From: Novosphingobium sp. IK01
Lineage (GTDB): Bacteria; Pseudomonadota; Alphaproteobacteria; Sphingomonadales; Sphingomonadaceae
Assembly (NCBI RefSeq): GCF_033242265.1
Contig: NZ_BTFW01000001.1
Location: forward strand, 496,001-560,000
DNA: 64,000 nt
Reading direction: 5' to 3'
Part shown: one piece after another, positions 1-64,000 of the stretch
Layout of the letters: the number at the start of each line of letters is the position of its first letter
Numbering within the stretch: the first letter of the stretch is position 1
Notes under the pieces: model-generated
The model's input: only the letters and a program-made list of their open reading frames with translations
Databases searched by the model: none
Told to the model about the DNA's origin: nothing
Program-made: the position numbers and the translations under genes

Positions 1-347
1 TCGAGCGCGCGGGCGACGGGCACGACATGCTGGTAGAGGCTGCGCAGCGCGAGCGCGGGCCATGCCGCCAGCCCCAGCAGCACCCAGCGCCCTGTTTCGG
101 GCAAAAGGGTTTGCAAGGCCATGCTTGCCCCGATGCTGAGGGTCAGCAACAACAGGACCGTGACGACCCCCGCCGCGCGGCGCCAGCCAAAGTCCCAGGT
201 CGCACGGTTCCAGCCCCGCTCGCAGGCCGTGATCAGGCGCGCGAACAGGCCGACAGGATGGCCCACCACACGATAGAGCGGCGCGGGCCAGCCGATCAGC
301 GCATCGAGGCCCAGCGCCACCAGAGCAATGCGCGGATCAGCTATCAT
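1..347 (-). CDS. cobD: Adenosylcobinamide-phosphate synthase CobD/CbiB, partial
   Basis: Only the first 115 residues are present; the rest lies beyond the left edge. The family is an integral membrane protein that joins aminopropanol (or its phosphate) to adenosylcobyric acid in the lower-loop assembly of B12. The visible part has the typical start DPRIALVALGLDALIGWP, two hydrophobic membrane segments (about residues 40-60 and 70-85) and the RSLYQHV...ARAL stretch of CbiB. The ATG at 347 overlaps the last 11 bases of cobC, which is consistent with translational coupling at the end of the cob operon. Confident in family; the 3' end is unseen. Confidence 0.9.
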   Translation of the reverse strand, partial: MIADPRIALVALGLDALIGWPAPLYRVVGHPVGLFARLITACERGWNRATWDFGWRRAAGVVTVLLLLTLSIGASMALQTLLPETGRWVLLGLAAWPALALRSLYQHVVPVARAL

Positions 348-1329
348 GGGGGGGCAAGGCTGCAATCAGCCGCGCGCGGGCGGCCTCATCGGTGGGCAGG
401 CCGAGGCGCAGCCAGCCGGGATGATCCTCGAACGGGCGGGTCAGGATGGCCTGCGCGGCCAGATGCGCGAACAGCGCCGGGCCATCCTTGCAGGCGATCA
501 GGCGGAACAGCGGGCTTTGGCCGGTCGCCTGATAGCCGCGCCGGGCGAGCGCGGCATCGAGCGCATCGGCCTCGGCCACGAGGCGCGCGCGCATCTGCGT
601 GATCCAGCCCGTATCGCGATAGGCCGCCGTGCCGATGGCCAGCGCGGCGGCGCAGACCGGCCAGGCGCCCAGCCTTGCGCGCAAGGTGGCCAGCAGCGGG
701 CGTGGCCCCAGCACGAAGCCAAGGCGCAGGCCCGCCAGACCGAAGAACTTGCCGAACGAGCGAAAGATCACGAGGCGGCGCGCGTCGTCGATCATGGGGG
801 CGAGGCTGTGGCCGGGGTGGGTGTCGACAAAGGCTTCGTCGAGCGCGGTCCAGCCCGGCCGCGCTTCGACGAGGGCAAGCAGATGGTCGCGAGACAGCAG
901 GCGCCCATCGGGGTTGTTGGGATTGGCCAGAATGAGCGTGGCCGCCGTGCTGGAGGCCATGGCCTCGGGCGCGATGGGGGTGCTGCCCGCGATCATCGCG
1001 CCATGGGTGCGATAGCCGGGCACGCCATGGGCGGCGTCGCGGGGGAGCAGGTCGGCGGCGAGGCGCAGGCCGATTTCGGTACCCGGCACCGCGCAGACAT
1101 GATCGGGATGGCAGCCGAAATGGGCGGCGGCGGCTTCCTCCAGCGTGGCAAGGGCCTGTTCGTCGGGCAGGGCGCGCCAGTCGATGGGGGAGCTTTGCGT
1201 TTCGGGCCAGCCCCAAGCCCATGGATTGATGCCGGTCGAAAGGTCGAGCCAGTCTGCCGCTTCGCCCCCGAAGCGGGCGCGGGCGGCAGACAGGCCGCCG
1301 CCGTGCCATGTCCAGCGATTCGTGTTCAT
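337..1329 (-). CDS. cobC: Threonine-phosphate decarboxylase CobC
   Basis: A 330-residue fold-type I PLP enzyme that supplies aminopropanol phosphate for the nucleotide loop of cobalamin. The motif SFGKFFGLAGLRLGF contains the presumed Schiff-base lysine (K194). LANPNNPDG is the aminotransferase class I/II signature near residue 150, and DLSTGINP near the N-terminus is typical of CobC/CobD decarboxylases. The ATG at 1329 overlaps the end of cobS by 4 bases, and the stop overlaps the start of cobD. Longer upstream reading in this frame runs antisense-free into cobS sequence and is not real. Confidence 0.93.
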   Translation of the reverse strand: MNTNRWTWHGGGLSAARARFGGEAADWLDLSTGINPWAWGWPETQSSPIDWRALPDEQALATLEEAAAAHFGCHPDHVCAVPGTEIGLRLAADLLPRDAAHGVPGYRTHGAMIAGSTPIAPEAMASSTAATLILANPNNPDGRLLSRDHLLALVEARPGWTALDEAFVDTHPGHSLAPMIDDARRLVIFRSFGKFFGLAGLRLGFVLGPRPLLATLRARLGAWPVCAAALAIGTAAYRDTGWITQMRARLVAEADALDAALARRGYQATGQSPLFRLIACKDGPALFAHLAAQAILTRPFEDHPGWLRLGLPTDEAARARLIAALPPHDS

Positions 1330-2051
1330 CGCAAGGCTCCGATGGCTCCGATGGAAAGGGCGAGCAGCAGCAGGCTTTCGACCAGTTCGATCCCTGCGCC
1401 CATGCCATCGCCCGAAATGCCGCCGATGCGGCGCAGGATCCAGCGGCGCCACAGCGCGATGGCCGGGACCGTCGCCAGCAATCCGGGGGCAAACCATGCC
1501 GCGCCCAGCAGGATCAGCCCCCAGAGCGCGAGATCGACCGGGCGGATCACCCCGGCAAAGCGCGCGCCCAGCCCGGCGTGAAGCGGGGTCATCGTGCGCG
1601 TCCAGACGAGTGGGGCAATCCGCGCGGCAAAGGGCACCGCGATCAGCGGCAGCCAGACCCCCTGCACGATCAGCGCATGGAGCAGGACCAGCTTGGCGAG
1701 CGCCTGAAGCACGAGGGCGCTGGTGCCAAAGCTGCCCAGATGCGGATCGGCCAGAACCTCGCGCACGCGGCCCGGGCCTTTGTGGGCGGCGCCCGCCGCA
1801 TCGGCGATGTCGGCGAGGCCATCGAGATGGAGCGCGCCGGTCACGCCCACCCAGACGACCAGCCCGGCCAGCGCGCCAGTCCAGGGATCGACATGGGCGC
1901 CAAGCCAACTGGCGCCTGCCACAATCGCGCCGATCACCCCGCCCACGGCGGGAAACCAGCGCATCGAGGCGGAAAATTCAGCGTCGCTGACGGTCAGGCG
2001 CGGGCCGGGCAGGCGCGTCATGAACTGGAGGGCGATCAGCAGGCCCTTCAT
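1326..2051 (-). CDS. cobS: Adenosylcobinamide-GDP ribazoletransferase CobS (CobV)
   Basis: A 241-residue membrane enzyme that condenses adenosylcobinamide-GDP with alpha-ribazole (phosphate), the last assembly step of B12. It opens with LIALQFMTRLPGP, the family's usual start, and holds several alanine/glycine-rich membrane helices. GALHLDGLADIADA carries the acidic motif of the active site, and ISGDGMGAG lies near the end. The start at 2051 was chosen over an upstream ATG because it gives the 4-base overlap with the phosphatase gene and the family N-terminus. Confidence 0.93.
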   Translation of the reverse strand: MKGLLIALQFMTRLPGPRLTVSDAEFSASMRWFPAVGGVIGAIVAGASWLGAHVDPWTGALAGLVVWVGVTGALHLDGLADIADAAGAAHKGPGRVREVLADPHLGSFGTSALVLQALAKLVLLHALIVQGVWLPLIAVPFAARIAPLVWTRTMTPLHAGLGARFAGVIRPVDLALWGLILLGAAWFAPGLLATVPAIALWRRWILRRIGGISGDGMGAGIELVESLLLLALSIGAIGALR

Positions 2052-2644
2052 GCGGGCTCTCCGGCGCAAAGCCCGGTGATCTGGGCCATCATGGGGTTTC
2101 CGGACATCGGATTTCCGGGCCAGACCCTGAGCGAAAGCAGGCTGGCATAGGGCAAGTCGAAGGCCCAGACCTGATCATAGGAAAACCCGCAAAGGACCGT
2201 GAGCGCCGCGCGCATCGCCCCGGCGTGGGTGACGATCAGGGTATCGCCGGTTGCCCCTTCGGCCAGCGCGGCCCGCACCCGTGCGACCAGCGCCGACCAT
2301 CTCTCTCCTTCGGGTGGGGGGAAGGCATCGGGATCGGTCTGGAAGGCCGACAGGCTGGCCGGAGGGACGGCTGCGGGTGAAAGGCCATCCCATGCGCCAA
2401 AGTCCATTTCGCGCCAGCGCGGATCGATCTGGGGCGCAAGGCCCCTGCCTGCGCCGATGGCCCGTGCCGCTACGCGCGCGCGGGCCAGATCGGAGCAGAC
2501 GAGGTGCTCAAACGACAGTCCGGCCACCGCCCTGCCGCAGGCGGCTACGCCCGCCCCGGTCGGCGCGGCGTCGGTCCGCCCGAGCAGGAGACCGGGAACT
2601 TCGGGCGCGCCATGGCGCAGCAGGTGGAGCCGGAACGCGCTCAC
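2048..2644 (-). CDS. Histidine phosphatase, probable alpha-ribazole-5'-phosphate phosphatase
   Basis: A 198-residue histidine-phosphatase-superfamily protein. LLRHG at residues 8-12 carries the phosphorylated histidine, ALSL/CSDLARARVAA is the typical second arginine region, and VTHAGAMR near residue 140 carries the second histidine. Its position between cobT and cobS, with 4-base overlaps on both sides, makes it the enteric-CobC-like phosphatase that removes the phosphate from alpha-ribazole phosphate or cobalamin phosphate. The substrate is inferred from context; the fold is clear. No symbol is given because cobC is already used for the decarboxylase. Confidence 0.82.
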   Translation of the reverse strand: MSAFRLHLLRHGAPEVPGLLLGRTDAAPTGAGVAACGRAVAGLSFEHLVCSDLARARVAARAIGAGRGLAPQIDPRWREMDFGAWDGLSPAAVPPASLSAFQTDPDAFPPPEGERWSALVARVRAALAEGATGDTLIVTHAGAMRAALTVLCGFSYDQVWAFDLPYASLLSLRVWPGNPMSGNPMMAQITGLCAGEPA

Positions 2645-3657
2645 AGGCTCTTTTCGACCCCCGCATCGGCAAAAGTCGCCATCTGGGCATGGGCGGCGAG
2701 CGCGGCGCGGATTATCGGCACGGCGAGCGCCGCCCCACTGCCTTCGCCCAGTCGCAGGCCCAGCGAGAGCAACGGGGAAAGGCCAAAGGTTTCAAGGATG
2801 CGCACATGGCCCGGCTCTGCCGAGCAATGCCCGGCAAGGCAATGGTCGACGATGGCCGGATTGTCGACGAACAGCGGCACCAGCGCCGCGCAGTTGATGA
2901 AGCCATCGAGCACGACCGGAATGCGCTGCGCACGCGCGGCGAGGGTGGCCCCGGCCATGGCGGCCACTTCGCGCCCCCCCAGACGGCGCAGGGTTTCGAA
3001 GGCATCGCGCGGGGCATCGGCATGGAGCGCCAAAGCCTGTCCGACAACGGCGGCCTTGCGCGCGACCCCTTCGGGATCGAGCCCGCTGCCCGGCCCGACC
3101 CAGTGGGCCGCGCTGCCGCCAAGGCTGTGGGCGCACAGGGCCGAGGCCGAGGCCGTGTTCCCGATGCCCATTTCGCCCACGGTCAGCAGGTCGAGATCGG
3201 GCGTGACCACGGCGGCCCCGGCATTGAGCGCAGCGAGGCATTCTTCCTCGCTCATCGCCGGACCCTGGGTGAAATCGACGGTGGGGCGGTCGAGTTCGAG
3301 GGGGACGATGGTCAGGTCCATGCCGGCAAACCCGGCGAGCGCGTTGATGGCCGCGCCCCCGGCGCCATAGTTGGCGACCATGGCCTGGGTCACGCTGACC
3401 GGAAAGGCACTGACGCCATGAACCATGAAGCCGTGGTTTCCGGCAAAGATCGCCGTGCGGCCCTTGTCGATCGCGGGGATCGTGCGGTTCTGCCATCCGG
3501 CCATGAAGATCGCGATGTCTTCGAGGCGGCCGAGCGAACCGGCCGGCTTGGTCAACTGGCTCTGGCGTTCGCGCGCGGCCTCGATGGCCGCTTCATTCGG
3601 GCCGGGCAGGGCGGCGAGGGTCTGGGCAAAGGCGGCGCGGGTGGGAAAGAAGCTCAT
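2641..3657 (-). CDS. cobT: Nicotinate-nucleotide-dimethylbenzimidazole phosphoribosyltransferase CobT
   Basis: A 338-residue cytosolic enzyme that makes alpha-ribazole 5'-phosphate from dimethylbenzimidazole and nicotinate mononucleotide. Family hallmarks visible are LTKPAGSLGRLEDIA near residue 36, AGNHGFMVHGVSAFP near 78, GEMGIGNTASASAL near residue 160, and the late region SAEPGHVRILE. Length is normal for the family (about 340-350). The gene overlaps DUF1636 upstream and the phosphatase downstream by 4 bases each. This is the Salmonella-style name; in Pseudomonas denitrificans it is CobU. Confidence 0.95.
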   Translation of the reverse strand: MSFFPTRAAFAQTLAALPGPNEAAIEAARERQSQLTKPAGSLGRLEDIAIFMAGWQNRTIPAIDKGRTAIFAGNHGFMVHGVSAFPVSVTQAMVANYGAGGAAINALAGFAGMDLTIVPLELDRPTVDFTQGPAMSEEECLAALNAGAAVVTPDLDLLTVGEMGIGNTASASALCAHSLGGSAAHWVGPGSGLDPEGVARKAAVVGQALALHADAPRDAFETLRRLGGREVAAMAGATLAARAQRIPVVLDGFINCAALVPLFVDNPAIVDHCLAGHCSAEPGHVRILETFGLSPLLSLGLRLGEGSGAALAVPIIRAALAAHAQMATFADAGVEKSL

Positions 3658-4061
3658 GCTGCGACAAATCCGGCTGGAGGGGTGCGGGTGATGAAGTGGC
3701 CTTTAACACCTTGGGGCCATTGGCGAAACGGAACCTGCCCATGCTCGCTTTGCGAGAGCAGCAGGGTGTAGTCGAGGATGGCGGTGGCGGCCTCCTCGCC
3801 CGGCTCGAAGCGGCCCATGACATAGCCGATCTTGCCCGGCGCGCGGACATGGACGGTGCAGAAATCACCGCAGGCAAACAGGCAGGGCATTTCCTGCACG
3901 GCGATCCCGGCAAAGCGTTCCTCGCCCGACTGGACCGCGCGCAAGGCTTCGACCAGACGCGCGCCGCCGCGCTGGCCTTGCGCGTCCTCGCGTTCGGTCT
4001 TGCTGTGGCGGCAGGTGTTGCAGGCGACGACCGCGGGGCCGTCTTCGACAGGTTCGAGCAT
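3654..4061 (-). CDS. DUF1636 family protein (putative metal-binding) in the cob operon
   Basis: A 135-residue protein with two cysteine pairs: CNTC near residue 15 and CLFAC..FC near residue 62. It resembles DUF1636, a family of small cysteine-containing, possibly metal- or cluster-binding proteins that I associate with alphaproteobacterial cobalamin loci. It overlaps cobT by 4 bases and sits 27 bases after cobO, so it is part of the operon. The role is unknown; handling of cobalt or of an iron-sulfur or thioredoxin-like centre is a guess. The start is the only ATG that keeps the first cysteine pair. Confidence 0.78.
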   Translation of the reverse strand: MLEPVEDGPAVVACNTCRHSKTEREDAQGQRGGARLVEALRAVQSGEERFAGIAVQEMPCLFACGDFCTVHVRAPGKIGYVMGRFEPGEEAATAILDYTLLLSQSEHGQVPFRQWPQGVKGHFITRTPPAGFVAA

Positions 4062-4088
4062 GATGGGGGGCCTTTTCGTGCGGGGAAA

Positions 4089-4712
4089 TCAGAATTCGAT
4101 GCCGGGCTGGGCTTTGACGCCCGCGCGGAACGGATGCTTGACGAGGGTCATCTCGGTGACGAGATCGGCGGCCTCGATCAGGGCTTCGGGCGCATTGCGG
4201 CCGGTGACGATCACGTGCTTCATCTCGGGCCGCGCGGTCAGCACGGCGAGCACTTCGTCGAGCGGCAGGTAATCGTAGCGCAGCACGATGTTGAGTTCGT
4301 CGGCCACAACCATCGCAATGTCCGGGTCGGCGATCAGGCGCTTGACTTCCTCCCACGCGGTGCGGGCGGCGGCGATGTCGGCGCTGCGGTCCTGGGTGTT
4401 CCAGGTGAAACCCTGCCCCATCGGCTGGAACGTGACCTGCTGGGGGAAGGCCTCGAACACGGCCTTTTCGCCGGTGTGCATGGCCCCTTTGACGAACTGG
4501 ACGACGCCGACTTTCATCCCGTGGCCAATCGCGCGCACGACCATGCCGAGCGCGGCGCTGGTCTTGCCCTTGCCCTTGCCGGTGTGGACGATCAGCAGGC
4601 CCTGTTCGCGGGTCTTGCTGGCCAGGATGGTGTCGCGCGCCGCCTGCTTCTTGCGCATCTTGGCCGCGTGGCGGGCGTCCTGCTCTTCGGAAGAGGGGGA
4701 TGCTTCAGGCAT
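4089..4712 (-). CDS. cobO: Cob(I)yrinic acid a,c-diamide adenosyltransferase CobO
   Basis: A 207-residue P-loop ATPase that attaches the 5'-deoxyadenosyl group to the corrin cobalt. The nucleotide-binding loop GKGKGKTS is at residues 45-52. VVQFVKG, the GQGFTWNTQD segment and VADELNIVLRY (Walker B-like) follow in the usual CobA/CobO/BtuR order. The N-terminal 35 residues are the charged extension normal for CobO. Its ATG lies 8 bases inside the end of cobF. Confidence 0.95.
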   Translation of the reverse strand: MPEASPSSEEQDARHAAKMRKKQAARDTILASKTREQGLLIVHTGKGKGKTSAALGMVVRAIGHGMKVGVVQFVKGAMHTGEKAVFEAFPQQVTFQPMGQGFTWNTQDRSADIAAARTAWEEVKRLIADPDIAMVVADELNIVLRYDYLPLDEVLAVLTARPEMKHVIVTGRNAPEALIEAADLVTEMTLVKHPFRAGVKAQPGIEF

Positions 4713-5460
4713 CGGTCTGGTCCTTTTTCAGGAGGGAAATGTCCATGATCCAGCCATGGCGGGCGCGAAGCTGCGCGCGCAGGCGGGCAATGCGCGGGGC
4801 GGCCAGCGCGAGGGGGCCGTGGTCGAGCGCCTCGGCCTCCATGCCCAGATAGGCGCCCCACCACACGGTGATGCCCTCGGGCGGCAGGGTTTCGAGGGTG
4901 GTGCCATCGTCGAGCATCACGACCACGCAAGTCGCCCCTTGCGGCCAGCCATGGCGGCGCAGCATGCGGGCCGTGGTGATGGTCACGGCGCCGCCCAGCG
5001 GGTTGAGCGGAATGGCATGGGCCGCGCAGAGCGCTTGAATGCTGGTGATCCCCGGAACAACCCGGATGGTCAGCCTCATGCCGCTTGTCGCCAAGCGCCG
5101 GGCGATCCGCAAGGTGCTGTCGTAGAGCATCGGATCGCCCCAGACGAGCAGGGCGAGGCTGCCGCCCTGGGGCAGGTGCGCCTCGATTTCGGCGCGCCAG
5201 AGGGCGGTGATCGCCGCGTGCCAGTCGTGGACGGCGCCGAGATAGGCGGCGGCGCCATCGCGCACGGGCATGTCGAATTCGACGATCCGGGGGCCTTCCA
5301 GTCCGGCGCAGAGCGTGCGGCGCAGGTCGATCAGATCGGCCTTGTCGCTGCCCTTGCGCGGCAGGAGGATGAGATCGGCCCCGGCCATCGCGCGCCGGGC
5401 TTGCGCGGTCAGGTGGTCCGGGTTGCCGGTGCCGATGCCGATCAGGGTAAGGTCGATCAT
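4705..5460 (-). CDS. cobF: Precorrin-6A synthase (deacetylating) CobF
   Basis: A 251-residue SAM-dependent tetrapyrrole methylase that methylates C1 of the corrin ring with loss of acetate, a step of the aerobic pathway only. The N-terminal LIGIGTGNPDHLT is the CobF form of the methylase glycine motif, and LLVWGDPMLYDSTLRI and VPGITSIQALCAAH are the further SAM-site motifs. The start at 5460 gives a 4-base overlap with the end of cobB; a longer upstream reading would run through cobB and was rejected. Its presence points to the oxygen-dependent route. Confidence 0.94.
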   Translation of the reverse strand: MIDLTLIGIGTGNPDHLTAQARRAMAGADLILLPRKGSDKADLIDLRRTLCAGLEGPRIVEFDMPVRDGAAAYLGAVHDWHAAITALWRAEIEAHLPQGGSLALLVWGDPMLYDSTLRIARRLATSGMRLTIRVVPGITSIQALCAAHAIPLNPLGGAVTITTARMLRRHGWPQGATCVVVMLDDGTTLETLPPEGITVWWGAYLGMEAEALDHGPLALAAPRIARLRAQLRARHGWIMDISLLKKDQTDA

Positions 5461-6776
5461 GTGGCCGCTCCGATCAGGTGGAAGAACGTGCCGGTGACCA
5501 TGCCCCGGCGCGAGCCGGTCTCGGGCAGTTGCGCGCCATTGGCGTCTTCTACGCGGGCCAGCGGTTCGTCGCGCTGCTCGACAATCGTCGAATAGTGGAA
5601 TTCGTGGCCGCGCAGGGCTGTTCCGGCGGGCAGCGCGCCGATGGGGGCGTGCAGGCGCGCATGGCGATAGCCCAGATGCATCTGGCGCCGGGCATGGCTG
5701 GTGACGAGGCCGAGCAGCCCGGCCATGGCGTGCGATGTTCCCGCCTTGTCGATCAGCGCCTCGCCCAGCACCATGTAGCCGCCGCATTCGCCATGGACGG
5801 GGCGGGTCTGCGCGTGGGTGCGCAACCCGCTCAGGAAGGTCTGCGCGGCGGCGATGCGGCCTGCGTGCAATTCGGGATAGCCACCGGGCAGCCAGACCAG
5901 ATCGGCCCCGGCATTGGGTGCCTCGTCGGCCAGCGGCGAGAACGGCAGGATTTGCGCGCCCGCCGCCTGCCAGCCTTGAAGGAGATGGGGGTAGAGGAAC
6001 GAAAAGGCCGCGTCGCGCGCCACCGCGATGCGCTGGGCCGGTGGGGGCATGGGCGGGGAAGGGGTATGATCGGGGGCCTGCCCGGATGCGGCGGCGCGCA
6101 GGGCATCCAGATCGACATGATCGCGCAGAAGGGTGGCCAATGTGTCGAGCGTGGCGTCCAGATCGGGATGCTCCATCGCCTGCACCAGCCCGAGGTGCCG
6201 TTCGGGCAGGGAAAGGTCCGCCCGGCGCGGCAGCGCGCCCAGCACGCGCAGGCCCGCTGCCTCCATCCCTGCCCGCAGCAGGCTTTCATGGCGGGGGCTG
6301 GCCACGCGGTTGAGGATCACGCCCGCAAAGGGAAGCTGCGGATCGAGCCGCGCAAAACCGAGCGCGGTCGCCGCAGCCGATTGCGCCTGCCCCGAAACAT
6401 CGAGCACCAGCACCACCGGCCAGCCCATCAGGCGGGCGAGATCCGCGCTCGCGCCATTGCCGGTTTCGCCCGCCTTGGCCACGCCATCGAACAGGCCCAT
6501 CGAGCCTTCGGCCAGGATCAGGTCGGCCCCGGCCCCTTGGCGGGCAAGGCCGTGGAGCATCGCGGGCGCCATCGCCCAACTGTCGAGGTTGAACGAGGCG
6601 CGTCCGCAGGCGGCCTGATGGAAGGCCGGGTCGATATAATCCGGCCCGTTCTTGAACGGCTGCACGCGCAGGCCTTGGTGGGCAAAGGCACGCAGCAGGC
6701 CGAGCATGACCGTGGTCTTGCCCGTGCCCGAGGCCGGGGCCGCGACCAGAAGACCGGGGGGGACGGGGGGCATCAT
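5457..6776 (-). CDS. cobB: Hydrogenobyrinic/cobyrinic acid a,c-diamide synthase CobB
   Basis: A 439-residue ATP- and glutamine-dependent amidase of the CobB/CbiA family. The N-terminal dethiobiotin-synthetase-like half has the P-loop ASGTGKTT at residues 15-22 and [14 protein letters not shown]. The C-terminal class I glutamine amidotransferase half has [13 protein letters not shown] and [11 protein letters not shown], with C331 as the presumed nucleophile, and HEFHYS near the end. Start could be 6776 or the next codon (two consecutive ATGs). It overlaps cobM and cobF by 4 bases. Confidence 0.95.
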
Positions 6777-7543
6777 CGCGCGCTTTGCGCCTTGCGCGGG
6801 CGGAAGCGGCGATCATAGCCGGTTGCATAGAGGCTGCTTTCGGCAAAGTCCTGTGCGCCCAGAACCCGGCCCACCAGGATCAGTGCGGTGCGCTCCATGG
6901 TGTCGCCCACGGCCTCCTCGATGGTGGAGAGCGTGGCGCGCACGATGCGCTGGTCGGGCCAGCTTGCCCGCCAGACCACCGCGACCGGGCAATCCGCGCC
7001 ATATTGGGGCATAAGATCGGCGACCACGCGGGCCAGATTGTGGATCGAGAGGTGGATGGCCAGCGTCGCGCCCGTGGCGGCAAAGGCCGTCAGGTTTTCG
7101 GCCGGGGGCATCGAACTGGCGCGGCCCGGCGTGCGGGTGAGGACCAGCGACTGGCCGAGCGTGGGCAGGGTCAGTTCGGCCTCCAGCGCGGCGGCGGCGG
7201 CGGCGAAGGCAGGGACGCCGGGCGTGACGGTGAACGGGATATGGGCCGCGCGCAGGCGGCGCAATTGCTCGCCCATGGCCGACCACACCGAAAGATCGCC
7301 CGAATGGAGCCGGGCGACATCCTGGCCCGCCTCGTGGGCGCGGGTAATTTCGGCCATGATCGCGTCGAGGTCGAGCGGGGCGGTGTTCACGATCCGCGCG
7401 CCTTCCGGGCAATGGCCGAGCACCGCGCGCGGGATCAGCGACCCGGCATAGAGACAGACCGGGCTGGCCGCGATGAGGTCGCGTCCGCGCAGGGTGAGCA
7501 GATCGGGCGCGCCGGGACCGGCGCCGATGAAGTGAACGGTCAT
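6773..7543 (-). CDS. cobM: Precorrin-4 C(11)-methyltransferase CobM
   Basis: A 256-residue SAM-dependent tetrapyrrole methylase. The sequence starts [19 protein letters not shown], followed by [28 protein letters not shown] and [15 protein letters not shown], all typical of CobM/CbiF. The start at 7543 was chosen because it begins at the conserved MTVHFIG and overlaps the end of cobE by 4 bases; the ATG 39 bases upstream would add a charged, non-homologous tail. Confidence 0.95.
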
Positions 7544-7947
7544 GCAAGGCTTCCTTGAGGGCTTGCCAGCGCGAGGGCGCACGTGGCGCGGCGGTCGGGC
7601 GAAAGGCGGCGGGGGGCGATGAGGGAGGGGGGGAGGGAGGCGTTTGGGCTAAGCATGCGGGCGCCGGCCAGCGCGGCGGCTTCGGCAAGGCTGCCGGTTC
7701 CGCGTGCGGCAAGGCTCGTGGCCGAGCGGGTCTGCGTGGGCATGGCCGCCAGCGCCTGTGCCCCGATGGCCAGCAGCGGCAGGCCGAGCGCGTGGGCCAG
7801 CGGGGCGAGGCCCTCGGCCTTGTCGTCGGCAGTGGCCAGATGGGTGATGTTTGCTGCGCCATGCTGCGCCAATGCTGCATGCAGCGAGGCAAGGCTGGCG
7901 CCCCGGCGGAAGCCGAAACCGGCGACGAGGATGGGGCTCTCGCTCAC
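7540..7947 (-). CDS. cobE: Cobalamin biosynthesis protein CobE (CbiG C-terminal-like)
   Basis: A 135-residue protein that matches the C-terminal domain of CbiG: an opening [17 protein letters not shown], a central [15 protein letters not shown], and the repeated [13 protein letters not shown] stretch. CobE is needed in the aerobic pathway but its exact activity is unsettled; it binds late precorrin intermediates. It uses a GTG start at 7945-7947 that overlaps the cobL stop in GTGA, and its own stop overlaps the cobM start. No ATG would give the family N-terminus. Confidence 0.85.
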
Positions 7948-9179
7948 AGCGTCACGCTCCACTGCACGATGGGATAGCGCGCCTTCCAGCCGCGCCTCGG
8001 GCCCAGCGGGGCGGCGTCGGCCAGTTCGATCCGCAACAGGCTGCCCCCGTGCAGGCCTTGGGCCTGCGCCAGCAGCACTTCGGATTCGAGGGTGACGGCA
8101 TTGGCCACCAGCCGCGTTCCGGCAGGCAGACCAGCGCGGAGCGCATCGAGCAGGGCCTGCGACAATCCGCCGCCGATGAACACCGCGTCGGGCCGCGGAT
8201 CGGATGGGTCCAATGGCAGGCAGGCAGGCGCGCGGCCCTCGATCACGGTCAGGCGGTCGGCGCCCAGCGCCCCGGCATTGGCCCGCGCGCGGGCGGCGCG
8301 GACAGGATCGGCTTCGAAGGCGGTGGCGCGGGTTGAGGGGTGGGCCAGCAGCCACTCAATGCCGATGGAGCCGGAACCCGCGCCGATGTCCCACAAGTGC
8401 TCGCCCGCGCGGGGGGCGAGGGCGGCCAGCGTCAGCGCGCGCACGGGGGCCTTGGTGATTTGCCCGTCTGAGGCAAACAGCATGTCGTCGCGCCCCGGCG
8501 TGAGCGCCAGCGCCGGGCCGGAGCCTGCACAGGAAAGCCCGACCGCGACCGGGTGGGCGATGTCGGTCAGGGTGAAGGCATCGGCGCGGCCCTCGCGCAC
8601 CCGCTCGCGCGGGCCGCCCAGCGCTTCGAGGACATGGAGTGTGGACGCGCCGAAGCCCAGATCGGTCAGCCAGCGGGCAAGGTCGCCCACCGCCGCGCCG
8701 TCGCGCAGCAGGACCAGCGCGCGGCGGCCCGGCGCCAGATGCGGGCGCAGGCGCGCAAACGGGGCGGCATGAAGGCCAAGGCAGACCAGATCCTGTATCG
8801 CCCAGCCCAGCCGCGCGGCGGCCAGCGTGAAGGTGGAAGGGGCTGGATGGGCGATCCATTCATTGGGGGGCAGGCCGGCGACAAGGCTGCTGCCCGCGCC
8901 AAACCAGAACGGGTCACCCGATACGAGCGCGACGACCCGCTGGCCCCGCCATTCCATCACGCGCGCCACGCCTTCGCGGAACGGGACTGGCCATTCGTGG
9001 GCCGGGCACGTAAGGTGGGGCAGGACCAGACCAAGATGGCGGATCGGCCCGATCACCACATCGGCCTGGGCCAATGCCGCTCGCGCCGGGGGGGAGAGGG
9101 CCTCGTAGCCATCCTCGCTCAGGCCCACAATCATCAGCCACGGGGCGTCTTCCCCCGCCCGCTTTGCAGGATCAGCCAT
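7944..9179 (-). CDS. cobL: Precorrin-6B C5,15-methyltransferase (decarboxylating) CobL
   Basis: A 411-residue fusion of CbiE-like (about residues 10-210) and CbiT-like (about 215-411) domains. The first shows VALVSGDPFWFGAGSSL and PAPSTFTLAAARLGW; the second has a Rossmann SAM site LWDIGAGSGSIGIEWL and DAVFIGGGLS. It methylates C5 and C15 and removes the C12 acetate carboxyl. The ATG at 9179 lies in the same CATG as the ATG of cobK on the other strand, so each gene's ribosome-binding site lies inside or at the very edge of the other gene; AAAGGCGG lies upstream. Expression must come from within or through cobK antisense DNA. Confidence 0.94.
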   Translation of the reverse strand: MADPAKRAGEDAPWLMIVGLSEDGYEALSPPARAALAQADVVIGPIRHLGLVLPHLTCPAHEWPVPFREGVARVMEWRGQRVVALVSGDPFWFGAGSSLVAGLPPNEWIAHPAPSTFTLAAARLGWAIQDLVCLGLHAAPFARLRPHLAPGRRALVLLRDGAAVGDLARWLTDLGFGASTLHVLEALGGPRERVREGRADAFTLTDIAHPVAVGLSCAGSGPALALTPGRDDMLFASDGQITKAPVRALTLAALAPRAGEHLWDIGAGSGSIGIEWLLAHPSTRATAFEADPVRAARARANAGALGADRLTVIEGRAPACLPLDPSDPRPDAVFIGGGLSQALLDALRAGLPAGTRLVANAVTLESEVLLAQAQGLHGGSLLRIELADAAPLGPRRGWKARYPIVQWSVTL

Positions 9180-9954
9180 GCCGCACCGCCTTTTGCGCCG
9201 CATTCTCGTGCTGGGGGGCACCAGCGAGGCGAGCGAACTGGCCCGCCTCCTGGCCGCGCACGGGCTTTGCGCGACGCTCAGCTATGCCGGGCGCACGGAA
9301 AACCCGCGCGCGCAGCCGATCCCGACGCGGGTGGGCGGCTTTGGCGGGGTGGAGGGGCTGGCGGCCTACTTGCGTGCGGAGGGCATCACCCACCTGGTCG
9401 ATGCGACCCACCCCTTTGCCGCGACGATGAGCGCGAATGCCTGCGCGGCGGCGCAGCTTGCCGGGGTGCCGCTCGTCGCGCTCACCCGCCCGGCGTGGGA
9501 GGCGCAGGAGGGCGACCGCTGGCGTGAAGTCGCCACCATCGCGCAGGCGGTCGAGGCACTGGCCGGGGCGCCGCGCCGGGTGTTCCTCGCGCTCGGGCGG
9601 CAGCATGTCGAGGCGTTCGCCGCGCAGCCGCAGCATCGTTATGTCCTGCGGTTTGTCGATGCGCCGGGGGAGGCGCCCGCCTTGCCCGATCATGCGCTGG
9701 TGGTCGATCGCGGGCCGTTTACCGTGGCAGGCGACCGCGCGCTGATGGAGGCGCACGGCATCGAATGTATCGTCGCCAAGAACGCCGGGGGCAGCGGCGC
9801 GCAGGCCAAGCTGGAGGCCGCGCGCGCGCTGGGGCTGCCGGTGATCATGATCGCCCGGCCTGCCTTGCCCCCCCGCATGGAGGTTCACCGGGCCGTCGAC
9901 GTGCTCGACTGGCTCGATCATGCGCCCCCCTCAGGTGCGGAACGCGGGGTATAG
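9178..9954 (+). CDS. cobK: Precorrin-6A reductase CobK, on the opposite strand inside the cob operon
   Basis: A 258-residue NADPH-dependent reductase of precorrin-6A. Family features are ILVLGGTSEASELA at the start, SYAGRTENPR, LVDATHPFAATMSANA, FLALGRQHVEAF, and IVAKNAGGSGAQAKLEAARALGLPV split over the C-terminal third. An AGGA lies 7 bases before the ATG, inside the 5' end of cobL. It is the only cob gene in the window on the plus strand: head-to-head with cobL (starts overlap by 2 bases) and tail-to-tail with cobJ (37-base overlap). Its promoter must lie inside cobL. Confidence 0.94.
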   Translation: MPHRLLRRILVLGGTSEASELARLLAAHGLCATLSYAGRTENPRAQPIPTRVGGFGGVEGLAAYLRAEGITHLVDATHPFAATMSANACAAAQLAGVPLVALTRPAWEAQEGDRWREVATIAQAVEALAGAPRRVFLALGRQHVEAFAAQPQHRYVLRFVDAPGEAPALPDHALVVDRGPFTVAGDRALMEAHGIECIVAKNAGGSGAQAKLEAARALGLPVIMIARPALPPRMEVHRAVDVLDWLDHAPPSGAERGV

Positions 9955-10694
9955 AGCAGGGGCGCTGCGCCGGGCCGTTCGATCAGGCGGGTCTGGCTCG
10001 ACCCGACGATGACCATCGTGCGCATGTCGGCCATCTCGGGCCGGGCCTGATCGAGGGGGACTATGCGCAAGGCTTCCTGCGGCGTGCAGACGGCACGGGC
10101 AAACAGGACCGGGCGGCTGTCGCCACAGGCCTCGCGCAGGACGGCGAGCGCGCGGGCAAAACCCTCAGGCCGGGCCTTGGAGCGCGGGTTGTAGAAGGCC
10201 ATCGCGAAATCGGCCTGTGCGGCAAGGCGCAGGCGCTTTTCGATGAGGGGCCAGGGCTTGAGATTGTCGGACAGGTTGATCGCGCAGAAATCATGGCCGA
10301 GCGGGGCGCCTGCCCGCGCGCTGGCCGCGAGCATGGCGGTGATGCCCGGCAACACGCGGATGTCGAGGCTGCGCCATGACAGCGGCCCGGCTTCGAGCGC
10401 CTCGAACACGGCGGCGGCCATGGCGAACACCCCCGGATCGCCCGAGGAAACCACGACCACGCGGGCGCCTTCTTGTGCGAGCGACAGGGCATGGGCCGCG
10501 CGGTCGAGTTCCACCCGATTGTCGCTGGGGTGCAGGGTCAGGCCGGGCCGGGGCGCGACGCGCGCGACATAGGGGGTATAGCCGATGACATCGGTTGCCA
10601 TGGCGAGGGCCTCGCGCACTTCGGGAGTGATCAGGGCTTCATCGCCCGGACCCAGCCCGGCAATCGCCAGCCATCCTTCTTGCCCGGCGCTCAT
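9918..10694 (-). CDS. cobJ: Precorrin-3B C(17)-methyltransferase CobJ
   Basis: A 258-residue tetrapyrrole methylase that contracts the ring while methylating C17. It begins GWLAIAGLGPGDEALITPE and carries DVIGYTPYV, VVVVSSGDPGVFAMAAAVFEA, VLPGITAMLAASARAGAP, HDFCAINLSD and FYNPRSKAR, all characteristic of CobJ/CbiH. The start at 10694 overlaps the cobI stop (ATGA). Its last 37 bases overlap the convergent cobK. Downstream on the same strand the next gene is cobL, after about 740 bases that are antisense to cobK. Confidence 0.95.
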   Translation of the reverse strand: MSAGQEGWLAIAGLGPGDEALITPEVREALAMATDVIGYTPYVARVAPRPGLTLHPSDNRVELDRAAHALSLAQEGARVVVVSSGDPGVFAMAAAVFEALEAGPLSWRSLDIRVLPGITAMLAASARAGAPLGHDFCAINLSDNLKPWPLIEKRLRLAAQADFAMAFYNPRSKARPEGFARALAVLREACGDSRPVLFARAVCTPQEALRIVPLDQARPEMADMRTMVIVGSSQTRLIERPGAAPLLYTPRSAPEGGA

Positions 10695-11434
10695 GGACGG
10701 CGGCCTTTCCCGTGGATCAGCAGGATCGAGAAATAGGGGGTGACGCTGCTCGCCTGCGCCAGCGGGGTGACGCGCTGTTCGGGCATGGCGGCATATTCGA
10801 CGAGCCAGGCTTCGTCCGCGCGGCCCGCCTGCGCCACTGCGCGGATCAGCTTGGGCAGGTTGCGCCCGATCTTCATCACCACCAGCGCGTCGGTATCGCG
10901 GATGCGGCGGACGAGTTCGTCTTCGGGAAGCGTCGCCATGGCCACGGTCAGCACGTCGTCGCCCCACGTGATGGGCAGGCCCGTGGCATTCCAGGCCCCT
11001 GCCATGCCGGTGATGCCGGGGACGACCTCCACCGGCGCCAGCCCCGACAGGCGGCTGTGCAGGTGCATGAACGAGCCATAGAAGAACGGGTCGCCTTCGC
11101 ACAGGACGACGACATCCTCGCCCGCTGCCGAGAGCGCAACGAGCCTTTGTGTACACTGCGCATAGAAGGCCGAAAGCCGCTCGTTGTAGCGCGGGTCGCT
11201 GAACGGGATTTCGGTGGTGACCGGATATTCCATCGCGATCTCGACCACGTCGGGGCGCAGCATGCCTTCGGCAATGCGGCGGGCCTGCCCCGGTCGTCCG
11301 GCCTTGCGGAAATAGGCGACATGGGATGCCCCGCGCACGAGGCGGTCGGCGCGCACGCTCAGCAGGTCGGGTGCGCCCGGGCCGAGGCCGACACCGTGGA
11401 TCGTGCCCGGAATGGGAGAAAGGGGAGCGCTCAT
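10691..11434 (-). CDS. cobI: Precorrin-2 C(20)-methyltransferase CobI
   Basis: A 247-residue SAM-dependent methylase that makes precorrin-3A. Motifs in order are [47 protein letters not shown] and VVPGITGMAGAWNATGLPI, ending in VVMKIGRNLPKLI and YFSILLIHGKGR. The ATG at 11434 overlaps the cobH stop by 4 bases; the longer upstream reading would overlap cobH deeply and has no family similarity. Confidence 0.95.
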   Translation of the reverse strand: MSAPLSPIPGTIHGVGLGPGAPDLLSVRADRLVRGASHVAYFRKAGRPGQARRIAEGMLRPDVVEIAMEYPVTTEIPFSDPRYNERLSAFYAQCTQRLVALSAAGEDVVVLCEGDPFFYGSFMHLHSRLSGLAPVEVVPGITGMAGAWNATGLPITWGDDVLTVAMATLPEDELVRRIRDTDALVVMKIGRNLPKLIRAVAQAGRADEAWLVEYAAMPEQRVTPLAQASSVTPYFSILLIHGKGRRP

Positions 11435-12060
11435 TCCGCGCGGCTCGCCAGCGCGTTGATCGCGGCCACGGTGATGGCGCTGCCGCCCAGCCGCCCTTCG
11501 ACCACGCAACACGGCACGGGGGCTTCCTCCCACAGCGCGGCCTTGGATTCGACCGCGCCGACAAAGCCGACCGGGCAACCGACAATCGCGGCGGGGCGCG
11601 GGCAGGCCGGGTCTTCAAGCATGGTCAGCAGGTGAAACAGCGCGGTCGGCGCATTGCCGATGGCGACCACCGCGCCCGCCAGATGCGGACGCCAGAGTTC
11701 GAGCGCGGCGGCAGACCGCGTGGTGCCCATGTCCTTGGCAAGGCCGGGAACCTGCGGATCGTGCAGCGGGCACAGGATCGGATTGGCGGCGGGCAGGCGC
11801 GCGCGGGTGATCCCTTCGGAGACCATCCGCGCGTCGCACAGGATCGGCGCCCCTGTGGCCAGCGCGGCGCGGGCGGCGGCGGTGAACGTGGGGGAAAAGT
11901 GGATATGGCGGGCCAGTTCGACCATGCCGGCGGCATGGATCATGCGCACGGCGACCGGCTCTTCATCGGGGGTGAAGCGGGCGAGATCGGCCTCGGCGCG
12001 GATCATCGCGAACGAGCGGGCATAGATCGCGGCGCCATCGGTTTCATACACGTGAGGCAT
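11431..12060 (-). CDS. cobH: Precorrin-8X methylmutase CobH
   Basis: A 209-residue enzyme that moves the methyl group from C11 to C12 to give hydrogenobyrinic acid. RMIHAAGMVE includes the catalytic histidine (H42; H43 in the P. denitrificans enzyme by my recollection). GAPILCDARMVSEGI, AVVAIGNAPTALFHLL and GCPVGFVGAVESK are strongly conserved segments. The start at 12060 shares one base with the cobG stop (TGATG). Confidence 0.95.
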   Translation of the reverse strand: MPHVYETDGAAIYARSFAMIRAEADLARFTPDEEPVAVRMIHAAGMVELARHIHFSPTFTAAARAALATGAPILCDARMVSEGITRARLPAANPILCPLHDPQVPGLAKDMGTTRSAAALELWRPHLAGAVVAIGNAPTALFHLLTMLEDPACPRPAAIVGCPVGFVGAVESKAALWEEAPVPCCVVEGRLGGSAITVAAINALASRAE

Positions 12061-13190
12061 CAGGCAGCTCCAAAACGGGCGAGCACGGCATGGGGGGAAA
12101 GCCCGGTTTCCTGCGCGGCTCCGGCGCGGGCGTGATGGGCAAGGTCGAACAGGCCCGCGCGCCCGGTGAGGACGAGATCGGCGGGGGCGGGGCAGGCGCA
12201 GCCCTTGGCGCAGCCTGCGACATGGGTGTGGCCGGTCAGATGGGGCGCGAGAGCGCGGGCCAAGGAGCGGGTTTCCACGCTGGCTTGCGGGCACAGCGGC
12301 GCGCCGGGGCAGGCGTCGATCCGGCGCAGGGGATCGGCGGGATCGGCGATGAAGCCGGAAAAATCGTGTCCACGCCCGCCTTCGATCAAGAAAACGCGCC
12401 ATGGCGTCAGGCGCAGGCCGTTCACGCCCGGACGGTCGAGCGCGCGCAGCAGGGCCGAGGCTTCGATCTGTCCGAACGGGGCGGCCAGCGCCATGCCGAG
12501 GGAGGTCGCACCCGGTTCGAGAGGTGGGCGCGGGCGCGCGGGGCCTTGCGTGCCCTTGGCCCAGTCGGGCAGGGGGGCGGTGTGGCGAGCCATGCGGCCT
12601 GCCTGCGCGCCGCCGCTCCGGGCGAACCAGCAGGCCAGATCGGCGAGCAAGGCGGCCTCTTTCCCGAACGGGGCGGCGGCCCCCAGCGGGCGGGCCTGCG
12701 CGCGCAGGATCAGGCCGCCCGACGCGCCGCGCTCGATGCGGAAATCGCCCGCCTCGCCGGTCAGAACCGGGGCTGGCCCGGCATCCACGACAAAGCCGAT
12801 TTTGCCGGGCAGGGGCGGCAGGGCGGGCAGAGCCTCGACGAGCGCGCTGGCAATGCGATGGGTATCGTCTCCAACCTGCCAGTCGGGCGCGACGAGGATG
12901 GTCCGCCGTGCTTCGAGGGTGGGGTCTTCGTCGACGAGGCCGAGCGTGATCAGGCTTTCGAGCAGGGGGCGCCACTGGCTCTCGCGCACGCCGCGCAGTT
13001 GCAGGTTGGCGCGGCGGGTGAGGTCGATGATCCCGTTGCCGTGGCGCAGCGCGGCTTCGCACATGGCGCGGGCCTGCGGCGTGGTGAGGCGCGCCATGCG
13101 CGGCTTGACCCGGACGAGCAGGCCGTCGCCTGCCTCCATCGGGCGCCATGCATTGGGACACCAGCCCCGGATCGTGCCGTTCGATGTCAT
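12060..13190 (-). CDS. cobG: Precorrin-3B synthase CobG
   Basis: A 376-residue protein of the nitrite/sulfite reductase ferredoxin-like family, with an N-terminal half-domain ([32 protein letters not shown]) and a C-terminal iron-sulfur region [10 protein letters not shown]...GCAKGCACP that supplies the four cysteines for a 4Fe-4S centre. CobG uses molecular oxygen to hydroxylate C20 of precorrin-3A, so its presence identifies the aerobic pathway. The start at 13190 overlaps the cobN stop by 4 bases; an upstream in-frame ATG would enter cobN. Confidence 0.92.
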
Positions 13191-16100
13191 GCGGGAGTGT
13201 CCGGCAGGCTGGCGAGGATCGAATTGCGCCGCGTCTGCCACAGGCCAGCGCGGTGGAGCGCGGCAAAGCGGGCCTCCATAGCGGCCAGGGCGCCGGGATT
13301 TTCGCGGGCGAGGAACGCGCGGACATCCACATCGCCCAGCGTGGCGTCATGATAGAGATCGAACAGATGGGCCGGGACGGCGCCCGCCAGATGGGCAAAG
13401 GCGCCCAGATGGTCGAGCGTGGCGGCCAGTTCTGCCCCACCGCGAAAGCCGTGGCGCATCATCCCCGCGATCCAGCCGGGATGGGCGGCGCGGGCGCGCA
13501 CCACGCGGGCGATTTCCTCGGGGAGCGGGCGGGCGACGGGCTTGGCGGGGTCGTGGCTGTCGAGGTGATAGAGCGCGGCCCTGTTGGCGCCGACCGCCGC
13601 CTGCGCGGCGGCAAAACCGCCTTCGTGGGCGGCATAGTCGGCAGCCAGCAGGAGGTCGGTCTCCTCCAGATCCTGCACATGGACATAGGCATCGGCCTGT
13701 CCGACACGTTCGCGCAAGCCTTGCGGATCGGGCGCGAGGTCGGCGTGGTCGAGCGGCTGGTCGGAGGCGGCGAGCCAGGCCTCGCCCCCGGCCCGGCGGC
13801 CTTGCTCGCCATACGTCTCAAGCGCCCCACCCATGCCAAGGCCATAGCGCGCAGGCCGGGGGCCATAGACGCGGTGGGGCGCCTGCTGGCCGACGAAGGG
13901 GTTCCATTCGGCAGGTTCGTCGCGGTCGGCCAGCGCGCGCACGGCCTGCCCGAACAGCAGCGGCAATTGCGGGAAGGCATCGCGAAACAGGCCCGAGACC
14001 CGCAAGGTCACGTCGAGGCGCGGCCTTTCGAGGAGGGCAATGGGCAGGATTTCCACGCCCGTCACCCGGTCGGAGGCACTGTCCCACACCGGTTTCGCGC
14101 CCAGCAGGTGGAGCGCCATGGCAAACTCCTCGCCCGCCGTGCGCATCGTGGCCGAACCCCAGAGGTCGACGACGAGCGCACGCGGCCAGTCGCCATGGTC
14201 CTGAAGATGGCGGCGCACGAGTTCCTCGGCGAGGGTCACGCCTTGGGCATGGGCGGCGCGGCTGGGCACCGCGCGCGGATCGATCGTGTAGAGATTGCGG
14301 CCCGTGGGCAGGACATCGCTGCGCCCGCGATAGGGCGAGCCGGAGGGGCCGGGTGCCACCCGCCGCCCGGCCAGCGCGGCGCGCAGGCCGGTACGCTCGG
14401 CCAGCCCCTGTTCGCCCCGGCCAAAGACGTGAAGCCCTTCGCCAAACCGGCTTTCCTTGATCTCGCACACGAAGCGGTCGATGCGGGTGATCGTTTCGGC
14501 GGCGGTGGCTTGGGGGGAGAGGCCGAGATCGGCGGCAAGGCCGAGGGCTTGTGCCTCGCCGCAGATGGCGCCGGTCAGGCGGTCGCGCCGGGCCGGGTCG
14601 AGACCGTCGGCGTTGGAAAATTCGTCGAGCAGGGCTTCGAGGCGGTCCAGCCCGGTGGCCTTGCCGGCGGGGACGAGGGGCGGCGGGGCATGGCCGATGG
14701 TGACCGCGCCGATGCGCCGCTTGGCCTGCGCGGCCTCGCCCGGATCGTTGACGATGAACGGATAGACCACCGGCAGCGACCCGACCAGCACCTCGGGCCA
14801 GCAGGCGCCCGAAAGCGCGACAGCCTTGCCCGGCAGCCATTCGAGCGTGCCATGGGCGCCCAGATGGATCAGGGCATTGAGGCCAAGGCTGCGCAGCCAG
14901 AGATGGAACGCGACATAGCCATGGCAGGGCACGCGGTCGAGGTCGTGATAGTCGTCCTCGCGCGTGGCGTGGGCGCCGCGTTCGGGCTGAAGCAGCACGC
15001 GCACGGTGCCGCAGGGGAGACCGGTGAAATGGAATGCGCCCTCGCGGCAGGCTGGGTCATGGGCCGGATCGCCCCACGCTCGCGCGAGGTCGGCTTGCAA
15101 GCTTGGGGGCAGGGTGGCCAGCGCTTCACGATAGGCGGAAAGCGGCCATGTCAGGCGCTCGTGCTGCAAGGCGGTGGCGAGATCGGCGGGCACCGGCTGG
15201 CCCAGATCGGCCAGAATGGCTTGCGCGGAAGCCAGCGCGTCGAGGCCGACGGCATGGGCTAGCAGGTGGGGCTTGCCCGGATAGGTCGAGAGCACGAGAG
15301 CGAGAGATTGGGGTGAAGGGTGCCGGGCCAGCGCCATCCAGCCCTCGACCCGCGCGACGATGGCCGCGATGCGTTCGGGATCGGCCTGATGGCGCGCCGG
15401 GGCAAGGCCCAGCGCCGGATCGGGCGTGCCGCTTTCCTTGAAGCTGGCGACACCGGCCAGAATGCGCCCGTCGATCTCGGGCAGGACGACATGCATGGCA
15501 AGGTCTGCCGGAGACAGCCCGCGCGGCGAGGCCTCCCATCCCGCGCGCGGCGCGGTGGCGAGCGCGAGTTGGAAGACCGGCACCCCGGCACTGTCGAGCG
15601 GGCTGTGGCCGTTCTCGTCGCGGGCGGAAAAGGCCGTGGCGTTGACGATGGCCGCCGGGGCGAGGGCGGCGATCCATTCTGCGATGGCCCCGCGTGCCTC
15701 CGGGGCCTTGAGCGAGGAGGCAAAGAGGCCAAGCGCCGCAGCCCCTCGCGCCTCGAACGCGCGGATCAGCGCGGCGATGGGGTCAAGGTCACCCGCGGCC
15801 AGATAGGCACGGTAGAACACCACGAGCACCAGCGGGCGGGCCGGATCGCAGGGCACTTTGAGCGGATCGACGAGGCCCCGGTCCGGGTGCCAGCCGCCAG
15901 CGGGGGGGAGCGGCTCTTGCCCGGCGGGCGTGGCTCCGGGCGCAAAGCCTGCCTGCCCGGCCAGAAGGGCAAGCGCCGCGCGGGCGGCGGGCGCGCCGCC
16001 TTGCGTGCAGAGCCGGTCGAGCGCGCGCAGGGTTTCGGGGGGCACCGTGGAATAGCTGTCCAGCCGGGGATCGGGGCGACCGTCGCCGGGCAGGACGGCC

Positions 16101-16441
16101 AGCGCAATGCCCTGCGCGCGGGCCAGCAGGCTCACTTGCGAAAGACCATAGGCCCAATAGGCCTCCCCGCCGATCAGCCGGATCAGGATCGCCCGCGCGC
16201 CGCCCAGCGTGCGCTCGACATAAGTATCGACCGACAGCGGATGGGCGAGCGTGGCCAGATTGGCCAGGCGCATGTCGGGAAAGGCCGGATCGTCTGCGCG
16301 TGCCGCGTGCCAAGCAGCGCCGAAGGCCCCGAGGTCGCTGTCGGAAAACGACAGCACCACGAGGGGCGCGGGCGCCTGCCCGAGGTCTTGCGGGCTGGCG
16401 GTTTCCTCCATCCCGTGGGTTTCGCGAAAGACGATGTGCAT
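13187..16441 (-). CDS. cobN: Cobaltochelatase large subunit CobN
   Basis: A 1084-residue homologue of the ChlH/CobN chelatase subunit, which inserts Co2+ into hydrogenobyrinic acid a,c-diamide with CobS and CobT chelatase partners (not in this window). Recognisable segments include [46 protein letters not shown] and [19 protein letters not shown]. It is shorter than the roughly 1250-1280 residues I recall for classical CobN, mostly in the N-terminal third. The start at 16441 has GGGAAG about 10 bases upstream and lies 24 bases after cobW. Confidence 0.93.
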
Positions 16442-16465
16442 GGGGCCAGCTTCCCGCTTTGCGCT

Positions 16466-17545
16466 TCAGCCTGCCTGCACCGCTTCCTGTTGGGGCACGG
16501 CCCTGAGCACGGCCTCGATGGCTTCGGACACCAGCGCCTCGCGCTCGGCGATCACCACGAGGCGGGTTTCGCGCGGGTCTTGCGGGCGCCACGGGCGGTC
16601 GTAGCTCTGGCGCAGGCGCGTGCCCACGGCCTGAACCAGCAGGCGCATCGGCTTGCCCGCGACGGCGGCATGGCCCTTTACGCGCAGCACCGCGTGATCG
16701 CGGGCGAGGGTCTCGATGGCGCGGGCCAGTGCGTCGGGATCGGTAATCGCGCCCAGCGTCACCACGATGCTGGCGAAGTCGTCGTGTTCGTGGTCGTCCT
16801 GCCCGTCGTGGTGCGAGGGGCGGGCGGCCAGATCGTTTTCTGCGGCGGCGTCAAGGCCGAGGATCACGCGCGGATCGACCACGCCTTCGGCCAGTTCGAT
16901 CACCGGGATGGCGCGCGGGGCCAGCGCGGTGATGGCGGCGCGGGCGCGGGCAAGGCCTTCGGGCCCGGCCAGATCGGCCTTGGTGAGCAGCACCATGTCG
17001 GCGCAGGCGAGCTGGTCTTCGAAGACTTCGGCCAACGGGGTCTCGTGGTCGATCCCCGGATCGGCGGCGCGCTGGGCGTCGAGCGCGACCGGGTCGGGCG
17101 CGAAACGGCCCGCGGCCACCGCTTCGGCATCGGCCAGCGCCAGCACGCCATCGACGGTGATCCGGCTGCGGATGGCGGGCCAGTCGAAGGCCTTGAGCAG
17201 GGGCTTGGGCAGGGCGAGGCCCGAGGTCTCGATCAGGATGTGATCGGGCCGGGGTTCGAGCGCGAGCAGGCGCTCGACAGTCGGGATGAAATCATCGGCG
17301 ACCGTGCAGCAGATGCAGCCATTGGCCAGCTCGACGATATTTTCCGCCGGGCAATCGGGGATCGCGCAGGACTGGAGAATGTCGCCATCGACCCCCAGCG
17401 TGCCGAATTCGTTGACCACCACGGCCAGCCGCCGCCCGCCCGCATGGCGGATCAGGTGGCTGATGAGAGTGGTCTTCCCCGCGCCCAGAAAGCCGGTGAC
17501 GATGGTGACGGGCACTTTGCCCAGATCGGGGCCCAGATCGGCCAT
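16466..17545 (-). CDS. cobW: CobW-type GTPase / metal chaperone
   Basis: A 359-residue G3E-family GTPase. The P-loop GFLGAGKTT is at residues 18-26, the metal-binding GCICC at 76-80, TSGLALPKPL and LLTKADL follow, and the C-terminal CobW_C domain ends with VKGHAAVAGKPMRLLVQAVG. A histidine/aspartate-rich linker near residue 255 (HHDGQDDHEHDD) probably binds metal. CobW is thought to deliver cobalt to the chelatase. It is the first gene after the upstream cobalamin riboswitch; GGGGAG precedes the ATG at 17545. An ATG 132 bases upstream in frame would add leader sequence with no family match. Confidence 0.94.
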   Translation of the reverse strand: MADLGPDLGKVPVTIVTGFLGAGKTTLISHLIRHAGGRRLAVVVNEFGTLGVDGDILQSCAIPDCPAENIVELANGCICCTVADDFIPTVERLLALEPRPDHILIETSGLALPKPLLKAFDWPAIRSRITVDGVLALADAEAVAAGRFAPDPVALDAQRAADPGIDHETPLAEVFEDQLACADMVLLTKADLAGPEGLARARAAITALAPRAIPVIELAEGVVDPRVILGLDAAAENDLAARPSHHDGQDDHEHDDFASIVVTLGAITDPDALARAIETLARDHAVLRVKGHAAVAGKPMRLLVQAVGTRLRQSYDRPWRPQDPRETRLVVIAEREALVSEAIEAVLRAVPQQEAVQAG

Positions 17546-17750
17546 ATGCACACACTCCCCGCGCCCGAGCGAGACAGGGCGGAGCGTACCGGACACAAGG
17601 CTGTCCGGCTGGCGCACGGCAAGGGGCAGGCGCGAAAATCGCCCGAGACCGCACGGCCCATGCAGCTCCGGCCACATGGTTTTCGTCGCTCAGACGGAAG
17701 TGTTACCGTGCCTTGGCCATCCCCTGGACCCGGGCAAGAGCGACCGGTGC

Positions 17751-17963
17751 GCCGGCAGGTCTCCTGGCTTGCGGGTCACAGCTTGATGCATGCCTTCCCA
17801 GCGCCGCGTTCCTGCGGCCTCCAGTGGCTGCCCCGTCGAAGGGGCCATGCATCGCGCTATCCGCTCACAGTTGCAGGGACAGCCGCGGATTTGGGGAACA
17901 GGCGCAAGGCGCCTTTTCTCCTCACCGCATTCCCGATTAAGCCCCTTTCGGGGCACCGGCGCG
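17751..17963 (-). promoter_or_regulatory. Cobalamin riboswitch upstream of cobW and the cob operon
   Basis: On the minus strand the conserved elements occur in order: GCCGGTGCC at the 5' end, AATCGGGAA, GGCTGTCCCTGCAACTGTGA, the B12 box AGCCACTG...TGGGAAGGC (about 17791-17829), and GCCAGGAGACCTGCCGGC at the 3' end. About 205 bases separate it from the cobW ATG. A block ending about 45 bases after the aptamer is shared with the second riboswitch and is the likely expression platform. The promoter must lie between 17964 and 18087; I could not pick a convincing -35/-10 there. Together these explain the 542-base stretch without a gene. Confidence 0.93.
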
Positions 17964-18087
17964 AGTCTGATGTGAAGGCATGGGGCCAATCCTTGTAGGA
18001 CAGGCTCCGTGCTTTCGGGAGTGCTCCTAGCCGCATCGCCGCCACTGTGCAATCGTGGAGATGAGGGCGGGCAGATGAGGCCCAATG

Positions 18088-19140
18088 TCAGGCGGAGGCG
18101 GAAATGTCGATTTCGTCCAGTCGCTTCCAGCGATAGATCGCGAAACTGATGAGCCAGCACCCGGCAAACAGGCCGATGATCGCAAAGCCCAGCGCGTTGA
18201 AGTGTGAGGCAGCCTTTGCGGCCATGTTCCAGGGCCAGCCGGTGAGCGCCAGCTTGTCGCCGATCAGCGCGCATGTCTCGATCCCGCCGATCACGATGGC
18301 CACCAGCGCCGAGATCGCCGTGATGGTGATGTTGTAGTAAAGCTTGCGGATTGGCTTGACGAAGGCCCAGCGATAGGCGCCCAGCATGATCACCCCGTCG
18401 AGCGTATCGACCAGCGCCATGCCTGCGGCAAACAGGGCGGGCAGGACGAGCATCGTGCCCAGCGCCAGATGATCGGCGCCCTGATTGGCCGAGAGCCCCA
18501 GAATGGCAACTTCGGTGGCCGTGTCGAAGCCCAGCCCGAACAGGAAGCCGAGCAGGGCCATGTGCCAGCTCTTGCTGACAAGGCCGAACAGCGGGCGCAG
18601 CAACCTTGCCAGCCCCCCGCGCGAGGCGAGCAGCATGTCGAGGCTCTCCTCGTCGTGGGGAAGACCGGCGCGTGCGCGCCTGAAGGCCTGCCAGACCGAA
18701 CGCAGGATCGCGAGGTTGAGCCCGGCAATGGCAAACAGGAAGAAGGCCGAAATGCCCGTGGCCAGAACGCCGCCCACTTCGCGGAAGGCTTCAAAGCGGC
18801 TGAGCGCATTGGCCGTGAGCGCGACCGCCACCGAAAGCGCGGCGATGATGCCCGAATGGCCGAGCGCGAACCAGAAGCCCACCGCGATCGGGCGCTGGCC
18901 CTGCTGCATGAGCTTGCGCGTGACATTGTCGATGGCCGCGATGTGATCGGCATCGACCCCGTGACGCAGGCCAAGGCTCCAGGCGAGCGCGGCGGTGCCC
19001 AGCAGCAGCGGCTGCGCGCCCAGGGCGCCCAGCGCCCAGGCCCATGCCGCCAGATTGGCGAGGACCAGGGCGGCGAGCAGGATGAGGATGCGGCGCTTGA
19101 GCGGGGCGCCATGGAAGAAACGGGAGAAAGAGACAGCCAT
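18088..19140 (-). CDS. Nickel/cobalt transporter, NiCoT family (HoxN/NixA-like)
   Basis: A 350-residue inner-membrane permease with about eight hydrophobic helices. The NiCoT signature H-x4-DH is seen as RHGVDADHI (H60, D65, H66), followed by ALGHSGI, LGFDTATEVAILGLSA and GMALVDTLDGVIMLGAY, the other family motifs. It sits behind its own cobalamin riboswitch, which argues that cobalt is the physiological substrate and that uptake serves the neighbouring B12 operon. The start at 19140 begins the hydrophilic N-terminal tail; an upstream ATG lacks support. Nickel transport cannot be excluded from sequence. Confidence 0.92.
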   Translation of the reverse strand: MAVSFSRFFHGAPLKRRILILLAALVLANLAAWAWALGALGAQPLLLGTAALAWSLGLRHGVDADHIAAIDNVTRKLMQQGQRPIAVGFWFALGHSGIIAALSVAVALTANALSRFEAFREVGGVLATGISAFFLFAIAGLNLAILRSVWQAFRRARAGLPHDEESLDMLLASRGGLARLLRPLFGLVSKSWHMALLGFLFGLGFDTATEVAILGLSANQGADHLALGTMLVLPALFAAGMALVDTLDGVIMLGAYRWAFVKPIRKLYYNITITAISALVAIVIGGIETCALIGDKLALTGWPWNMAAKAASHFNALGFAIIGLFAGCWLISFAIYRWKRLDEIDISASA

Positions 19141-19327
19141 CGCGGGGCGAACTTTCGGCAAAAGGACGACAAGGCCCGAAGCCGTCCACGCGCAAGGCAC
19201 AGCCTTCCGCGCAGCCGGTTCGAGCCGCTACAGCGTCGCCCTGACGGAGTTCACCCGGACGCAGTTTGCCGGGGGCGAGTTCACCGTGCCCTGGCCATCC
19301 CCTGGACCATGGCGTGAGCGACCGGAT

Positions 19328-19545
19328 GCCGGCAGGTCTCCTGGCTCGCGGGTCATCGCTTGATGCTTGCCTTCCCAGACCTCGCATGATTTTGCGTCCG
19401 GTCCAGTGGCTGCCTCCCCCTCGATGCGGGGGAAGACGTAAGCATCGCGCTCTCCGCTTACAGTTGCAGGGACAGCCACGGATTGGGGCGCCCGCAGGCG
19501 CCCGCACCGTATTCCCGATTAAGCCCCGTTTGGGGCACCGGCACG
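19328..19545 (-). promoter_or_regulatory. Second cobalamin riboswitch, upstream of the NiCoT gene
   Basis: On the minus strand: GCCGGTGCCCC, AATCGGGAA, GGCTGTCCCTGCAACTGTAA, the B12 box (about 19369-19412, with AGCCACTGG and GGGAAGGC) and GCCAGGAGACCTGCCGGC. The 3' flank GGTCCAGGGGATGGCCAGG is nearly identical to that of the first riboswitch. About 190 bases lie between the aptamer and the permease ATG, holding two direct copies of GAGTTCACC (plus-strand reading) about 30 bases apart. Expected effect: less cobalt uptake when adenosylcobalamin is plentiful. Confidence 0.93.
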
Positions 19546-19558
19546 ATCTGGAAGGCCA

Positions 19559-19586
19559 TTTATCGACGCGGGCCCATCAAGGTCAA
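19559..19586 (-). promoter_or_regulatory. Putative sigma-70 type promoter for the riboswitch-NiCoT transcript
   Basis: On the minus strand a TTGACC (complement of 19581-19586) and a GATAAA (complement of 19559-19564) are separated by 16 bases, placing a start site just ahead of the riboswitch 5' end. The position is right; matches are 5/6 and 4/6 to the consensus. Alphaproteobacterial promoters are variable, so this is only a candidate. Confidence 0.45.
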
Positions 19587-19632
19587 GCCCGCATCCGGCC
19601 CGCATGGGGGCCGCAGTGGCGTTGGAGGGCGC

Positions 19633-20226
19633 TCAGCGGTGGCTGGCGTTCCAGGTCTTGACCGCAGCCATGGCCTTTTCGATGTGGGTCAGCGGATTGT
19701 GGTCGGTATAGCTCGACACGATCTTGCCGTCTGGTGCGATGACGTAGGAAGTCCGGTCGGAAAGTGTCTGGCCATTAAAGGAAATCTGGTTCTTGTAGAG
19801 CCCCGCGATCCGGGCGCCGGGGTCGGCGGCGACGGCGAACTTGTCGCGGCATTCGACTTTCGAGAATTCGGCTACGCGCTCGATGTTGCCAGCCGTCACG
19901 CCGATCACGGTGGCGTGCTGGGCCTTGAAGGCATCGGTTGCCTCGGCAAAGGCATGGGCCTCGATCGTGCAGCCGCTGGTGAAGGCCGCCGGGAAGAAAT
20001 AGAGCACGACGGGGCCCTTCTTCAGGCTCTTCCTGAGCGAGAAGTCCATGGCCTTGCCCCCTTGCGCGGCCTTGAGCGTGAAATCAGGCGCGATGGTGCC
20101 TGCGGGAAGTGCGGCCTGTGCCGGAACCGCGCTGGCAGCAAGGGCCAGGGTGCCAAGAGAGCCAAGCATAAACAGGGCCTTGCTGCGTGAAGCGAGGAAA
20201 CGGGGTGAAGCGATGAGGGCGGTCAT
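19633..20226 (-). CDS. Exported peroxiredoxin (AhpC/TSA-type)
   Basis: A 197-residue thioredoxin-fold protein. A cleavable signal peptide is likely: SRSKALFMLGSLGTLALAAS followed by a predicted cut after AQA at about residue 38. The peroxidatic motif PAAFTSGC places the active cysteine at C86; ECRDKFAVAADPGARIA and SYVIAPDGKI are typical BCP/PrxQ segments. It should reduce peroxides in the periplasm. AAGGAG stands 7 bases before the ATG at 20226. It follows the NiCoT locus upstream on the same strand but has its own 170-base divergent promoter region shared with the FAH-family gene. Confidence 0.88.
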   Translation of the reverse strand: MTALIASPRFLASRSKALFMLGSLGTLALAASAVPAQAALPAGTIAPDFTLKAAQGGKAMDFSLRKSLKKGPVVLYFFPAAFTSGCTIEAHAFAEATDAFKAQHATVIGVTAGNIERVAEFSKVECRDKFAVAADPGARIAGLYKNQISFNGQTLSDRTSYVIAPDGKIVSSYTDHNPLTHIEKAMAAVKTWNASHR

Positions 20227-20308
20227 GGGATGCTCCTTGGCGGAAATTGGGGGCGGAAACGGGCCCGGCTGTTTACGGGTGTTGTAATGCGGAACGGGCA
20301 AAAGGCGC

Positions 20309-20379
20309 GCGCAAACTTGCGCAAAAAACGCAGGTCAGGGCGTTTGCGGCGCAGAACCCCTGTTTTTACCCGCAAACGC
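20309..20379. promoter_or_regulatory. Divergent intergenic region with two dyads
   Basis: Between the peroxiredoxin ATG and the FAH-family ATG lie two inverted repeats. One is the compact GCGCAAACTTGCGC at about 20310-20324; the other is GCGTTTGCGG (20340-20349) with CCGCAAACGC (20370-20379), arms 20 bases apart. All four arms share a GCAAAC/GTTTGC core, which looks like repeated sites of one dimeric regulator. The regulator is unknown. Confidence 0.4.
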
Positions 20380-20398
20380 GCTTGAAAGCGCAGGCGCC

Positions 20399-21148
20399 AT
20401 GCCGCACAAATCGGCCATGACTGAAATGCCTGTCCCTTCGCTTCCTCCCGCGCCCAGCCTGGCTGTCGTGGGCAGCACGGCCCGTTTTCCGGTCGGGCGG
20501 ATTTTCTGCGTGGGGCGCAACTATGCCGATCATGCCCGCGAGATGGGCGCCGATCCGGTGCGCGAGGCGCCGTTCTTCTTCACCAAGGGGCCCCACGCCA
20601 TTCTCGACGCAGGCGGTGCGCAAGGGGCGAACCTGCCCTACCCGACGCAGACCGCCAACCTGCACCACGAGATCGAACTCGTCGTGGCCATTGGCGTTGG
20701 CGGCGCTGACATCGCGCCCGAGGCCGTGGCCGATCATGTCTTCGGCCATGCCGTGGGGATCGATTTTACCCGCCGCGACCGTCAGGACGAGGCCAAGGCG
20801 GCGCGCCGTCCGTGGGACATGTCGAAGAGCTTCGATGGCGCCGGGCCGGTCGGGGCGATCACGCCGGGGGGCGCCCCGCTCGACGGGGACAGCGCGATCA
20901 CGCTCGATGTCGATGGCGTGCGTGTCCAGTCGGGCCACCTTGGCGCGATGATCTGGGGCGAGGCCGAACTCGTCGCGGAACTCTCGCGCTGGCAGGCCTT
21001 GCAGCCGGGCGACCTCATCTTCACCGGCACGCCCGCCGGGGTCGGCGCGGTGGGCGTGGGCGCGCGTCTGGTCGGGCAGGTCGACGGGCTTGAGCCGGTG
21101 GTTGTGACGATCGGCGACCGGTCTGTCCCGGACAATGCTCGGTCGTGA
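20399..21148 (+). CDS. Fumarylacetoacetate hydrolase family protein
   Basis: A 249-residue FAH-superfamily enzyme. RIFCVGRNYADHAREMG opens the fold, PFFFTKGPHAI and HHEIELVVAIG (metal-binding H-x-E...E) follow, and FTGTPAGVG near residue 212 is the family signature. The short form with this motif set resembles fumarylpyruvate or acylpyruvate hydrolases (NagK-like) rather than the eukaryote-type FAH; substrate is not determinable. The ATG at 20417 is an alternative start. No catabolic partners are adjacent; the next gene is an aromatic-acid efflux protein. Confidence 0.85.
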   Translation: MPHKSAMTEMPVPSLPPAPSLAVVGSTARFPVGRIFCVGRNYADHAREMGADPVREAPFFFTKGPHAILDAGGAQGANLPYPTQTANLHHEIELVVAIGVGGADIAPEAVADHVFGHAVGIDFTRRDRQDEAKAARRPWDMSKSFDGAGPVGAITPGGAPLDGDSAITLDVDGVRVQSGHLGAMIWGEAELVAELSRWQALQPGDLIFTGTPAGVGAVGVGARLVGQVDGLEPVVVTIGDRSVPDNARS

Positions 21149-21242
21149 CAGCGCAAACAGGGTTTGCCTGAGAGTTTCTGGTCCCGGAATGTTTGCCCGG
21201 CATGCGTTTGCCTTGCCGGACATGGAAAGAGATTGATCGGCC

Positions 21243-23408
21243 ATGGCCGCCCCGCCGCTCAGCTTTGCTGGCGTTTACGAATCCTTGCGTATTCCGACGC
21301 TGCGCGATCTGGTGTTTTCGGCCAAGGCCTATCTGGCGGCGGCCGTGGCGCTGTTCATCGGGTTCAGCCAGGGGCTTGAAAAGCCCTATTGGGCGGTGCT
21401 GACGATCTATAGCGTGCTCACGCCCCCTGAATCCGGGGCGATCCGCTCCAAGGCGATGTTCCGCCTGATCGGAACGCTGGCGGGCGGGGTGATGATGATC
21501 GGCCTGACCGCCCTGTTCGGCGACCAGTTGGGCATTCTGGTGACCGCGACGATTGCGGTCGTCACGCTGGCCACGTTCCTGCGGCAGGCCGACCGGACCC
21601 CGAGCAACTACCTGTGGTTCTCGACCGGGATCACCATGGCGGTGATCGGGTTGACGAACCTGATGCAGCCCGAGAACGTGTTCGCTGCAACCACCGCGCG
21701 GGTGGCCGAGATCACGCTGGGCATCCTCGTGGTCACGGCGGTCGACGCGATGTTCTGGCCCCGGCCGATGACGCCCGATTTTCTCGACACGATGACCAAA
21801 TGGCGGGGCGACGTGCAGCACTGGGTGCTCGACGCGCTCAGCCTGACCGCCGCCCAGACTTCAGGCGACGAGCGCCGCATGGCCTTGCGGCAGGGCTTGC
21901 GCGACCTGACCAAGGCTGTGGGCGAAATCGACGGCAAGGCGGTCCAGCTTCCCTATGATGTGGTCGCGGTCGTGCCCCGGCGGCGCCAGATCGATCTCGT
22001 GCGGCGCCAGACGGTCAGCCTGATTGCCGATCTGGCGGGCATCGAGATCTGGGCGCGCTCGCTCCGGCGCGACCTGCTGCTGCACAGCCATCTGGGCGCA
22101 GTGCTCGATGCGGTCAGCGACTGGGTGCGCGAAAGCCATGCGGCCGGCCATTCTCAGGCGGTGAGCATCGCCACGCGGGGCGATGCGCTGATCGCCGATT
22201 TGCAGGCGCGCCGGGCCGCGCTCGACCCCCGCGACGGGCGCACCACGCTGACCGAACGCGGGCTGATCACGCGGCTGGCGGCCTTTGTGCGCGACTGGAG
22301 CGATCTTTTGCTGGCCTTGCGGTCGGTCGAGACGGGCGAGGCCCTGCCACGCCGCCTCGACGTGATCGCCCGCGCGGCGCGGCCCGTGCGCAGCGTCGAC
22401 TATCTGGGGGCGGTGCTCGACATCCTGCCGATGGTCCTCTCGATGACCAGCGCCGCCGTGCTGTGGTATTGCACGGCCTGGAACGCGGGAGGCGGGGCCT
22501 TGCTGTTCTCGCTGATCGGCTGCGTGTTCCTGATCGGGCAGGGGCAGGTGCTGCGCTCGAGCGCCGGGCTGATGACGTGGATCATCACCGCCTTTGCGTT
22601 CGTGTTCCTCTATCAGTTCGCGATCCTGCCCCGTGTCACCGATTTTCCGGTGCTGATCGCGGTGCTGGGGTGCCTGCTCCTGCCCGCAGGACTGTTGATG
22701 ACGATGAGCATGGCCGGCATGCTGATCTGCGTCTACGTGTTCTCGTTCCTCGGGCTTCAGGATGCCTATGCCGGGGATTTCAACCAGAGCCTGCAAACCC
22801 TCAACGGATCGCTGGTGGGGCTGATGATCGCCATCGCCTGGCTTCATGCCTGCAACTATGACCGGGGACGCTTCAGCGTGCGCCGTCTGGTCGGCGCAGC
22901 GCGGCAGGATGTCTATGACATCGCGCGGGCACGGCATTTGCCCGACCCGCAGCGCTTCCTGTTCCTCGCGATCGACCGCCTTGCGCTCTATTTTCCCGCC
23001 GCCGAACTGGTGGCCGACGGAAAGCCGCTGCCACGCCTGCGGATGATCGATGATTTTGCGGTGGGCATGAACCTGATGATCATCCGGGCCGAGGCGGCGC
23101 ATATGCCGCCCGTGCTTGCCGGCAAGCTCGAACAGGTCCGGCGCGAGGTCGCGCGGGTCTATGAGCGGCACCGGTTCGAGCGGCCCTTGCTGGCCGCGAT
23201 GCGCCCTGCCGAGCTTGGCGATGATCCGCGCGGCGACCTGTCCGGCGATCTTCCGGGCGAGGCGCTGCTCGTGCTGGTCGACGATGCGCTTGAGGAAGCC
23301 GCGCGCACCGATGTGCACGATCACGAGCATCTTCTCGAAGCGCTCACCGGCCTCTACCTTGCCCTCGCCGATATCCGTTCCCTGCCGCCGGGCCCGATTG
23401 CATCATGA
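21243..23408 (+). CDS. FUSC/AaeB family inner-membrane efflux protein
   Basis: A 721-residue protein with two blocks of about five to six membrane helices (roughly residues 25-165 and 390-515) separated by and followed by cytoplasmic domains, the layout of AaeB/FUSC proteins. KPYWAVLTIYSVLTPPESG and TLAGGVMMIGL are typical N-terminal FUSC motifs. In Escherichia coli AaeB exports p-hydroxybenzoate and related aromatic acids with AaeA. The gene overlaps the DUF1656 gene by 4 bases. The substrate here is inferred only from the family. Confidence 0.88.
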   Translation: MAAPPLSFAGVYESLRIPTLRDLVFSAKAYLAAAVALFIGFSQGLEKPYWAVLTIYSVLTPPESGAIRSKAMFRLIGTLAGGVMMIGLTALFGDQLGILVTATIAVVTLATFLRQADRTPSNYLWFSTGITMAVIGLTNLMQPENVFAATTARVAEITLGILVVTAVDAMFWPRPMTPDFLDTMTKWRGDVQHWVLDALSLTAAQTSGDERRMALRQGLRDLTKAVGEIDGKAVQLPYDVVAVVPRRRQIDLVRRQTVSLIADLAGIEIWARSLRRDLLLHSHLGAVLDAVSDWVRESHAAGHSQAVSIATRGDALIADLQARRAALDPRDGRTTLTERGLITRLAAFVRDWSDLLLALRSVETGEALPRRLDVIARAARPVRSVDYLGAVLDILPMVLSMTSAAVLWYCTAWNAGGGALLFSLIGCVFLIGQGQVLRSSAGLMTWIITAFAFVFLYQFAILPRVTDFPVLIAVLGCLLLPAGLLMTMSMAGMLICVYVFSFLGLQDAYAGDFNQSLQTLNGSLVGLMIAIAWLHACNYDRGRFSVRRLVGAARQDVYDIARARHLPDPQRFLFLAIDRLALYFPAAELVADGKPLPRLRMIDDFAVGMNLMIIRAEAAHMPPVLAGKLEQVRREVARVYERHRFERPLLAAMRPAELGDDPRGDLSGDLPGEALLVLVDDALEEAARTDVHDHEHLLEALTGLYLALADIRSLPPGPIAS

Positions 23409-23674
23409 AACAGAACTTCCTGATTGGCGGGGTGATCCTCTCGCCGCTGGTGCCGCAAGTCCTGCTGGCCCTGATGCTCACGGTGATCCTTTCGATCGTC
23501 CTGATGCGGCTGGGGTTCTACCGGCTGGTGTGGCACCGTTCGCTCGTGGAACTTTCGCTGTTCTGCATCCTTCTCGGACTGGTGGTGGTGCTCGACCCCC
23601 TGGGGATCATCATGGCTATCCTTTCTCCCCACAGCGGCCTTGCTCCTTTTTCTTTTGGTGGACTGACCCGATGA
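23405..23674 (+). CDS. DUF1656 small membrane protein (AaeX-like)
   Basis: An 89-residue protein with two hydrophobic helices (about residues 15-35 and 45-65), the normal form of DUF1656/AaeX. It contains LMLTVILSIVLMRLGFYRLV and RSLVELSLFCILLGLVVV. It lies exactly between the FUSC gene and the HlyD adaptor with 4-base overlaps on both sides, as in aae operons. Function of AaeX is not established. Confidence 0.85.
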   Translation: MKQNFLIGGVILSPLVPQVLLALMLTVILSIVLMRLGFYRLVWHRSLVELSLFCILLGLVVVLDPLGIIMAILSPHSGLAPFSFGGLTR

Positions 23675-24681
23675 CCAGACTGATGCCGGCGCTTGGACGC
23701 GTCGCGCTTACCCTTCTTCTGCTGGCCGGCGCGGGGGTCGCGCTGTTTGTCGTGTGGGGCCACTACGAGAACGATCCCTGGACGCGCGATGGCAGTGTCG
23801 AGGCCGATGTGGTTCAGGTGAGCGCCGACGTGAGCGGCCTCGTCTCGCAGATCCGGGTACACGACAACCAGTTCGTCCATGTCGGCGACGTGCTGTTCAC
23901 CATCGACGAGGACCGCTACGAGGCTCAGTTCGAGCAGGCCGAGGCCGCCGTCGCCACCGCAAAAGCCAATATCGCCAATGCCCGCGCAGGGATCGTGAGC
24001 GCGCAGGCGGCCCTGGCCAATGCCCGCCGCGAACAGGCGCGTTATCTGAGCCTTGGCGATCTGGTCAGCCGCGAGGTGCAGGACCAGCGCACGACCACCG
24101 TCGAGCAGGACCGGGCCGCGCTGGCGCAGGCCGAGGCCACGCTCGCCCAGGCGCGGGCGGGGCTCGATCAGGCGGTCGCCAACCGCAAGCTCGCCCATGT
24201 CAATCTCGACCGCTCGTCGGTCCGGGCGGGGGTCAATGGCTTCATCACCGGTTTCAGCCTGCGTCCGGGCGATTTCGTGACCGCCGGTTCGCCCCGCTTC
24301 GCGCTGCTCGATACCGACAGCTATTATGTGCTGGGCTATCTGGAGGAAACCAAGCTCCACCGCTTCGAGATCGGCGACAGGGCGAAGATCACCCTGCTGG
24401 GCGACGGACGCCCGCTGTGGGGCCATGTCGAGAGCCTGTCGGCGGGGATCACCGACCGCCAGCAGAACAGTTCGGGCGTTCTCCTGCCCAACATCACCCC
24501 CACGTTCAGCTGGGTCCGTCTGGCCCAGCGCGTGCCGGTTCGCGTGGCGATCGACAGCGTGCCCGCCGGTCTGCGGCTGGTGGCCGGGCGCACGGCCACG
24601 GTCACGATCTTGACCGATGGCCAGGCCGACGGGGAGACGGGCGGGAAGGCTACCCTCCGGTCTGGCCGGAAGCCGTCGTGA
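23671..24681 (+). CDS. HlyD-family periplasmic adaptor (AaeA-like)
   Basis: A 336-residue membrane-fusion protein. One N-terminal anchor (residues 8-30), ENDPWTRDGSVEADVVQVS (typical of AaeA/EmrA-like adaptors), a biotinyl-lipoyl half GLVSQIRVHDNQFVHVGD, a long alanine/glutamine-rich coiled-coil hairpin (about 95-170), and a second lipoyl half VRAGVNGFITGFSLRPGDFV are visible in order. It should bridge the FUSC protein and the outer-membrane channel encoded next. The ATG at 23671 overlaps the DUF1656 stop; a longer in-frame reading is not supported. Confidence 0.9.
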   Translation: MTRLMPALGRVALTLLLLAGAGVALFVVWGHYENDPWTRDGSVEADVVQVSADVSGLVSQIRVHDNQFVHVGDVLFTIDEDRYEAQFEQAEAAVATAKANIANARAGIVSAQAALANARREQARYLSLGDLVSREVQDQRTTTVEQDRAALAQAEATLAQARAGLDQAVANRKLAHVNLDRSSVRAGVNGFITGFSLRPGDFVTAGSPRFALLDTDSYYVLGYLEETKLHRFEIGDRAKITLLGDGRPLWGHVESLSAGITDRQQNSSGVLLPNITPTFSWVRLAQRVPVRVAIDSVPAGLRLVAGRTATVTILTDGQADGETGGKATLRSGRKPS

Positions 24682-26156
24682 AGCGGGGTTTGCTCAGGGC
24701 GTCCGCGCTGGCGGCGGGCCTGCCCCTGGCGCTGCTGGCCGGGTGTACGGTCGGCCCGGATTATCGCGCGCCAGCGGTGATGACCGGCAAGGCACCGGTT
24801 CCCCCGCTCGCCACGCAAGGCGCGGCGGCCTTCGAGGCGGCCCGCCCGTTGCCCGCCCACTGGTGGCATCTCTATGACGATCCGCGCCTCGATGCGCTGG
24901 TCGACAAGGCGCTGGTCCACAATACCGACTTGCGGGTTGCGCTCGCCACGCTCGAACAGACGCGCGCGCAATTGCGCGAGATCGAGGTGCAGCGCACGCC
25001 CCAGACGGGCCTCACCGTCGATCCCAGCTATGCCAAGCTGTCGGGCGATGCGCGCGGGGTCGGGCAATCGATTCCGACCACCGCGATCTATGATGCGGCG
25101 GCGAGCCTTTCCTACAACCTCGACCTGTTCGGGCAATTGCGCCGCTCGGTCGAGGCCGGGCGGGCCGATGTCGGGGCGGCACAGGCCGCGCTCGATCTGG
25201 CGCGGGTCAATGTCGCGGGGCAGACGGCCTCGGCCTATGCCTCGGTCTGTTCGGCAGGCTTGCAGATCGCGGTGACGCAACGCTCGATCGCGGTCGCGCG
25301 CCATGCGCTCGATGTCACGCAGCGGCGCTTTGACGCCGGGATTGCCGGGGCCAACGATGTCGTCCGGGCGCGCACGCTCTTGCGCCAGACCGAAGCGGGG
25401 CTGCCCGGCCTCGATGCCGCGCGGCAGGCGGCGCTGTTCACGCTGGCGACCCTGACCGGTGACACGCCCGAGGCTTTTCCCGCTGCCGTGGCCACATGCG
25501 CGACGCCACCGCTCGTCCGCCAGCCCATCCCCGTGGGCGACGGGGCGGCCTTGCTGGCGCGGCGGCCCGATGTGCGTCAGGCCGAGCGTTCGCTGGCCGC
25601 TGCCGTCGCGACCATCGGGGTGAGCACGGCGGGGCTCTATCCGTCGGTTTCGCTGGGCGGTTCGTTCGGGACGACGGCGACCGCGCTGGGCCATGTGGCG
25701 CAATCGCGCGCGTTTCACTGGAGCGTGGGGCCGCTGATCACCTGGCATGTGCCCAACCTGAGCGCGGCGAGGGCGCAGATCGCGGGTTCCAATGCCGCCG
25801 CGCGGGGCGCGCTCGCCCGGTTCGACGGCACGGTGCTGACGGCCCTGCGCGAGAGCGACACTGCGCTTGTCCGGCTGGCCCGGCAGATGGACAACGAACG
25901 CGCGCTGGGCGCTGCGCGCGACGATGCCGCCACCGCCCAGCGCAATGTCGAGCGCCTCTATGCCGGGGGCGTGGGCGAGTTTCTCGATACGCTCGACGCC
26001 GAACGCACGCTGATCCAGTCCGAAAACAGCCTCGCGCAGGCCACCGCCCAGGTCTCGCAGGATCAGGTCAGCCTGTTTATGACGCTGGGCGGAGGCTGGG
26101 AGGAAGCCCCGGCGGTGGAGGGCATCGCGCTCGATGGGGTGGAGCAGGGCAAGTGA
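24678..26156 (+). CDS. Outer-membrane efflux lipoprotein (NodT/TolC-type)
   Basis: A 492-residue outer-membrane channel subunit. It uses a GTG start overlapping the adaptor stop in GTGA. A lipoprotein signal ends in LLAGC with the lipidated cysteine near residue 21, then TVGPDYRAP, the standard NodT-family opening. Two OEP repeats follow; WWHLYDDPRLDALVDKAL and LNTDLRV-like segments and the late RPDVRQAERSLAAA and LDTLDAERTLIQSE motifs mark the repeats. It completes the pump of the preceding three genes. Confidence 0.9.
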   Translation: MKRGLLRASALAAGLPLALLAGCTVGPDYRAPAVMTGKAPVPPLATQGAAAFEAARPLPAHWWHLYDDPRLDALVDKALVHNTDLRVALATLEQTRAQLREIEVQRTPQTGLTVDPSYAKLSGDARGVGQSIPTTAIYDAAASLSYNLDLFGQLRRSVEAGRADVGAAQAALDLARVNVAGQTASAYASVCSAGLQIAVTQRSIAVARHALDVTQRRFDAGIAGANDVVRARTLLRQTEAGLPGLDAARQAALFTLATLTGDTPEAFPAAVATCATPPLVRQPIPVGDGAALLARRPDVRQAERSLAAAVATIGVSTAGLYPSVSLGGSFGTTATALGHVAQSRAFHWSVGPLITWHVPNLSAARAQIAGSNAAARGALARFDGTVLTALRESDTALVRLARQMDNERALGAARDDAATAQRNVERLYAGGVGEFLDTLDAERTLIQSENSLAQATAQVSQDQVSLFMTLGGGWEEAPAVEGIALDGVEQGK

Positions 26157-26237
26157 GGCGTGCCCGGTCTTTTGCCCGATCTCTTGATTGCGGTCTTTTG
26201 ATTGCGCTGGGCCGTCCTGCGGGCCTATGACCCTGCC

Positions 26238-27146
26238 ATGTCCATCGAACATCGCCGCGACGTCATCCGTGACCTGACCACGTTCGTCGTCGTGGCGCGC
26301 GAACTCAATTTCACGCGCGCAGCGGCCAAGCTGGGGGTCACGCAGTCGGCGCTCAGCTACACGATCAAGGTTCTCGAAGAGCGGATCGGCGTGCGCCTGT
26401 TGACCCGTACCACCCGCAGCGTGGGCCTGACCGAGGCAGGGGAACGGCTTCTCGACGAGGCCGGGCGCCATCTCGACGGGATCGAGCAGGTGCTCACCTG
26501 CATCAGCGGCCACAACGACCGCCCGGCCGGCATGGTGCGCATCGTCGCCTCCGACCATATCGCCGCGAGTGTCATCCAGCCCGCGATGGTCGATGTCCTG
26601 ACCAGATACCCGGAGATCAACCTCGAACTGCTGATCGACAATGCGATGGCCGACATCGTGGCCGAGCGGTGCGATGCCGGGGTGCGTCTGGGCGATCATC
26701 TGGCTTCGGACATGATCGTCCTGCCGCTGGGTCCGGAACTGCGCATGGCCGCCGTGGCGACCCCGGCCTATTTCGAGGCCCATGGGCGGCCCCGCATGCC
26801 TGCCGACCTCAACGGACACAATTGCCTGGCCTTTCGCATGCAGTCGGTCGGCAACCTTTATGCGTGGGAGTTCGAGAAGGACGGCAAGGTCGTGAGCGTG
26901 CGGCCACAGGGGCAATTCGTCAGCAATGATCCCGCGCAGATCCTGGTGGCGGCGCTCAAGGGGGTGGGGATTGCCTTCATGAAGGAAATCTCGGTCCAGG
27001 CCTATCTGGAGGATGGGCGGCTGGAGCGCGTGATGGAGGACTGGTGCCCCGGTTTCGGGCGCTATTGCCTCTATTATCCGGCGGCCAAGCAGCCGACGGC
27101 AGCCTTTGAAGTGGTGCTCGACACCTTGCGCGACGGCTTGCAGTGA
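26238..27146 (+). CDS. LysR-family transcriptional regulator
   Basis: A 302-residue LysR protein: N-terminal winged helix LTTFVVVARELNFTRAAAKLGVTQSALS followed, out of frame of this quotation, by the linker helix and LLTRTTRSVGLTEAGERLL, then a LysR substrate domain beginning PAGMVRIVASDH. It is downstream of and codirectional with the aromatic-acid pump genes, 81 bases away, so it may be the AaeR-like regulator of that set. It also sits directly upstream of the RND operon. The ATG at 26238 was chosen as the one immediately before the HTH; an upstream start at 26202 is possible. Confidence 0.88.
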   Translation: MSIEHRRDVIRDLTTFVVVARELNFTRAAAKLGVTQSALSYTIKVLEERIGVRLLTRTTRSVGLTEAGERLLDEAGRHLDGIEQVLTCISGHNDRPAGMVRIVASDHIAASVIQPAMVDVLTRYPEINLELLIDNAMADIVAERCDAGVRLGDHLASDMIVLPLGPELRMAAVATPAYFEAHGRPRMPADLNGHNCLAFRMQSVGNLYAWEFEKDGKVVSVRPQGQFVSNDPAQILVAALKGVGIAFMKEISVQAYLEDGRLERVMEDWCPGFGRYCLYYPAAKQPTAAFEVVLDTLRDGLQ

Positions 27147-27574
27147 CGGCTCATTGACAAGGCTGCTTTATTGATGGATGCTCGCCCCATGGCCGGAACA
27201 GCACCGTGCATGGGCTTTTTGGCTGATATTCCAACGATTCTGGCTCGTGACTCCGGTTTTTTAGCTTCACATCCTGCCCCTGAAGCGTGCTCTGTGTGGG
27301 TTTGGCGCGGGCAGGGGCCATTCTGGCGGGGCCGGAAACAGGTGTTTCCGGCACGCATTTATCGACCTGATTCATAACTGCATCAAAAGTACGGCATATA
27401 GCCAAGCCATTGCCTGCCATTTAAACACTGTATCAGGCGTCAGGTGGCCTCGCGCGGGTTTTGCGCGACCTCCTGGCACGCATCATCATAATCGGGTCTG
27501 ATGTCAGGCGTCCTCGACATGTTTCGCAAGAATGTCGGGGCTGTCAGGCATTCAGGTGCGTCGGAGAAATGACA
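27147..27574 (+). promoter_or_regulatory. 428-base regulatory region upstream of the RND operon
   Basis: No gene is supported here, and base composition is less GC-rich than the surroundings. A TTGACA at about 27154 lies near its start. A perfect 10-bp inverted repeat GCCGGAAACA/TGTTTCCGGC with a 2-base centre is at 27331-27352. Three spaced copies of TCAGGC occur at 27433, 27504 and 27544, the first two extended to TCAGGCGTC. These look like operator material for the pump genes. GGAG precedes the adaptor ATG by 8 bases. Confidence 0.5.
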
Positions 27575-28753
27575 ATGAGATGGACCATCGGTCGGACGCT
27601 GGCCGCGAGCATGCTCCCGTTCGTGGCCGCCGCCTGCTCGCAGCAGCCGCAGGCCCCGGCCCCCGCCACGCCTGAAGTCGGTGTCGTCACCCTTCAGGAG
27701 CAGGATGCCGGGATCGAGACCTTGCTTCCCGGTCGGGTCGTGGCGCTCGAAACCTCGGAAGTGCGCCCGCAGGTCAACGGCATCATCCGCCGTCGCCTGT
27801 TCGAGGAAGGCGCGCTGGTGAGCGCAGGGCAGGTCCTCTACGAGATCGAGGACGCGCCCTATCGCGCCGCACTGGCCAGCGCGCAGGGCAATCTGGCCAT
27901 GGCTTCGGCCTCGATCCGCTCGACCCGCCTTCAGGCCGACCGTTACGGGCGCCTGCTGGCGGTCAAGGGGGTCAGCCAGCAGGACTACGACAATGCCGAT
28001 GCCGCCGCGCGGCAGGCCGCCGCGACCGTGCAGGCCCGCCGCGCCGATGTCATGTCGGCCAATGTCAGCCTTGGTTTCACGCGCATCCGCGCGCCCATCA
28101 GCGGGCGCATCGGGCGTTCGCTGCTGACGGTCGGCGCGCTGGCCCAGACCGGCCAGGCCGATCCGCTCGCGACGATCAGCAAGATCAGCGAAGTCTATGT
28201 CGACGTGACAGAATCCGCAGACAAGCTGCTGAATCTCAAGGATGCGATCCGCGCTGGCGGGGTTTCGCGCGATGGGGCTTCGACCGTTGCGGTGCAACTG
28301 GTCCTGCCCAATGGCAAGACCTATCCGCTTCAGGGCAAGCTGGCCTTCACCGATACGACGGTGGACCCCAGTTCCGGCTCGGTAACCATCCGCGCGCGCT
28401 TCCCCAACCCTGACGGCACGCTGCTGCCGGGCATGTATGTGAGCGCCAAAATCGTTCAGGGCGTTCGCCACAACGCCATTCTGGTGCCCCAGCAGGGGGT
28501 CAGCCACGATGCCCATGGCGATGCGGTCGCGCTCGTTCTGGGCAGCGATGGCAAGGTCGCGGAGCGCAAGCTCGTGCTTGGCACGGCGCTGGGCGACAAG
28601 TGGATCGTGAATTCAGGGCTCAAGGCCGGTGATCGCGTGATCGTCGAAGGGCTGCAACAGGTGAAGCCGGGCGATGCTGCCAAGGCCGCTGCCCCCCAGC
28701 AGTCCATGGCCGCCCCCGGACAGGGCGCACGTCCCGAACTCGGGAAGGAATAA
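27575..28753 (+). CDS. RND efflux periplasmic adaptor (AcrA/MexA-type lipoprotein)
   Basis: A 392-residue membrane-fusion protein. A lipoprotein-like signal peptide ends in VAAAC (cysteine near residue 21). PEVGVVTLQEQ, the lipoyl half VRPQVNGIIRRRLFEEGALV, a coiled-coil hairpin and the closing lipoyl half FTRIRAPISGRIGRS follow, then barrel and membrane-proximal domains ending near GDRVIVEGLQQVKPG. It is the classic adaptor of HAE1-type RND pumps. ATG 27575 is preferred to 27569 because the GGAG spacing is better. Six bases separate it from the pump gene. Confidence 0.92.
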   Translation: MRWTIGRTLAASMLPFVAAACSQQPQAPAPATPEVGVVTLQEQDAGIETLLPGRVVALETSEVRPQVNGIIRRRLFEEGALVSAGQVLYEIEDAPYRAALASAQGNLAMASASIRSTRLQADRYGRLLAVKGVSQQDYDNADAAARQAAATVQARRADVMSANVSLGFTRIRAPISGRIGRSLLTVGALAQTGQADPLATISKISEVYVDVTESADKLLNLKDAIRAGGVSRDGASTVAVQLVLPNGKTYPLQGKLAFTDTTVDPSSGSVTIRARFPNPDGTLLPGMYVSAKIVQGVRHNAILVPQQGVSHDAHGDAVALVLGSDGKVAERKLVLGTALGDKWIVNSGLKAGDRVIVEGLQQVKPGDAAKAAAPQQSMAAPGQGARPELGKE

Positions 28754-28759
28754 GGCTGC

Positions 28760-31700
28760 ATGTCGCGCTTTTTCATCAACAGACCCATCTTTGCATGGGT
28801 CATCGCGATCATCCTGATGATGGCGGGGGGCCTGGCCCTGCGCTCGATCTCGATCGCCCAGTTCCCCTCGATCGCCCCCCCTGCGGTCCAGATCACGACT
28901 GTGCTGCCCGGCGCTGACGCGCGCACGCTCGAACAGACGACCGCGCAGGTCATCGAGCAGCAGATGAGCGGCCTCGATCACCTCGAATATTTCGCAACCA
29001 CCAGCGACAGCGCGGGCAACCTGTCGATCATCCTGACTTTCGCGCAAGGGACCAATCCCGACATCGCGCAAGTGCAGGTGCAGAACAAGCTTCAGCAGGC
29101 AACCCCGATGCTGCCGCAGGAAGTCCAGCGCCAGGGCCTGATCGTCACCAAGGCGGCCAAGAACTTCCTGATGTTCTTCACGCTCTACTCGGAAAACAAC
29201 AGCCACAACGACCGGGATCTGGGCGACATGATCGCCTCGAAGCTCAAGGACCCGATCAGCCGCGTGAACGGGGTGGGCGACACCCTGATGTTCGGCGCGC
29301 AATATGCGATGCGCATCTGGGTCGATCCGATCAGGCTGTCGAACCTGAACCTCACGATCCAGGACGTGGAAGCGGCCGTTCGCACCCAGAACGCGCAGAT
29401 CGTTTCGGGGCAGGTCGGTTCGCTTCCGGCGGCCAAGGGACAGGCGATCAACGCCATCGTCACCTCGCAGACGCGCCTGAGCACGCCCGAGCAGTTCCGG
29501 AACATCATCCTGCGCACCAACCAGGATGGCTCCAGCGTGCGCATCGGCGATGTCGCGCGGGTCGAACTGGGCGCGGAAAACTACAATTTCCGTGGCCGCT
29601 ACAACAACCACCCGGCGTCCGCCTTTGCCATCAAGCTCGCCTCGGGGGCCAATGCGCTCCAGACCGTGGCGGACGTGAAGACGGTGATCACCCAGATCGC
29701 GACCCAGTTCCCCTCGGACGTCAAGGTCGCCTATCCGCTCGACAACTCGGAATTCGTCAAGCTCTCGATCGAGGAAGTCGTCCACACCCTGTTCGAGGCC
29801 ATCGTGCTGGTCTTCTTCGTGATGTTCCTGTTCCTCCAGAACTGGCGCGCCACGCTGATCCCCACGATTGCCGTTCCGGTCGTTCTGCTGGGTGCCTTCG
29901 CGGTGCTCTATTACGCAGGGTTCACCCTCAACACGCTCACCCTGTTCGGCATGGTGCTGGCCATCGGCCTGCTGGTCGACGATGCCATCGTCGTGGTCGA
30001 GAACGTCGAACGCCTGATCCACGAGGATGGCCTGAGCCCCAAGGAAGCCGCGCTGCGCTCGATGGACGAGATTTCGGGCGCGCTGATCGGTATCGGCCTC
30101 GTGCTTACGGCGGTGTTCCTGCCCATGGCCTTCTTCGGCGGGTCGGCGGGCGTGATCTTCCGCCAGTTCTCGCTCACCATCGTCATCTCGATGATCCTCT
30201 CGGTGCTGGTCGCCCTGATCCTGACCCCGGCGCTGTGCGCCACGATCCTCAAGGCGGGCGACAACATGGGGCAGGAACATGCCCGTCCCGACGCCAAGGG
30301 CATCGTGGGCCTGTTCGACCGCTTCTTTGCCTGGTTCAACCGCACGTTCGACAAGGGCCGTGAACGCTACAAGGATGGCGTGCGCAAGGTCGACCGCAAC
30401 TGGAAGCGCTCGCTGGTCGTCTATGGCCTCGTCGTGGCCGGGTTGGCGATCGTGTTCGTCCGTCTGCCGGGCGGGTTCATGCCTTCGGAAGACCAGGGCT
30501 TCCTGTTCGCGCAGGTGACCTTGCCCAATGGCGCGACGCTCGAACAGACCGAAGACACGATGAACCGCGTCACCGACTACTTCAAGACGGTCGAGGGGAA
30601 CAACGTCGAGGGCGTCTACAACGCGGCAGGCTTCGGCTTCGTGGGGCAGGCGCAGAACGTGGGCCTTACTTTTGTGCGCCTCAAGGACTGGTCGGTCCGC
30701 AAGGGTGCGGCCAACAGTGCCAATGCCATCGCGATGCGGGCCTATGGCGCGCTCAGCAAGATCCGTGGCGGCCAGATCATCGCCTTTGGTCCGCCCGCCG
30801 TGTTCGAACTGGGCAATGCCGACGGTTTCGACTTCCAGCTCAAGGACACCGGCAACGTCGGCCACGACAAGCTGCTCGAAGCCCGCAACCAGTTGCTTGC
30901 CGCCGCCGCCAAGGACCCGCGCCTGGCCATGGTGCGTCCCAACGGGATCGAGGATCTCGCCCAGATCAAGCTCGACATCGACCAGAACAAGGCCGGTGCG
31001 CTCGGGCTCGACCTGTCCAACGTCAACGATACCCTCTCGACCGCGCTGGGTGGCAGCTACATCAACGACTTCATGGACCGTGGCCGCGTCAAGAAGGTCT
31101 ATGTCGAGGCCGACGAGAGTGCGCGCATGACCCCCGATGGCATGGGCACCCTCTATGTGCGGGCCAGCAACGGCACCATGGCGCCGTTCTCGGCCTTTTC
31201 GAACTGGCACTGGATCTTCGGGCCGAGCAAGCTTGAGCGCTACAACGGCCAGTCGTCGATGGAAATCATGGGCGCGCCCGCGCCGGGCCACAGCTCGGGC
31301 GAAGCGATGCAGGCCATGCAGGAACTGGCCAGCAAGCTGCCCGCCGGGATCGGCTATGAATGGACCGGGCTGAGCTACGAGCAGGAAAAGAGCTCGGGCC
31401 AGGCCGGGATGCTCTACGCGCTCTCGCTGCTGATCGTGTTCCTGTGCCTTGCCGCGCTCTATGAAAGCTGGTCGGTGCCGCTCGCGGTGCTGCTGGTGGT
31501 TCCGCTCGGCGTGTTCGGCGCGGTTCTCGCCTCGTGGCTGACCGGCCAGTCCAACGACATCTACCTTCAGGTCGGCCTGATCACGACAGTGGGTGTTTCG
31601 GCCAAGAACGCGATCCTGATCATCGAGTTCGCCGAGGAAATGATGCGCGAAGGGATGAGCGCGGGGGCGGCAGCCGTCGAGGCGGCCAGGCTGCGCCTGC

Positions 31701-31924
31701 GTCCGATCCTGATGACCAGCTTTGCCTTCACGCTCGGCGTGCTGCCGCTGGCGCTCTCGCATGGCGCGGGGTCTGGCGGCCAGAACGCCATCGGCTGGGC
31801 CGTGGTCGGGGGCATGCTCTCGGCGACCCTGCTGGCGATCTTCTTCGTTCCCACCTTCTTCCGTCTGGTCAAGCAGCTGTTCCGTCAGGACCAGCCCGAA
31901 GGCCATGTCGCTCAGGAATCCTGA
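28760..31924 (+). CDS. RND multidrug efflux pump, HAE1 family (AcrB/MexB-like)
   Basis: A 1054-residue inner-membrane proton antiporter. It begins MSRFFINRPIFAWVIAIIL, the family N-terminus. The proton-relay aspartates D407 and D408 are present in GLLVDDAIVVVENVER, and twelve membrane segments with two large periplasmic loops fit the length. GVSAKNAILIIEFAEE is the second-half relay region with the lysine. It should pump hydrophobic compounds from the periplasm or membrane through the channel encoded just downstream. A 1597-codon open frame on the opposite strand is a codon-bias shadow. Confidence 0.95.
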   Translation: MSRFFINRPIFAWVIAIILMMAGGLALRSISIAQFPSIAPPAVQITTVLPGADARTLEQTTAQVIEQQMSGLDHLEYFATTSDSAGNLSIILTFAQGTNPDIAQVQVQNKLQQATPMLPQEVQRQGLIVTKAAKNFLMFFTLYSENNSHNDRDLGDMIASKLKDPISRVNGVGDTLMFGAQYAMRIWVDPIRLSNLNLTIQDVEAAVRTQNAQIVSGQVGSLPAAKGQAINAIVTSQTRLSTPEQFRNIILRTNQDGSSVRIGDVARVELGAENYNFRGRYNNHPASAFAIKLASGANALQTVADVKTVITQIATQFPSDVKVAYPLDNSEFVKLSIEEVVHTLFEAIVLVFFVMFLFLQNWRATLIPTIAVPVVLLGAFAVLYYAGFTLNTLTLFGMVLAIGLLVDDAIVVVENVERLIHEDGLSPKEAALRSMDEISGALIGIGLVLTAVFLPMAFFGGSAGVIFRQFSLTIVISMILSVLVALILTPALCATILKAGDNMGQEHARPDAKGIVGLFDRFFAWFNRTFDKGRERYKDGVRKVDRNWKRSLVVYGLVVAGLAIVFVRLPGGFMPSEDQGFLFAQVTLPNGATLEQTEDTMNRVTDYFKTVEGNNVEGVYNAAGFGFVGQAQNVGLTFVRLKDWSVRKGAANSANAIAMRAYGALSKIRGGQIIAFGPPAVFELGNADGFDFQLKDTGNVGHDKLLEARNQLLAAAAKDPRLAMVRPNGIEDLAQIKLDIDQNKAGALGLDLSNVNDTLSTALGGSYINDFMDRGRVKKVYVEADESARMTPDGMGTLYVRASNGTMAPFSAFSNWHWIFGPSKLERYNGQSSMEIMGAPAPGHSSGEAMQAMQELASKLPAGIGYEWTGLSYEQEKSSGQAGMLYALSLLIVFLCLAALYESWSVPLAVLLVVPLGVFGAVLASWLTGQSNDIYLQVGLITTVGVSAKNAILIIEFAEEMMREGMSAGAAAVEAARLRLRPILMTSFAFTLGVLPLALSHGAGSGGQNAIGWAVVGGMLSATLLAIFFVPTFFRLVKQLFRQDQPEGHVAQES

Positions 31925-31927
31925 TCC

Positions 31928-33373
31928 ATGATCAAGCACAGCAAGACGCTGGCTTTGCTTGCCCCCGGCCTGTTGCTGGCCGGGTGCAACATGGCACCGC
32001 ACTACGTTCGCCCCGACCTGCCGGTGGCGCCTTCGGTCTCGTCCGGCATCGGGCAGGGGGCGGATACACAGGCCCAGGCTTCGGACGCCGCGCCGATGGC
32101 CTGGAAGGACTATTTCACCGATGCGCGCCTGCGCGCGGTGATCGGCCTTTCGCTCGAAAACAACCGCGACTTGCGCGTTGCGGTGGCCCATATCGCCCAG
32201 GCGCGGGCCCGCTACAAAGTGCAGGGTGCCGACCTGTTCCCGACCATTTCGGCCGGGGCCAGCGGCGACATCGCCCAGGTTCCCAGCGGGTTGAGCGGCC
32301 TGACCGGGGGCAGCGGAGGCTCTGCGGGCGGTCCGGCCAACAGCACCCGCTACAACCTCTATCGCGGGCAACTGGGGGTCTCGGCCTGGGAGATCGACCT
32401 GTTTGGCCGCGTGCGCAACCTGACCCAGGCGGCGCAGGAGGAATACTTCGCGAGCATCGACAACCGGGCGGCGGCACAAGTCTCGCTGGTGTCCGAAGTG
32501 GCCAATGCCTGGCTTCAGCTTGCGGCGGACCGCGAGCAACTGGCCATCGCCCGCGATACCCACGCGGCCTTCGCCCAGACGCTGGAGATCACGCAGGACC
32601 GCGCGAAGATGGGCGTGGCCTCGGACCTCGACCTGCAACAGGCCCGGACCAGCTTCGAGCAGGCGCGCGCCGATATCGCGCGGCTGACCACGACCGTGGC
32701 GCAGGACCGCAACGCGCTCGACCTGCTGGTCGGCACGCCCGTTGGCGACGCGATGCTGCCCGAGGGGCTGGACACGACCGAAGCAACCATCGGGCAATTG
32801 CCCGGCGGGCTGGCATCGAGCGTGCTGCTCAAGCGGCCCGACGTGTCCTCGGCCGAGCATGACCTGCGGTCGGCCAATGCCAATATCGGCGCGGCGCGGG
32901 CGGCCTTCTTCCCGCAGATCTCGCTGACCGCGGCGGTCGGCACGATGAGCATGGGCTTTGCCAACCTGTTCCGCGATGGCAGCCTGAACTGGTCGGCATC
33001 GCCTTCGGCCACGTTGCCGATCTTTGACATGGGCAAGAACATCAACAATTTGCGCTATGCCAAGGCCACGCGTGACGCGATGGTGGCGACGTATGAAAAG
33101 GCGATCCAGACCGCGTTTCGCGAGACCGCCGACGCGCTGGCCCGTCGCGAGACGATCGGCACCCAGCTCGATGCCCAGCAGAAGCGCGAAGGGGCCGCCC
33201 ACAGCGCCCTGACGATTGCCCAGGCCCGCTACAAGGAAGGCGTCGATCCGTTCCTGACCACGCTGGACAGCGAGCGGACCTACTATGCGGCCCGGCAGGA
33301 TCTGGTCTCGGTACGGCTGGAGCGGCAGACCAACGCGGTCGAACTGTTCCGCGCGCTCGGTGGCGGCGTCTGA
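31928..33373 (+). CDS. Outer-membrane efflux lipoprotein of the RND pump (OprM-like)
   Basis: A 481-residue NodT-family channel. A lipoprotein signal ends LLLAGC (cysteine near residue 20), followed by NMAPHYVRPDLPVAP. The two OEP repeats are visible with LSLENNRDLRVAVAHIAQAR and LKRPDVSSAEHDLRSANANIGAARAAFFP split across the middle, and LDSERTYYAARQDLV near the end. Three bases separate it from the pump gene, so the three genes form one tripartite operon. A strong terminator follows at 33589. Confidence 0.94.
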   Translation: MIKHSKTLALLAPGLLLAGCNMAPHYVRPDLPVAPSVSSGIGQGADTQAQASDAAPMAWKDYFTDARLRAVIGLSLENNRDLRVAVAHIAQARARYKVQGADLFPTISAGASGDIAQVPSGLSGLTGGSGGSAGGPANSTRYNLYRGQLGVSAWEIDLFGRVRNLTQAAQEEYFASIDNRAAAQVSLVSEVANAWLQLAADREQLAIARDTHAAFAQTLEITQDRAKMGVASDLDLQQARTSFEQARADIARLTTTVAQDRNALDLLVGTPVGDAMLPEGLDTTEATIGQLPGGLASSVLLKRPDVSSAEHDLRSANANIGAARAAFFPQISLTAAVGTMSMGFANLFRDGSLNWSASPSATLPIFDMGKNINNLRYAKATRDAMVATYEKAIQTAFRETADALARRETIGTQLDAQQKREGAAHSALTIAQARYKEGVDPFLTTLDSERTYYAARQDLVSVRLERQTNAVELFRALGGGV

Positions 33374-33392
33374 CCCTGATGCCGCCCGCCTG

Positions 33393-33558
33393 AGAGCCCG
33401 ACCCAAAAGTCGGTCGGCGGAGGTTTGGCGAGGGATTTTGGGTCACCACAAGGAGGCTGAGAGCCGAGCGATGCTGGAAGCATCGTGGCGAACAGCCGAC
33501 GCCGTGGTGGCGCAAAAGACCCGCCAAACCGACCCGAAGGACTTTTGGGTCGGGCTCT
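33393..33558. repeat. 166-bp imperfect palindromic repeat element
   Basis: The 19-base arm AGAGCCCGACCCAAAAGTC (33393-33411) is matched exactly, in inverted form, at 33540-33558. Inside, shorter matched blocks continue inward (GGTTTGGCG, CACCAC) and the exact centre is a perfect CGATGCT-GGA-AGCATCG hairpin at 33469-33485. The whole unit is therefore one long, imperfect hairpin. It carries no gene. It may be a non-autonomous, MITE-like or sphingomonad-type intergenic repeat; I saw no second copy in the window. Confidence 0.75.
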
Positions 33559-33588
33559 GAAAGGCCGGGGCGATGGTTCGTGCCTGCG

Positions 33589-33640
33589 CTGAAGCGGTTG
33601 ATCCGGTTGTATCGGGTCAACCGCTTCAGGTTTTTGTTTT
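33589..33640 (+). terminator. Rho-independent terminator of the RND operon
   Basis: A stem of about 17 bp, CTGAAGCGGTTGATCCG paired with CGGGTCAACCGCTTCAG (one G-U pair), has a 7-base loop and is followed by GTTTTTGTTTT. The plus strand has the U tract, so it ends transcription from the efflux operon before the MFS gene. Confidence 0.85.
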
Positions 33641-33726
33641 AGCGTGTTTTCTGCAGCGCCTAGTGGTTCCACCCGGTTTGAGAACGCGCTAGGGGGCTGC
33701 AACCCAAGCTTGAGACTGGATTGGCC

Positions 33727-34944
33727 ATGCAAGTGAACGACGAAGGAAAGCCTTCGGTCGGATGGAAAGTGCTGGGCGTGCTCAGCATGCTGATGGGCTT
33801 TGCGTCGATTTCGACCGATGTCTATCTTCCTGCCATGCCCGCCATGGCGCGCTCGCTGGGGGCCAGCAATGGCATGATCGAGTATTCGATCACCGGCTAT
33901 CTCGTCGGGTTCGCTTTCGGGCAATTGCTGTGGGGCCCGATCAGCGACCGCCACGGGCGCCGGGCTCCGATTGCCATCGGTATCGTCCTGTTCCTGTTTG
34001 GCTCTGCCGGCTGCGCGCTGGCGGGCAGCGCCCAGGCGATTGTCGCATGGCGGCTGTTGCAGGCGCTCGGTGCGGCAGCCGGGGTGGTGATTGCGCGGGC
34101 CATGGTGCGCGATCTTTTCGTCGGGCCTCAGGCGGCGCGGGTGCTCTCGACGCTGATGGTGGTCATGGCCGTGGCCCCGCTGGTCGGCCCGATCGTGGGC
34201 GGACAGGTGGCGGCCATGGCGGGCTGGCGGGCGATCTTCTGGTTGCAGGTGGGCATTGGCCTGTTCAACCTGGCCACGCTCTATACCCTGCCCGAGACTT
34301 TGCCCGTCGCGCAGCGCCATGATGGCCGCTTGCTCGATGTGCTGGGCCATTATGCGCGTCTGGTGCGCGAGCCGCGGCTGATGGCCTATGCGGCGGGGGG
34401 CGGCTTCTTCTACGTCGGCATGTTCGCCTATGTCGCCGGAACGCCCTTTGCCTATATCACCTATCATCACGTTCCGCCCCAGCTCTACGGGTTGCTGTTC
34501 GGTGTCGGGATCGTCGGGATCATGGGCTCGAACGCGATCAACGCCCGTCTGGTTGCGCGCCATGACAGCGATACGCTCCTGCTCTGGGGCACGACGCTGG
34601 CTGCCGTTGCGGGCGTGGGATCGGCGGTGGCGGCCTATTGGGATGTGGGCGGCCTGTGGGGGCTGTTCTTCACGCTGTTCCTGTTCGTGGCCAGCACGGG
34701 CTTCATCGTCGCCAATTCGATTGCCGGGGCGCTGAGCGACTACCCCGGACAGGCCGGCGCCGTCTCCGCGCTGGTGGGCGCGTTCCAGTATGGCAGCGGG
34801 GTGTTCGGTTCGGGGCTCGTGGGCCTTTTTGCCGATGGCACGCCCCGGCCACTGGGCTTCATCATGGCGCTGGCCGGGGTAGGGGCCTGTGTGGGGGCGG
34901 CCATGCTGACACGGGTGCCGCGCGCGGTGCGCCTGGCGGCGTGA
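33727..34944 (+). CDS. MFS exporter, Bcr/CflA family
   Basis: A 405-residue major facilitator with about twelve helices. FASISTDVYLPAMPAMA is the typical Bcr/CflA opening; GPISDRHGRRAPI is the conserved loop 2-3 motif (G-x3-D-R-x-G-R-R), and LLQALGAAAGVVIARAMVRD follows in helix 4-5. Members export bicyclomycin, chloramphenicol, sulfonamides or dipeptides; the substrate is unknown here. A TTG six bases upstream is a possible start but ATG 33727 is preferred. The gene converges with tenA, 23 bases apart. Confidence 0.9.
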   Translation: MQVNDEGKPSVGWKVLGVLSMLMGFASISTDVYLPAMPAMARSLGASNGMIEYSITGYLVGFAFGQLLWGPISDRHGRRAPIAIGIVLFLFGSAGCALAGSAQAIVAWRLLQALGAAAGVVIARAMVRDLFVGPQAARVLSTLMVVMAVAPLVGPIVGGQVAAMAGWRAIFWLQVGIGLFNLATLYTLPETLPVAQRHDGRLLDVLGHYARLVREPRLMAYAAGGGFFYVGMFAYVAGTPFAYITYHHVPPQLYGLLFGVGIVGIMGSNAINARLVARHDSDTLLLWGTTLAAVAGVGSAVAAYWDVGGLWGLFFTLFLFVASTGFIVANSIAGALSDYPGQAGAVSALVGAFQYGSGVFGSGLVGLFADGTPRPLGFIMALAGVGACVGAAMLTRVPRAVRLAA

Positions 34945-34967
34945 GCAGATAACCGCCCCGAACGGGA

Positions 34968-35633
34968 TCAGATCGGCCAGCTCTCGCGGCGCCAGGCTGA
35001 ATCCCAGAACATCCATTCGAACCGGGTGGCCTGTTTGAACGCGCGGGCCATCGCGGTGCGGGTTGCCGGAGAGGCTTCCTGCGCCGCCGCATCGACCAGC
35101 GCGCAGACCCTCTTGGTCGCCTCGCCGAACGCGGGATCGGCATAGTTGTCGATCCATGCGGCATAAGGGTTGGGCGTGGTCGCGCGCGGCTTGATCGCGC
35201 AGCCCACCTCCCAATAGACCCAGAAGCACGGCAGGATGCCCGCGATCAGTTCTTCATAGCTGCGCGTGGCCGCCAGCGAGGCGATATAGCTGGTATAGCC
35301 GAGGCAGGCCGGGGTCGGCTCGGTGGCTTCGGCCATTTCCGGGCTGACGCCGAACTGGTTGAAGAAGGCCTGATGGAGCGCCTGTTCGACCACCACGGCG
35401 ACTTTCGCGCCATCGGAAAATTCGAGCCGCGCCGCCGCATCGGGCGCGCGTGCTGCCGCCAGCGCCAGAGAACGGCCATATTCGGCCAGATAGAGGCTGT
35501 CCTGCACGATATAGTGCCGGAACGTCTCGCCCGGCAGGGTCCCGTCGGCCAGCCCGGTGAGGAACGGATGGGCGAGGATCGCCTCGCGCAAGGGGGCCAC
35601 TTCAGCCCAGATCGTGTCGCAAAATCCCATCAT
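34968..35633 (-). CDS. tenA: TenA family aminopyrimidine aminohydrolase (thiaminase II)
   Basis: A 221-residue TenA protein. YIVQDSLYLAEYGR has the active-site aspartate (D45), and GILPCFWVYWEVG the catalytic cysteine C136; FEWMFWDSAW near the end carries the conserved glutamate. TenA releases hydroxymethylpyrimidine from thiamine breakdown products. It is the last gene of the TPP-riboswitch operon and overlaps the PnuT stop by 4 bases (two ATGs at 35633 and 35630). This puts it in thiamine salvage rather than degradation. Confidence 0.93.
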   Translation of the reverse strand: MMGFCDTIWAEVAPLREAILAHPFLTGLADGTLPGETFRHYIVQDSLYLAEYGRSLALAAARAPDAAARLEFSDGAKVAVVVEQALHQAFFNQFGVSPEMAEATEPTPACLGYTSYIASLAATRSYEELIAGILPCFWVYWEVGCAIKPRATTPNPYAAWIDNYADPAFGEATKRVCALVDAAAQEASPATRTAMARAFKQATRFEWMFWDSAWRRESWPI

Positions 35634-36253
35634 GCATTCCCTTGCTGATCGTGATGCATATGTGTTGAACGGGCATGGTCTGCGCGCCAGCGGCGGTATC
35701 CGATCGCTGCCAGCACGACCATTGCCGCATAGAGCCCGGCTGTCGGCCACAAGGCCTTGTAAACGAACATGCCGACGTAGATCACGTCGACTGCGATCCA
35801 CAGCAGCCAGTTCGCGGCCTGTCGGCGCGCGGTCCAGACCTGGGCGACGAGGCTGAAACTGCTGAGCATGGCATCCATCCATGGCAGCGCCGCGTCAGTA
35901 TAATGGCTGGTGAACCAGCCGATGACGAGCCCGCCCAGCGCGCCCGCCACCAGCCAGCCCAGCGCATGGGCGAGGGGCAGCGGGCGGACTTCGACTGTCT
36001 TGCTCTCGCCCACGCCACTGCGGGTTTTGCCTGTCTGCGTCTTGCTCCGCGCCCAGGCCACCCAGCCATAGAGGATGCTGGCCCCGAACAGGACTTGCAG
36101 CACCATGTCGGCATAGAGCCGCGCGTCGAGGAACAGCTTGAAGTAGAGGATGCAGCCCAGCAGGTTTGCCGGCCAGCACAGCATCCGCCGCTGCGCCGTC
36201 AGCCAGACCCCCAGAATGCTGACGAGGACGGCGATGATTTCGAGAACCGGCAT
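35630..36253 (-). CDS. pnuT: PnuC-family permease, probable thiamine transporter PnuT
   Basis: A 207-residue membrane protein with seven or so helices. LEIIAVLVSILGVWLTAQR and WPANLLGCILYFKLFLDARLYADMVLQV are PnuC-family segments, and ALPWMDAMLSSFSLVAQVW and NWLLWIAVDVIYVGMFVYK close the fold. PnuC proteins move vitamins by facilitated diffusion; the members under TPP riboswitches next to a thiamine kinase are PnuT. It sits between the kinase (1-base overlap) and tenA. The start at 36253 gives the family N-terminus. Confidence 0.9.
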   Translation of the reverse strand: MPVLEIIAVLVSILGVWLTAQRRMLCWPANLLGCILYFKLFLDARLYADMVLQVLFGASILYGWVAWARSKTQTGKTRSGVGESKTVEVRPLPLAHALGWLVAGALGGLVIGWFTSHYTDAALPWMDAMLSSFSLVAQVWTARRQAANWLLWIAVDVIYVGMFVYKALWPTAGLYAAMVVLAAIGYRRWRADHARSTHMHHDQQGNA

Positions 36254-37416
36254 CAGGCCTGCGCTCCCTGTTCGAGGGCGCCGAGGAAGGCGCGCCCGGC
36301 GTCCGACAGGAACCACTGGGCATGCCCCAGAAGATAGTCGTCCCATGCGATCATGGCCTGCGCCTCGTCGTTCAGGATGCCGATGAAGTAATCGACTTCG
36401 CTCAGGGCAAACTCGATGTGGACGAGCGGCAGCAGCGCGATCACGCGTGCCAGATCCCCCCCGGAAAGCGGGACAAGGCTGCGATACCCCGCGATCAGGC
36501 CCAGCGCGGCCTGCGCGCAGGCCGCCGGATCGGCGGAGGCCAGATCGAGCCAGGGGATTGCGCAGCGTTCGATGGCCGTGGCCAGATCGTGCAGCGCGCT
36601 CGTTTGCGTGGCGAGGCCGAAATCGATGATCCCGGCGACCGTGTTGTCGTCTGCCCAGAGCAGGTTGGACGGGTGCCAGTCGTTGTGGGTCCACAAGGGG
36701 CGTTGCAACGGGCTTGGCATGGCCGGAGGGTCCGCCATCGCCGTGCCCAGTGCCGTGAAAAGGGCCGCAAGGCGCGATTGCCATCCCTTATCCTCCAGCC
36801 AGCCCGCCAGCGCCGGACGCGCGGCGACATAAGCGCGCGCCGCTGCCATGGGATCGGGGGCGGGCAGGATCGTGAAGCTGCCGACCAGCGGGCAATCGGG
36901 CCGCGCGGGTGCCCTGAAATCGCGGGCGGCCAGATGCAGCCGGGCCAGCGCGGCCCCGGCGGCAGGAGCATGGCATGCCTTGAGGAACGGGGTCCACGAT
37001 TGCCGGTCGCGATAGAGGTCCGCGCCGGGCACGGGGCGCAGCAATTCGTAGGTCCAGTCCCCCTGCGCCAGCACGCTCGCGCCATCGTGCGTGGTTTCCA
37101 CCAGGGGCACGGGCAGGCCACGGGCATGGAGATGGGCCATGAACGCGTGTTCGGGGGCGAGGGTGGCCGGACTGCGCAGGCGGGCGTGGTGGCGCTTGAG
37201 GAAGAAGGTGCCTTCGGGAACCTCGACCCGCACGGCGGCAGAGAAGGGCCGGGGTGAATGCCAGGCAAGGGTGAAGGGGCGGCCTGCCGAGGCCGGGAAG
37301 CGGGCAAGCACGGCCCCGGCTTCGGCAGGCGTGATGGCAGGCCAGGCTGGCGCTTCGAGCGCCATGCCCATTCCATGCACCATGTGGCCCTCAGGCATGC
37401 GACCGGTCTGCGTCAT
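36253..37416 (-). CDS. Aminoglycoside-phosphotransferase-fold kinase, probable thiamine kinase
   Basis: A 387-residue APH-family protein. The catalytic loop is THNDWHPSNLLW and the metal-binding DFG-like motif is GIIDFGLA; FFLKRHHARL supplies the ATP-binding lysine region near residue 75. Thiamine kinase (ThiK/YcfN) belongs to this fold, and the context (TPP riboswitch, PnuT, TenA) supports thiamine as substrate: phosphorylation traps thiamine entering through PnuT. Homoserine or choline kinase-like alternatives are not excluded by motif alone. It lies 5 bases after the receptor gene. Confidence 0.82.
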   Translation of the reverse strand: MTQTGRMPEGHMVHGMGMALEAPAWPAITPAEAGAVLARFPASAGRPFTLAWHSPRPFSAAVRVEVPEGTFFLKRHHARLRSPATLAPEHAFMAHLHARGLPVPLVETTHDGASVLAQGDWTYELLRPVPGADLYRDRQSWTPFLKACHAPAAGAALARLHLAARDFRAPARPDCPLVGSFTILPAPDPMAAARAYVAARPALAGWLEDKGWQSRLAALFTALGTAMADPPAMPSPLQRPLWTHNDWHPSNLLWADDNTVAGIIDFGLATQTSALHDLATAIERCAIPWLDLASADPAACAQAALGLIAGYRSLVPLSGGDLARVIALLPLVHIEFALSEVDYFIGILNDEAQAMIAWDDYLLGHAQWFLSDAGRAFLGALEQGAQA

Positions 37417-37421
37417 GGCGC

Positions 37422-39791
37422 TCAGAAAGCGCGTGAGAGCGTCGCGACGAAGGCCCTGCCGCTGCCCACGTAATAGCGTGGGGCCGCGCTCGCGATCACC
37501 GAGCCATTGCGCCCGATGGTGTCCTGCGCATTGGTGCTGACCGACTGCACGCCCGACAGGACATGCGGGTTGGTGAGGTTGATGGCGTTCAGGCGCAAGT
37601 CCATCGTCTTGTCGTCGATCAGCCCGGCCAGATGGACGCCCACCGAAAGATCGAACGTGGCATAGCCCCTGATGCGCTCGTCGTTCATGAACGTGGCATA
37701 CTGGTGGCCGACATACTTGAGCGTGGTGCTGCCGAACAGGCGGCCCCGGTCATACGTGGTGCCCAGCGCGAACTGGAAACCGGGGCTGGCCACGGCATGC
37801 TTGCCTCGCGTGGGCAGGAAATCGTCGCCCACGGGCAGGTCGCTGTCGATGCGGGTGTGGAGCGCTTCACCCGACAGATAGATGCTCATCCCGCGCGCCG
37901 GGCGATAGTCGATCTCGCCATCGACGCCCCAACTCGTCTGGCTGCCGCCATTGACCGTCGCATTGACGAGCGCGCCGCCGCTGTTGACGATGGTCGAGAC
38001 CTGCCGGTTGCGGAAATGATAGTGGAACCCGGTGAGCGAGAACGACAGGCTCGGCCCGATGTAGCGATAGCCCAGTTCCTGCGAAAGCGAGCGTTCGGGG
38101 CGCAGGTCGCCGCGCCCCTGGGTGACCGGCTTGCCCAGGTAGTAGCTGTTGAGCAGCGCAAATTCGTTGGGCGCGCGGAAGTTGGTGACGATATTGGCAA
38201 AGACCTGCTGGTGCCCGTCGATCTGCCAGTGCAGCGCCGCGCGGGGCAGGGCGGCAAAGATGTCGGAGCGCACGGCGTCCTGCGGGCCGGGCAGGTAATT
38301 GCGCCCATTGCGCAGCACGTTCACGCCCTTGAAGCCGATGTCGAGCGTGAGCTTGTGGGTGAGCGCCATGCTGTCGGCCACGAAAAAGCCCTTGGTCACG
38401 GTGACCGTGCGCTCGTTCTCGTAGGCCAGCACGCGCCCGTCGGCGGTGTGGATGGCGGTGGCCTCGTCGCCCCAGGCTTCAAGCGGATGGCCGTTGTCCT
38501 TGAGCGGGGTATAGCTCTGGGTCACGCGGTCGGTGCCATAGTCGAACCACAGCCCGGCGGTGATCTTGTGGGCTCCGGCCCTGAAGGTCAGGCTGGCGAC
38601 ATCGCCCACGCGCATCTGGCTGGCCATCCAGTTGCCCAGCACTGTCGCCTGTCCGTTGACGGCGCCGGGCAGGCTGATCGGGTCGGCCAGAAATTCGGTG
38701 CCCAGATAGTTGCCGGTCGTGCTCAGCTGCGTGCCATAGGGCGAGTTGCCAAAACCGATCTGGAAATAGCCGGTAGTGTCGAAATCGAGCCGGTCATTCA
38801 GGTGCAGGTGGACCGGCGCCGAGATATAGAAATTGCGGAACGGCGCGCGATAGAGCCGCCAATAGTTGGTATTGCCCGGCGTATAGCGGGCATCATAGTT
38901 GAACTTGCGCCCCGAGGCCTGCCAGTCGGCCATCGACGGGCTGGGATACGTCGAGGTGATCGCGTCGTTGTACGAGAGCGCCAGCGCGGCACGGTTGCCT
39001 TGCCCCCATTCCTTGAGGATCTTGGCATCGACATGGCGGCGGCGGTCAAAACCGGCCCCGCGCCAGTTGTCGGCGCGGTTGTTGGAGAAGGAGACGAAGG
39101 CCTTGAGCCCGGTCTTGCCGATTTCGCCGGTGTCGAAGCGCACGAAGCCGCGTGCCTCGTTGTATGACCCCACCGAGGCATCGACCAGACCGCCCATCCT
39201 GTCAGCCGGATCGCTCAGGCTGAGCGCGATGACACCGCCTGCCGCCGAAACCACCGGTGCGGCAATGTCGGCGGCCCCTTGCGCCAGCGTTATCTGCCGG
39301 AGATTCTCGGTATCGGCGAACTGCGAGGGATAGGCATAGAAATAGCCGATGTCGTTCTGCGGCGCGCCTTCCATCAGGACGCCGATCTGGTCCTGTCCCA
39401 GCCCGCGCAGGGTGATCCCCGAACTGACCGAAAGGCCATAGGGATCGCTGGAGGCCACATTGGCGCCCGGCAGCATGGCCACCAGCTGATAGGCATTGAG
39501 CGTGGGCGCCTGCTTGCGCAGAAAATCACTGCCGATCGCGCTGATCGCCTGCGGCGCGTTCTGGTCGGGGAGCAGCCCTTCGGGATCGCGATGGCCGATC
39601 ACCTCGATGCGGTCAGCCGAATCGGCGCTGTCTGCGCTGGTGTCTGGATTGGCGCCTGCATCGGCGGCATGGGCATTCTGCGTCGACAGCAGGGCAGCCA
39701 GGCTGGCCCCGACGAGCGCGGCATGGCGCAGGCCGCTGCGCTGAAACGAGGGTGCCAAATTCTGAAAACAAGGGGAAAAACAGGCCGTCAT
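37422..39791 (-). CDS. TonB-dependent receptor, thiamine-regulated
   Basis: A 789-residue outer-membrane receptor. A signal peptide ends near NAHAA (about residue 43), then a plug domain (IEVIGHRDPEGLL, ITLRGLGQDQIGVLMEGAPQ) and a 22-strand barrel ending in FVATLSRAF with the terminal aromatic residue. It is the first gene behind a TPP riboswitch, so thiamine or a thiamine precursor is the likely ligand. GGAG lies about 10 bases before the ATG at 39791; a GTG 18 bases further up is a weaker start. Confidence 0.9.
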   Translation of the reverse strand: MTACFSPCFQNLAPSFQRSGLRHAALVGASLAALLSTQNAHAADAGANPDTSADSADSADRIEVIGHRDPEGLLPDQNAPQAISAIGSDFLRKQAPTLNAYQLVAMLPGANVASSDPYGLSVSSGITLRGLGQDQIGVLMEGAPQNDIGYFYAYPSQFADTENLRQITLAQGAADIAAPVVSAAGGVIALSLSDPADRMGGLVDASVGSYNEARGFVRFDTGEIGKTGLKAFVSFSNNRADNWRGAGFDRRRHVDAKILKEWGQGNRAALALSYNDAITSTYPSPSMADWQASGRKFNYDARYTPGNTNYWRLYRAPFRNFYISAPVHLHLNDRLDFDTTGYFQIGFGNSPYGTQLSTTGNYLGTEFLADPISLPGAVNGQATVLGNWMASQMRVGDVASLTFRAGAHKITAGLWFDYGTDRVTQSYTPLKDNGHPLEAWGDEATAIHTADGRVLAYENERTVTVTKGFFVADSMALTHKLTLDIGFKGVNVLRNGRNYLPGPQDAVRSDIFAALPRAALHWQIDGHQQVFANIVTNFRAPNEFALLNSYYLGKPVTQGRGDLRPERSLSQELGYRYIGPSLSFSLTGFHYHFRNRQVSTIVNSGGALVNATVNGGSQTSWGVDGEIDYRPARGMSIYLSGEALHTRIDSDLPVGDDFLPTRGKHAVASPGFQFALGTTYDRGRLFGSTTLKYVGHQYATFMNDERIRGYATFDLSVGVHLAGLIDDKTMDLRLNAINLTNPHVLSGVQSVSTNAQDTIGRNGSVIASAAPRYYVGSGRAFVATLSRAF

Positions 39792-39837
39792 GTCTCGTCC
39801 GCTCCACACGGAGGGACGCCGGAATTGCAGCCGTCGA

Positions 39838-39930
39838 CCCTCCCTACGCCGGTGTCAACCGGATCAGGTTCAGCGGGTCGTGGTCTGCTGACCACCTCTC
39901 AGCCGCGCATCAGCGGCCCCCCGGGGATGT
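39838..39930 (-). promoter_or_regulatory. TPP (THI-box) riboswitch upstream of the thiamine uptake operon
   Basis: On the minus strand the hallmarks occur in order: CCCCGGGGGGCC at the 5' arm, GGCTGAGA (pyrimidine-binding), CTGAACCTGATCCGGTT and GACACCGGCGTAGGGA at the 3' arm. The receptor ATG follows after about 47 bases, leaving room for translational control near the ribosome-binding site. It should lower expression of the receptor, kinase, PnuT and TenA genes when thiamine pyrophosphate is abundant. Confidence 0.95.
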
Positions 39931-39994
39931 GCGGGCCACTAGACGTTTCGTGGCGTCGGGGAAAGAGACAAGTCGCAAAAATAATCGACAGACC

Positions 39995-40040
39995 GCAAAA
40001 CAGGACCGGCGCTGGAAAGGGACCCCTTTCCAGCGCCGGC
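39995..40040 (-). terminator. Terminator after the siderophore receptor gene
   Basis: A perfect 15-bp stem, CCGGCGCTGGAAAGG with CCTTTCCAGCGCCGG (40006-40020 and 40025-40039), has a 4-base loop. Reading the minus strand it is followed by TCCTGTTTTG, a short T-rich run, 24 bases after the receptor stop. It separates this gene from the TPP riboswitch operon. Confidence 0.75.
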
Positions 40041-40062
40041 TGTTCTTCGGAAAAAGCGATCT

Positions 40063-42495
40063 TTACAGCTTGACGTGGGCCGTGATGATCGCGGTGCGGC
40101 CTGCGGCCTGGTTGACGAAGTGGGTGGTGAAGGCGCGGTCGAAATAGCGCTTGTTGAAGACGTTGTTGACGTTGACCTGAAGCGCGAAGCGCGGCGTCAC
40201 CTGAAGCTGCGCGTTGGCGTCAAAGCGCCAGTAGGCGGGGACTTCGCGGGCCAGCGTCTTGCTGATCACCACCGCGCCATTGCTCACCGAGCGCAAGTCG
40301 GAATAGCCGCCATAGACCTTGCCCATGTATTGCGCATTGCCGCCCAGCGTGATGCGGTCGGTGACCTTGTAGGTCGTGGCCGCGGTAAAGCTGTGTTCGG
40401 GCGTGTTGGGGAAGCGCTTGCCGGTGTTCACCGAAGGCGCGGTCAGGCCCGAAGTGACGGTATAGCCGCCATCGACGATGGTCGAGTCCATGTAGGTGTA
40501 GCCGCCAAAGACGTTCCAGCGCGGGGTGATATTGCCCGAGAACGAGAACTCGATCCCCTTGATCAGGCGTTCGCCGATGAAGCTGACAAGGCCGTTGGCA
40601 TCGATCGAGCGGGCATTGCTGGTATCGGTGCGGAACGCGGCGAGGGTGAGCGAAAGGCCTTCGTCGAAGACATTCCACTTGGTCCCCACTTCATAGGACT
40701 TGGTGCGTTCGACCTTGAGCGCGTCGGCGGCGTTCTGGTCGGTGCCCAGCGCATTGGTTTCCTGCCCGTTGGCAAGGTAGGAGCCCGGCGGGGTGGCGGC
40801 GCTGGAGGTCGAGAAGTAGATGCTGCCGTTGGGCGCGGGCTTCCAGGTCAGGCCAGCCTGATAGGACACGATGTCGTCGCGGCGGCTCACCCAGGTGCGC
40901 CCGCTTTCGTCGGTGGCGCTGGCAGCAAGGCCGGCGCTGGTGCGGGTGATGTAGTGGTCGTAGCGAACCCCGACGTTGAGCAGCAGGCTCTTGGTGATGT
41001 CGATCGTGTCGAGAACCGAGATCGCCTTGGTCATCGTGCGTGCACGGGTCCAGGTCTGGGGCAGCGAGCGCCCGATCGGCGAGACGGTCGAAGACCCGTC
41101 AGAGGCATAGCTGACCCACGGATCATAGGGGTTGGGCGCGCCCACGGTGGTGCAGTTGTAAGTCGTGATCGAGGCCGTGCCGCACAGACCGCCGGTGGGG
41201 AAGCTGCCGGTATAGCCGCTGCCGGTCGAAATCGCGGTGCCGGTGCTCGGGTTGGACTGGAACGCACCGACCTTGACCTTCTCGGTGCTGATCTCGGCGG
41301 TCACGGTGAAGGTGTTCTTGATGTGGCCGATGGCAAAGCTGCCGAACAGGTCGGTCTGGTTGATCAGCCCGGTCGTCTCGCTGTAGCGGGTGTTGGCACG
41401 GCGCCAGACATAGCCATTGGCGACATTGCCCTTGCTGTCGTCGGGCTGGGTGAGCACGTAGCTCTGGTCGGTCACGCCATAGCGGAACGTGTTGCGCAAG
41501 GTCAGGCCATTGCCGAACTCGTGCTGGGCGGTCGCGGTCCCGGTATTGGCGTGGGTCCGGCGGAAATCGCGGTCGACCAGGCCATAGAACGTGCCGCGGC
41601 GGACCTTGACGGGTCCGGTCTCGGTCACGCCGGCAGGGGCATTGTTGATGGTGTATTGATAGGGAATGCCGGAATCGGGCAGTTCGTTGGTGTCGAGGTG
41701 ATAGTAGGCCAGCGTCAGGCTGCTCGGGCCGGTCAGGCCGAACTTGACCGAAGGCGCCACGCCCCAGCGGCTCTGCCAGATGGCATCGCGTCCGGCCACG
41801 TTCTGGTCGTGGTACATCGCCGCGATGCGCAGGCCGATGTTGTGGCCGAGGGGCTGGTTGATGTCGGCGGTCAGGCGCTTGTACTGCGAGGTGCCGGTGG
41901 CCGCCGAAAGATCGGCGAAGCGGCCTTCGACGGGCAGCTTGGAGACCATGTTGATCGCGCCGCCCACGTTGCCGCGCCCGCCCATCGTGCTGTCGGAGCC
42001 CTTGACGACCTCGATCTGGTCGACCGCGAAGACTTCGCGGCTGGCCGCGCCGATGTCGCGCACGCCGTCGAGGTACATCGAATTCTGCGCGTCGGTGCCA
42101 CGGATATAGGGACGGTCGCCCTGCGGGCTGCCGCCTTCGCCCGCGCCCAGCGTAATGCCGGGGACGAGGCGCAGGGCATCGGTGAGCGAGGCCGTGGCCG
42201 TGTCGGCCAGAACCTGCGAGGGGATCACCGAGACCGAGCGCGGGGTATCGAGCAGCGGGGCGGTATACTTGGGCGAGGAGGCCTTGTCGGTCTTGTAGCT
42301 GCCTTCGGTAACGGCGGTGTCGGTGACGGTGACACTGCCCAGAACCTTGGGTTCCCCTGCAGCAGTCGATGTACTTTCCTGGGCCAGGGCGGGGGTGCCC
42401 ACCGCAATCAGGCTGACGCAGCCGAGCGCGAGGAAGCGCGAAGCTCCCGTTCGGGCATCGAGGCGGTCGTCAGAGCGGTTGGAAGTGGTCCTCAA
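40063..42495 (-). CDS. TonB-dependent siderophore receptor
   Basis: An 810-residue outer-membrane receptor. After a signal peptide ending near GTPALAQ (about residue 39) come the plug (LLDTPRSVSVIPSQVLADT, ALRLVPGITLGAGEGG, DRPYIRGTDAQNSMYLDGVRD shortened here) and a barrel ending FVNQAAGRTAIITAHVKL. This plug form is typical of Fiu/catecholate or FhuE-like receptors. The start codon is TTG at 42495 with AAGGAA about 6 bases upstream; no nearby ATG is in frame. Fur-like sequences lie upstream. A single gene unit with its own terminator. Confidence 0.9.
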   Translation of the reverse strand: MRTTSNRSDDRLDARTGASRFLALGCVSLIAVGTPALAQESTSTAAGEPKVLGSVTVTDTAVTEGSYKTDKASSPKYTAPLLDTPRSVSVIPSQVLADTATASLTDALRLVPGITLGAGEGGSPQGDRPYIRGTDAQNSMYLDGVRDIGAASREVFAVDQIEVVKGSDSTMGGRGNVGGAINMVSKLPVEGRFADLSAATGTSQYKRLTADINQPLGHNIGLRIAAMYHDQNVAGRDAIWQSRWGVAPSVKFGLTGPSSLTLAYYHLDTNELPDSGIPYQYTINNAPAGVTETGPVKVRRGTFYGLVDRDFRRTHANTGTATAQHEFGNGLTLRNTFRYGVTDQSYVLTQPDDSKGNVANGYVWRRANTRYSETTGLINQTDLFGSFAIGHIKNTFTVTAEISTEKVKVGAFQSNPSTGTAISTGSGYTGSFPTGGLCGTASITTYNCTTVGAPNPYDPWVSYASDGSSTVSPIGRSLPQTWTRARTMTKAISVLDTIDITKSLLLNVGVRYDHYITRTSAGLAASATDESGRTWVSRRDDIVSYQAGLTWKPAPNGSIYFSTSSAATPPGSYLANGQETNALGTDQNAADALKVERTKSYEVGTKWNVFDEGLSLTLAAFRTDTSNARSIDANGLVSFIGERLIKGIEFSFSGNITPRWNVFGGYTYMDSTIVDGGYTVTSGLTAPSVNTGKRFPNTPEHSFTAATTYKVTDRITLGGNAQYMGKVYGGYSDLRSVSNGAVVISKTLAREVPAYWRFDANAQLQVTPRFALQVNVNNVFNKRYFDRAFTTHFVNQAAGRTAIITAHVKL

Positions 42496-42586
42496 CGTGA
42501 ATTCCTTCGAGCCTGTGTTGTTCTGTCAGAAGCAGTTGCTCCGGCGGATTGCGCCGCGCCCCGTCTGCCTCCTGACGTTGCCGATT

Positions 42587-42634
42587 AATGCGAGTCGCTC
42601 GCACTAGCAAGTCTTGTTGAGAATGATTTTCTGT
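42587..42634 (-). promoter_or_regulatory. Fur-like operator region of the siderophore receptor
   Basis: Two candidate sites lie about 100-130 bases before the receptor start. TGAGAATGATTTTC at about 42619-42632 resembles the GATAATGAT..ATTATC Fur box, and TGCGAG-TCG-CTCGCA (42589-42603) is a perfect dyad of 15 bases. Both would give iron-dependent repression. The second is less standard for Fur. Confidence 0.55.
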
Positions 42635-42756
42635 TTCGTTGCGTGCAAGGTGCGGATTGCGGCATTTTTGCACCAGCTCTTCAGGGCCCTTGAGCCCGCC
42701 GCATGGAGGGCAACCGCGCCGTTGTGGAATTTGACCGCGCCGCCTAGAAAAGGGCG

Positions 42757-43632
42757 ATGAACGCTCCTGCGCCCATTTCGACCATGCGTACCTCGCCAGA
42801 CTATCCCGATCCCGATTTTGTCGTCATCGATGTTGAGACGGCTTGCGAACGGGTCAGCAGCATCTGTCAGGTCGGCATTGTCGGCTACAGGGACGGGGGC
42901 GAAGTCTTCGCCTATGAAACGCTGGTCGATCCGCGCGATACGTTCTCGGCCTTCAACATCGGCATTCATGGGATCACGGCGCGTGATGTCGCCGGAGCGC
43001 CCGATTTCGCGCAAGTCCACGCCCGGCTCGAAGCCCACTTGGCCGGGCGCGTGGTGGTCGCGCACTCCAGCTTCGACAAGGGCGCGCTGGCGGCGGCCTG
43101 CACCCGGACAGGCTGCGCGCCGATCACCGCGCGCTGGCTCGACAGCGTGCGCGTGGCCAAGCGGGCCTGGCCCGATCTGACGAGCCACAGACTCAATGTC
43201 CTGGCCGATTTTCTGGGGCTTTCCCATCGCCACCACGATGCGCTGAGCGATGCCCGCGCGGCGGGGCAGGTGATCCTCCGGGCGATCGAGCACACCGGCA
43301 CCCCGCTCGAAGCCTGGCTGGCGACCCCGCCCAAGGCCCGCGCCCGCGCGCCCGAACCGGCCCCGGACGGGCCGCTGGCCGGCATGCGGGTGGCCCTGCT
43401 GGGCGAGGCGGTCGACGGGCCTCTGGCGCAATGGGTCGCGCAGGCAGGCGGTCGCATCGTGGCCGGTGTCGGGCGGACGACCACGATGCTGCTGGTGGCC
43501 ACGAAGCACCCTTACGGACGCTTTGTCGAAGCCAGCCCGGCCTATCGCAAGGCGGAAGAGCTGCGCAGGGCAGGCCGAGACATCGCCATCCTGACCGAGG
43601 CGGTCCTGCGCAAGCGGATCGGGGCGTTCTAG
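42757..43632 (+). CDS. DnaQ-type 3'-5' exonuclease with C-terminal BRCT-like domain
   Basis: A 291-residue protein. The N-terminal DEDDh exonuclease domain has FVVIDVETA (D25, E27), GIHGITARDV, VVAHSSFDKGAL and HHDALSDARAA, the last carrying the histidine and final aspartate. Residues about 205-285 (LAGMRVALLGEAVDGPLAQWVAQAGGRI) read as a BRCT domain. Such proteins are annotated as DNA polymerase III epsilon-like; a repair exonuclease role is inferred. It ends in a CTAG shared with the stop of the convergent HNH gene. Confidence 0.88.
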   Translation: MNAPAPISTMRTSPDYPDPDFVVIDVETACERVSSICQVGIVGYRDGGEVFAYETLVDPRDTFSAFNIGIHGITARDVAGAPDFAQVHARLEAHLAGRVVVAHSSFDKGALAAACTRTGCAPITARWLDSVRVAKRAWPDLTSHRLNVLADFLGLSHRHHDALSDARAAGQVILRAIEHTGTPLEAWLATPPKARARAPEPAPDGPLAGMRVALLGEAVDGPLAQWVAQAGGRIVAGVGRTTTMLLVATKHPYGRFVEASPAYRKAEELRRAGRDIAILTEAVLRKRIGAF

Positions 43633-43967
43633 CGCTTCTTGCGCGCAATCGTGGCGGTGAAATCGGGGTCTTTGTTGGCCACCCAGTCGACGAACTTGCG
43701 GATCGCCGGATTGGCGAGCAGCCCGTCCACGTCCATGCCATAGCGCTGAAGCTCGGAATTGGTGAAATTCGTGATCAGCGTCTGCTGGCAGATGCCGTGC
43801 ATGGGCACGACATCGCGGCCACCCCGGCTCTTGGGGGTGGGGTGATGCCACACGATGGTCGAACCGGTGGGGCGCCCGCAAAGCCAGCAGGGCACCGGTG
43901 CGGGTGCAGCCTCTTCCTCGTCGGGGAGGTCGTCGAAAGGATCACGTCGGGAATGCTTGCGGGCCAT
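43629..43967 (-). CDS. Small HNH-endonuclease-like protein
   Basis: A 112-residue protein with PCWLCGRP (a C-x2-C pair near residue 28), VWHHPTPKSRGGRDVVPMHGIC around the HH motif, and a second cysteine, matching the zinc-bound HNH fold. I recall similar short HNH proteins in sphingomonads without a known job. The N-terminus is acidic (DDLPDEEEAAP). It starts at 43967; the longer frame upstream has no support. It converges with the exonuclease, sharing 4 bases. Confidence 0.78.
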   Translation of the reverse strand: MARKHSRRDPFDDLPDEEEAAPAPVPCWLCGRPTGSTIVWHHPTPKSRGGRDVVPMHGICQQTLITNFTNSELQRYGMDVDGLLANPAIRKFVDWVANKDPDFTATIARKKR

Positions 43968-44070
43968 CAGGTCTGCCAATGAAGGGGAGCGCCAGAAGCG
44001 GCGACCGCAGGCTTCATAGCGGGCCGATGGCTGGCTGCAAGCCAAACAGGCCGCAAGCGGAACGCAGCCC

Positions 44071-44325
44071 TCAATTGCTCCGGCGGTGCTTCCCGCCATA
44101 GTGCTTGCCGCAATACTTTTCGAGGTTTTCCATCTCGCGCGCGGCGGCCGTGGCGGCGGCGAGGTCGCAGGGCATGGTTTCGGCAGCCGAAATGCGCGCA
44201 TCGACCCTTGCCTTGAGTTCTTCGATATCGGCGCGGCTGAACATGTTCTTCTCGCGCAGATAGCAGATCAGGCTTTGCAGGATGATGATCGCCTTTTCGC
44301 CGGAATCGATTTCGACACCTTCCAT
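44071..44325 (-). CDS. Small hypothetical protein
   Basis: An 84-residue protein that I do not recognise. It begins MEGVEIDSGEKAIIILQSL, is helical and charged (ADIEELKARVDARISAAE) and ends with a cysteine/histidine/lysine tail (YCGKHYGGKHRRSN). A GGGA lies upstream of the ATG at 44325. It faces away from the phospholipase C gene across 237 bases. The mixed-charge helix and codon use look like a real gene; function unknown. Confidence 0.6.
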   Translation of the reverse strand: MEGVEIDSGEKAIIILQSLICYLREKNMFSRADIEELKARVDARISAAETMPCDLAAATAAAREMENLEKYCGKHYGGKHRRSN

Positions 44326-44562
44326 CGTCGTAATCCCTGTCCTGTTCCCTTGCCGGACTTGTTTCCAAGCCGTTCTTCGCGAGTCCACTGGCGGAACCCT
44401 GTACCTTCCGAAGGTTCTCCTTCCCGGCGCAAAAGACAAGGGAAACCTTCAGGGGGCAAGAGAACAGGCCGGATGACGACCGGATTTTCGAAACCGTCAT
44501 CATGCCTTCAAACTCGCCCTCCAAAGCGGTGGCTTGAACGTCTTTTTATTGCGGAAACAAGT

Positions 44563-46623
44563 ATGAAGCACCTGCCTTCGCGTCGCACTTTTCTTCAGGC
44601 CGTGGCTGGCGCGGCGGCAGCCGGCACGATGCCGGCGGCCATTGCCCGCGCGCTCAGCCTTCCGGCCAATCGCCGCACGGGCACGATCCGGGATGTCGAG
44701 CATGTGGTTGTCCTGATGCAGGAAAACCGCTCGTTCGATCATTACTACGGGACCATGCGCGGCGTGCGCGGGTTTGGTGATCCGCGCCCCCTGTTGCTGC
44801 GCAGCGGGGCTTCGGTGTTCCACCAGCCCACGCCCGATGGCAAGGGTGTCGTCCTGCCGTTCCATCTCGATGGCACGATCAGCAATGCCCAGGGCATGGC
44901 CAGCCTCGACCACAGCTGGAAGGGCGCTTTTGCGCAATGGGCCGAGTACGATAGCTGGATCAGGCACAAGACCCCCCAGACCATGGGCCACTTCGTGCGC
45001 AAGGACATCCCCTTCTATCACGCGCTGGCCGATGCCTTCACCATTGGCGACCAGTACTTCTGCTCGATCCACGGGCCGACCAACCCCAATCGCATGTTCC
45101 TGTTTTCGGGGACGAGCGGGCTGAGCGTGGGCGATGCGCGCGCGCAGGCCGTCGACAATGTCGATGATGGCAACTGGACGGCCGACATGGCCCGCGACAA
45201 GGCCGATTTCCCGGCGGTTTCCCGCTGGACGACATATGCCGAACGTCTGGAGAATGCCGGGATCAGTTGGAAGCTCTATCAGGAATACGAGAACTTCGGC
45301 GACAATTCGCTGGCGTTTTTCGCGCAGTTCCGGGGGATCGACAAGGCATCCCCGCTCTATCGCCGGGGGCGGGCCTGGGTCGAGGGATCGAGCCTTGAAA
45401 CCGCGGCCACCTCGCAGGCCGAGCATCTGGTTGCCGCCTTTGCCAGGGATGTTGCCGCCGACAGCCTGCCGCAAGTCTCGTGGATCGTCGCGCCCTATCG
45501 CTATTCCGAACATCCCGAAGCGACCCCGGCCTATGGCGAATCCCTGACCGCCCGGCTGGTCGAGGCGCTCGTGGCCAATCCCGCAGTCTGGGCCAAGACC
45601 GCGCTGATCATCAATTACGACGAGAACGACGGCTTCTTCGACCATATCCCCGGCCCGGTTCCGGCCATTGCGCGCGAACAGGGGCTCAGCACGATCGACA
45701 CGCGCGGCGAGGCCTATCAGGGCGAGCCGGTGGGGCTGGGCATTCGCGTGCCTTTGCTGGTGGTTTCGCCCTGGTCGCGCGGGGGCTTCGTCAATTCGCA
45801 GGTGTTCGACCATACCTCGGTGATCCGCTTCCTCGAACAGCGCTTCGGGGTGATGGAGCCCAATATCAGCCCCTGGCGCCGCGCGGTGACCGGAGACCTG
45901 ACCTCGATGTTCGACTTTGCCGATCCCGATGGGTCGGCGCTCCATGCCTTGCCCGTCATCGGCGATTATCGCGCGCGGGTGGCGGCACAGGCCAGCCTTG
46001 CCCATCCCGCGCCGCCTGCGCAGCAGGTCTTGCCCCGGCAGGAACCGGGCCAGCGCCCGGCGCGTGCGCTGCCCTATCGGCTGGCGGTCGAGGAGAGCGG
46101 GCAAGGTGCGGACTGGCGCCTGACCTTCCGCAACGATGGTGCGCAAGGGGCGGTTTTTCAGGTCTACGACCGGAAAGGGGAGGCTGGCCCCTGGACTTAT
46201 ACCGTGGGCGCAGGAAGCCATCTGGACGACCGCCTGCCGGGGCTGGCGCAGGGCCCCTATCGTTTGGTCGTGCGCGGCCCCAACGGGTTTGTGCGCGAAC
46301 TGGCGGGCGAGGAGGCGCCGGGCGGCGTGCGCGTAACGCTCGAAGAAGCCGGCGATGCGGTGATCCTCAGGCTCGCCAATGCCGGTGCGGTCCCGGTGCG
46401 GCTTTCGCTGCGGCGGCTGGCCTATGATGCCGGGTCGCTGGGTGAAGTCAGCCTCGCGCCGGGCAAGACCCGCTCGGTGCGCGTCCCCATCGTCGAAAGC
46501 CATCACTGGTACGACCTGCTGGTCGAAGGACCGGACGGATTTGTGCGTCGCTTTGCCGGGCATGTCGAGACGGGCAAGACCAGCTGGTCCGATCCGGCCA
46601 TGGGACAGCAGGTTTCTGTCTGA
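44563..46623 (+). CDS. Tat-exported non-hemolytic-type phospholipase C
   Basis: A 686-residue phosphoesterase of the acid-phosphatase/PLC family. A Tat signal with the twin arginines R7-R8 (SRRTFLQAVAGAAAA) starts the protein. The catalytic region has VVLMQENRSFDHYYGTM (nucleophile region), IHGPTNPNRMFLFSG, INYDENDGFFDH and VFDHTSVIRFLEQRFG. Two C-terminal beta-rich DUF756-type domains follow at about residues 500-590 and 600-686. It should hydrolyse phosphatidylcholine or related lipids outside the cell. The ATG at 44563 starts the Tat signal; the longer upstream reading is not real. Confidence 0.93.
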   Translation: MKHLPSRRTFLQAVAGAAAAGTMPAAIARALSLPANRRTGTIRDVEHVVVLMQENRSFDHYYGTMRGVRGFGDPRPLLLRSGASVFHQPTPDGKGVVLPFHLDGTISNAQGMASLDHSWKGAFAQWAEYDSWIRHKTPQTMGHFVRKDIPFYHALADAFTIGDQYFCSIHGPTNPNRMFLFSGTSGLSVGDARAQAVDNVDDGNWTADMARDKADFPAVSRWTTYAERLENAGISWKLYQEYENFGDNSLAFFAQFRGIDKASPLYRRGRAWVEGSSLETAATSQAEHLVAAFARDVAADSLPQVSWIVAPYRYSEHPEATPAYGESLTARLVEALVANPAVWAKTALIINYDENDGFFDHIPGPVPAIAREQGLSTIDTRGEAYQGEPVGLGIRVPLLVVSPWSRGGFVNSQVFDHTSVIRFLEQRFGVMEPNISPWRRAVTGDLTSMFDFADPDGSALHALPVIGDYRARVAAQASLAHPAPPAQQVLPRQEPGQRPARALPYRLAVEESGQGADWRLTFRNDGAQGAVFQVYDRKGEAGPWTYTVGAGSHLDDRLPGLAQGPYRLVVRGPNGFVRELAGEEAPGGVRVTLEEAGDAVILRLANAGAVPVRLSLRRLAYDAGSLGEVSLAPGKTRSVRVPIVESHHWYDLLVEGPDGFVRRFAGHVETGKTSWSDPAMGQQVSV

Positions 46624-46677
46624 CACGGTCTTTGGCAAACGATTGAGGGGGCTTGGCTCCGGGGCTATGAAGGCCCG

Positions 46678-47568
46678 ATGAGCAAGGACGGAACCGACAG
46701 GACAGCACGCGACCTCGCCGCCGGATCGGGCGCGGTTCTGGGGGGGATGGTCATCCAGTTTCTGGGGGCCGCCCTTGCCAAGGGGCTGTTCGGGGTGATC
46801 GGGCCGCTCGGCATGGCCAGCTTGCGGCTGGTGTTTGCGGCCCTGGTCCTGATGCTGGCGCGGCGGGCGTGGCGACGCGTGCCCCCGCGTCCGGCATGGC
46901 CTGCGCTGGCGGTCTATGGCGTGGCGCTCGGGGTGATGAACCTGTCGATCTATCAGGCCTTTGCACGCATTCCCATCGCACTGGGGGCGGGTATCGAAAC
47001 GCTCGGGCCGCTGGGCGTGGCGCTGTGGGCATCGCGGCGGGGGCTCGATGTCGTGTGGTTTGCGGTCGGCTGTCTCGGGCTGGCGCTGCTCATGCCACTG
47101 GGCGGGCATGCGGGGGCTCCGGTCTCCCTGTCGGGGATGGCCTTTGCGCTGCTGGCGGGGGGCTGCTGGGCGCTCTATATTCTGGCCGGGCGGCAGGTGG
47201 CGCCGATCATTGGCGGGGACGCGGTGGCCTGGGGGATGATGGTGGCGGCCTTGCCCGCGCTTCCGGTCGCCTTCCTGTCGGACGGGATCGCGCTGTTGCA
47301 TCCCCATATCCTCGCCCTCGGGCTGGGGGTGGCGCTGCTGTCGAGCGCCTTGCCCTATTCGCTGGAAATGGAAGCCATGCGGCGCCTGCCGACGAGTACG
47401 ATGGGCATCCTGCTCAGCACTGCGCCGGCCATGGCCTGTCTGGTTGGCTATGTCGCGCTCGGAGAGAGGCTGGCGCCGCTTCAGGGGCTGGCGGTCGGCC
47501 TGTTCGTGGTCGCGGCAGTGGGCAGCATGGCGAGTGCGGCGGGGATCAGGCGCGCAACAGGGGACTGA
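46678..47568 (+). CDS. EamA/DMT-family transporter (RhtA-like)
   Basis: A 296-residue inner-membrane protein with about ten helices in two EamA repeats. FLGAALAKGLFGVIGPLGMASLRLV is shortened evidence of the first repeat, and ALLSSALPYSLEMEAMRRL and LLSTAPAMACLVGYVALGERL mark the second; these resemble RhtA threonine/homoserine exporters. The substrate is unproven. It lies 54 bases after the phospholipase C gene and its last 23 bases overlap the next gene on the other strand. Confidence 0.87.
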   Translation: MSKDGTDRTARDLAAGSGAVLGGMVIQFLGAALAKGLFGVIGPLGMASLRLVFAALVLMLARRAWRRVPPRPAWPALAVYGVALGVMNLSIYQAFARIPIALGAGIETLGPLGVALWASRRGLDVVWFAVGCLGLALLMPLGGHAGAPVSLSGMAFALLAGGCWALYILAGRQVAPIIGGDAVAWGMMVAALPALPVAFLSDGIALLHPHILALGLGVALLSSALPYSLEMEAMRRLPTSTMGILLSTAPAMACLVGYVALGERLAPLQGLAVGLFVVAAVGSMASAAGIRRATGD

Positions 47569-48343
47569 GCGGATCGCCTTCGTGCTCGCGGATCGTCCAG
47601 ATCCGTTGGCAGCGGGCCCCGCGTTCATCCATGCTGCGGGCGTCCATGGCGCGGGTGGTCAGTTGCCCGCCTGAAAGACCGGGGGCAAGCACGCGCCCTT
47701 CCTGCCACGGCAGGGTCGAGGCGGTGATTGTCCATTGGCCGTCATGCCGGACACCCAGCGAAATTTCGCAATCGAGCAGGGCACGGGTCGTGGCAATGTC
47801 GGGCGCGGCGCGGATCAGGTCTCCCAGACAGGCCCCGGTGGGCAGGGCTTCCTTGCGTCCACGGGCCATCATGAACAGGTTTCCGGCCCAGACCAGCAGG
47901 CCGGGGCGGTCGCCCTGCGCCTCGTGGAGCAGCAGGGCGCCGCAAGGGGTGCTCGCCCCGCTGTCGTGATGCCAGTGTTCGAGATAGGGCAGGTCGCGCC
48001 CTTCCTCCTTCATCATGCCGTCTTCCAGCCAGAGGCGCCCGGCATCGGGCAGCGCGGCGGGCGGCTGGAAATCGATGGCCCGGTGCCATTCGAAGAACTG
48101 GCCTGCCGGGGCAAGCCTTCCGGCAAAGGCTTCCTGCCGGGCCATCCAGGCGATCTGCGCGGTGTCGAGATCATCGAAGCCGGTGACACCGGCAAACGAA
48201 GGGCGGGCCTCGGGCTGGCGCAAGTCGGCATAGAGGCTGGGGCCTTGCAGCCAATGAACCTGCGTGGTGGTGTCGCGGCGGCCATCGGCCCAGGCCAGAA
48301 GGGAACGGCGCCAGAGGCCGGGCAGGGCATCCATGGTGATCAT
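47546..48343 (-). CDS. Unrecognised protein (about 265 residues)
   Basis: I do not recognise this family. It is soluble-looking, without a signal peptide or membrane helix. Notable features are a tryptophan/aspartate-rich N-terminal half (GLWRRSLLAWADGRRD, VHWLQGPSLYADLR), HWHHDSG near residue 113, and CEISLGVRHDGQWTI and TLPWQEGRVLAP near the end. Two starts compete: 48343 (MITM) or 48334; neither has a clear ribosome-binding site. It is divergent from the dioxygenase gene across 86 bases, so the two may share control. A calycin-like beta barrel would fit the strand pattern, but that is a guess. Confidence 0.65.
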   Translation of the reverse strand: MITMDALPGLWRRSLLAWADGRRDTTTQVHWLQGPSLYADLRQPEARPSFAGVTGFDDLDTAQIAWMARQEAFAGRLAPAGQFFEWHRAIDFQPPAALPDAGRLWLEDGMMKEEGRDLPYLEHWHHDSGASTPCGALLLHEAQGDRPGLLVWAGNLFMMARGRKEALPTGACLGDLIRAAPDIATTRALLDCEISLGVRHDGQWTITASTLPWQEGRVLAPGLSGGQLTTRAMDARSMDERGARCQRIWTIREHEGDPLSPLLRA

Positions 48344-48429
48344 CAGATGCTTTTGCGCGCTATCCCATGGTATTGCCAGACGTTGCTTGTCGATGGAGTC
48401 GCAAACGTGCGGCGCGGGGAGATGCATTC

Positions 48430-49467
48430 ATGGGTACCGGGTTCACTTCCATTCCGCTGGTCGACATTTCCGGGTTGCGCTCGGAGCGGGCGGAGGACCG
48501 GGCGCGGGTGGCCGGGGAACTGGCTCGCGCCGCGCGCGAGGTCGGCTTTCTCTATGTGACCGGTCATGGTGTTCCCGAGGCCCTGTTCGAGGGGGTGCGC
48601 GCGATGGCCGAGCGCTTCTTTGCCCAGCCCCTCGAAGCCAAGATGGATGTCTACATCGGGCGCTCGACCAACCATCGCGGCTATGTGCCCGAGGGTGAGG
48701 AAGTGTTTCAGGGGGCCAGCAAGGACCGCAAGGAAGCCTACGACCTCTCGATCGACCTTGCGCCCGACGATCCGGCCTGCCGCGATGGCCATGTTCTCCT
48801 CGGGCCCAACCAGTGGCCCGACCTGCCCGGATTTCGCGAGGCGGTTCAGGCTTACTATGATGCCACGTTCGCGGTGGGGCGCCTGCTCCTGCGCGGCTTT
48901 GCCCAGGCCATGGGCGAGGCGTCCGACCATTTCGAGGATGTTCTTTCCTGTCCGCCCAGCCAGTTGCGGCTGATCCACTATCCCCACGATCCGCTCGCGG
49001 TCGATGTCGTGGGGATCGGGGCCCATACCGACTACGAGATGTTCACCCTGCTTCATGCCACCAGCCCCGGCCTTGAAGTGCTGAACGGGGAAGGGCAGTG
49101 GATCGACGCGCCGCCGGTGCCGGGGGCCTATGTCGTCAATGTCGGCGACATGCTCGAAATCCTCACCAACGGGGCCTTCGTGGCCACCTCGCACCGCGTG
49201 CGCAAGGTCAGTGCCGAGCGCTATTCGTTTCCGCTGTTCTTCTGCCTCGACCACGACACCCGGATCGAGCCGCTGCCCCGTTTCGTGACCCCGGAAAACC
49301 CGGCGCGGGCGGGCCTTGTGGCGGGCGAGCATCTCTATGCCCAGACCATGCAGACCTTCACGTATCTCAAGGAACGCCTCGCGCATGGACAGATCACACT
49401 TCCCGAGGCGGCGCGCGCGCTGTCCTCGTTCGGGCAGGAGGCCCGCTACAAGGCTGTATCCGTCTGA
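48430..49467 (+). CDS. 2-oxoglutarate/Fe(II) dioxygenase, isopenicillin-N-synthase-like
   Basis: A 345-residue non-heme iron oxygenase. The N-terminal DIOX_N region (IPLVDISGL, REVGFLYVTGHGVP) precedes the double-stranded beta helix. The iron triad is H199 and D201 in AHTDYEM and H255 in TSHRV; R264-Y-S is the cosubstrate-binding RxS. This group includes many hydroxylases of unknown substrate in proteobacteria. GGGGAG lies 8 bases before the ATG at 48430. The long open frame on the other strand is a shadow. Confidence 0.88.
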   Translation: MGTGFTSIPLVDISGLRSERAEDRARVAGELARAAREVGFLYVTGHGVPEALFEGVRAMAERFFAQPLEAKMDVYIGRSTNHRGYVPEGEEVFQGASKDRKEAYDLSIDLAPDDPACRDGHVLLGPNQWPDLPGFREAVQAYYDATFAVGRLLLRGFAQAMGEASDHFEDVLSCPPSQLRLIHYPHDPLAVDVVGIGAHTDYEMFTLLHATSPGLEVLNGEGQWIDAPPVPGAYVVNVGDMLEILTNGAFVATSHRVRKVSAERYSFPLFFCLDHDTRIEPLPRFVTPENPARAGLVAGEHLYAQTMQTFTYLKERLAHGQITLPEAARALSSFGQEARYKAVSV

Positions 49468-49535
49468 TTTTCCGAACATGTTTCAGTCGTGAGGCAGGTG
49501 GCGCAGGCGCTGATCCGACTGGTGGCATGGAAAAC

Positions 49536-49564
49536 TTGACACATCGGCCATTTTTTGGACTAAT
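49536..49564 (+). promoter_or_regulatory. Candidate sigma-70 promoter for the ABC/PHA/acyl operon
   Basis: TTGACA at 49536-49541, a 17-base spacer rich in T, and ACTAAT at 49559-49564 (4/6 to TATAAT). The -35 match is perfect and the spacing ideal. It lies about 200 bases before the first adaptor gene in a 300-base region that otherwise holds only a possible short leader frame. Confidence 0.55.
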
Positions 49565-49697
49565 CATGCCGGTCTGCGTGATCAGATGGGCAGGGCAGCG
49601 TGCTTGCACGCGATTCTCCGTGGATTGATGTCGCGCAATAAAAACGGAATTTTTGGCCGCTAAGGCATGATCTTGCGCTGGTGGAGCGGGAACCCAT

Positions 49698-49772
49698 ATG
49701 GTGATGCAGATGCGTGATGCGGTTCTGGCCGCCAATTGGGCCGGGGCCAATCGGGGCGGGGTTGTCGGGTGA
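49698..49772 (+). other. Possible 24-codon leader frame coupled to the adaptor start
   Basis: An ATG at 49698 opens a 24-codon frame ending in TGA at 49770-49772, which overlaps the GTG start of the adaptor (GTGA). GGAG stands 11-12 bases before the ATG. The peptide MVMQMRDAVLAANWAG... resembles nothing. If translated it would couple translation into the adaptor; it could equally be chance. Confidence 0.3.
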
Positions 49773-50761
49773 AGCGGTCTGCTCTGATCGCTCTCGCGCT
49801 CGTTTGCGCCGGTGGGGCCGTGGCCGGTGGCCTTGCATGGCGCCACTATGTCCAGGCCGACAGGTTGCCCGACTGGGTCGTGCGCAGCAATGGCCGGATC
49901 GAGATGACGCGAACCGACATCGCGGTCAAATATCCCGGCAGGCTGGTCTCGCTTCTCGTCCATGAGGGCGATGTGGTGCAGGCCGGGCAAGTCATCGCCC
50001 AGCAGGACGACGCCGATGCGCTGGCCCAGCTCGATGGCGCCCGCGCGGCACGCGAAAGGGCGCAGGGCGGGCTCGAACGGGCGCAAGGCGAACAGGCGGC
50101 GCACCGCAGCCAGGCCGATCTCGCCCGGCTCGACTGGACGCAGACCGCCGGGCTTCATGATCGCGCGCTGGTTTCCGATGTCGAGTTGCGCCAGCGCCGT
50201 CTGGCTCTCTCGGGGGCGAGCGAAAGCGTGAGCGCGGCAGGCGGCGCCGTGGGCGAGGCGCGCGGCGCCATTGCCCAGGCCGATGCCCAGATCCGGCAGG
50301 TCTCCAACGTGCTCAACGATTTGCGCATCCGTGCGCCGGGGCCGGGGCGGGTCGAGTACCGGATCGTCGAGCCGGGCACGATGATGGCGCCGGGCGGGCG
50401 GCTGGTCTCGGTTGTCAATCCCGAGGACGTGACGCTCACGATCTTCCTGCCCGCAGCGGCAGCCTCGCGCATCCGTCTGGGCGACGAGGCGCGGATCGTG
50501 CCACAGGGCTTTGCCACGGCGCTGCCCGCGCGGGTCAGCTTCGTGGCCAGCGACGCACAGTTTACGCCCAAGTTCGTTGAAACCGCCAACGAGCGGGACA
50601 CGCTGTCCTATCGCGTCAAGCTCCAGATCCCTGCCGATGTCGCGCGCCGCTATGCCGGGCAGCTCAAGGCCGGGATGACCGCCGATGGCTATGTCCGCAC
50701 CGAGCAGGGCCATGCCTGGCCCGACCTGACGAAGTCCGCTCCGGTGAAATCAGGCGCATGA
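49769..50761 (+). CDS. HlyD-family adaptor of an ABC exporter
   Basis: A 330-residue membrane-fusion protein (YhiI/YbhG-like). One N-terminal anchor (ALIALALVCAGGAVAGG) is followed by the lipoyl half YPGRLVSLLVHEGDVVQAGQ, a coiled-coil hairpin at about 85-185, and LRIRAPGPGRVEYRIVEPG. The GTG at 49769 is preferred; a TTG 33 bases upstream is possible. The stop overlaps the ATG of the ABC protein (ATGA). It heads an operon whose next three genes complete a tripartite ABC exporter. Confidence 0.88.
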   Translation: MKRSALIALALVCAGGAVAGGLAWRHYVQADRLPDWVVRSNGRIEMTRTDIAVKYPGRLVSLLVHEGDVVQAGQVIAQQDDADALAQLDGARAARERAQGGLERAQGEQAAHRSQADLARLDWTQTAGLHDRALVSDVELRQRRLALSGASESVSAAGGAVGEARGAIAQADAQIRQVSNVLNDLRIRAPGPGRVEYRIVEPGTMMAPGGRLVSVVNPEDVTLTIFLPAAAASRIRLGDEARIVPQGFATALPARVSFVASDAQFTPKFVETANERDTLSYRVKLQIPADVARRYAGQLKAGMTADGYVRTEQGHAWPDLTKSAPVKSGA

Positions 50762-53532
50762 CGGCTTCGGGGAACGCCACGCACACCTCGATCAGCGTTG
50801 AAGGCGTTTCCCATCGCTATGGGGCGGTTCTGGCGCTCGACGGGATCAGCCTCGACCTGCCACGCGGCGGCGCGGTGGCGCTGGTCGGGCCCGACGGGGT
50901 GGGCAAATCGACGTTGCTGGGCCTGATCGCCGGGGTCAAGCGGCTTCAGGAAGGCCGCTTGCAGGTGCTGGGCACCGATCTGGCCGACAGCGACAACGCG
51001 CAGCGTTCGGCCTTTCTCGCGCGGGTGGCCTATATGCCCCAGGGGCTGGGGCGCAATCTCTATCCCACGCTCTCGGTGGCCGAGAACATCGACTTTTTCG
51101 GGCGGCTGTTCGGCCTCGACGCGGCCCAGCGCGCGGCCCATCAGGCCCGCCTGCTCGACGCGACGGGCCTCGCCCCGTTCCCCGATCGCCCGGCGGGCAA
51201 GCTTTCGGGCGGCATGAAGCAGAAGCTGGGCCTGTGCTGCGCGCTCGTCCACGACCCTGACCTCCTGATCCTCGACGAGCCGACCACGGGCGTCGACCCG
51301 CTCTCGCGACGCCAGTTCTGGGATCTGGTCGACGCCATGCGCGCCGAACGGCCCGAGATGACCGTGCTGGTCTCGACCGCCTACATGGAAGAGGCCGAGC
51401 GTTTCGCCCACCTCGTGGCGATGGATGCCGGGCGGATCATCGCGCAAGGGGCCACGGCCGACATCCTGCGCGAGACAGGCGCAAGCAATCTCGAACAGGC
51501 CTATATCAGCCTGCTGCCCCCCGAAAAGCGCCCGGCCACCGATTTGCCCGATCCCGGCCCATGGCAGGACACCGGCGAGGCACCGGCCATCGAGGCCCAG
51601 CACCTGAGCCGGCGGTTCGGCAATTTCGTCGCGGTCGACGATGTGAGCTTCCGCATCGGCAAGGGCGAAATCTTCGGTTTTCTCGGTTCGAACGGCTGCG
51701 GCAAGACGACGACGATGAAGATGCTGACGGGCCTGCTCGACGCGACGAGCGGCACGGCCAGCCTGTTCGGGCGCCCGATTGCGCCGGGCGACATGAAGAC
51801 GCGCATGCGCGTGGGCTACATGTCGCAGGCCTTTTCGCTCTATGAAGAGCTGACGCTGCGCCAGAACCTGATGCTCCATGCGCGGCTCTATCAGGTGCCT
51901 GCCGCGCAGGCGGGGGCGCTGGTCGACGAGGCACTGCGCCAGTTCGCCCTTGTCGAGCATGCCGATGCGGTGCCCGCCTCGCTGCCGCTGGGCATTCGCC
52001 AGCGCCTGCAACTGGCCGCCGCCTGCCTCCATGGCCCTGAAATCCTTATCCTCGACGAGCCGACCTCGGGCGTCGACCCGGCGGCGCGCGACATGTTCTG
52101 GGGCCATCTCCTGCGCCTCTCGCGCGAGGAGCGGGTGACGATCTTCGTCTCGACCCATTTTATGAACGAGGCGGAACGCTGCGACCGTATCTCGCTGATG
52201 CATCGCGGGCGCGTGCTGGCTGTCGGCACGCCCGAAGGGCTGACCCGCGAACAGGGCGCACAGCGGCTTGAAGACGCGTTCATCACCGTGCTGGAGGCGC
52301 AAGCCGATCCGGCGCCTGCTGCACCGGCCCATTCTGTCGACCATGCGCGTGGCGAGGCCGCGCCGGTCGTGACCGGCGGCGGGATTACGGGCTGGCTGGA
52401 GCGCTGGTTCGCCTTTGCCTGGGCCTTTGCCCGGCGCGAGGCCATCGAACTCGCGCGCGACAAGGTGCGCCTCGCCTTTGCGCTGGCCGGGCCGCTGGTC
52501 CTGCTGTGCGTGTGCGCCTATTCGATCTCGTTCGACGTGCAGGGCGTGCGCATGGCCGTGCTCGACCACGACCAGAGCGGGGCGAGCCGCGATCTCGTCC
52601 GCCGTTTCGAGGGAACCCGCTATTTCACCCTGGTCGCTCCGGTTGAGGGGGAGGAGGCCGCGCGCGAACGCCTGCGCGAGGGCAAGGCGCAAATGGTGCT
52701 CGACATTCCGCCCGATTTCGGGCGCGATCTGGCCAGTGGCCGCCATCCGCAAGTGGGCGTGCTGATCGACGGGGCGAGCCCGTTTCCCGCGTCGAATATC
52801 CGAGCCTACGCCGACGGGGTCGTGCTGGCCTATCAGGCGCAGATGCTTGGCGCCTCGCCGCTGGTTGCTGCCGGGGGCCTGACGATGCCCGCCAGCATCG
52901 AGCCGCGTTTCATCTACAATCAGGATTTCCGCAGCATCTATGCGATCACGCCGGGCGTGCTGATGCTCACGATGATCCTGATCCCGGCCATGCTGACGGC
53001 ACTGGGTATCGTGCGCGAGAAGGAGATCGGCTCGATCACCAATCTCCACGCCTCGCCCGCAGGCACGGGGGCCTTCCTGATCGGCAAGCAGGCGCCCTAT
53101 GCGGGGCTGGCCATGATCAGCTATGTCAGTCTGGTGACGACGATCATCCTCGTGCTGGGGGTTCCGCTCAAGGGGTCGCTGGTCGCGCTCACGATCGGGG
53201 CCGCGCTCTTCGTGCTGGCCTCGACGGGGCTGGGCATGTTGATCTCCACACTGGTGCGCAGCCAGGTTGCGGCGATCTTTGCGACCGCGCTGATCTGCCT
53301 CGTGCCCTCCGTCAACTTTTCCGGGCTGCTCTATCCGGTCTCCACGCTCGTTGGCGGCAGCTATTGGGTTGGCGTCGGGTTCCCGTCCTCGTGGTTCCAG
53401 ATCGTGAGCCTTGGCACGTTCACCAAGGGGCTGGGCATGGACAGCTTTGCGCAGGCCTATCTGGCGCTGGGCGGGTTTGGCCTCGCCTTCATCACCGCCG
53501 CGCGGTTCATGCTGGGGAAGCAGGAGGCATGA
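50758..53532 (+). CDS. ABC exporter with two ATPase domains fused to a permease (RbbA/YhiH-like)
   Basis: A 924-residue fusion: ATPase 1 (about residues 10-235) with GPDGVGKST, LSGGMKQKL and LLILDEPTTGVDP; ATPase 2 (about 285-510) with GSNGCGKTT, ILILDEPTSGVDP and a changed signature LPLGIRQRL; and an ABC-2 permease domain (about 550-915) with six helices. The altered second signature is usual for this subfamily. It pairs with the separate permease encoded next, which overlaps it by 4 bases. Cargo unknown. Confidence 0.92.
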   Translation: MTASGNATHTSISVEGVSHRYGAVLALDGISLDLPRGGAVALVGPDGVGKSTLLGLIAGVKRLQEGRLQVLGTDLADSDNAQRSAFLARVAYMPQGLGRNLYPTLSVAENIDFFGRLFGLDAAQRAAHQARLLDATGLAPFPDRPAGKLSGGMKQKLGLCCALVHDPDLLILDEPTTGVDPLSRRQFWDLVDAMRAERPEMTVLVSTAYMEEAERFAHLVAMDAGRIIAQGATADILRETGASNLEQAYISLLPPEKRPATDLPDPGPWQDTGEAPAIEAQHLSRRFGNFVAVDDVSFRIGKGEIFGFLGSNGCGKTTTMKMLTGLLDATSGTASLFGRPIAPGDMKTRMRVGYMSQAFSLYEELTLRQNLMLHARLYQVPAAQAGALVDEALRQFALVEHADAVPASLPLGIRQRLQLAAACLHGPEILILDEPTSGVDPAARDMFWGHLLRLSREERVTIFVSTHFMNEAERCDRISLMHRGRVLAVGTPEGLTREQGAQRLEDAFITVLEAQADPAPAAPAHSVDHARGEAAPVVTGGGITGWLERWFAFAWAFARREAIELARDKVRLAFALAGPLVLLCVCAYSISFDVQGVRMAVLDHDQSGASRDLVRRFEGTRYFTLVAPVEGEEAARERLREGKAQMVLDIPPDFGRDLASGRHPQVGVLIDGASPFPASNIRAYADGVVLAYQAQMLGASPLVAAGGLTMPASIEPRFIYNQDFRSIYAITPGVLMLTMILIPAMLTALGIVREKEIGSITNLHASPAGTGAFLIGKQAPYAGLAMISYVSLVTTIILVLGVPLKGSLVALTIGAALFVLASTGLGMLISTLVRSQVAAIFATALICLVPSVNFSGLLYPVSTLVGGSYWVGVGFPSSWFQIVSLGTFTKGLGMDSFAQAYLALGGFGLAFITAARFMLGKQEA

Positions 53533-54656
53533 AGCGCTGGCTGATCAATGTCTGGCTGCTGGGCGCCAAGGAACTGCGCAGCGTGATGAAGGACACGACG
53601 CTGCTCGTGCTGATCATCTTTGCCTTCACGGCGGCGGTCCTGATCGTGTCCAAGGGGGTCAAGGCCGAAGTGTCGAATGCGACCGTGGCCCTGATCGACG
53701 ATGATCACAGCGAGCTGTCGCGGCGCCTTGCCGATGCGATCCGCCCGCCCTATTTCCAGACCCCCGTGGCCATTTCGCGGGCCGATGTGGCAGGTTCGAT
53801 GGATCAGGGGCGCACGATCTTCGTGATCGAGATCCCCCCGCGTTTTCAGGCCGATGTCCTGGCCGGGCGCAGTCCGTCGGTGCAGATCCTCGTCGATGCC
53901 ACGGCAATGACGCAGGCCGGGCTGGGCGCGTCCTATTTCCAGCAGATCTTCGCTACCGAAGTGCTCGATTTTCTCCATCAGAACGGGATCATCGCCAGCC
54001 TGCCGTTCTCGGTGACGAGCCAGACGCTCTACAACCCCAACTCGCAATCGGCATGGTACACTGCCGTCATGCAGATCGTGACCAATGTCACTGTGCTCTC
54101 GATCATTCTGGTCGGCGCGGCGGTGATCCGCGAGCGCGAACACGGCACCATCGAGCATCTTCTGGTCATGCCGGTCAGGGCCAGCGAGATCGCCTTTGCC
54201 AAGATCCTCGCCAATGGGCTGATCATTCTGGTCGTCGCCATGGCCTCGCTGTGGTTCGTGGTCCACGGGGCGCTGGGGGTGCCGCTGGCCGGATCGCTGC
54301 TGCTGTTTGCCGGGGCGATGATGCTCTATCTGTTCTCGGTGACGGCGCTGGGCATGTGGATGGCCACGATGGCTCCCAGCATGCCCCAGTTCGGGCTGTT
54401 CGCGGTGCCGGTCTACGCCATTGCCTACCTGCTCTCGGGCGCGGCCACCCCGCTCCAGAGCATGCCGGTGCCGGTTCAGGCCATTGCCCGCCTGCTGCCC
54501 ACGACCCGTTTCGTCAGCCTGTCGCAAGCCGTGCTCTATCGCGGCGCGGGCCTGCATACGGTCTTGCCCGAACTGGTGATGATCTGTGGCTGGGGCACGG
54601 CTTTCGTGATCCTGGCTGTTCAACGTTTCCGCACGATGCTGGCCCGGCAAGGGTGA
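53529..54656 (+). CDS. ABC-2 type permease (YhhJ-like)
   Basis: A 375-residue inner-membrane protein with one N-terminal helix, a large periplasmic loop (about 45-175) and five helices in the C-terminal half. Typical segments are GAKELRSVMKDTTLLVLIIF, REREHGTIEHLLVMPV (the ABC-2 signature) and YLLSGAATPLQSMPVPVQA. It should form the second membrane half of the exporter with the fused ABC protein. The ATG lies in ATGA at the end of that gene. Confidence 0.92.
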   Translation: MKRWLINVWLLGAKELRSVMKDTTLLVLIIFAFTAAVLIVSKGVKAEVSNATVALIDDDHSELSRRLADAIRPPYFQTPVAISRADVAGSMDQGRTIFVIEIPPRFQADVLAGRSPSVQILVDATAMTQAGLGASYFQQIFATEVLDFLHQNGIIASLPFSVTSQTLYNPNSQSAWYTAVMQIVTNVTVLSIILVGAAVIREREHGTIEHLLVMPVRASEIAFAKILANGLIILVVAMASLWFVVHGALGVPLAGSLLLFAGAMMLYLFSVTALGMWMATMAPSMPQFGLFAVPVYAIAYLLSGAATPLQSMPVPVQAIARLLPTTRFVSLSQAVLYRGAGLHTVLPELVMICGWGTAFVILAVQRFRTMLARQG

Positions 54657-54682
54657 CCCCAGGGATGACCTCAGGGATAGAT

Positions 54683-56236
54683 ATGGCTCTTCGACACGCC
54701 GCCCCGCTTTCGCTTCCCTGCCGTTCGGCCATGCGCATGGTACCGGCCACGCTGGTTCTGGCGCTGGCAGCTTGCGCCGCCCCGCCGCCCTCCCGGCCAG
54801 CGCCCGCCGCGCAAGTCGTGGCGCCGGCCCGCCTCGATGCAGCTGCCGCACAGGGCGCTGCGCAAGGGGAGGGCGCCGCCGCGCTCGACCAGTGGTGGAC
54901 CGCCTGGGGCGATCCCGCGCTCGACAGGCTGGTGGACGCGGCGCTGGCCGCCAATACCGACTTGCGCGTGGCGCGCGCCCATGTTGAGGCCGCGCGCGCG
55001 CTCGCCTCGGTGGCCGAGGCCGCGCTCTATCCGACCATCGCCGCGCAAGGGGCGGGCTGGGGCAATGCCGGCGATACCGGGATCGATGGCACGGCAGGTT
55101 CGGTCCTGTCGCCCTTCACGCGCGGCGCGACCGGCGGTGGCTATCTGGTTGGCCTTGGCGCGCAGTGGGAGCCGGACATTTTCGGCGGGCGCCATGCCGA
55201 TGTCGCTGCCGCACAAGCCATGGCTGGCGGGGTCGACTGGATGGCGCAGGGCGTGCGCCTGATGGTCGTGGCCGATGTGGTAGAGAATTACCAGCAATGG
55301 CGCGGGCTTGAGGCGCGGCTTGCGCTGCTCGACCAGAGCCTTGAGGCCACGCGCGCGTTGACCGCGTATGTCGCCGCGCGGCAGGGCACCGGCCAGGCCA
55401 GCAAGCCCGACCTGACCCGCGCGCAGGCCGCCGCAGCGTCGCTTGAAGCCACGCGTCCCCAGCTTCTGGCCCTGATCGATGCGCGCCGCCGCCGCCTTGC
55501 GATCCTGTCGGGCGCGCTGCCCGAAGCGATGGTCGACGTGGTGCCGCGGCGCGGGGGCAGCTCCGATCTTGCGGTTCCGCCGCCACCATCGGGGCAATGG
55601 CCCTCGACCATTCTCGAACGCCGCCCCGATGTACGCGCGAGCATGGCCATGGTCGCGGCGCGGGCGGCCAAGCTCAAGAGCTACAAGGCCGATCTCTACC
55701 CGCGTTTCAGCATCGGTTTTTCGGGGCAGAACGGCGAGTTGGGTCTTTCGGGCCTGCCCGGCTTCGGGGGGACGATGGGCCTGCTCAACGTCAAGGCGAG
55801 CGTGCCGATCTTCACCGGCGGGCTCTTGCGCGGGCGGATCGCGGCGGGACAGGCCGAACTGGAAGGTGCGCTGGCCGCGCAGGACCGCACGGTCCTGTCC
55901 TCGCTGGAGGAAGTCGAGACCGCCTATGGCCTGCGCGCCGGGTTCGATGCGCGGGTCGCCGGGCTTGTCTCTGCCCGCACGCTTTCGGCCCGCCGGGCGG
56001 ACGAGGCACAGGCTTTCTATCGCGCCGGGCGTGTCACGCTCGGTGATGTGCTTCAGGCCCGGCTCGATACGCTGTCCGACGCCGACAAGCTCGAACAGGC
56101 CCGCATTGCCCAGCGCAGCGCCACCGTGCAACTCTACCGGGCCTTGGGTGGTGGCTGGAGCCCGCCCGCACCCGGCCCATCCGTTTCATCCGCCCATCCT
56201 GCCCTGCCAGTCTTGCAAGGGAGTTCCCCCCGATGA
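54683..56236 (+). CDS. Outer-membrane efflux lipoprotein of the ABC exporter
   Basis: A 517-residue NodT/OEP-family channel. A signal peptide ends in a lipobox-like LALAAC (cysteine about residue 32). WWTAWGDPALDRLVDAAL and NTDLRVARAHVEAARAL start the first OEP repeat; TILERRPDVRASMAMVAARA and LYPRFSIGFSGQ the second. AGGGA stands 5-6 bases before the ATG at 54683; the ATG at 54665 has no spacing for a site. Its stop overlaps the PHA-synthase-like gene by 4 bases. Confidence 0.88.
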   Translation: MALRHAAPLSLPCRSAMRMVPATLVLALAACAAPPPSRPAPAAQVVAPARLDAAAAQGAAQGEGAAALDQWWTAWGDPALDRLVDAALAANTDLRVARAHVEAARALASVAEAALYPTIAAQGAGWGNAGDTGIDGTAGSVLSPFTRGATGGGYLVGLGAQWEPDIFGGRHADVAAAQAMAGGVDWMAQGVRLMVVADVVENYQQWRGLEARLALLDQSLEATRALTAYVAARQGTGQASKPDLTRAQAAAASLEATRPQLLALIDARRRRLAILSGALPEAMVDVVPRRGGSSDLAVPPPPSGQWPSTILERRPDVRASMAMVAARAAKLKSYKADLYPRFSIGFSGQNGELGLSGLPGFGGTMGLLNVKASVPIFTGGLLRGRIAAGQAELEGALAAQDRTVLSSLEEVETAYGLRAGFDARVAGLVSARTLSARRADEAQAFYRAGRVTLGDVLQARLDTLSDADKLEQARIAQRSATVQLYRALGGGWSPPAPGPSVSSAHPALPVLQGSSPR

Positions 56237-58014
56237 CCGAGCCTGCTGCCTACCATCCCCCCGCAGCTCCGCCCCCCGCGCCCGATCCGCTCGACGGTCT
56301 GGCCGCAACCCTCGACCGCGCGGCCTTTGCAGGCATCGCCAGCATGACCGGGGGACTTTCGCCGGTCACCGTGGCCCAGGCCTTTTCCGACTGGGCGCTC
56401 CATCTGGCCGCCTCGCCCGGAAAGCGGCTCGATCTGCTGGGCAAGGCGGTGCGGCAATGGCTGCGCCTGGCCGACCAGTGTTGCCATGGCCCCAATCCCG
56501 AACATCCCGGAGCCCCGGCGATCAAGCCCCTGCCACAGGATCACCGCTTCGATGATCCGGCCTGGCAGCAAGGCCCCTTCGGCATGATCACCCAGTCCTT
56601 CCTGCTTGCCCAGCAGTGGTGGAGCAACGCCACGACCGGCATTTCGGGGGTCAGCGCCCATCACGAGGCGATCACTGCCTTTGCGGTCCGCCAGATGCTC
56701 GACATGGCCGCCCCCAGCAATTTTCTGGCGACCAATCCGGTCCTGCAACAGCGCATCCTCGATACCGGCGGGATGTGTCTGGTCGAAGGGGCAAAGCTGT
56801 TCCTCGCCGATCTTGCCGAGCTGACGCGCGGCGGCCCCGATCCGAAGGAAAGTCCGCTCCAGATCGGTCGCGACATCGCCGCCACGCCGGGCAAGGTCGT
56901 CTATCGCAACCGGCTGATCGAACTGATCCAGTACAGCCCGACGACCGCCGAAGTGAAGCCCGAGCCGGTGCTGATCGTGCCTGCCTGGATCATGAAATAT
57001 TACATCCTTGATCTTTCAGCCAACAATTCGCTGATCGCCTGGCTGGTCGGGCAGGGCTATACCGTCTTCGCGATCTCGTGGCACAATCCCACCAGCGAGG
57101 ACCGCAACCTCGACATGGACGATTATCGCCAGCTTGGCCCGATGGCCGCGCTGACGGCGATCCAGGCGATCACTGGCGCGGCGCATATTCATGCGCTCGG
57201 CTATTGTCTGGGCGGAACGCTGCTGAGCATCGCGGCGGCGGCCATGGCGCGCGAGGGCGACGAGCGCCTTGCCTCGGTTACCCTGCTGGCCGCGCAGACC
57301 GACTTTACCGAACCGGGCGAACTGGGCCTGTTCATCGACGAGGGCCAGCTCAACCTGCTCGACAGCATGATGTGGGAACGCGGCTATCTCGACAGCCACC
57401 AGATGGGCGGCGCGTTCCAGATGCTGCGCCCCAACGATCTGGTGTGGTCGCGCGTCCTCAACGAGTACCTGATGGGCGAGCGGCCGGGCGTCAACGACCT
57501 GATGGCCTGGAACGCGGACGGGACGCGCATGCCCTATGCCATGCACAGCGAATACCTGCGCCGCCTGTTCCTGCACAACGATCTGGCCGAAGGGCGTTTT
57601 CTGGCCGATGGCCGGGCCATTGCGCTCTCCTCGATCCGCCAGCCGCTGTTCGTGGTGGGCACCGAGACCGACCATGTCGCCCCGTGGCATTCGGTCCACA
57701 AGATCCACATGCTCACCAGCGCGGCGATCACCTTCGTGCTGACGAGCGGCGGGCACAATGCCGGGATCGTCTCCGAACCGGGCCACAAGCATCGCCACTA
57801 TCACATGCTTGAACGCCGCGAAGGCCAGGCCGCGCTTTCGCCCGACGACTGGCTGACCCAGGCAAACCCTTATGAGGGATCGTGGTGGGAGGCATGGGGC
57901 CGCTGGCTCGACGCCCATTCCGGCTCTCCCGTGCCGCCTCCGCCGATGGGCGCCCCGGACAAGGGCTATCTCCCGATCGCCGCCGCGCCGGGCACATACG
58001 TTCTGGAGAACTGA
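56233..58014 (+). CDS. Poly(3-hydroxyalkanoate) synthase-like protein (PhaC family)
   Basis: A 593-residue alpha/beta-hydrolase of the PhaC class I type. The lipase-box variant GYCLGG has the nucleophile C325; D480 in TETDH and H508 in GGHNAG complete the triad. PAWIMKYYILDLSANNSLIAW and FAISWHNPT are PhaC motifs. PhaC polymerises 3-hydroxyacyl-CoA. The setting, after an exporter and before a MaoC-Pta fusion and acetate kinase, is not that of a normal PHB locus (no phaA, phaB or phasin), so an acyl-CoA thioester/transfer role is possible. Confidence 0.9.
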   Translation: MTEPAAYHPPAAPPPAPDPLDGLAATLDRAAFAGIASMTGGLSPVTVAQAFSDWALHLAASPGKRLDLLGKAVRQWLRLADQCCHGPNPEHPGAPAIKPLPQDHRFDDPAWQQGPFGMITQSFLLAQQWWSNATTGISGVSAHHEAITAFAVRQMLDMAAPSNFLATNPVLQQRILDTGGMCLVEGAKLFLADLAELTRGGPDPKESPLQIGRDIAATPGKVVYRNRLIELIQYSPTTAEVKPEPVLIVPAWIMKYYILDLSANNSLIAWLVGQGYTVFAISWHNPTSEDRNLDMDDYRQLGPMAALTAIQAITGAAHIHALGYCLGGTLLSIAAAAMAREGDERLASVTLLAAQTDFTEPGELGLFIDEGQLNLLDSMMWERGYLDSHQMGGAFQMLRPNDLVWSRVLNEYLMGERPGVNDLMAWNADGTRMPYAMHSEYLRRLFLHNDLAEGRFLADGRAIALSSIRQPLFVVGTETDHVAPWHSVHKIHMLTSAAITFVLTSGGHNAGIVSEPGHKHRHYHMLERREGQAALSPDDWLTQANPYEGSWWEAWGRWLDAHSGSPVPPPPMGAPDKGYLPIAAAPGTYVLEN

Positions 58015-58017
58015 CCG

Positions 58018-59460
58018 ATGACCTCCACCCCCGCAAATACGCCCGCCCCGGATATGCCTGCCCCGAATATGATCGAGAACCGCACGTTCGAGGAAATCAC
58101 CGTGGGCGAGAGCGCGCAGATCTCGCGCACGCTCGGCCAGCGCGAGATCCAGCTCTTCGCGCTGGCCTCGGGCGACGTCAATCCGGCCCATGTCGATCCT
58201 GAATTCGCCGCGACCGACATGTTCCACAAGGTCATCGCTCATGGCCTGTGGGGCGGTGGGCTGATCTCGGCAGTGCTGGGAACCGAGTTGCCGGGGCCGG
58301 GCACGATCTATCTTGAACAGAGCCTGCGTTTCGAGCGACCGGTCGGACTGGGTGACACGATCACCGCGCAGGTCGTCGTTACCGGAAAGGACGAGCATCA
58401 CCACTTCGTGACATTCGCCTGCACCTGCACCAACCAGGCGGGCGAGGAAGTGATCTCGGGCATCGCCAAGGTCAAGGCGCCATCCGAGAAGATCCGCCGC
58501 CCCCGCGCCGCGCTGCCCGACATCCGCTTTGCCGACCACGATGGCTATCGCCGCCTGATGGAAGCGGCGCGCGGCCATCAGGCCATGCCGGTCGCCGTGG
58601 TCCACCCGTGCAGCGTGGCCGCGATCAGCGCGGTGATCGAGGCCTTCGAGGAAGGGCTGATCACGCCGATCCTCGTGGGGCCCACCGCCCGCATTCAGGC
58701 CGCTGCCAGCGAGGCGGGGGCCGACATTGGCGCCTTCCGCATCGTCGATACGCCCCACAGCCATGCCTCTGCCAGCGCGGCGGTCGCCCTGATCCACTCG
58801 GGCGAGGCGCAGGCCCTGATGAAGGGCTCGCTCCATACCGATGAACTGATGGGGGCGGCTGTTTCACGCGATGGGGGCCTGCGCACCGAAAGGCGCATCA
58901 GCCACGTCTACCTGATGGACGTTCCGGGCCATCCGACCCCGCTGCTGATCACCGATGCGGCCATCAATATCGCGCCCAACCTTCTGGAAAAGGCCGATAT
59001 CATTCGCAACGCCATCGATCTGGCCCATGTGATCGGGATCGCGCAGCCCAAAGTGGCGATCCTCTCGGCGGTCGAGACGATCAACCCGGCGCTGGCCTCG
59101 ACGCTCGACGCGGCGGCCTTGTGCAAGATGGCTGACCGGGGACAGATCACCGGCGGCCTGCTCGATGGCCCGCTGGCCTTCGACAATGCGATCAGCGCGG
59201 CCGCCGCGCGCGAGAAGGGGATCGTCTCGCCCGTGGCCGGACAGGCCGAAATCCTCGTCGTGCCTGATCTGGAAGCGGGTAACATGCTGGCCAAGCAACT
59301 GACGTTCCTGGGCGGGGCCGATGCCGCCGGGATCGTGCTGGGCGCGCGGGTGCCGATCATCCTGACGAGCCGTGCCGACAGCCTGCGCACGCGCCTCGCT
59401 TCGTGCGCGGTGGTGGTGCTGCTGGCAGCAGCAGCCCAGACCGGCGGGAAAAACGCATGA
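58018..59460 (+). CDS. MaoC dehydratase - phosphate acyltransferase fusion
   Basis: A 480-residue bifunctional protein. Residues about 20-160 are a MaoC-like enoyl-CoA hydratase (FALASGDVNPAHVDPEFA, LRFERPVGLGDTI). Residues about 175-470 are a Pta/Ptb-type acyltransferase (VAVVHPCSVAAISA, ALMKGSLHTDELMGAAV, YLMDVPGHPTPLLITDAA, ILSAVETINPALASTLDAAALCK shortened). It would hydrate enoyl-CoA and turn acyl-CoA plus phosphate into acyl-phosphate for the acetate kinase homologue encoded 4 bases downstream in overlap. Confidence 0.92.
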   Translation: MTSTPANTPAPDMPAPNMIENRTFEEITVGESAQISRTLGQREIQLFALASGDVNPAHVDPEFAATDMFHKVIAHGLWGGGLISAVLGTELPGPGTIYLEQSLRFERPVGLGDTITAQVVVTGKDEHHHFVTFACTCTNQAGEEVISGIAKVKAPSEKIRRPRAALPDIRFADHDGYRRLMEAARGHQAMPVAVVHPCSVAAISAVIEAFEEGLITPILVGPTARIQAAASEAGADIGAFRIVDTPHSHASASAAVALIHSGEAQALMKGSLHTDELMGAAVSRDGGLRTERRISHVYLMDVPGHPTPLLITDAAINIAPNLLEKADIIRNAIDLAHVIGIAQPKVAILSAVETINPALASTLDAAALCKMADRGQITGGLLDGPLAFDNAISAAAAREKGIVSPVAGQAEILVVPDLEAGNMLAKQLTFLGGADAAGIVLGARVPIILTSRADSLRTRLASCAVVVLLAAAAQTGGKNA

Positions 59461-60680
59461 CCCGCTCGATCATCAGCCTCAACTCGGGCTCATCGAGTAT
59501 CAAGTTTGGCCTCTATCATCTTGAGGAGCAAGGGCCGGTCCATGTCGCCGGAGGCAAGCTCGAAGGGATCGGCACGGCCCCGCGCATCCGCATCCACAGC
59601 GATACGGGCGAAATCCTGCTCGAAAAAAGCTGGGGCGAGGGAACCAAGGACGGCGGCGCCGGGCTGACCCACGAGCCCTTGCTCAGCGAGCTCTACGACT
59701 GGGCCCACGATCACCTTCAGGATCACGCCATCGTCGCGGTCGGTCACCGCGTGGTCCATGGCGGCGGGCGCTATTGGGCACCGCGCCTGATCGACGAAGC
59801 GCTCGTTGCCGAACTTGATACCTTTTCCCCGCTCGCCCCGCTCCACCAGCCCCACAACCTCGCCGCGATCCGCGAGATCGCACGCAAGGCCCCTCATCTG
59901 GTGCAGGTCGCCTGTTTCGACACCGGCTTCCACCATGCCATGCCCGGCGTCGCCACGCGCCTGCCGCTCCCGCGTGCCTATGCCGCGCGGGGGATGCGCC
60001 GCTATGGCTTCCACGGACTGTCCTACGAATATGTCTCGGCCCGTCTGGCCACGCTCGATCCGGCGCTGGCGCAAGGGCGGGTGATCGTCGCCCATCTGGG
60101 CAACGGGGCGAGCCTTTGCGCGATGCGCGGGGGGGCGAGCGTCGACACCACGATGGGCTTTACCGCGCTCGACGGGCTGATCATGGGAACCCGCACCGGC
60201 ATGCTCGATCCCGGCGCGGTGATCCACCTGCAATTGCAGGAAGGTCTTTCCGCGCACGAGGTCGAAAGCATGCTCTATCGCCGCTCGGGCCTGCTGGGCC
60301 TGTCCGAACTGTCGAGCGACATGCGCAGCCTTCATGCCAGCGATGATCCGCGCGCGGCCGAGGCCATCGAATCCTTCGTGTGGACCGCCGCGCGCCAGAT
60401 GGGCGCCCTGATGGTCTCGCTCGAAGGGCTCGACGGCCTCGTCTTCACCGCCGGGATCGGCGAGAACGACCCGGTCATCCGCGCGGCCATCTGCGCGCGC
60501 CTGGCCTGGACGGGGCTGGTCCTCGACGAGGCGGCCAATGCGGCAAATGCCCCCGTGATCAGCAGCCCGGAAAGCCGGGTCATCGTGCGCGTGATCCCCA
60601 CTGACGAAGAACGCCAGATCGCGCTTCACACGTTTTCGCTCACCCAGCCTTTCATGGATGCCGCCAAGGGAGATTCCTGA
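59457..60680 (+). CDS. ackA: Acetate/propionate kinase family protein
   Basis: A 407-residue acetokinase. LNSGSSSIKF at residues 8-17 is the first signature, GHRVVHGGGRYW the second; ACFDTGFHHAMP, VIVAHLGNGASLCAM and GTRTGMLDPG are further conserved motifs, and GIGENDPVIR the C-terminal one. It makes ATP from acyl-phosphate, the product of the preceding Pta domain. Preference for acetate, propionate or butyrate is not visible. Starts at 59457 in ATGA; its stop and the fabI start share TGATG. Confidence 0.93.
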   Translation: MTRSIISLNSGSSSIKFGLYHLEEQGPVHVAGGKLEGIGTAPRIRIHSDTGEILLEKSWGEGTKDGGAGLTHEPLLSELYDWAHDHLQDHAIVAVGHRVVHGGGRYWAPRLIDEALVAELDTFSPLAPLHQPHNLAAIREIARKAPHLVQVACFDTGFHHAMPGVATRLPLPRAYAARGMRRYGFHGLSYEYVSARLATLDPALAQGRVIVAHLGNGASLCAMRGGASVDTTMGFTALDGLIMGTRTGMLDPGAVIHLQLQEGLSAHEVESMLYRRSGLLGLSELSSDMRSLHASDDPRAAEAIESFVWTAARQMGALMVSLEGLDGLVFTAGIGENDPVIRAAICARLAWTGLVLDEAANAANAPVISSPESRVIVRVIPTDEERQIALHTFSLTQPFMDAAKGDS

Positions 60681-61453
60681 TGACGCCTCTGGTCGATCTG
60701 TCCGGCAAGCGCGGGCTTGTCGTGGGCATTGCCAACGAACATTCGATTGCCGCAGGCTGCGCGGCCGCCTTTGCCCGTTGCGGGGCGAGCCTTGCGGCAA
60801 CCTATCTCAATGACAAGGCCAAGCCGTTTGTCGCGCCGGTGGCCGAAAAGCTGGGCGTGGACATGCTGCTTCCGTGCGACGTGCGCGTGCCGGGCGAACT
60901 CGAAGCGGTCTTCGAAACGATCCGCAAGGAATGGGGAAGGCTCGATTTCGTGCTGCACTCGATTGCCTTTGCCCCGCATGACGACCTGTTCGGGCGGGTC
61001 GTCGACAGCTCGGCCGAAGGCTTTGCCCTGGCCATGGATGTCTCATGCCACAGTTTCGTGCGCATGGCCCATCTGGCCGAACCGCTGATGGACAAGGGCG
61101 GGGCCCTGTTGAGCGTGACGTTCTACGGATCGGAGCGCGTGGTTGCGCATTACAACCTCATGGGGCCGGTCAAGGCCGCGCTCGAAAGCACGACCCGCTA
61201 TGTCGCCGCCGAACTGGGCGCCAAGGGCATTCGCGCCCATGCCATCTCGCCGGGGCCTATTTCCACGCGGGCGGCCAGCGGGATCGACCGGTTCGACGAA
61301 CTGCTCGACCGTGCCAGCGCGCTGGCGCCGGAAGGCACACTCGCCACGATCGACGACGTGGGCGCACTGGCCGCCTTTCTGGCCAGCGATGCAGCCCGTC
61401 ACATAACCGGAACGGTGATTCCGGTTGACGGGGGCGCGCATTTGATGGCTTGA
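60680..61453 (+). CDS. fabI: Enoyl-ACP reductase FabI
   Basis: A 257-residue short-chain dehydrogenase of the FabI type. GLVVGIANEHSIAAGCA is the NADH-binding motif; LHSIAFAP, SCHSFVRMA and the active-site tyrosines Y149 and Y158 with K165 (Y-x6-K) are present. VIPVDGGAHLM ends the fold. It reduces trans-2-enoyl-ACP (or enoyl-CoA). Its place at the end of an acyl-CoA/acyl-phosphate operon suggests an accessory copy rather than the housekeeping fatty-acid gene. Confidence 0.92.
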   Translation: MTPLVDLSGKRGLVVGIANEHSIAAGCAAAFARCGASLAATYLNDKAKPFVAPVAEKLGVDMLLPCDVRVPGELEAVFETIRKEWGRLDFVLHSIAFAPHDDLFGRVVDSSAEGFALAMDVSCHSFVRMAHLAEPLMDKGGALLSVTFYGSERVVAHYNLMGPVKAALESTTRYVAAELGAKGIRAHAISPGPISTRAASGIDRFDELLDRASALAPEGTLATIDDVGALAAFLASDAARHITGTVIPVDGGAHLMA

Positions 61454-61466
61454 GCGCCCAGGCGCC

Positions 61467-62261
61467 ATGGACGGAACAATGGACAAGGGGCCGGTAACGG
61501 AACGACCAGCAACGGATCGGATGGTCATGCCTCACACCCGCAAGGGCCCCTATGGACCATCGGAGAAGCGCGAGACGACCCGTGCGCGCAACATGGAGAA
61601 GATCGAGGCGGCGGCCTGGAAGGTTTTCGCCTCGATAGGCCTCGATGGTGCCACGGTGCGCGATATCGTCACCCAGAGCGATGTCTCGGCGGGCAGTTTC
61701 TACAACTACTTCGGAACCAAGGAGGCTGTCTTCGGGAAGCTGATTGCCGATCTGGTCGATCGCGTCCGCATCGAGGTTGCACAGGCGCGCGCCAAAAGCG
61801 CGCAAGTGGCCGCGCAGGGGCCGGATGGCGTGGCTGTCGAGGATGTCGAGGCCATGCTCGCGCGCGGATACCGCGTGTTCATGGATGTCGTTCTGGCCAT
61901 TCCCGAAGGGCCGGCTTTTTTCGAGAAAAACCAGCATCACATCCGCTCACGCCTGTTCGGCGCGCGCCAGATCGATGTCCTGATGGCCGATATCGCCGCC
62001 AATGTCGACGAACTTGCCGCCTCGCGCGGGCTTTCGCCCGGCGAGCGGCAATTGCTCAGTGCGATCATCTATGCCTCGGGGACCGAGGCGCTGTTTGTCG
62101 CGCTGCGCAGCGGGCAAACGATCAGTGCCGGATACCCCGACTTCCTCGCGCAGTTGCTGGCCCGTGGATTTGGCGCACTGATCGTTGGTGGCCAGTTCGG
62201 CGCTCGCCCGTCAGTCGCCGCGCCAGCGCAAGGCCTCGATCAGCAGGCTGAAAGCCGGTGA
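61467..62261 (+). CDS. TetR-family transcriptional regulator
   Basis: A 264-residue regulator. The HTH is VRDIVTQSDVSAGSFYNYF with GTKEAVFGKL, the standard TetR ending of helix 4. The C-terminal ligand domain is long. It lies 13 bases after fabI on the same strand, so it is probably the repressor of the export/acyl operon. The start is uncertain: ATGs at 61467, 61479, 61521 and 61527 are all in frame, and the last two start closer to the HTH. Its 3' end overlaps the convergent LysR gene by 51 bases. Confidence 0.88.
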   Translation: MDGTMDKGPVTERPATDRMVMPHTRKGPYGPSEKRETTRARNMEKIEAAAWKVFASIGLDGATVRDIVTQSDVSAGSFYNYFGTKEAVFGKLIADLVDRVRIEVAQARAKSAQVAAQGPDGVAVEDVEAMLARGYRVFMDVVLAIPEGPAFFEKNQHHIRSRLFGARQIDVLMADIAANVDELAASRGLSPGERQLLSAIIYASGTEALFVALRSGQTISAGYPDFLAQLLARGFGALIVGGQFGARPSVAAPAQGLDQQAESR

Positions 62262-63113
62262 AGCCTGCCGGCGGCTCGGATAATAGAGGTGATAGCCGGG
62301 GAAAGGCGGGCACCAGTCTTCGAGTACGCGGATGAGACGGCCTTCCTCGATAGCCTCGGAAACCTGATCCTCGATGGTCACCGCAAGGCCGAGCCCGGCT
62401 TCGGCGGCATCGATGGCGAGTTCCGTACCCGCAAAGGTAAGCTGCCCGTCGACCCGCACGTTCATCACGCGCCCGTCCTTCTCGAACTCCCACGCATAGA
62501 GCCCGCCTGCGGTGGGCATGCGCCAGTTGATGCACGAATGGGCGGACAGGTCGTGTGGAGTGAGGGGGATCGGGTTGCGTTCGAAATAGGAAGGCGCGCC
62601 CACGCAGGCCATGCGCAGTTGCGGCCCGACGCGCACGGCGATCATGTCGCGGTCGATCGCTTCACCCAGGCGGATCCCGGCATCGAAACGCTCCTCGACA
62701 ATATCGACGAAGCCATTGTTTACGTTCACTTCGACATGGATGTCGGGATATTCGGGCAGGAGCGTGCGCAGGACCGGCCAGAGCACCGTGCGCGCCACAT
62801 TATCGGTAACCGTCAGGCGGATATTGCCGGCAGGCTTGTCGCGCAGGCTGGTGATCTCGCTGATGCCGGTGGCGATCTGGTCGAGCGCCGGGCCGATCAC
62901 CTCGACCATGCGGTCTCCCGCATCGGTGGGCGAGACCGCACGGGTCGTCCGCGTCAGCAGGCGGACACCGACCTTGGATTCCAGGCGCCGCATCGCGTGG
63001 CTGAGCGCCGATTGCGAAGTCCCCAGACGGGCCGCAGCACGGGTGAAGCTGCGTTCCTCGGCCACGACCAGAAATGCCGCCAGCGAGGCGAGGTCGGAAC
63101 GGTCATAGCTCAT
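62211..63113 (-). CDS. LysR-family transcriptional regulator
   Basis: A 300-residue LysR protein: HTH region LAAFLVVAEERSFTRAAARL and GTSQSALSHAMRRLE, linker LLTRTTRAVSPTDAGDRM, then a substrate-binding domain starting PAGNIRLTVTDN. It is closely similar in style to the LysR at 26238 (both share WEFEKDG and EDWCP...Y-LYYP), so the two are likely paralogues. The target genes are not adjacent in an obvious way; the gene upstream is separated by 222 bases and read in the same direction. Confidence 0.88.
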   Translation of the reverse strand: MSYDRSDLASLAAFLVVAEERSFTRAAARLGTSQSALSHAMRRLESKVGVRLLTRTTRAVSPTDAGDRMVEVIGPALDQIATGISEITSLRDKPAGNIRLTVTDNVARTVLWPVLRTLLPEYPDIHVEVNVNNGFVDIVEERFDAGIRLGEAIDRDMIAVRVGPQLRMACVGAPSYFERNPIPLTPHDLSAHSCINWRMPTAGGLYAWEFEKDGRVMNVRVDGQLTFAGTELAIDAAEAGLGLAVTIEDQVSEAIEEGRLIRVLEDWCPPFPGYHLYYPSRRQASPAFSLLIEALRWRGD

Positions 63114-63289
63114 GACGGTGTACTCTCGTGGGTCCGAAGGACGTTGCTCGCAAAGCCCGTCCTGCTGCCCATCGGCGAGGTCAGCAGGCGCGTCATCGTG
63201 CGAGGAACGGAACCTGAACTTCTAGCCGCCCGCCATACATGTTGCAACCGTGCGGAGTATTCTGCCGGTCGTGATACCTGCTCATGAAT

Positions 63290-63317
63290 GTCCCGCGAGC
63301 GGACAGGCTCGCGGGAC
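63290..63317 (-). terminator. Hairpin after the beta-propeller gene
   Basis: An 11-bp perfect stem, GTCCCGCGAGC with GCTCGCGGGAC, has a 6-base loop. It lies 19 bases beyond the stop of the truncated gene. There is no strong T run on either side, so it may be a weak terminator or RNA-end hairpin. Confidence 0.45.
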
Positions 63318-63335
63318 GAAAAGGAATGAACCGGG

Positions 63336-64000
63336 TCAGGCCGCCGGCTTGACCAGGCTTTCGGGCGCGGGCCACCAGGTCAGCGTGTGCTGGTCATGGG
63401 CGGTCGTCCACACGCCCTTGGGCGTGAAGCGCAAGGCCCCGCTGCCAGCGGGCTTTCCCTGCCGCGCGGCGACCGTCATCGTCTCGGGGTCGATCACGGC
63501 AAAGACCTGATCGTCGGTCGTGCGCAGCCAGACTTTGCCAAGCCCGGTGTCGATGTCACCCCACTTGAGGTTGGCACCGACCTTGATCCGCCCGGCGAGC
63601 GTCACGCTGGCCGGATCGATCCGCGCGAGCGTGCCATCACCCTGTTCCTGAACCCAGACCCCATCGGCGCCTGCGGCCAGGAAACCGGGCTGCGCGCCCA
63701 GACCCACGCGCCCGGTGACGGTGTTGGTCTTCGGGTCCACGCGCTGGAGGGTCTGCTTGTCGGCGCTCACCGCCCAGACCGCATCGAAGCCGAAGGCCAG
63801 ATACCAGGTGCCCGGATCGACCGCGACCGTGGCGGCGACCGCATTGGTCGCCGGATCGATGCGGGCGAGCGTCCCGGCAGCATCGCTCGCCACCCAGATC
63901 GAGCCAGCCCCGGCCACGACATTGAGCTCGCCCGCCGGGTTCGCGATCCCGGTGGGGATCGTGGCGACAATCTTCGCGGTCTTGAGATCGATCCGCTTGA
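63336..64000 (-). CDS. YVTN/virginiamycin-lyase-like beta-propeller protein, partial
   Basis: The last 221 residues of a larger protein whose start lies beyond the right edge. Repeats of about 40-45 residues are clear: GTLARIDPATNAVAATV, QTLQRVDPKTNTVTGRV, GTLARIDPASVTLAGRI and QVFAVIDPETMTVAAR, each with IDPxT and a VWAV/VWVQ/VWLR strand. This is the pattern of YncE/virginiamycin B lyase-like propellers, often periplasmic. The function cannot be stated without the N-terminus. Confidence 0.8.
   Translation of the reverse strand, partial: KRIDLKTAKIVATIPTGIANPAGELNVVAGAGSIWVASDAAGTLARIDPATNAVAATVAVDPGTWYLAFGFDAVWAVSADKQTLQRVDPKTNTVTGRVGLGAQPGFLAAGADGVWVQEQGDGTLARIDPASVTLAGRIKVGANLKWGDIDTGLGKVWLRTTDDQVFAVIDPETMTVAARQGKPAGSGALRFTPKGVWTTAHDQHTLTWWPAPESLVKPAA

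Follow-up and report, generated by a model that had tools for sequence, protein, structure and literature searches.

Gene clusters of the phaC-pta-ack-fabI type are described as group D1 of Burkholderia sensu lato in passages of PMC8231600, and a phaC1-fabI-bi-pta-ackA cluster of Cobetia/Halomonas is reported in part of PMC8686332. A PhoB-controlled ORF-pta-ackA-fabI operon is mentioned for Sinorhizobium meliloti (Summers, 1999, as cited in a passage of PMC8231600). In Bradyrhizobium, a gene which that paper names phaC2 is a FixK2 target, and its product is presumed in the relevant section to be inactive as a PHB synthase (PMC10888616). The PhaC/Pta/AckA/FabI grouping that the preliminary description of our locus had mentioned is thus real and published (PMC8231600, PMC8686332). 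Our literature search found no stated substrate for any RbbA exporter, nor any description of the phaC-pta-ackA-fabI group coupled to an RbbA-type exporter. What is new here is the identity of the recurrent neighbours of one PhaC clade, PhaC2, namely Pta/AckA and the RbbA exporter; the phaC-pta-ackA-fabI group itself was already described.

Gene content and layout of the operon

The window analyzed here is a 64-kb stretch of the Novosphingobium sp. IK01 genome, and the operon lies on its forward (+) strand. It begins with an HlyD-type periplasmic adaptor with a GTG start (49769..50761; Pfam HlyD_3, 45.8 bits, scored on the longer reading 49736-50761), followed by an RbbA-type protein in which two ABC ATPase domains, with two Walker A motifs, are fused to an ABC-2 permease (50758..53532). 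The latter scored above the curated cut-off of NF033858 (1337.8 bits versus 1050) and adjoins both HlyD and a second, YhhJ-like ABC-2 permease (53529..54656; ABC2_membrane_3, 137.2 bits, scored on the longer reading 53364-54656), which places it in the RbbA exporter class. A NodT/TolC-family outer-membrane channel comes next (54665..56236; TIGR01845, 217.3 bits versus 210.05 when read from 54671). The series continues with a PhaC-like protein, a MaoC-Pta fusion, AckA and FabI, then a TetR-family regulator. Frames and profile matches bore out the eight genes and families proposed in the preliminary description, as well as the TetR gene at the end, which starts 13 bases past fabI. The claim that almost all genes are fused by overlaps of 1 to 4 bases held for five of the seven junctions (4, 4, 4, 4 and 1 bases, from the chosen coordinates), the other two being gaps of 8 bases (permease/channel) and 3 bases (PhaC/MaoC-Pta). 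Novosphingobium sp. SG707 (locus L104) carries the same eight genes in the same order plus TetR, and a 4-base overlap is possible at five of its junctions, given starts picked from the listed options.

The PhaC-like protein (56233..58014; PhaC_N, 183.3 bits) falls short of the class I PHA synthase model (TIGR01838, 528.9 bits versus a cut-off of 622.65), though it keeps the Cys-Asp-His triad. The residues C325, D480 and H508, already reported as intact, are invariant among nine aligned clade sequences and align with those of the canonical PhaC of the genome. By its sequence, the protein belongs to a side clade (PhaC2), whose members it resembles more closely than it does canonical PhaC. Among the matches listed for 387 genomes, clade members scored at least 532 bits and all others at most 454. 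PhaC2 paralogues were present in 61 of these genomes, a count that may miss some members because at most three PhaC candidates were scored per genome. A second, canonical PhaC lies approximately 2.1 Mb along the same contig with an adjoining phasin frame; the reported lack of a phasin is thus true of the locus and not of the contig. Since the genome keeps this canonical PhaC-phasin pair elsewhere, the operon PhaC is an accessory paralogue.

The next gene encodes an R-hydratase-type MaoC domain fused to a Pta/Ptb domain (58018..59460), both domains being present and the whole scoring 746 bits against NF006045 (cut-off 282). Its Pta domain passes the phosphate acetyltransferase model NF008852 (PRK11890 type; 493 bits versus 413) and stays below the phosphate butyryltransferase cut-off (TIGR02706, 301.3 versus 410.5), so that plain acetate chemistry and butyrate chemistry are equally possible. 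The pta model TIGR00651 gave 75.5 bits (cut-off 311.2), less than TIGR02706, and the best match of the domain among proteins of solved structure is a phosphate butyryltransferase. The operon continues with an acetate/propionate family kinase, AckA (59457..60680; TIGR00016, 340.2 bits versus 293.4; the sole genome match at E 1e-5), and a FabI-type enoyl reductase (60680..61453; NF005717, 421.6 bits versus 337). Judged by these families, a gain of ATP from acyl phosphate would fit the Pta/Ptb domain and AckA. MaoC contains SGDVNPAHVD and FabI contains Y-x6-K, which we take to be their catalytic motifs. No pta- or ackA-type gene was found in the genome outside the operon, whereas there are at least three FabI-like genes, two others being 61% and 42% identical to the operon FabI.

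Upstream, a candidate promoter block containing TTGACA (49536-49541) lies at 49526..49546 on the + strand and is conserved in the matching gap of L104; only two sequences were compared, so this conservation is suggestive, and a consensus scan did not list the block. A weak FNR/FixK-like site, TTGATGTCGCGCAA (49625..49638, strand not assigned), has two mismatches to TTGAT-N4-ATCAA, and 6.6% of shuffles reach its score, so it is not significant alone. In relatives, FNR-like boxes are enriched upstream of PhaC2 genes, occurring at 11 of 51 of these and, among control regions, at 36 of 504 (p 0.002); three of 13 divergent gaps, checked at other loci, held no FNR-like site that beat shuffles. The TetR-family protein (61467..62261, +; TetR_N, 47.1 bits), a candidate regulator of the operon, is 54% identical to that of L104 and weakly related to the TetR encoded between exporter and PhaC at locus L142. 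The idea that a conserved TetR defines such loci was rejected, since no relation to the TetR of plasmid pSA3 could be detected.

An odd base composition was also rejected, as the G+C content of 64 to 70% across the operon matches that of the flanks. The Rfam scan of 48000-63000 gave no RNA element, internal terminator and promoter sites were no more numerous than in shuffles, no upstream palindrome was found at the search settings used, and no tRNA that could mark an integration site occurs within the window. The flanking genes (phospholipase C, EamA, 2OG oxygenase, LysR) are unlike the stress-gene neighborhood around other loci.

Linkage of PhaC2 with the exporter and with Pta/AckA

Starting from PhaC2, we surveyed 80 named loci, 26 of which have less than 8 kb on one side. 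The two commonest neighbors were Pta/AckA (32 loci) and the RbbA exporter (27 loci). By family and excluding the window, these 80 loci gave MaoC-Pta 28 times, AckA 25, RbbA 24, HlyD 22, YhhJ 21 and FabI 18, with the rest at 11 or fewer. Neither partner was found at 31 of the 80 loci, or at 23 of 54 once those with such short flanks are set aside, which makes both pairings optional. Pta/AckA was lacking at 16 of the 27 clear exporter-linked loci, which exclude the weak, partial ABC match L175. With L175 included, nine of 28 matches had an exporter-to-PhaC2 gap of merely 45 to 469 bases; L105, whose permease is cut by the contig end, was left out of the counts.

From the other side, the RbbA-type exporter was present in 42 of the 387 genomes of the class sample. 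Of 46 exporter matches we surveyed 40, omitting that of the window and five others (G417, G470, G337 and two of G317); one of the surveyed loci (L209) has only approximately 1.5 kb before the exporter. The HlyD adaptor and YhhJ permease adjoin RbbA at all 40. PhaC2 was the commonest family apart from these partners, with nine loci in four genera, and Pta/AckA was near none of the 40 (flanks of up to 8.6 kb). One exporter genome (G173), in which no PhaC2 was found, has AckA approximately 9.9 kb from the permease. The adjacency survey suggested in the preliminary description, and its proviso that exporter and acyl genes might prove unlinked in nearly all relatives, therefore have a split outcome: the coupling stands for PhaC2 and all but fails for Pta/AckA. 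A mainly Pta/AckA-partnered exporter was accordingly rejected, given also the exporter-linked PhaC2 loci without them.

Nine of 20 other genomes with both exporter and PhaC2 hold them within 10 kb, compared with approximately 0.1 expected, although two genera account for seven of these nine. Co-occurrence across genomes gave p ~8e-8, uncorrected for kinship. A quick RbbA tree (57 rows) requires the linkage label to change at least 10 times, every change being imposed by starred branches, though some "not linked" labels may be wrong given the limit of three PhaC candidates per genome. The co-occurrence tables and tree labels were compiled by eye from search results, and the loci include near copies (L110/L112, L141/L150, L180/G360). 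The linkage recurs in several families and in four layouts; on plasmid pSA3, the order phaC-pta-ackA-fabI-phospholipase A-hlyD-rbbA-permease-tolC lies between IS genes. Whichever of the two is taken as the starting point, exporter and PhaC2 lie together far more often than chance would give. Together with the tree, the neighbor counts from both sides make the pairing of PhaC2 with the exporter look genuine, and the ATP-yielding module appears to be a second, separable partner of PhaC2.

Proposed function and comparison with described systems

The recurrent adjacency of pump and PhaC2-type enzyme suggests joint work on one product. Our tentative reading, held at somewhat below even confidence, is that one operon unites two conserved PhaC2 partnerships, one with the RbbA/YhhJ/HlyD exporter (here with an outer-membrane channel) and one with a fermentation-like acyl module. 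The MaoC domain would interconvert enoyl-CoA and (R)-3-hydroxyacyl-CoA, and PhaC2 would take hydroxyacyl groups and esterify them; it might act as a transferase, as the preliminary description proposed. FabI would use NADH to reduce enoyl-CoA to acyl-CoA, from which the Pta/Ptb domain and AckA would yield free acid and ATP, so under a shortage of oxygen or energy this branch may supply ATP and keep redox in balance. An acyl or lipid-like product, formed or set free by either PhaC2 or the acyl branch, could plausibly leave the cell through the operon pump.

A shared stress regulon without shared substrate is also quite possible, if short of an even chance. Exporter, PhaC2 and acyl module would then adjoin through co-regulation and co-transfer in low-oxygen or energy-stress islands, as would fit the universal stress proteins (10 loci), second ATP synthase sets (8), P-type ATPases (8) and beta-CASP nucleases (8) near PhaC2, each named from one representative. 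Beta-CASP genes adjoin four exporter loci without PhaC2, rbbA lies near groEL, BON and Usp on Rhizobium pRL9, and FNR-like boxes precede three of nine HlyD genes as well as PhaC2 genes. However, PhaC2 outnumbers beta-CASP around exporters (nine loci versus four of 40), no universal stress family was among the eight neighbor clusters scanned in the exporter-centered sample, and the short exporter-PhaC2 gaps also speak against it.

Xenobiotic or solvent tolerance, with a TetR-controlled pump expelling a toxic compound while PhaC2, FabI and, at other loci, a phospholipase mend or remodel membranes, appears improbable. The TetR genes of the operon and L104, the presence at five related loci (two being near copies) of an outer-membrane phospholipase A that carries HESNG, and a Zymomonas RbbA pump reported as up in heat-adapted mutants (PMC11989028) are consistent with it, but the pSA3 TetR is unrelated and Pta and AckA would have no obvious role. 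Chance adjacency after horizontal transfer, without joint function, is very improbable: the operon is patchy, the exporter being absent from all seven sampled congeners, but the linkage counts from both sides, the recurrence in several families and layouts, and the order and overlaps kept in L104 led us to reject it.

On a bolder reading, PhaC2 might serve export and not storage, making short hydroxyacyl oligomers or hydroxyacyl-lipids in the cytoplasm that the tripartite RbbA-type pump would then move across both membranes; the MaoC-Pta/AckA/FabI branch would feed it and gain ATP under oxygen or energy shortage. We consider this specific version rather unlikely, but if true it would supply RbbA pumps with a substrate. 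Both RbbA exporters and PhaC2 paralogues are widespread, the latter poorly explained, and their recurrent pairing makes the substrate of the pump and the role of the enzyme testable together.

The Burkholderia D1 and Cobetia/Halomonas clusters resemble the operon in uniting a PhaC paralogue, a MaoC/PhaJ-Pta fusion, AckA and FabI, whereas the relevant passages of PMC8231600 and PMC8686332 mention no exporter. The S. meliloti operon likewise has pta, ackA and fabI co-transcribed, but it is under phosphate control and the passage citing it (PMC8231600) names no exporter. The yhiI-rbbA-yhhJ genes of E. coli K-12 share the adaptor, the fused RbbA (52% identical) and the permease in the same order, but lack an outer-membrane channel gene and acyl genes within the stretch examined. 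In the clostridial butyrate branch, enoyl reduction is followed by acyl phosphate formation and release of acid with ATP through Ptb and Buk. The operon would share this order of steps, with an AckA-type kinase, a FabI-type reductase, and PhaC and an exporter added.

Structure of the operon and its closest counterpart

The nine open reading frames and their family assignments agreed with the preliminary description, namely genes for an HlyD adaptor, an RbbA-type fused ABC protein, a YhhJ-like permease, a NodT-type channel, PhaC, a MaoC-Pta fusion, AckA and FabI (49769-61453), then TetR (to 62261). Five of the seven junctions in the eight-gene run are overlaps of 1-4 bases; at the remaining two, the genes stand 8 and 3 bases apart. 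All nine genes were found in identical order in Novosphingobium sp. SG707 (locus L104), with 54-82% protein identity (65-82% without TetR). Overlaps of 4 bases are possible there at HlyD/RbbA, RbbA/permease, channel/PhaC, Pta/AckA and AckA/FabI, depending on start codons that we picked from several candidates. A DNA alignment of these two sequences revealed a common upstream block with TTGACA; terminator-like and promoter-like sites in the operon were no more frequent than in shuffles. Judging from its sequence, the operon is likely a single transcription unit. About 3 kb upstream lies a gene (44086-46623, + strand) for a phospholipase C-type phosphoesterase containing a PLipase_C_C domain, possibly tied to the operon via lipids. 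Among seven sampled congeners, none carried the exporter, one had PhaC2 and one had a Pta without the MaoC part.

Pairing of PhaC2 with the RbbA exporter

The operon PhaC belongs to PhaC2, a clade of PHA-synthase-like paralogues. It keeps C325, D480 and H508, invariant across nine aligned clade sequences, but with 528.9 bits it falls short of the class I threshold of 622.65. Among the matches listed from 387 alphaproteobacterial genomes, PhaC relatives fell into two blocks (≥532 vs ≤454 bits), the upper one found in 61 genomes when counted by eye. The same genome also holds a canonical PhaC, 36% identical to the operon protein and adjoined by a phasin frame.

The PhaC2-RbbA pump pairing is genuine. 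RbbA was present in 42 of the 387 genomes, and PhaC2 and RbbA lay within 10 kb in 9 of the 20 other genomes holding both, where random placement of one copy each predicts 0.1 genome. As a control, we took the lower-scoring, canonical PhaC rows among the matches listed in RbbA genomes; of these 20, not one lay within 10 kb of RbbA. Around 40 exporters (of 46 RbbA matches in this sample), the commonest neighbour family other than components of the exporter itself was PhaC2 (9 loci in four genera, seven from two genera), followed by a loosely related ABC ATPase set (7 loci). FabI occurred at 3 of the 40 and Pta and AckA at none, with flanks of up to 8.6 kb. In genome G173, by contrast, where no PhaC2 was found, MaoC-Pta and AckA share the exporter contig, AckA being ~9.9 kb from the permease. 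In an order-level sample of 147 genomes, 13 had PhaC2, 6 RbbA and 5 both, the two being close only in our genome and G024. The p-values, which ignore kinship, were 8e-8 (co-occurrence) and 1e-4. A quick tree built from 57 RbbA rows, 33 of them linked, requires at least 10 switches of the linkage label. Elsewhere, genome G015 (L097) has FabI divergent from and adjoining HlyD, a distant PhaC2, and RbbA matched in two overlapping frames (L097:7784-10506), possibly a frameshift. Imelysin and di-haem peroxidase families recur around the exporter and PhaC2 in genus g88 (L196, L201, L203).

Counting from PhaC2, we used the best 80 of 587 loci from a scan of named genomes; because these are the nearest relatives of the operon PhaC, the linked fraction is not that among all PhaC2. 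An RbbA match by tblastn lay within 10 kb in 28 (one doubtful), oriented divergently in 14, on the same strand in 12 and convergently in 2. The 27 clear loci comprised 11 with Pta or AckA and 16 without; a further 21 of the 80 had Pta/AckA but no exporter, and 31 had neither. With at least 8 kb on each side (54 loci), the exporter was found in 20, Pta/AckA in 19, both in 8 and neither in 23. The neighbour families in the best 80, window included, were MaoC-Pta (29 loci), AckA (26), RbbA (25), HlyD (23), YhhJ (22) and FabI (19), followed by short-chain dehydrogenases (11), universal stress proteins (10) and further families at 8 loci or fewer each. A second ATP synthase set, perhaps a sodium-type N-ATPase, occurs near PhaC2 in eight loci (L113, L116, L128, L129, L139, L162, L168, L171), with an ATPase_gene1-type subunit in all except L116.

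Full clusters, possible mobility and regulation

A compact same-strand combination of exporter, PhaC2 and acyl module (MaoC-Pta/AckA/FabI) was found in the window, L104, L110/L112, G024 (L082) and plasmid pSA3, with the exporter either preceding or following the acyl genes; in L118 and L153 these parts share one strand, ~3-4 kb apart. An outer-membrane phospholipase A gene with an HESNG motif separates FabI from HlyD in pSA3, L110 and L112. The ten-gene pSA3 block, from TetR to TolC (L185:12303-25632), could plausibly move as a unit, since IS21 and IS3 family genes bound it on a mobilizable plasmid.

We searched intergenic regions for FNR/FixK-like sites (TTGAT-N4-ATCAA, at most one mismatch). 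Counting loci that are not independent, sites preceded PhaC2 in 11 of 51 regions and HlyD in 3 of 9; elsewhere in these loci, 36 of 504 regions held one. Five of 13 divergent exporter-PhaC2 gaps checked held a site (two being near copies), L168 having one in a gap of 323 bases; in L135, L145 and L162 no site beat shuffles. The window operon has only a two-mismatch site, equalled in 6.6% of shuffles. These counts support low-oxygen control for part of the PhaC2/exporter family; the window operon may share it. Two readings of the pairing are about equally likely: a shared product of acyl or lipid type, or neighbours that are simply co-regulated within stress islands. The operon's flux direction, substrates and exported product are what we infer.

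Acyl enzymes and comparison with known systems

Profile evidence on the Pta substrate is mixed. The domain scores above the cut-off of NF008852, named phosphate acetyltransferase (493 vs 413), and below those of TIGR02706 phosphate butyryltransferase (301.3 vs 410.5) and TIGR00651 pta, its lowest score (75.5 vs 311.2); its closest relative of solved structure is a phosphate butyryltransferase. In its own genome, no other match to the Pta query was found at E 1e-60 among the 10 of 14 candidates that were scored. AckA likewise had no second match at E 1e-5, and the genome holds at least three FabI-like genes, this FabI included.

Our searches found no literature joining RbbA with polyhydroxy terms and, for HlyD with PHA or acyl terms, no title about such coupling. 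The accessible portions of PMC8231600, PMC8686332, PMC8222739 and PMC10888616 do not mention an exporter next to phaC-pta-ackA-fabI-type genes. As far as searched, the PhaC2-RbbA pump pairing is apparently new to the literature. The acyl genes have described counterparts in those portions: group D1 (phaC, a phaJ-pta fusion, ackA and fabI) and a cited Sinorhizobium operon under PhoB control (PMC8231600), genes of phaC-pta-ackA-fabI type displayed for Cobetia and Halomonas (PMC8686332), and a Herbaspirillum phaC2 sharing an operon with pta-ackA (PMC8222739). A Bradyrhizobium phaC2 is reported to be a FixK2 target and is assumed there to be inactive as a PHB synthase (PMC10888616).
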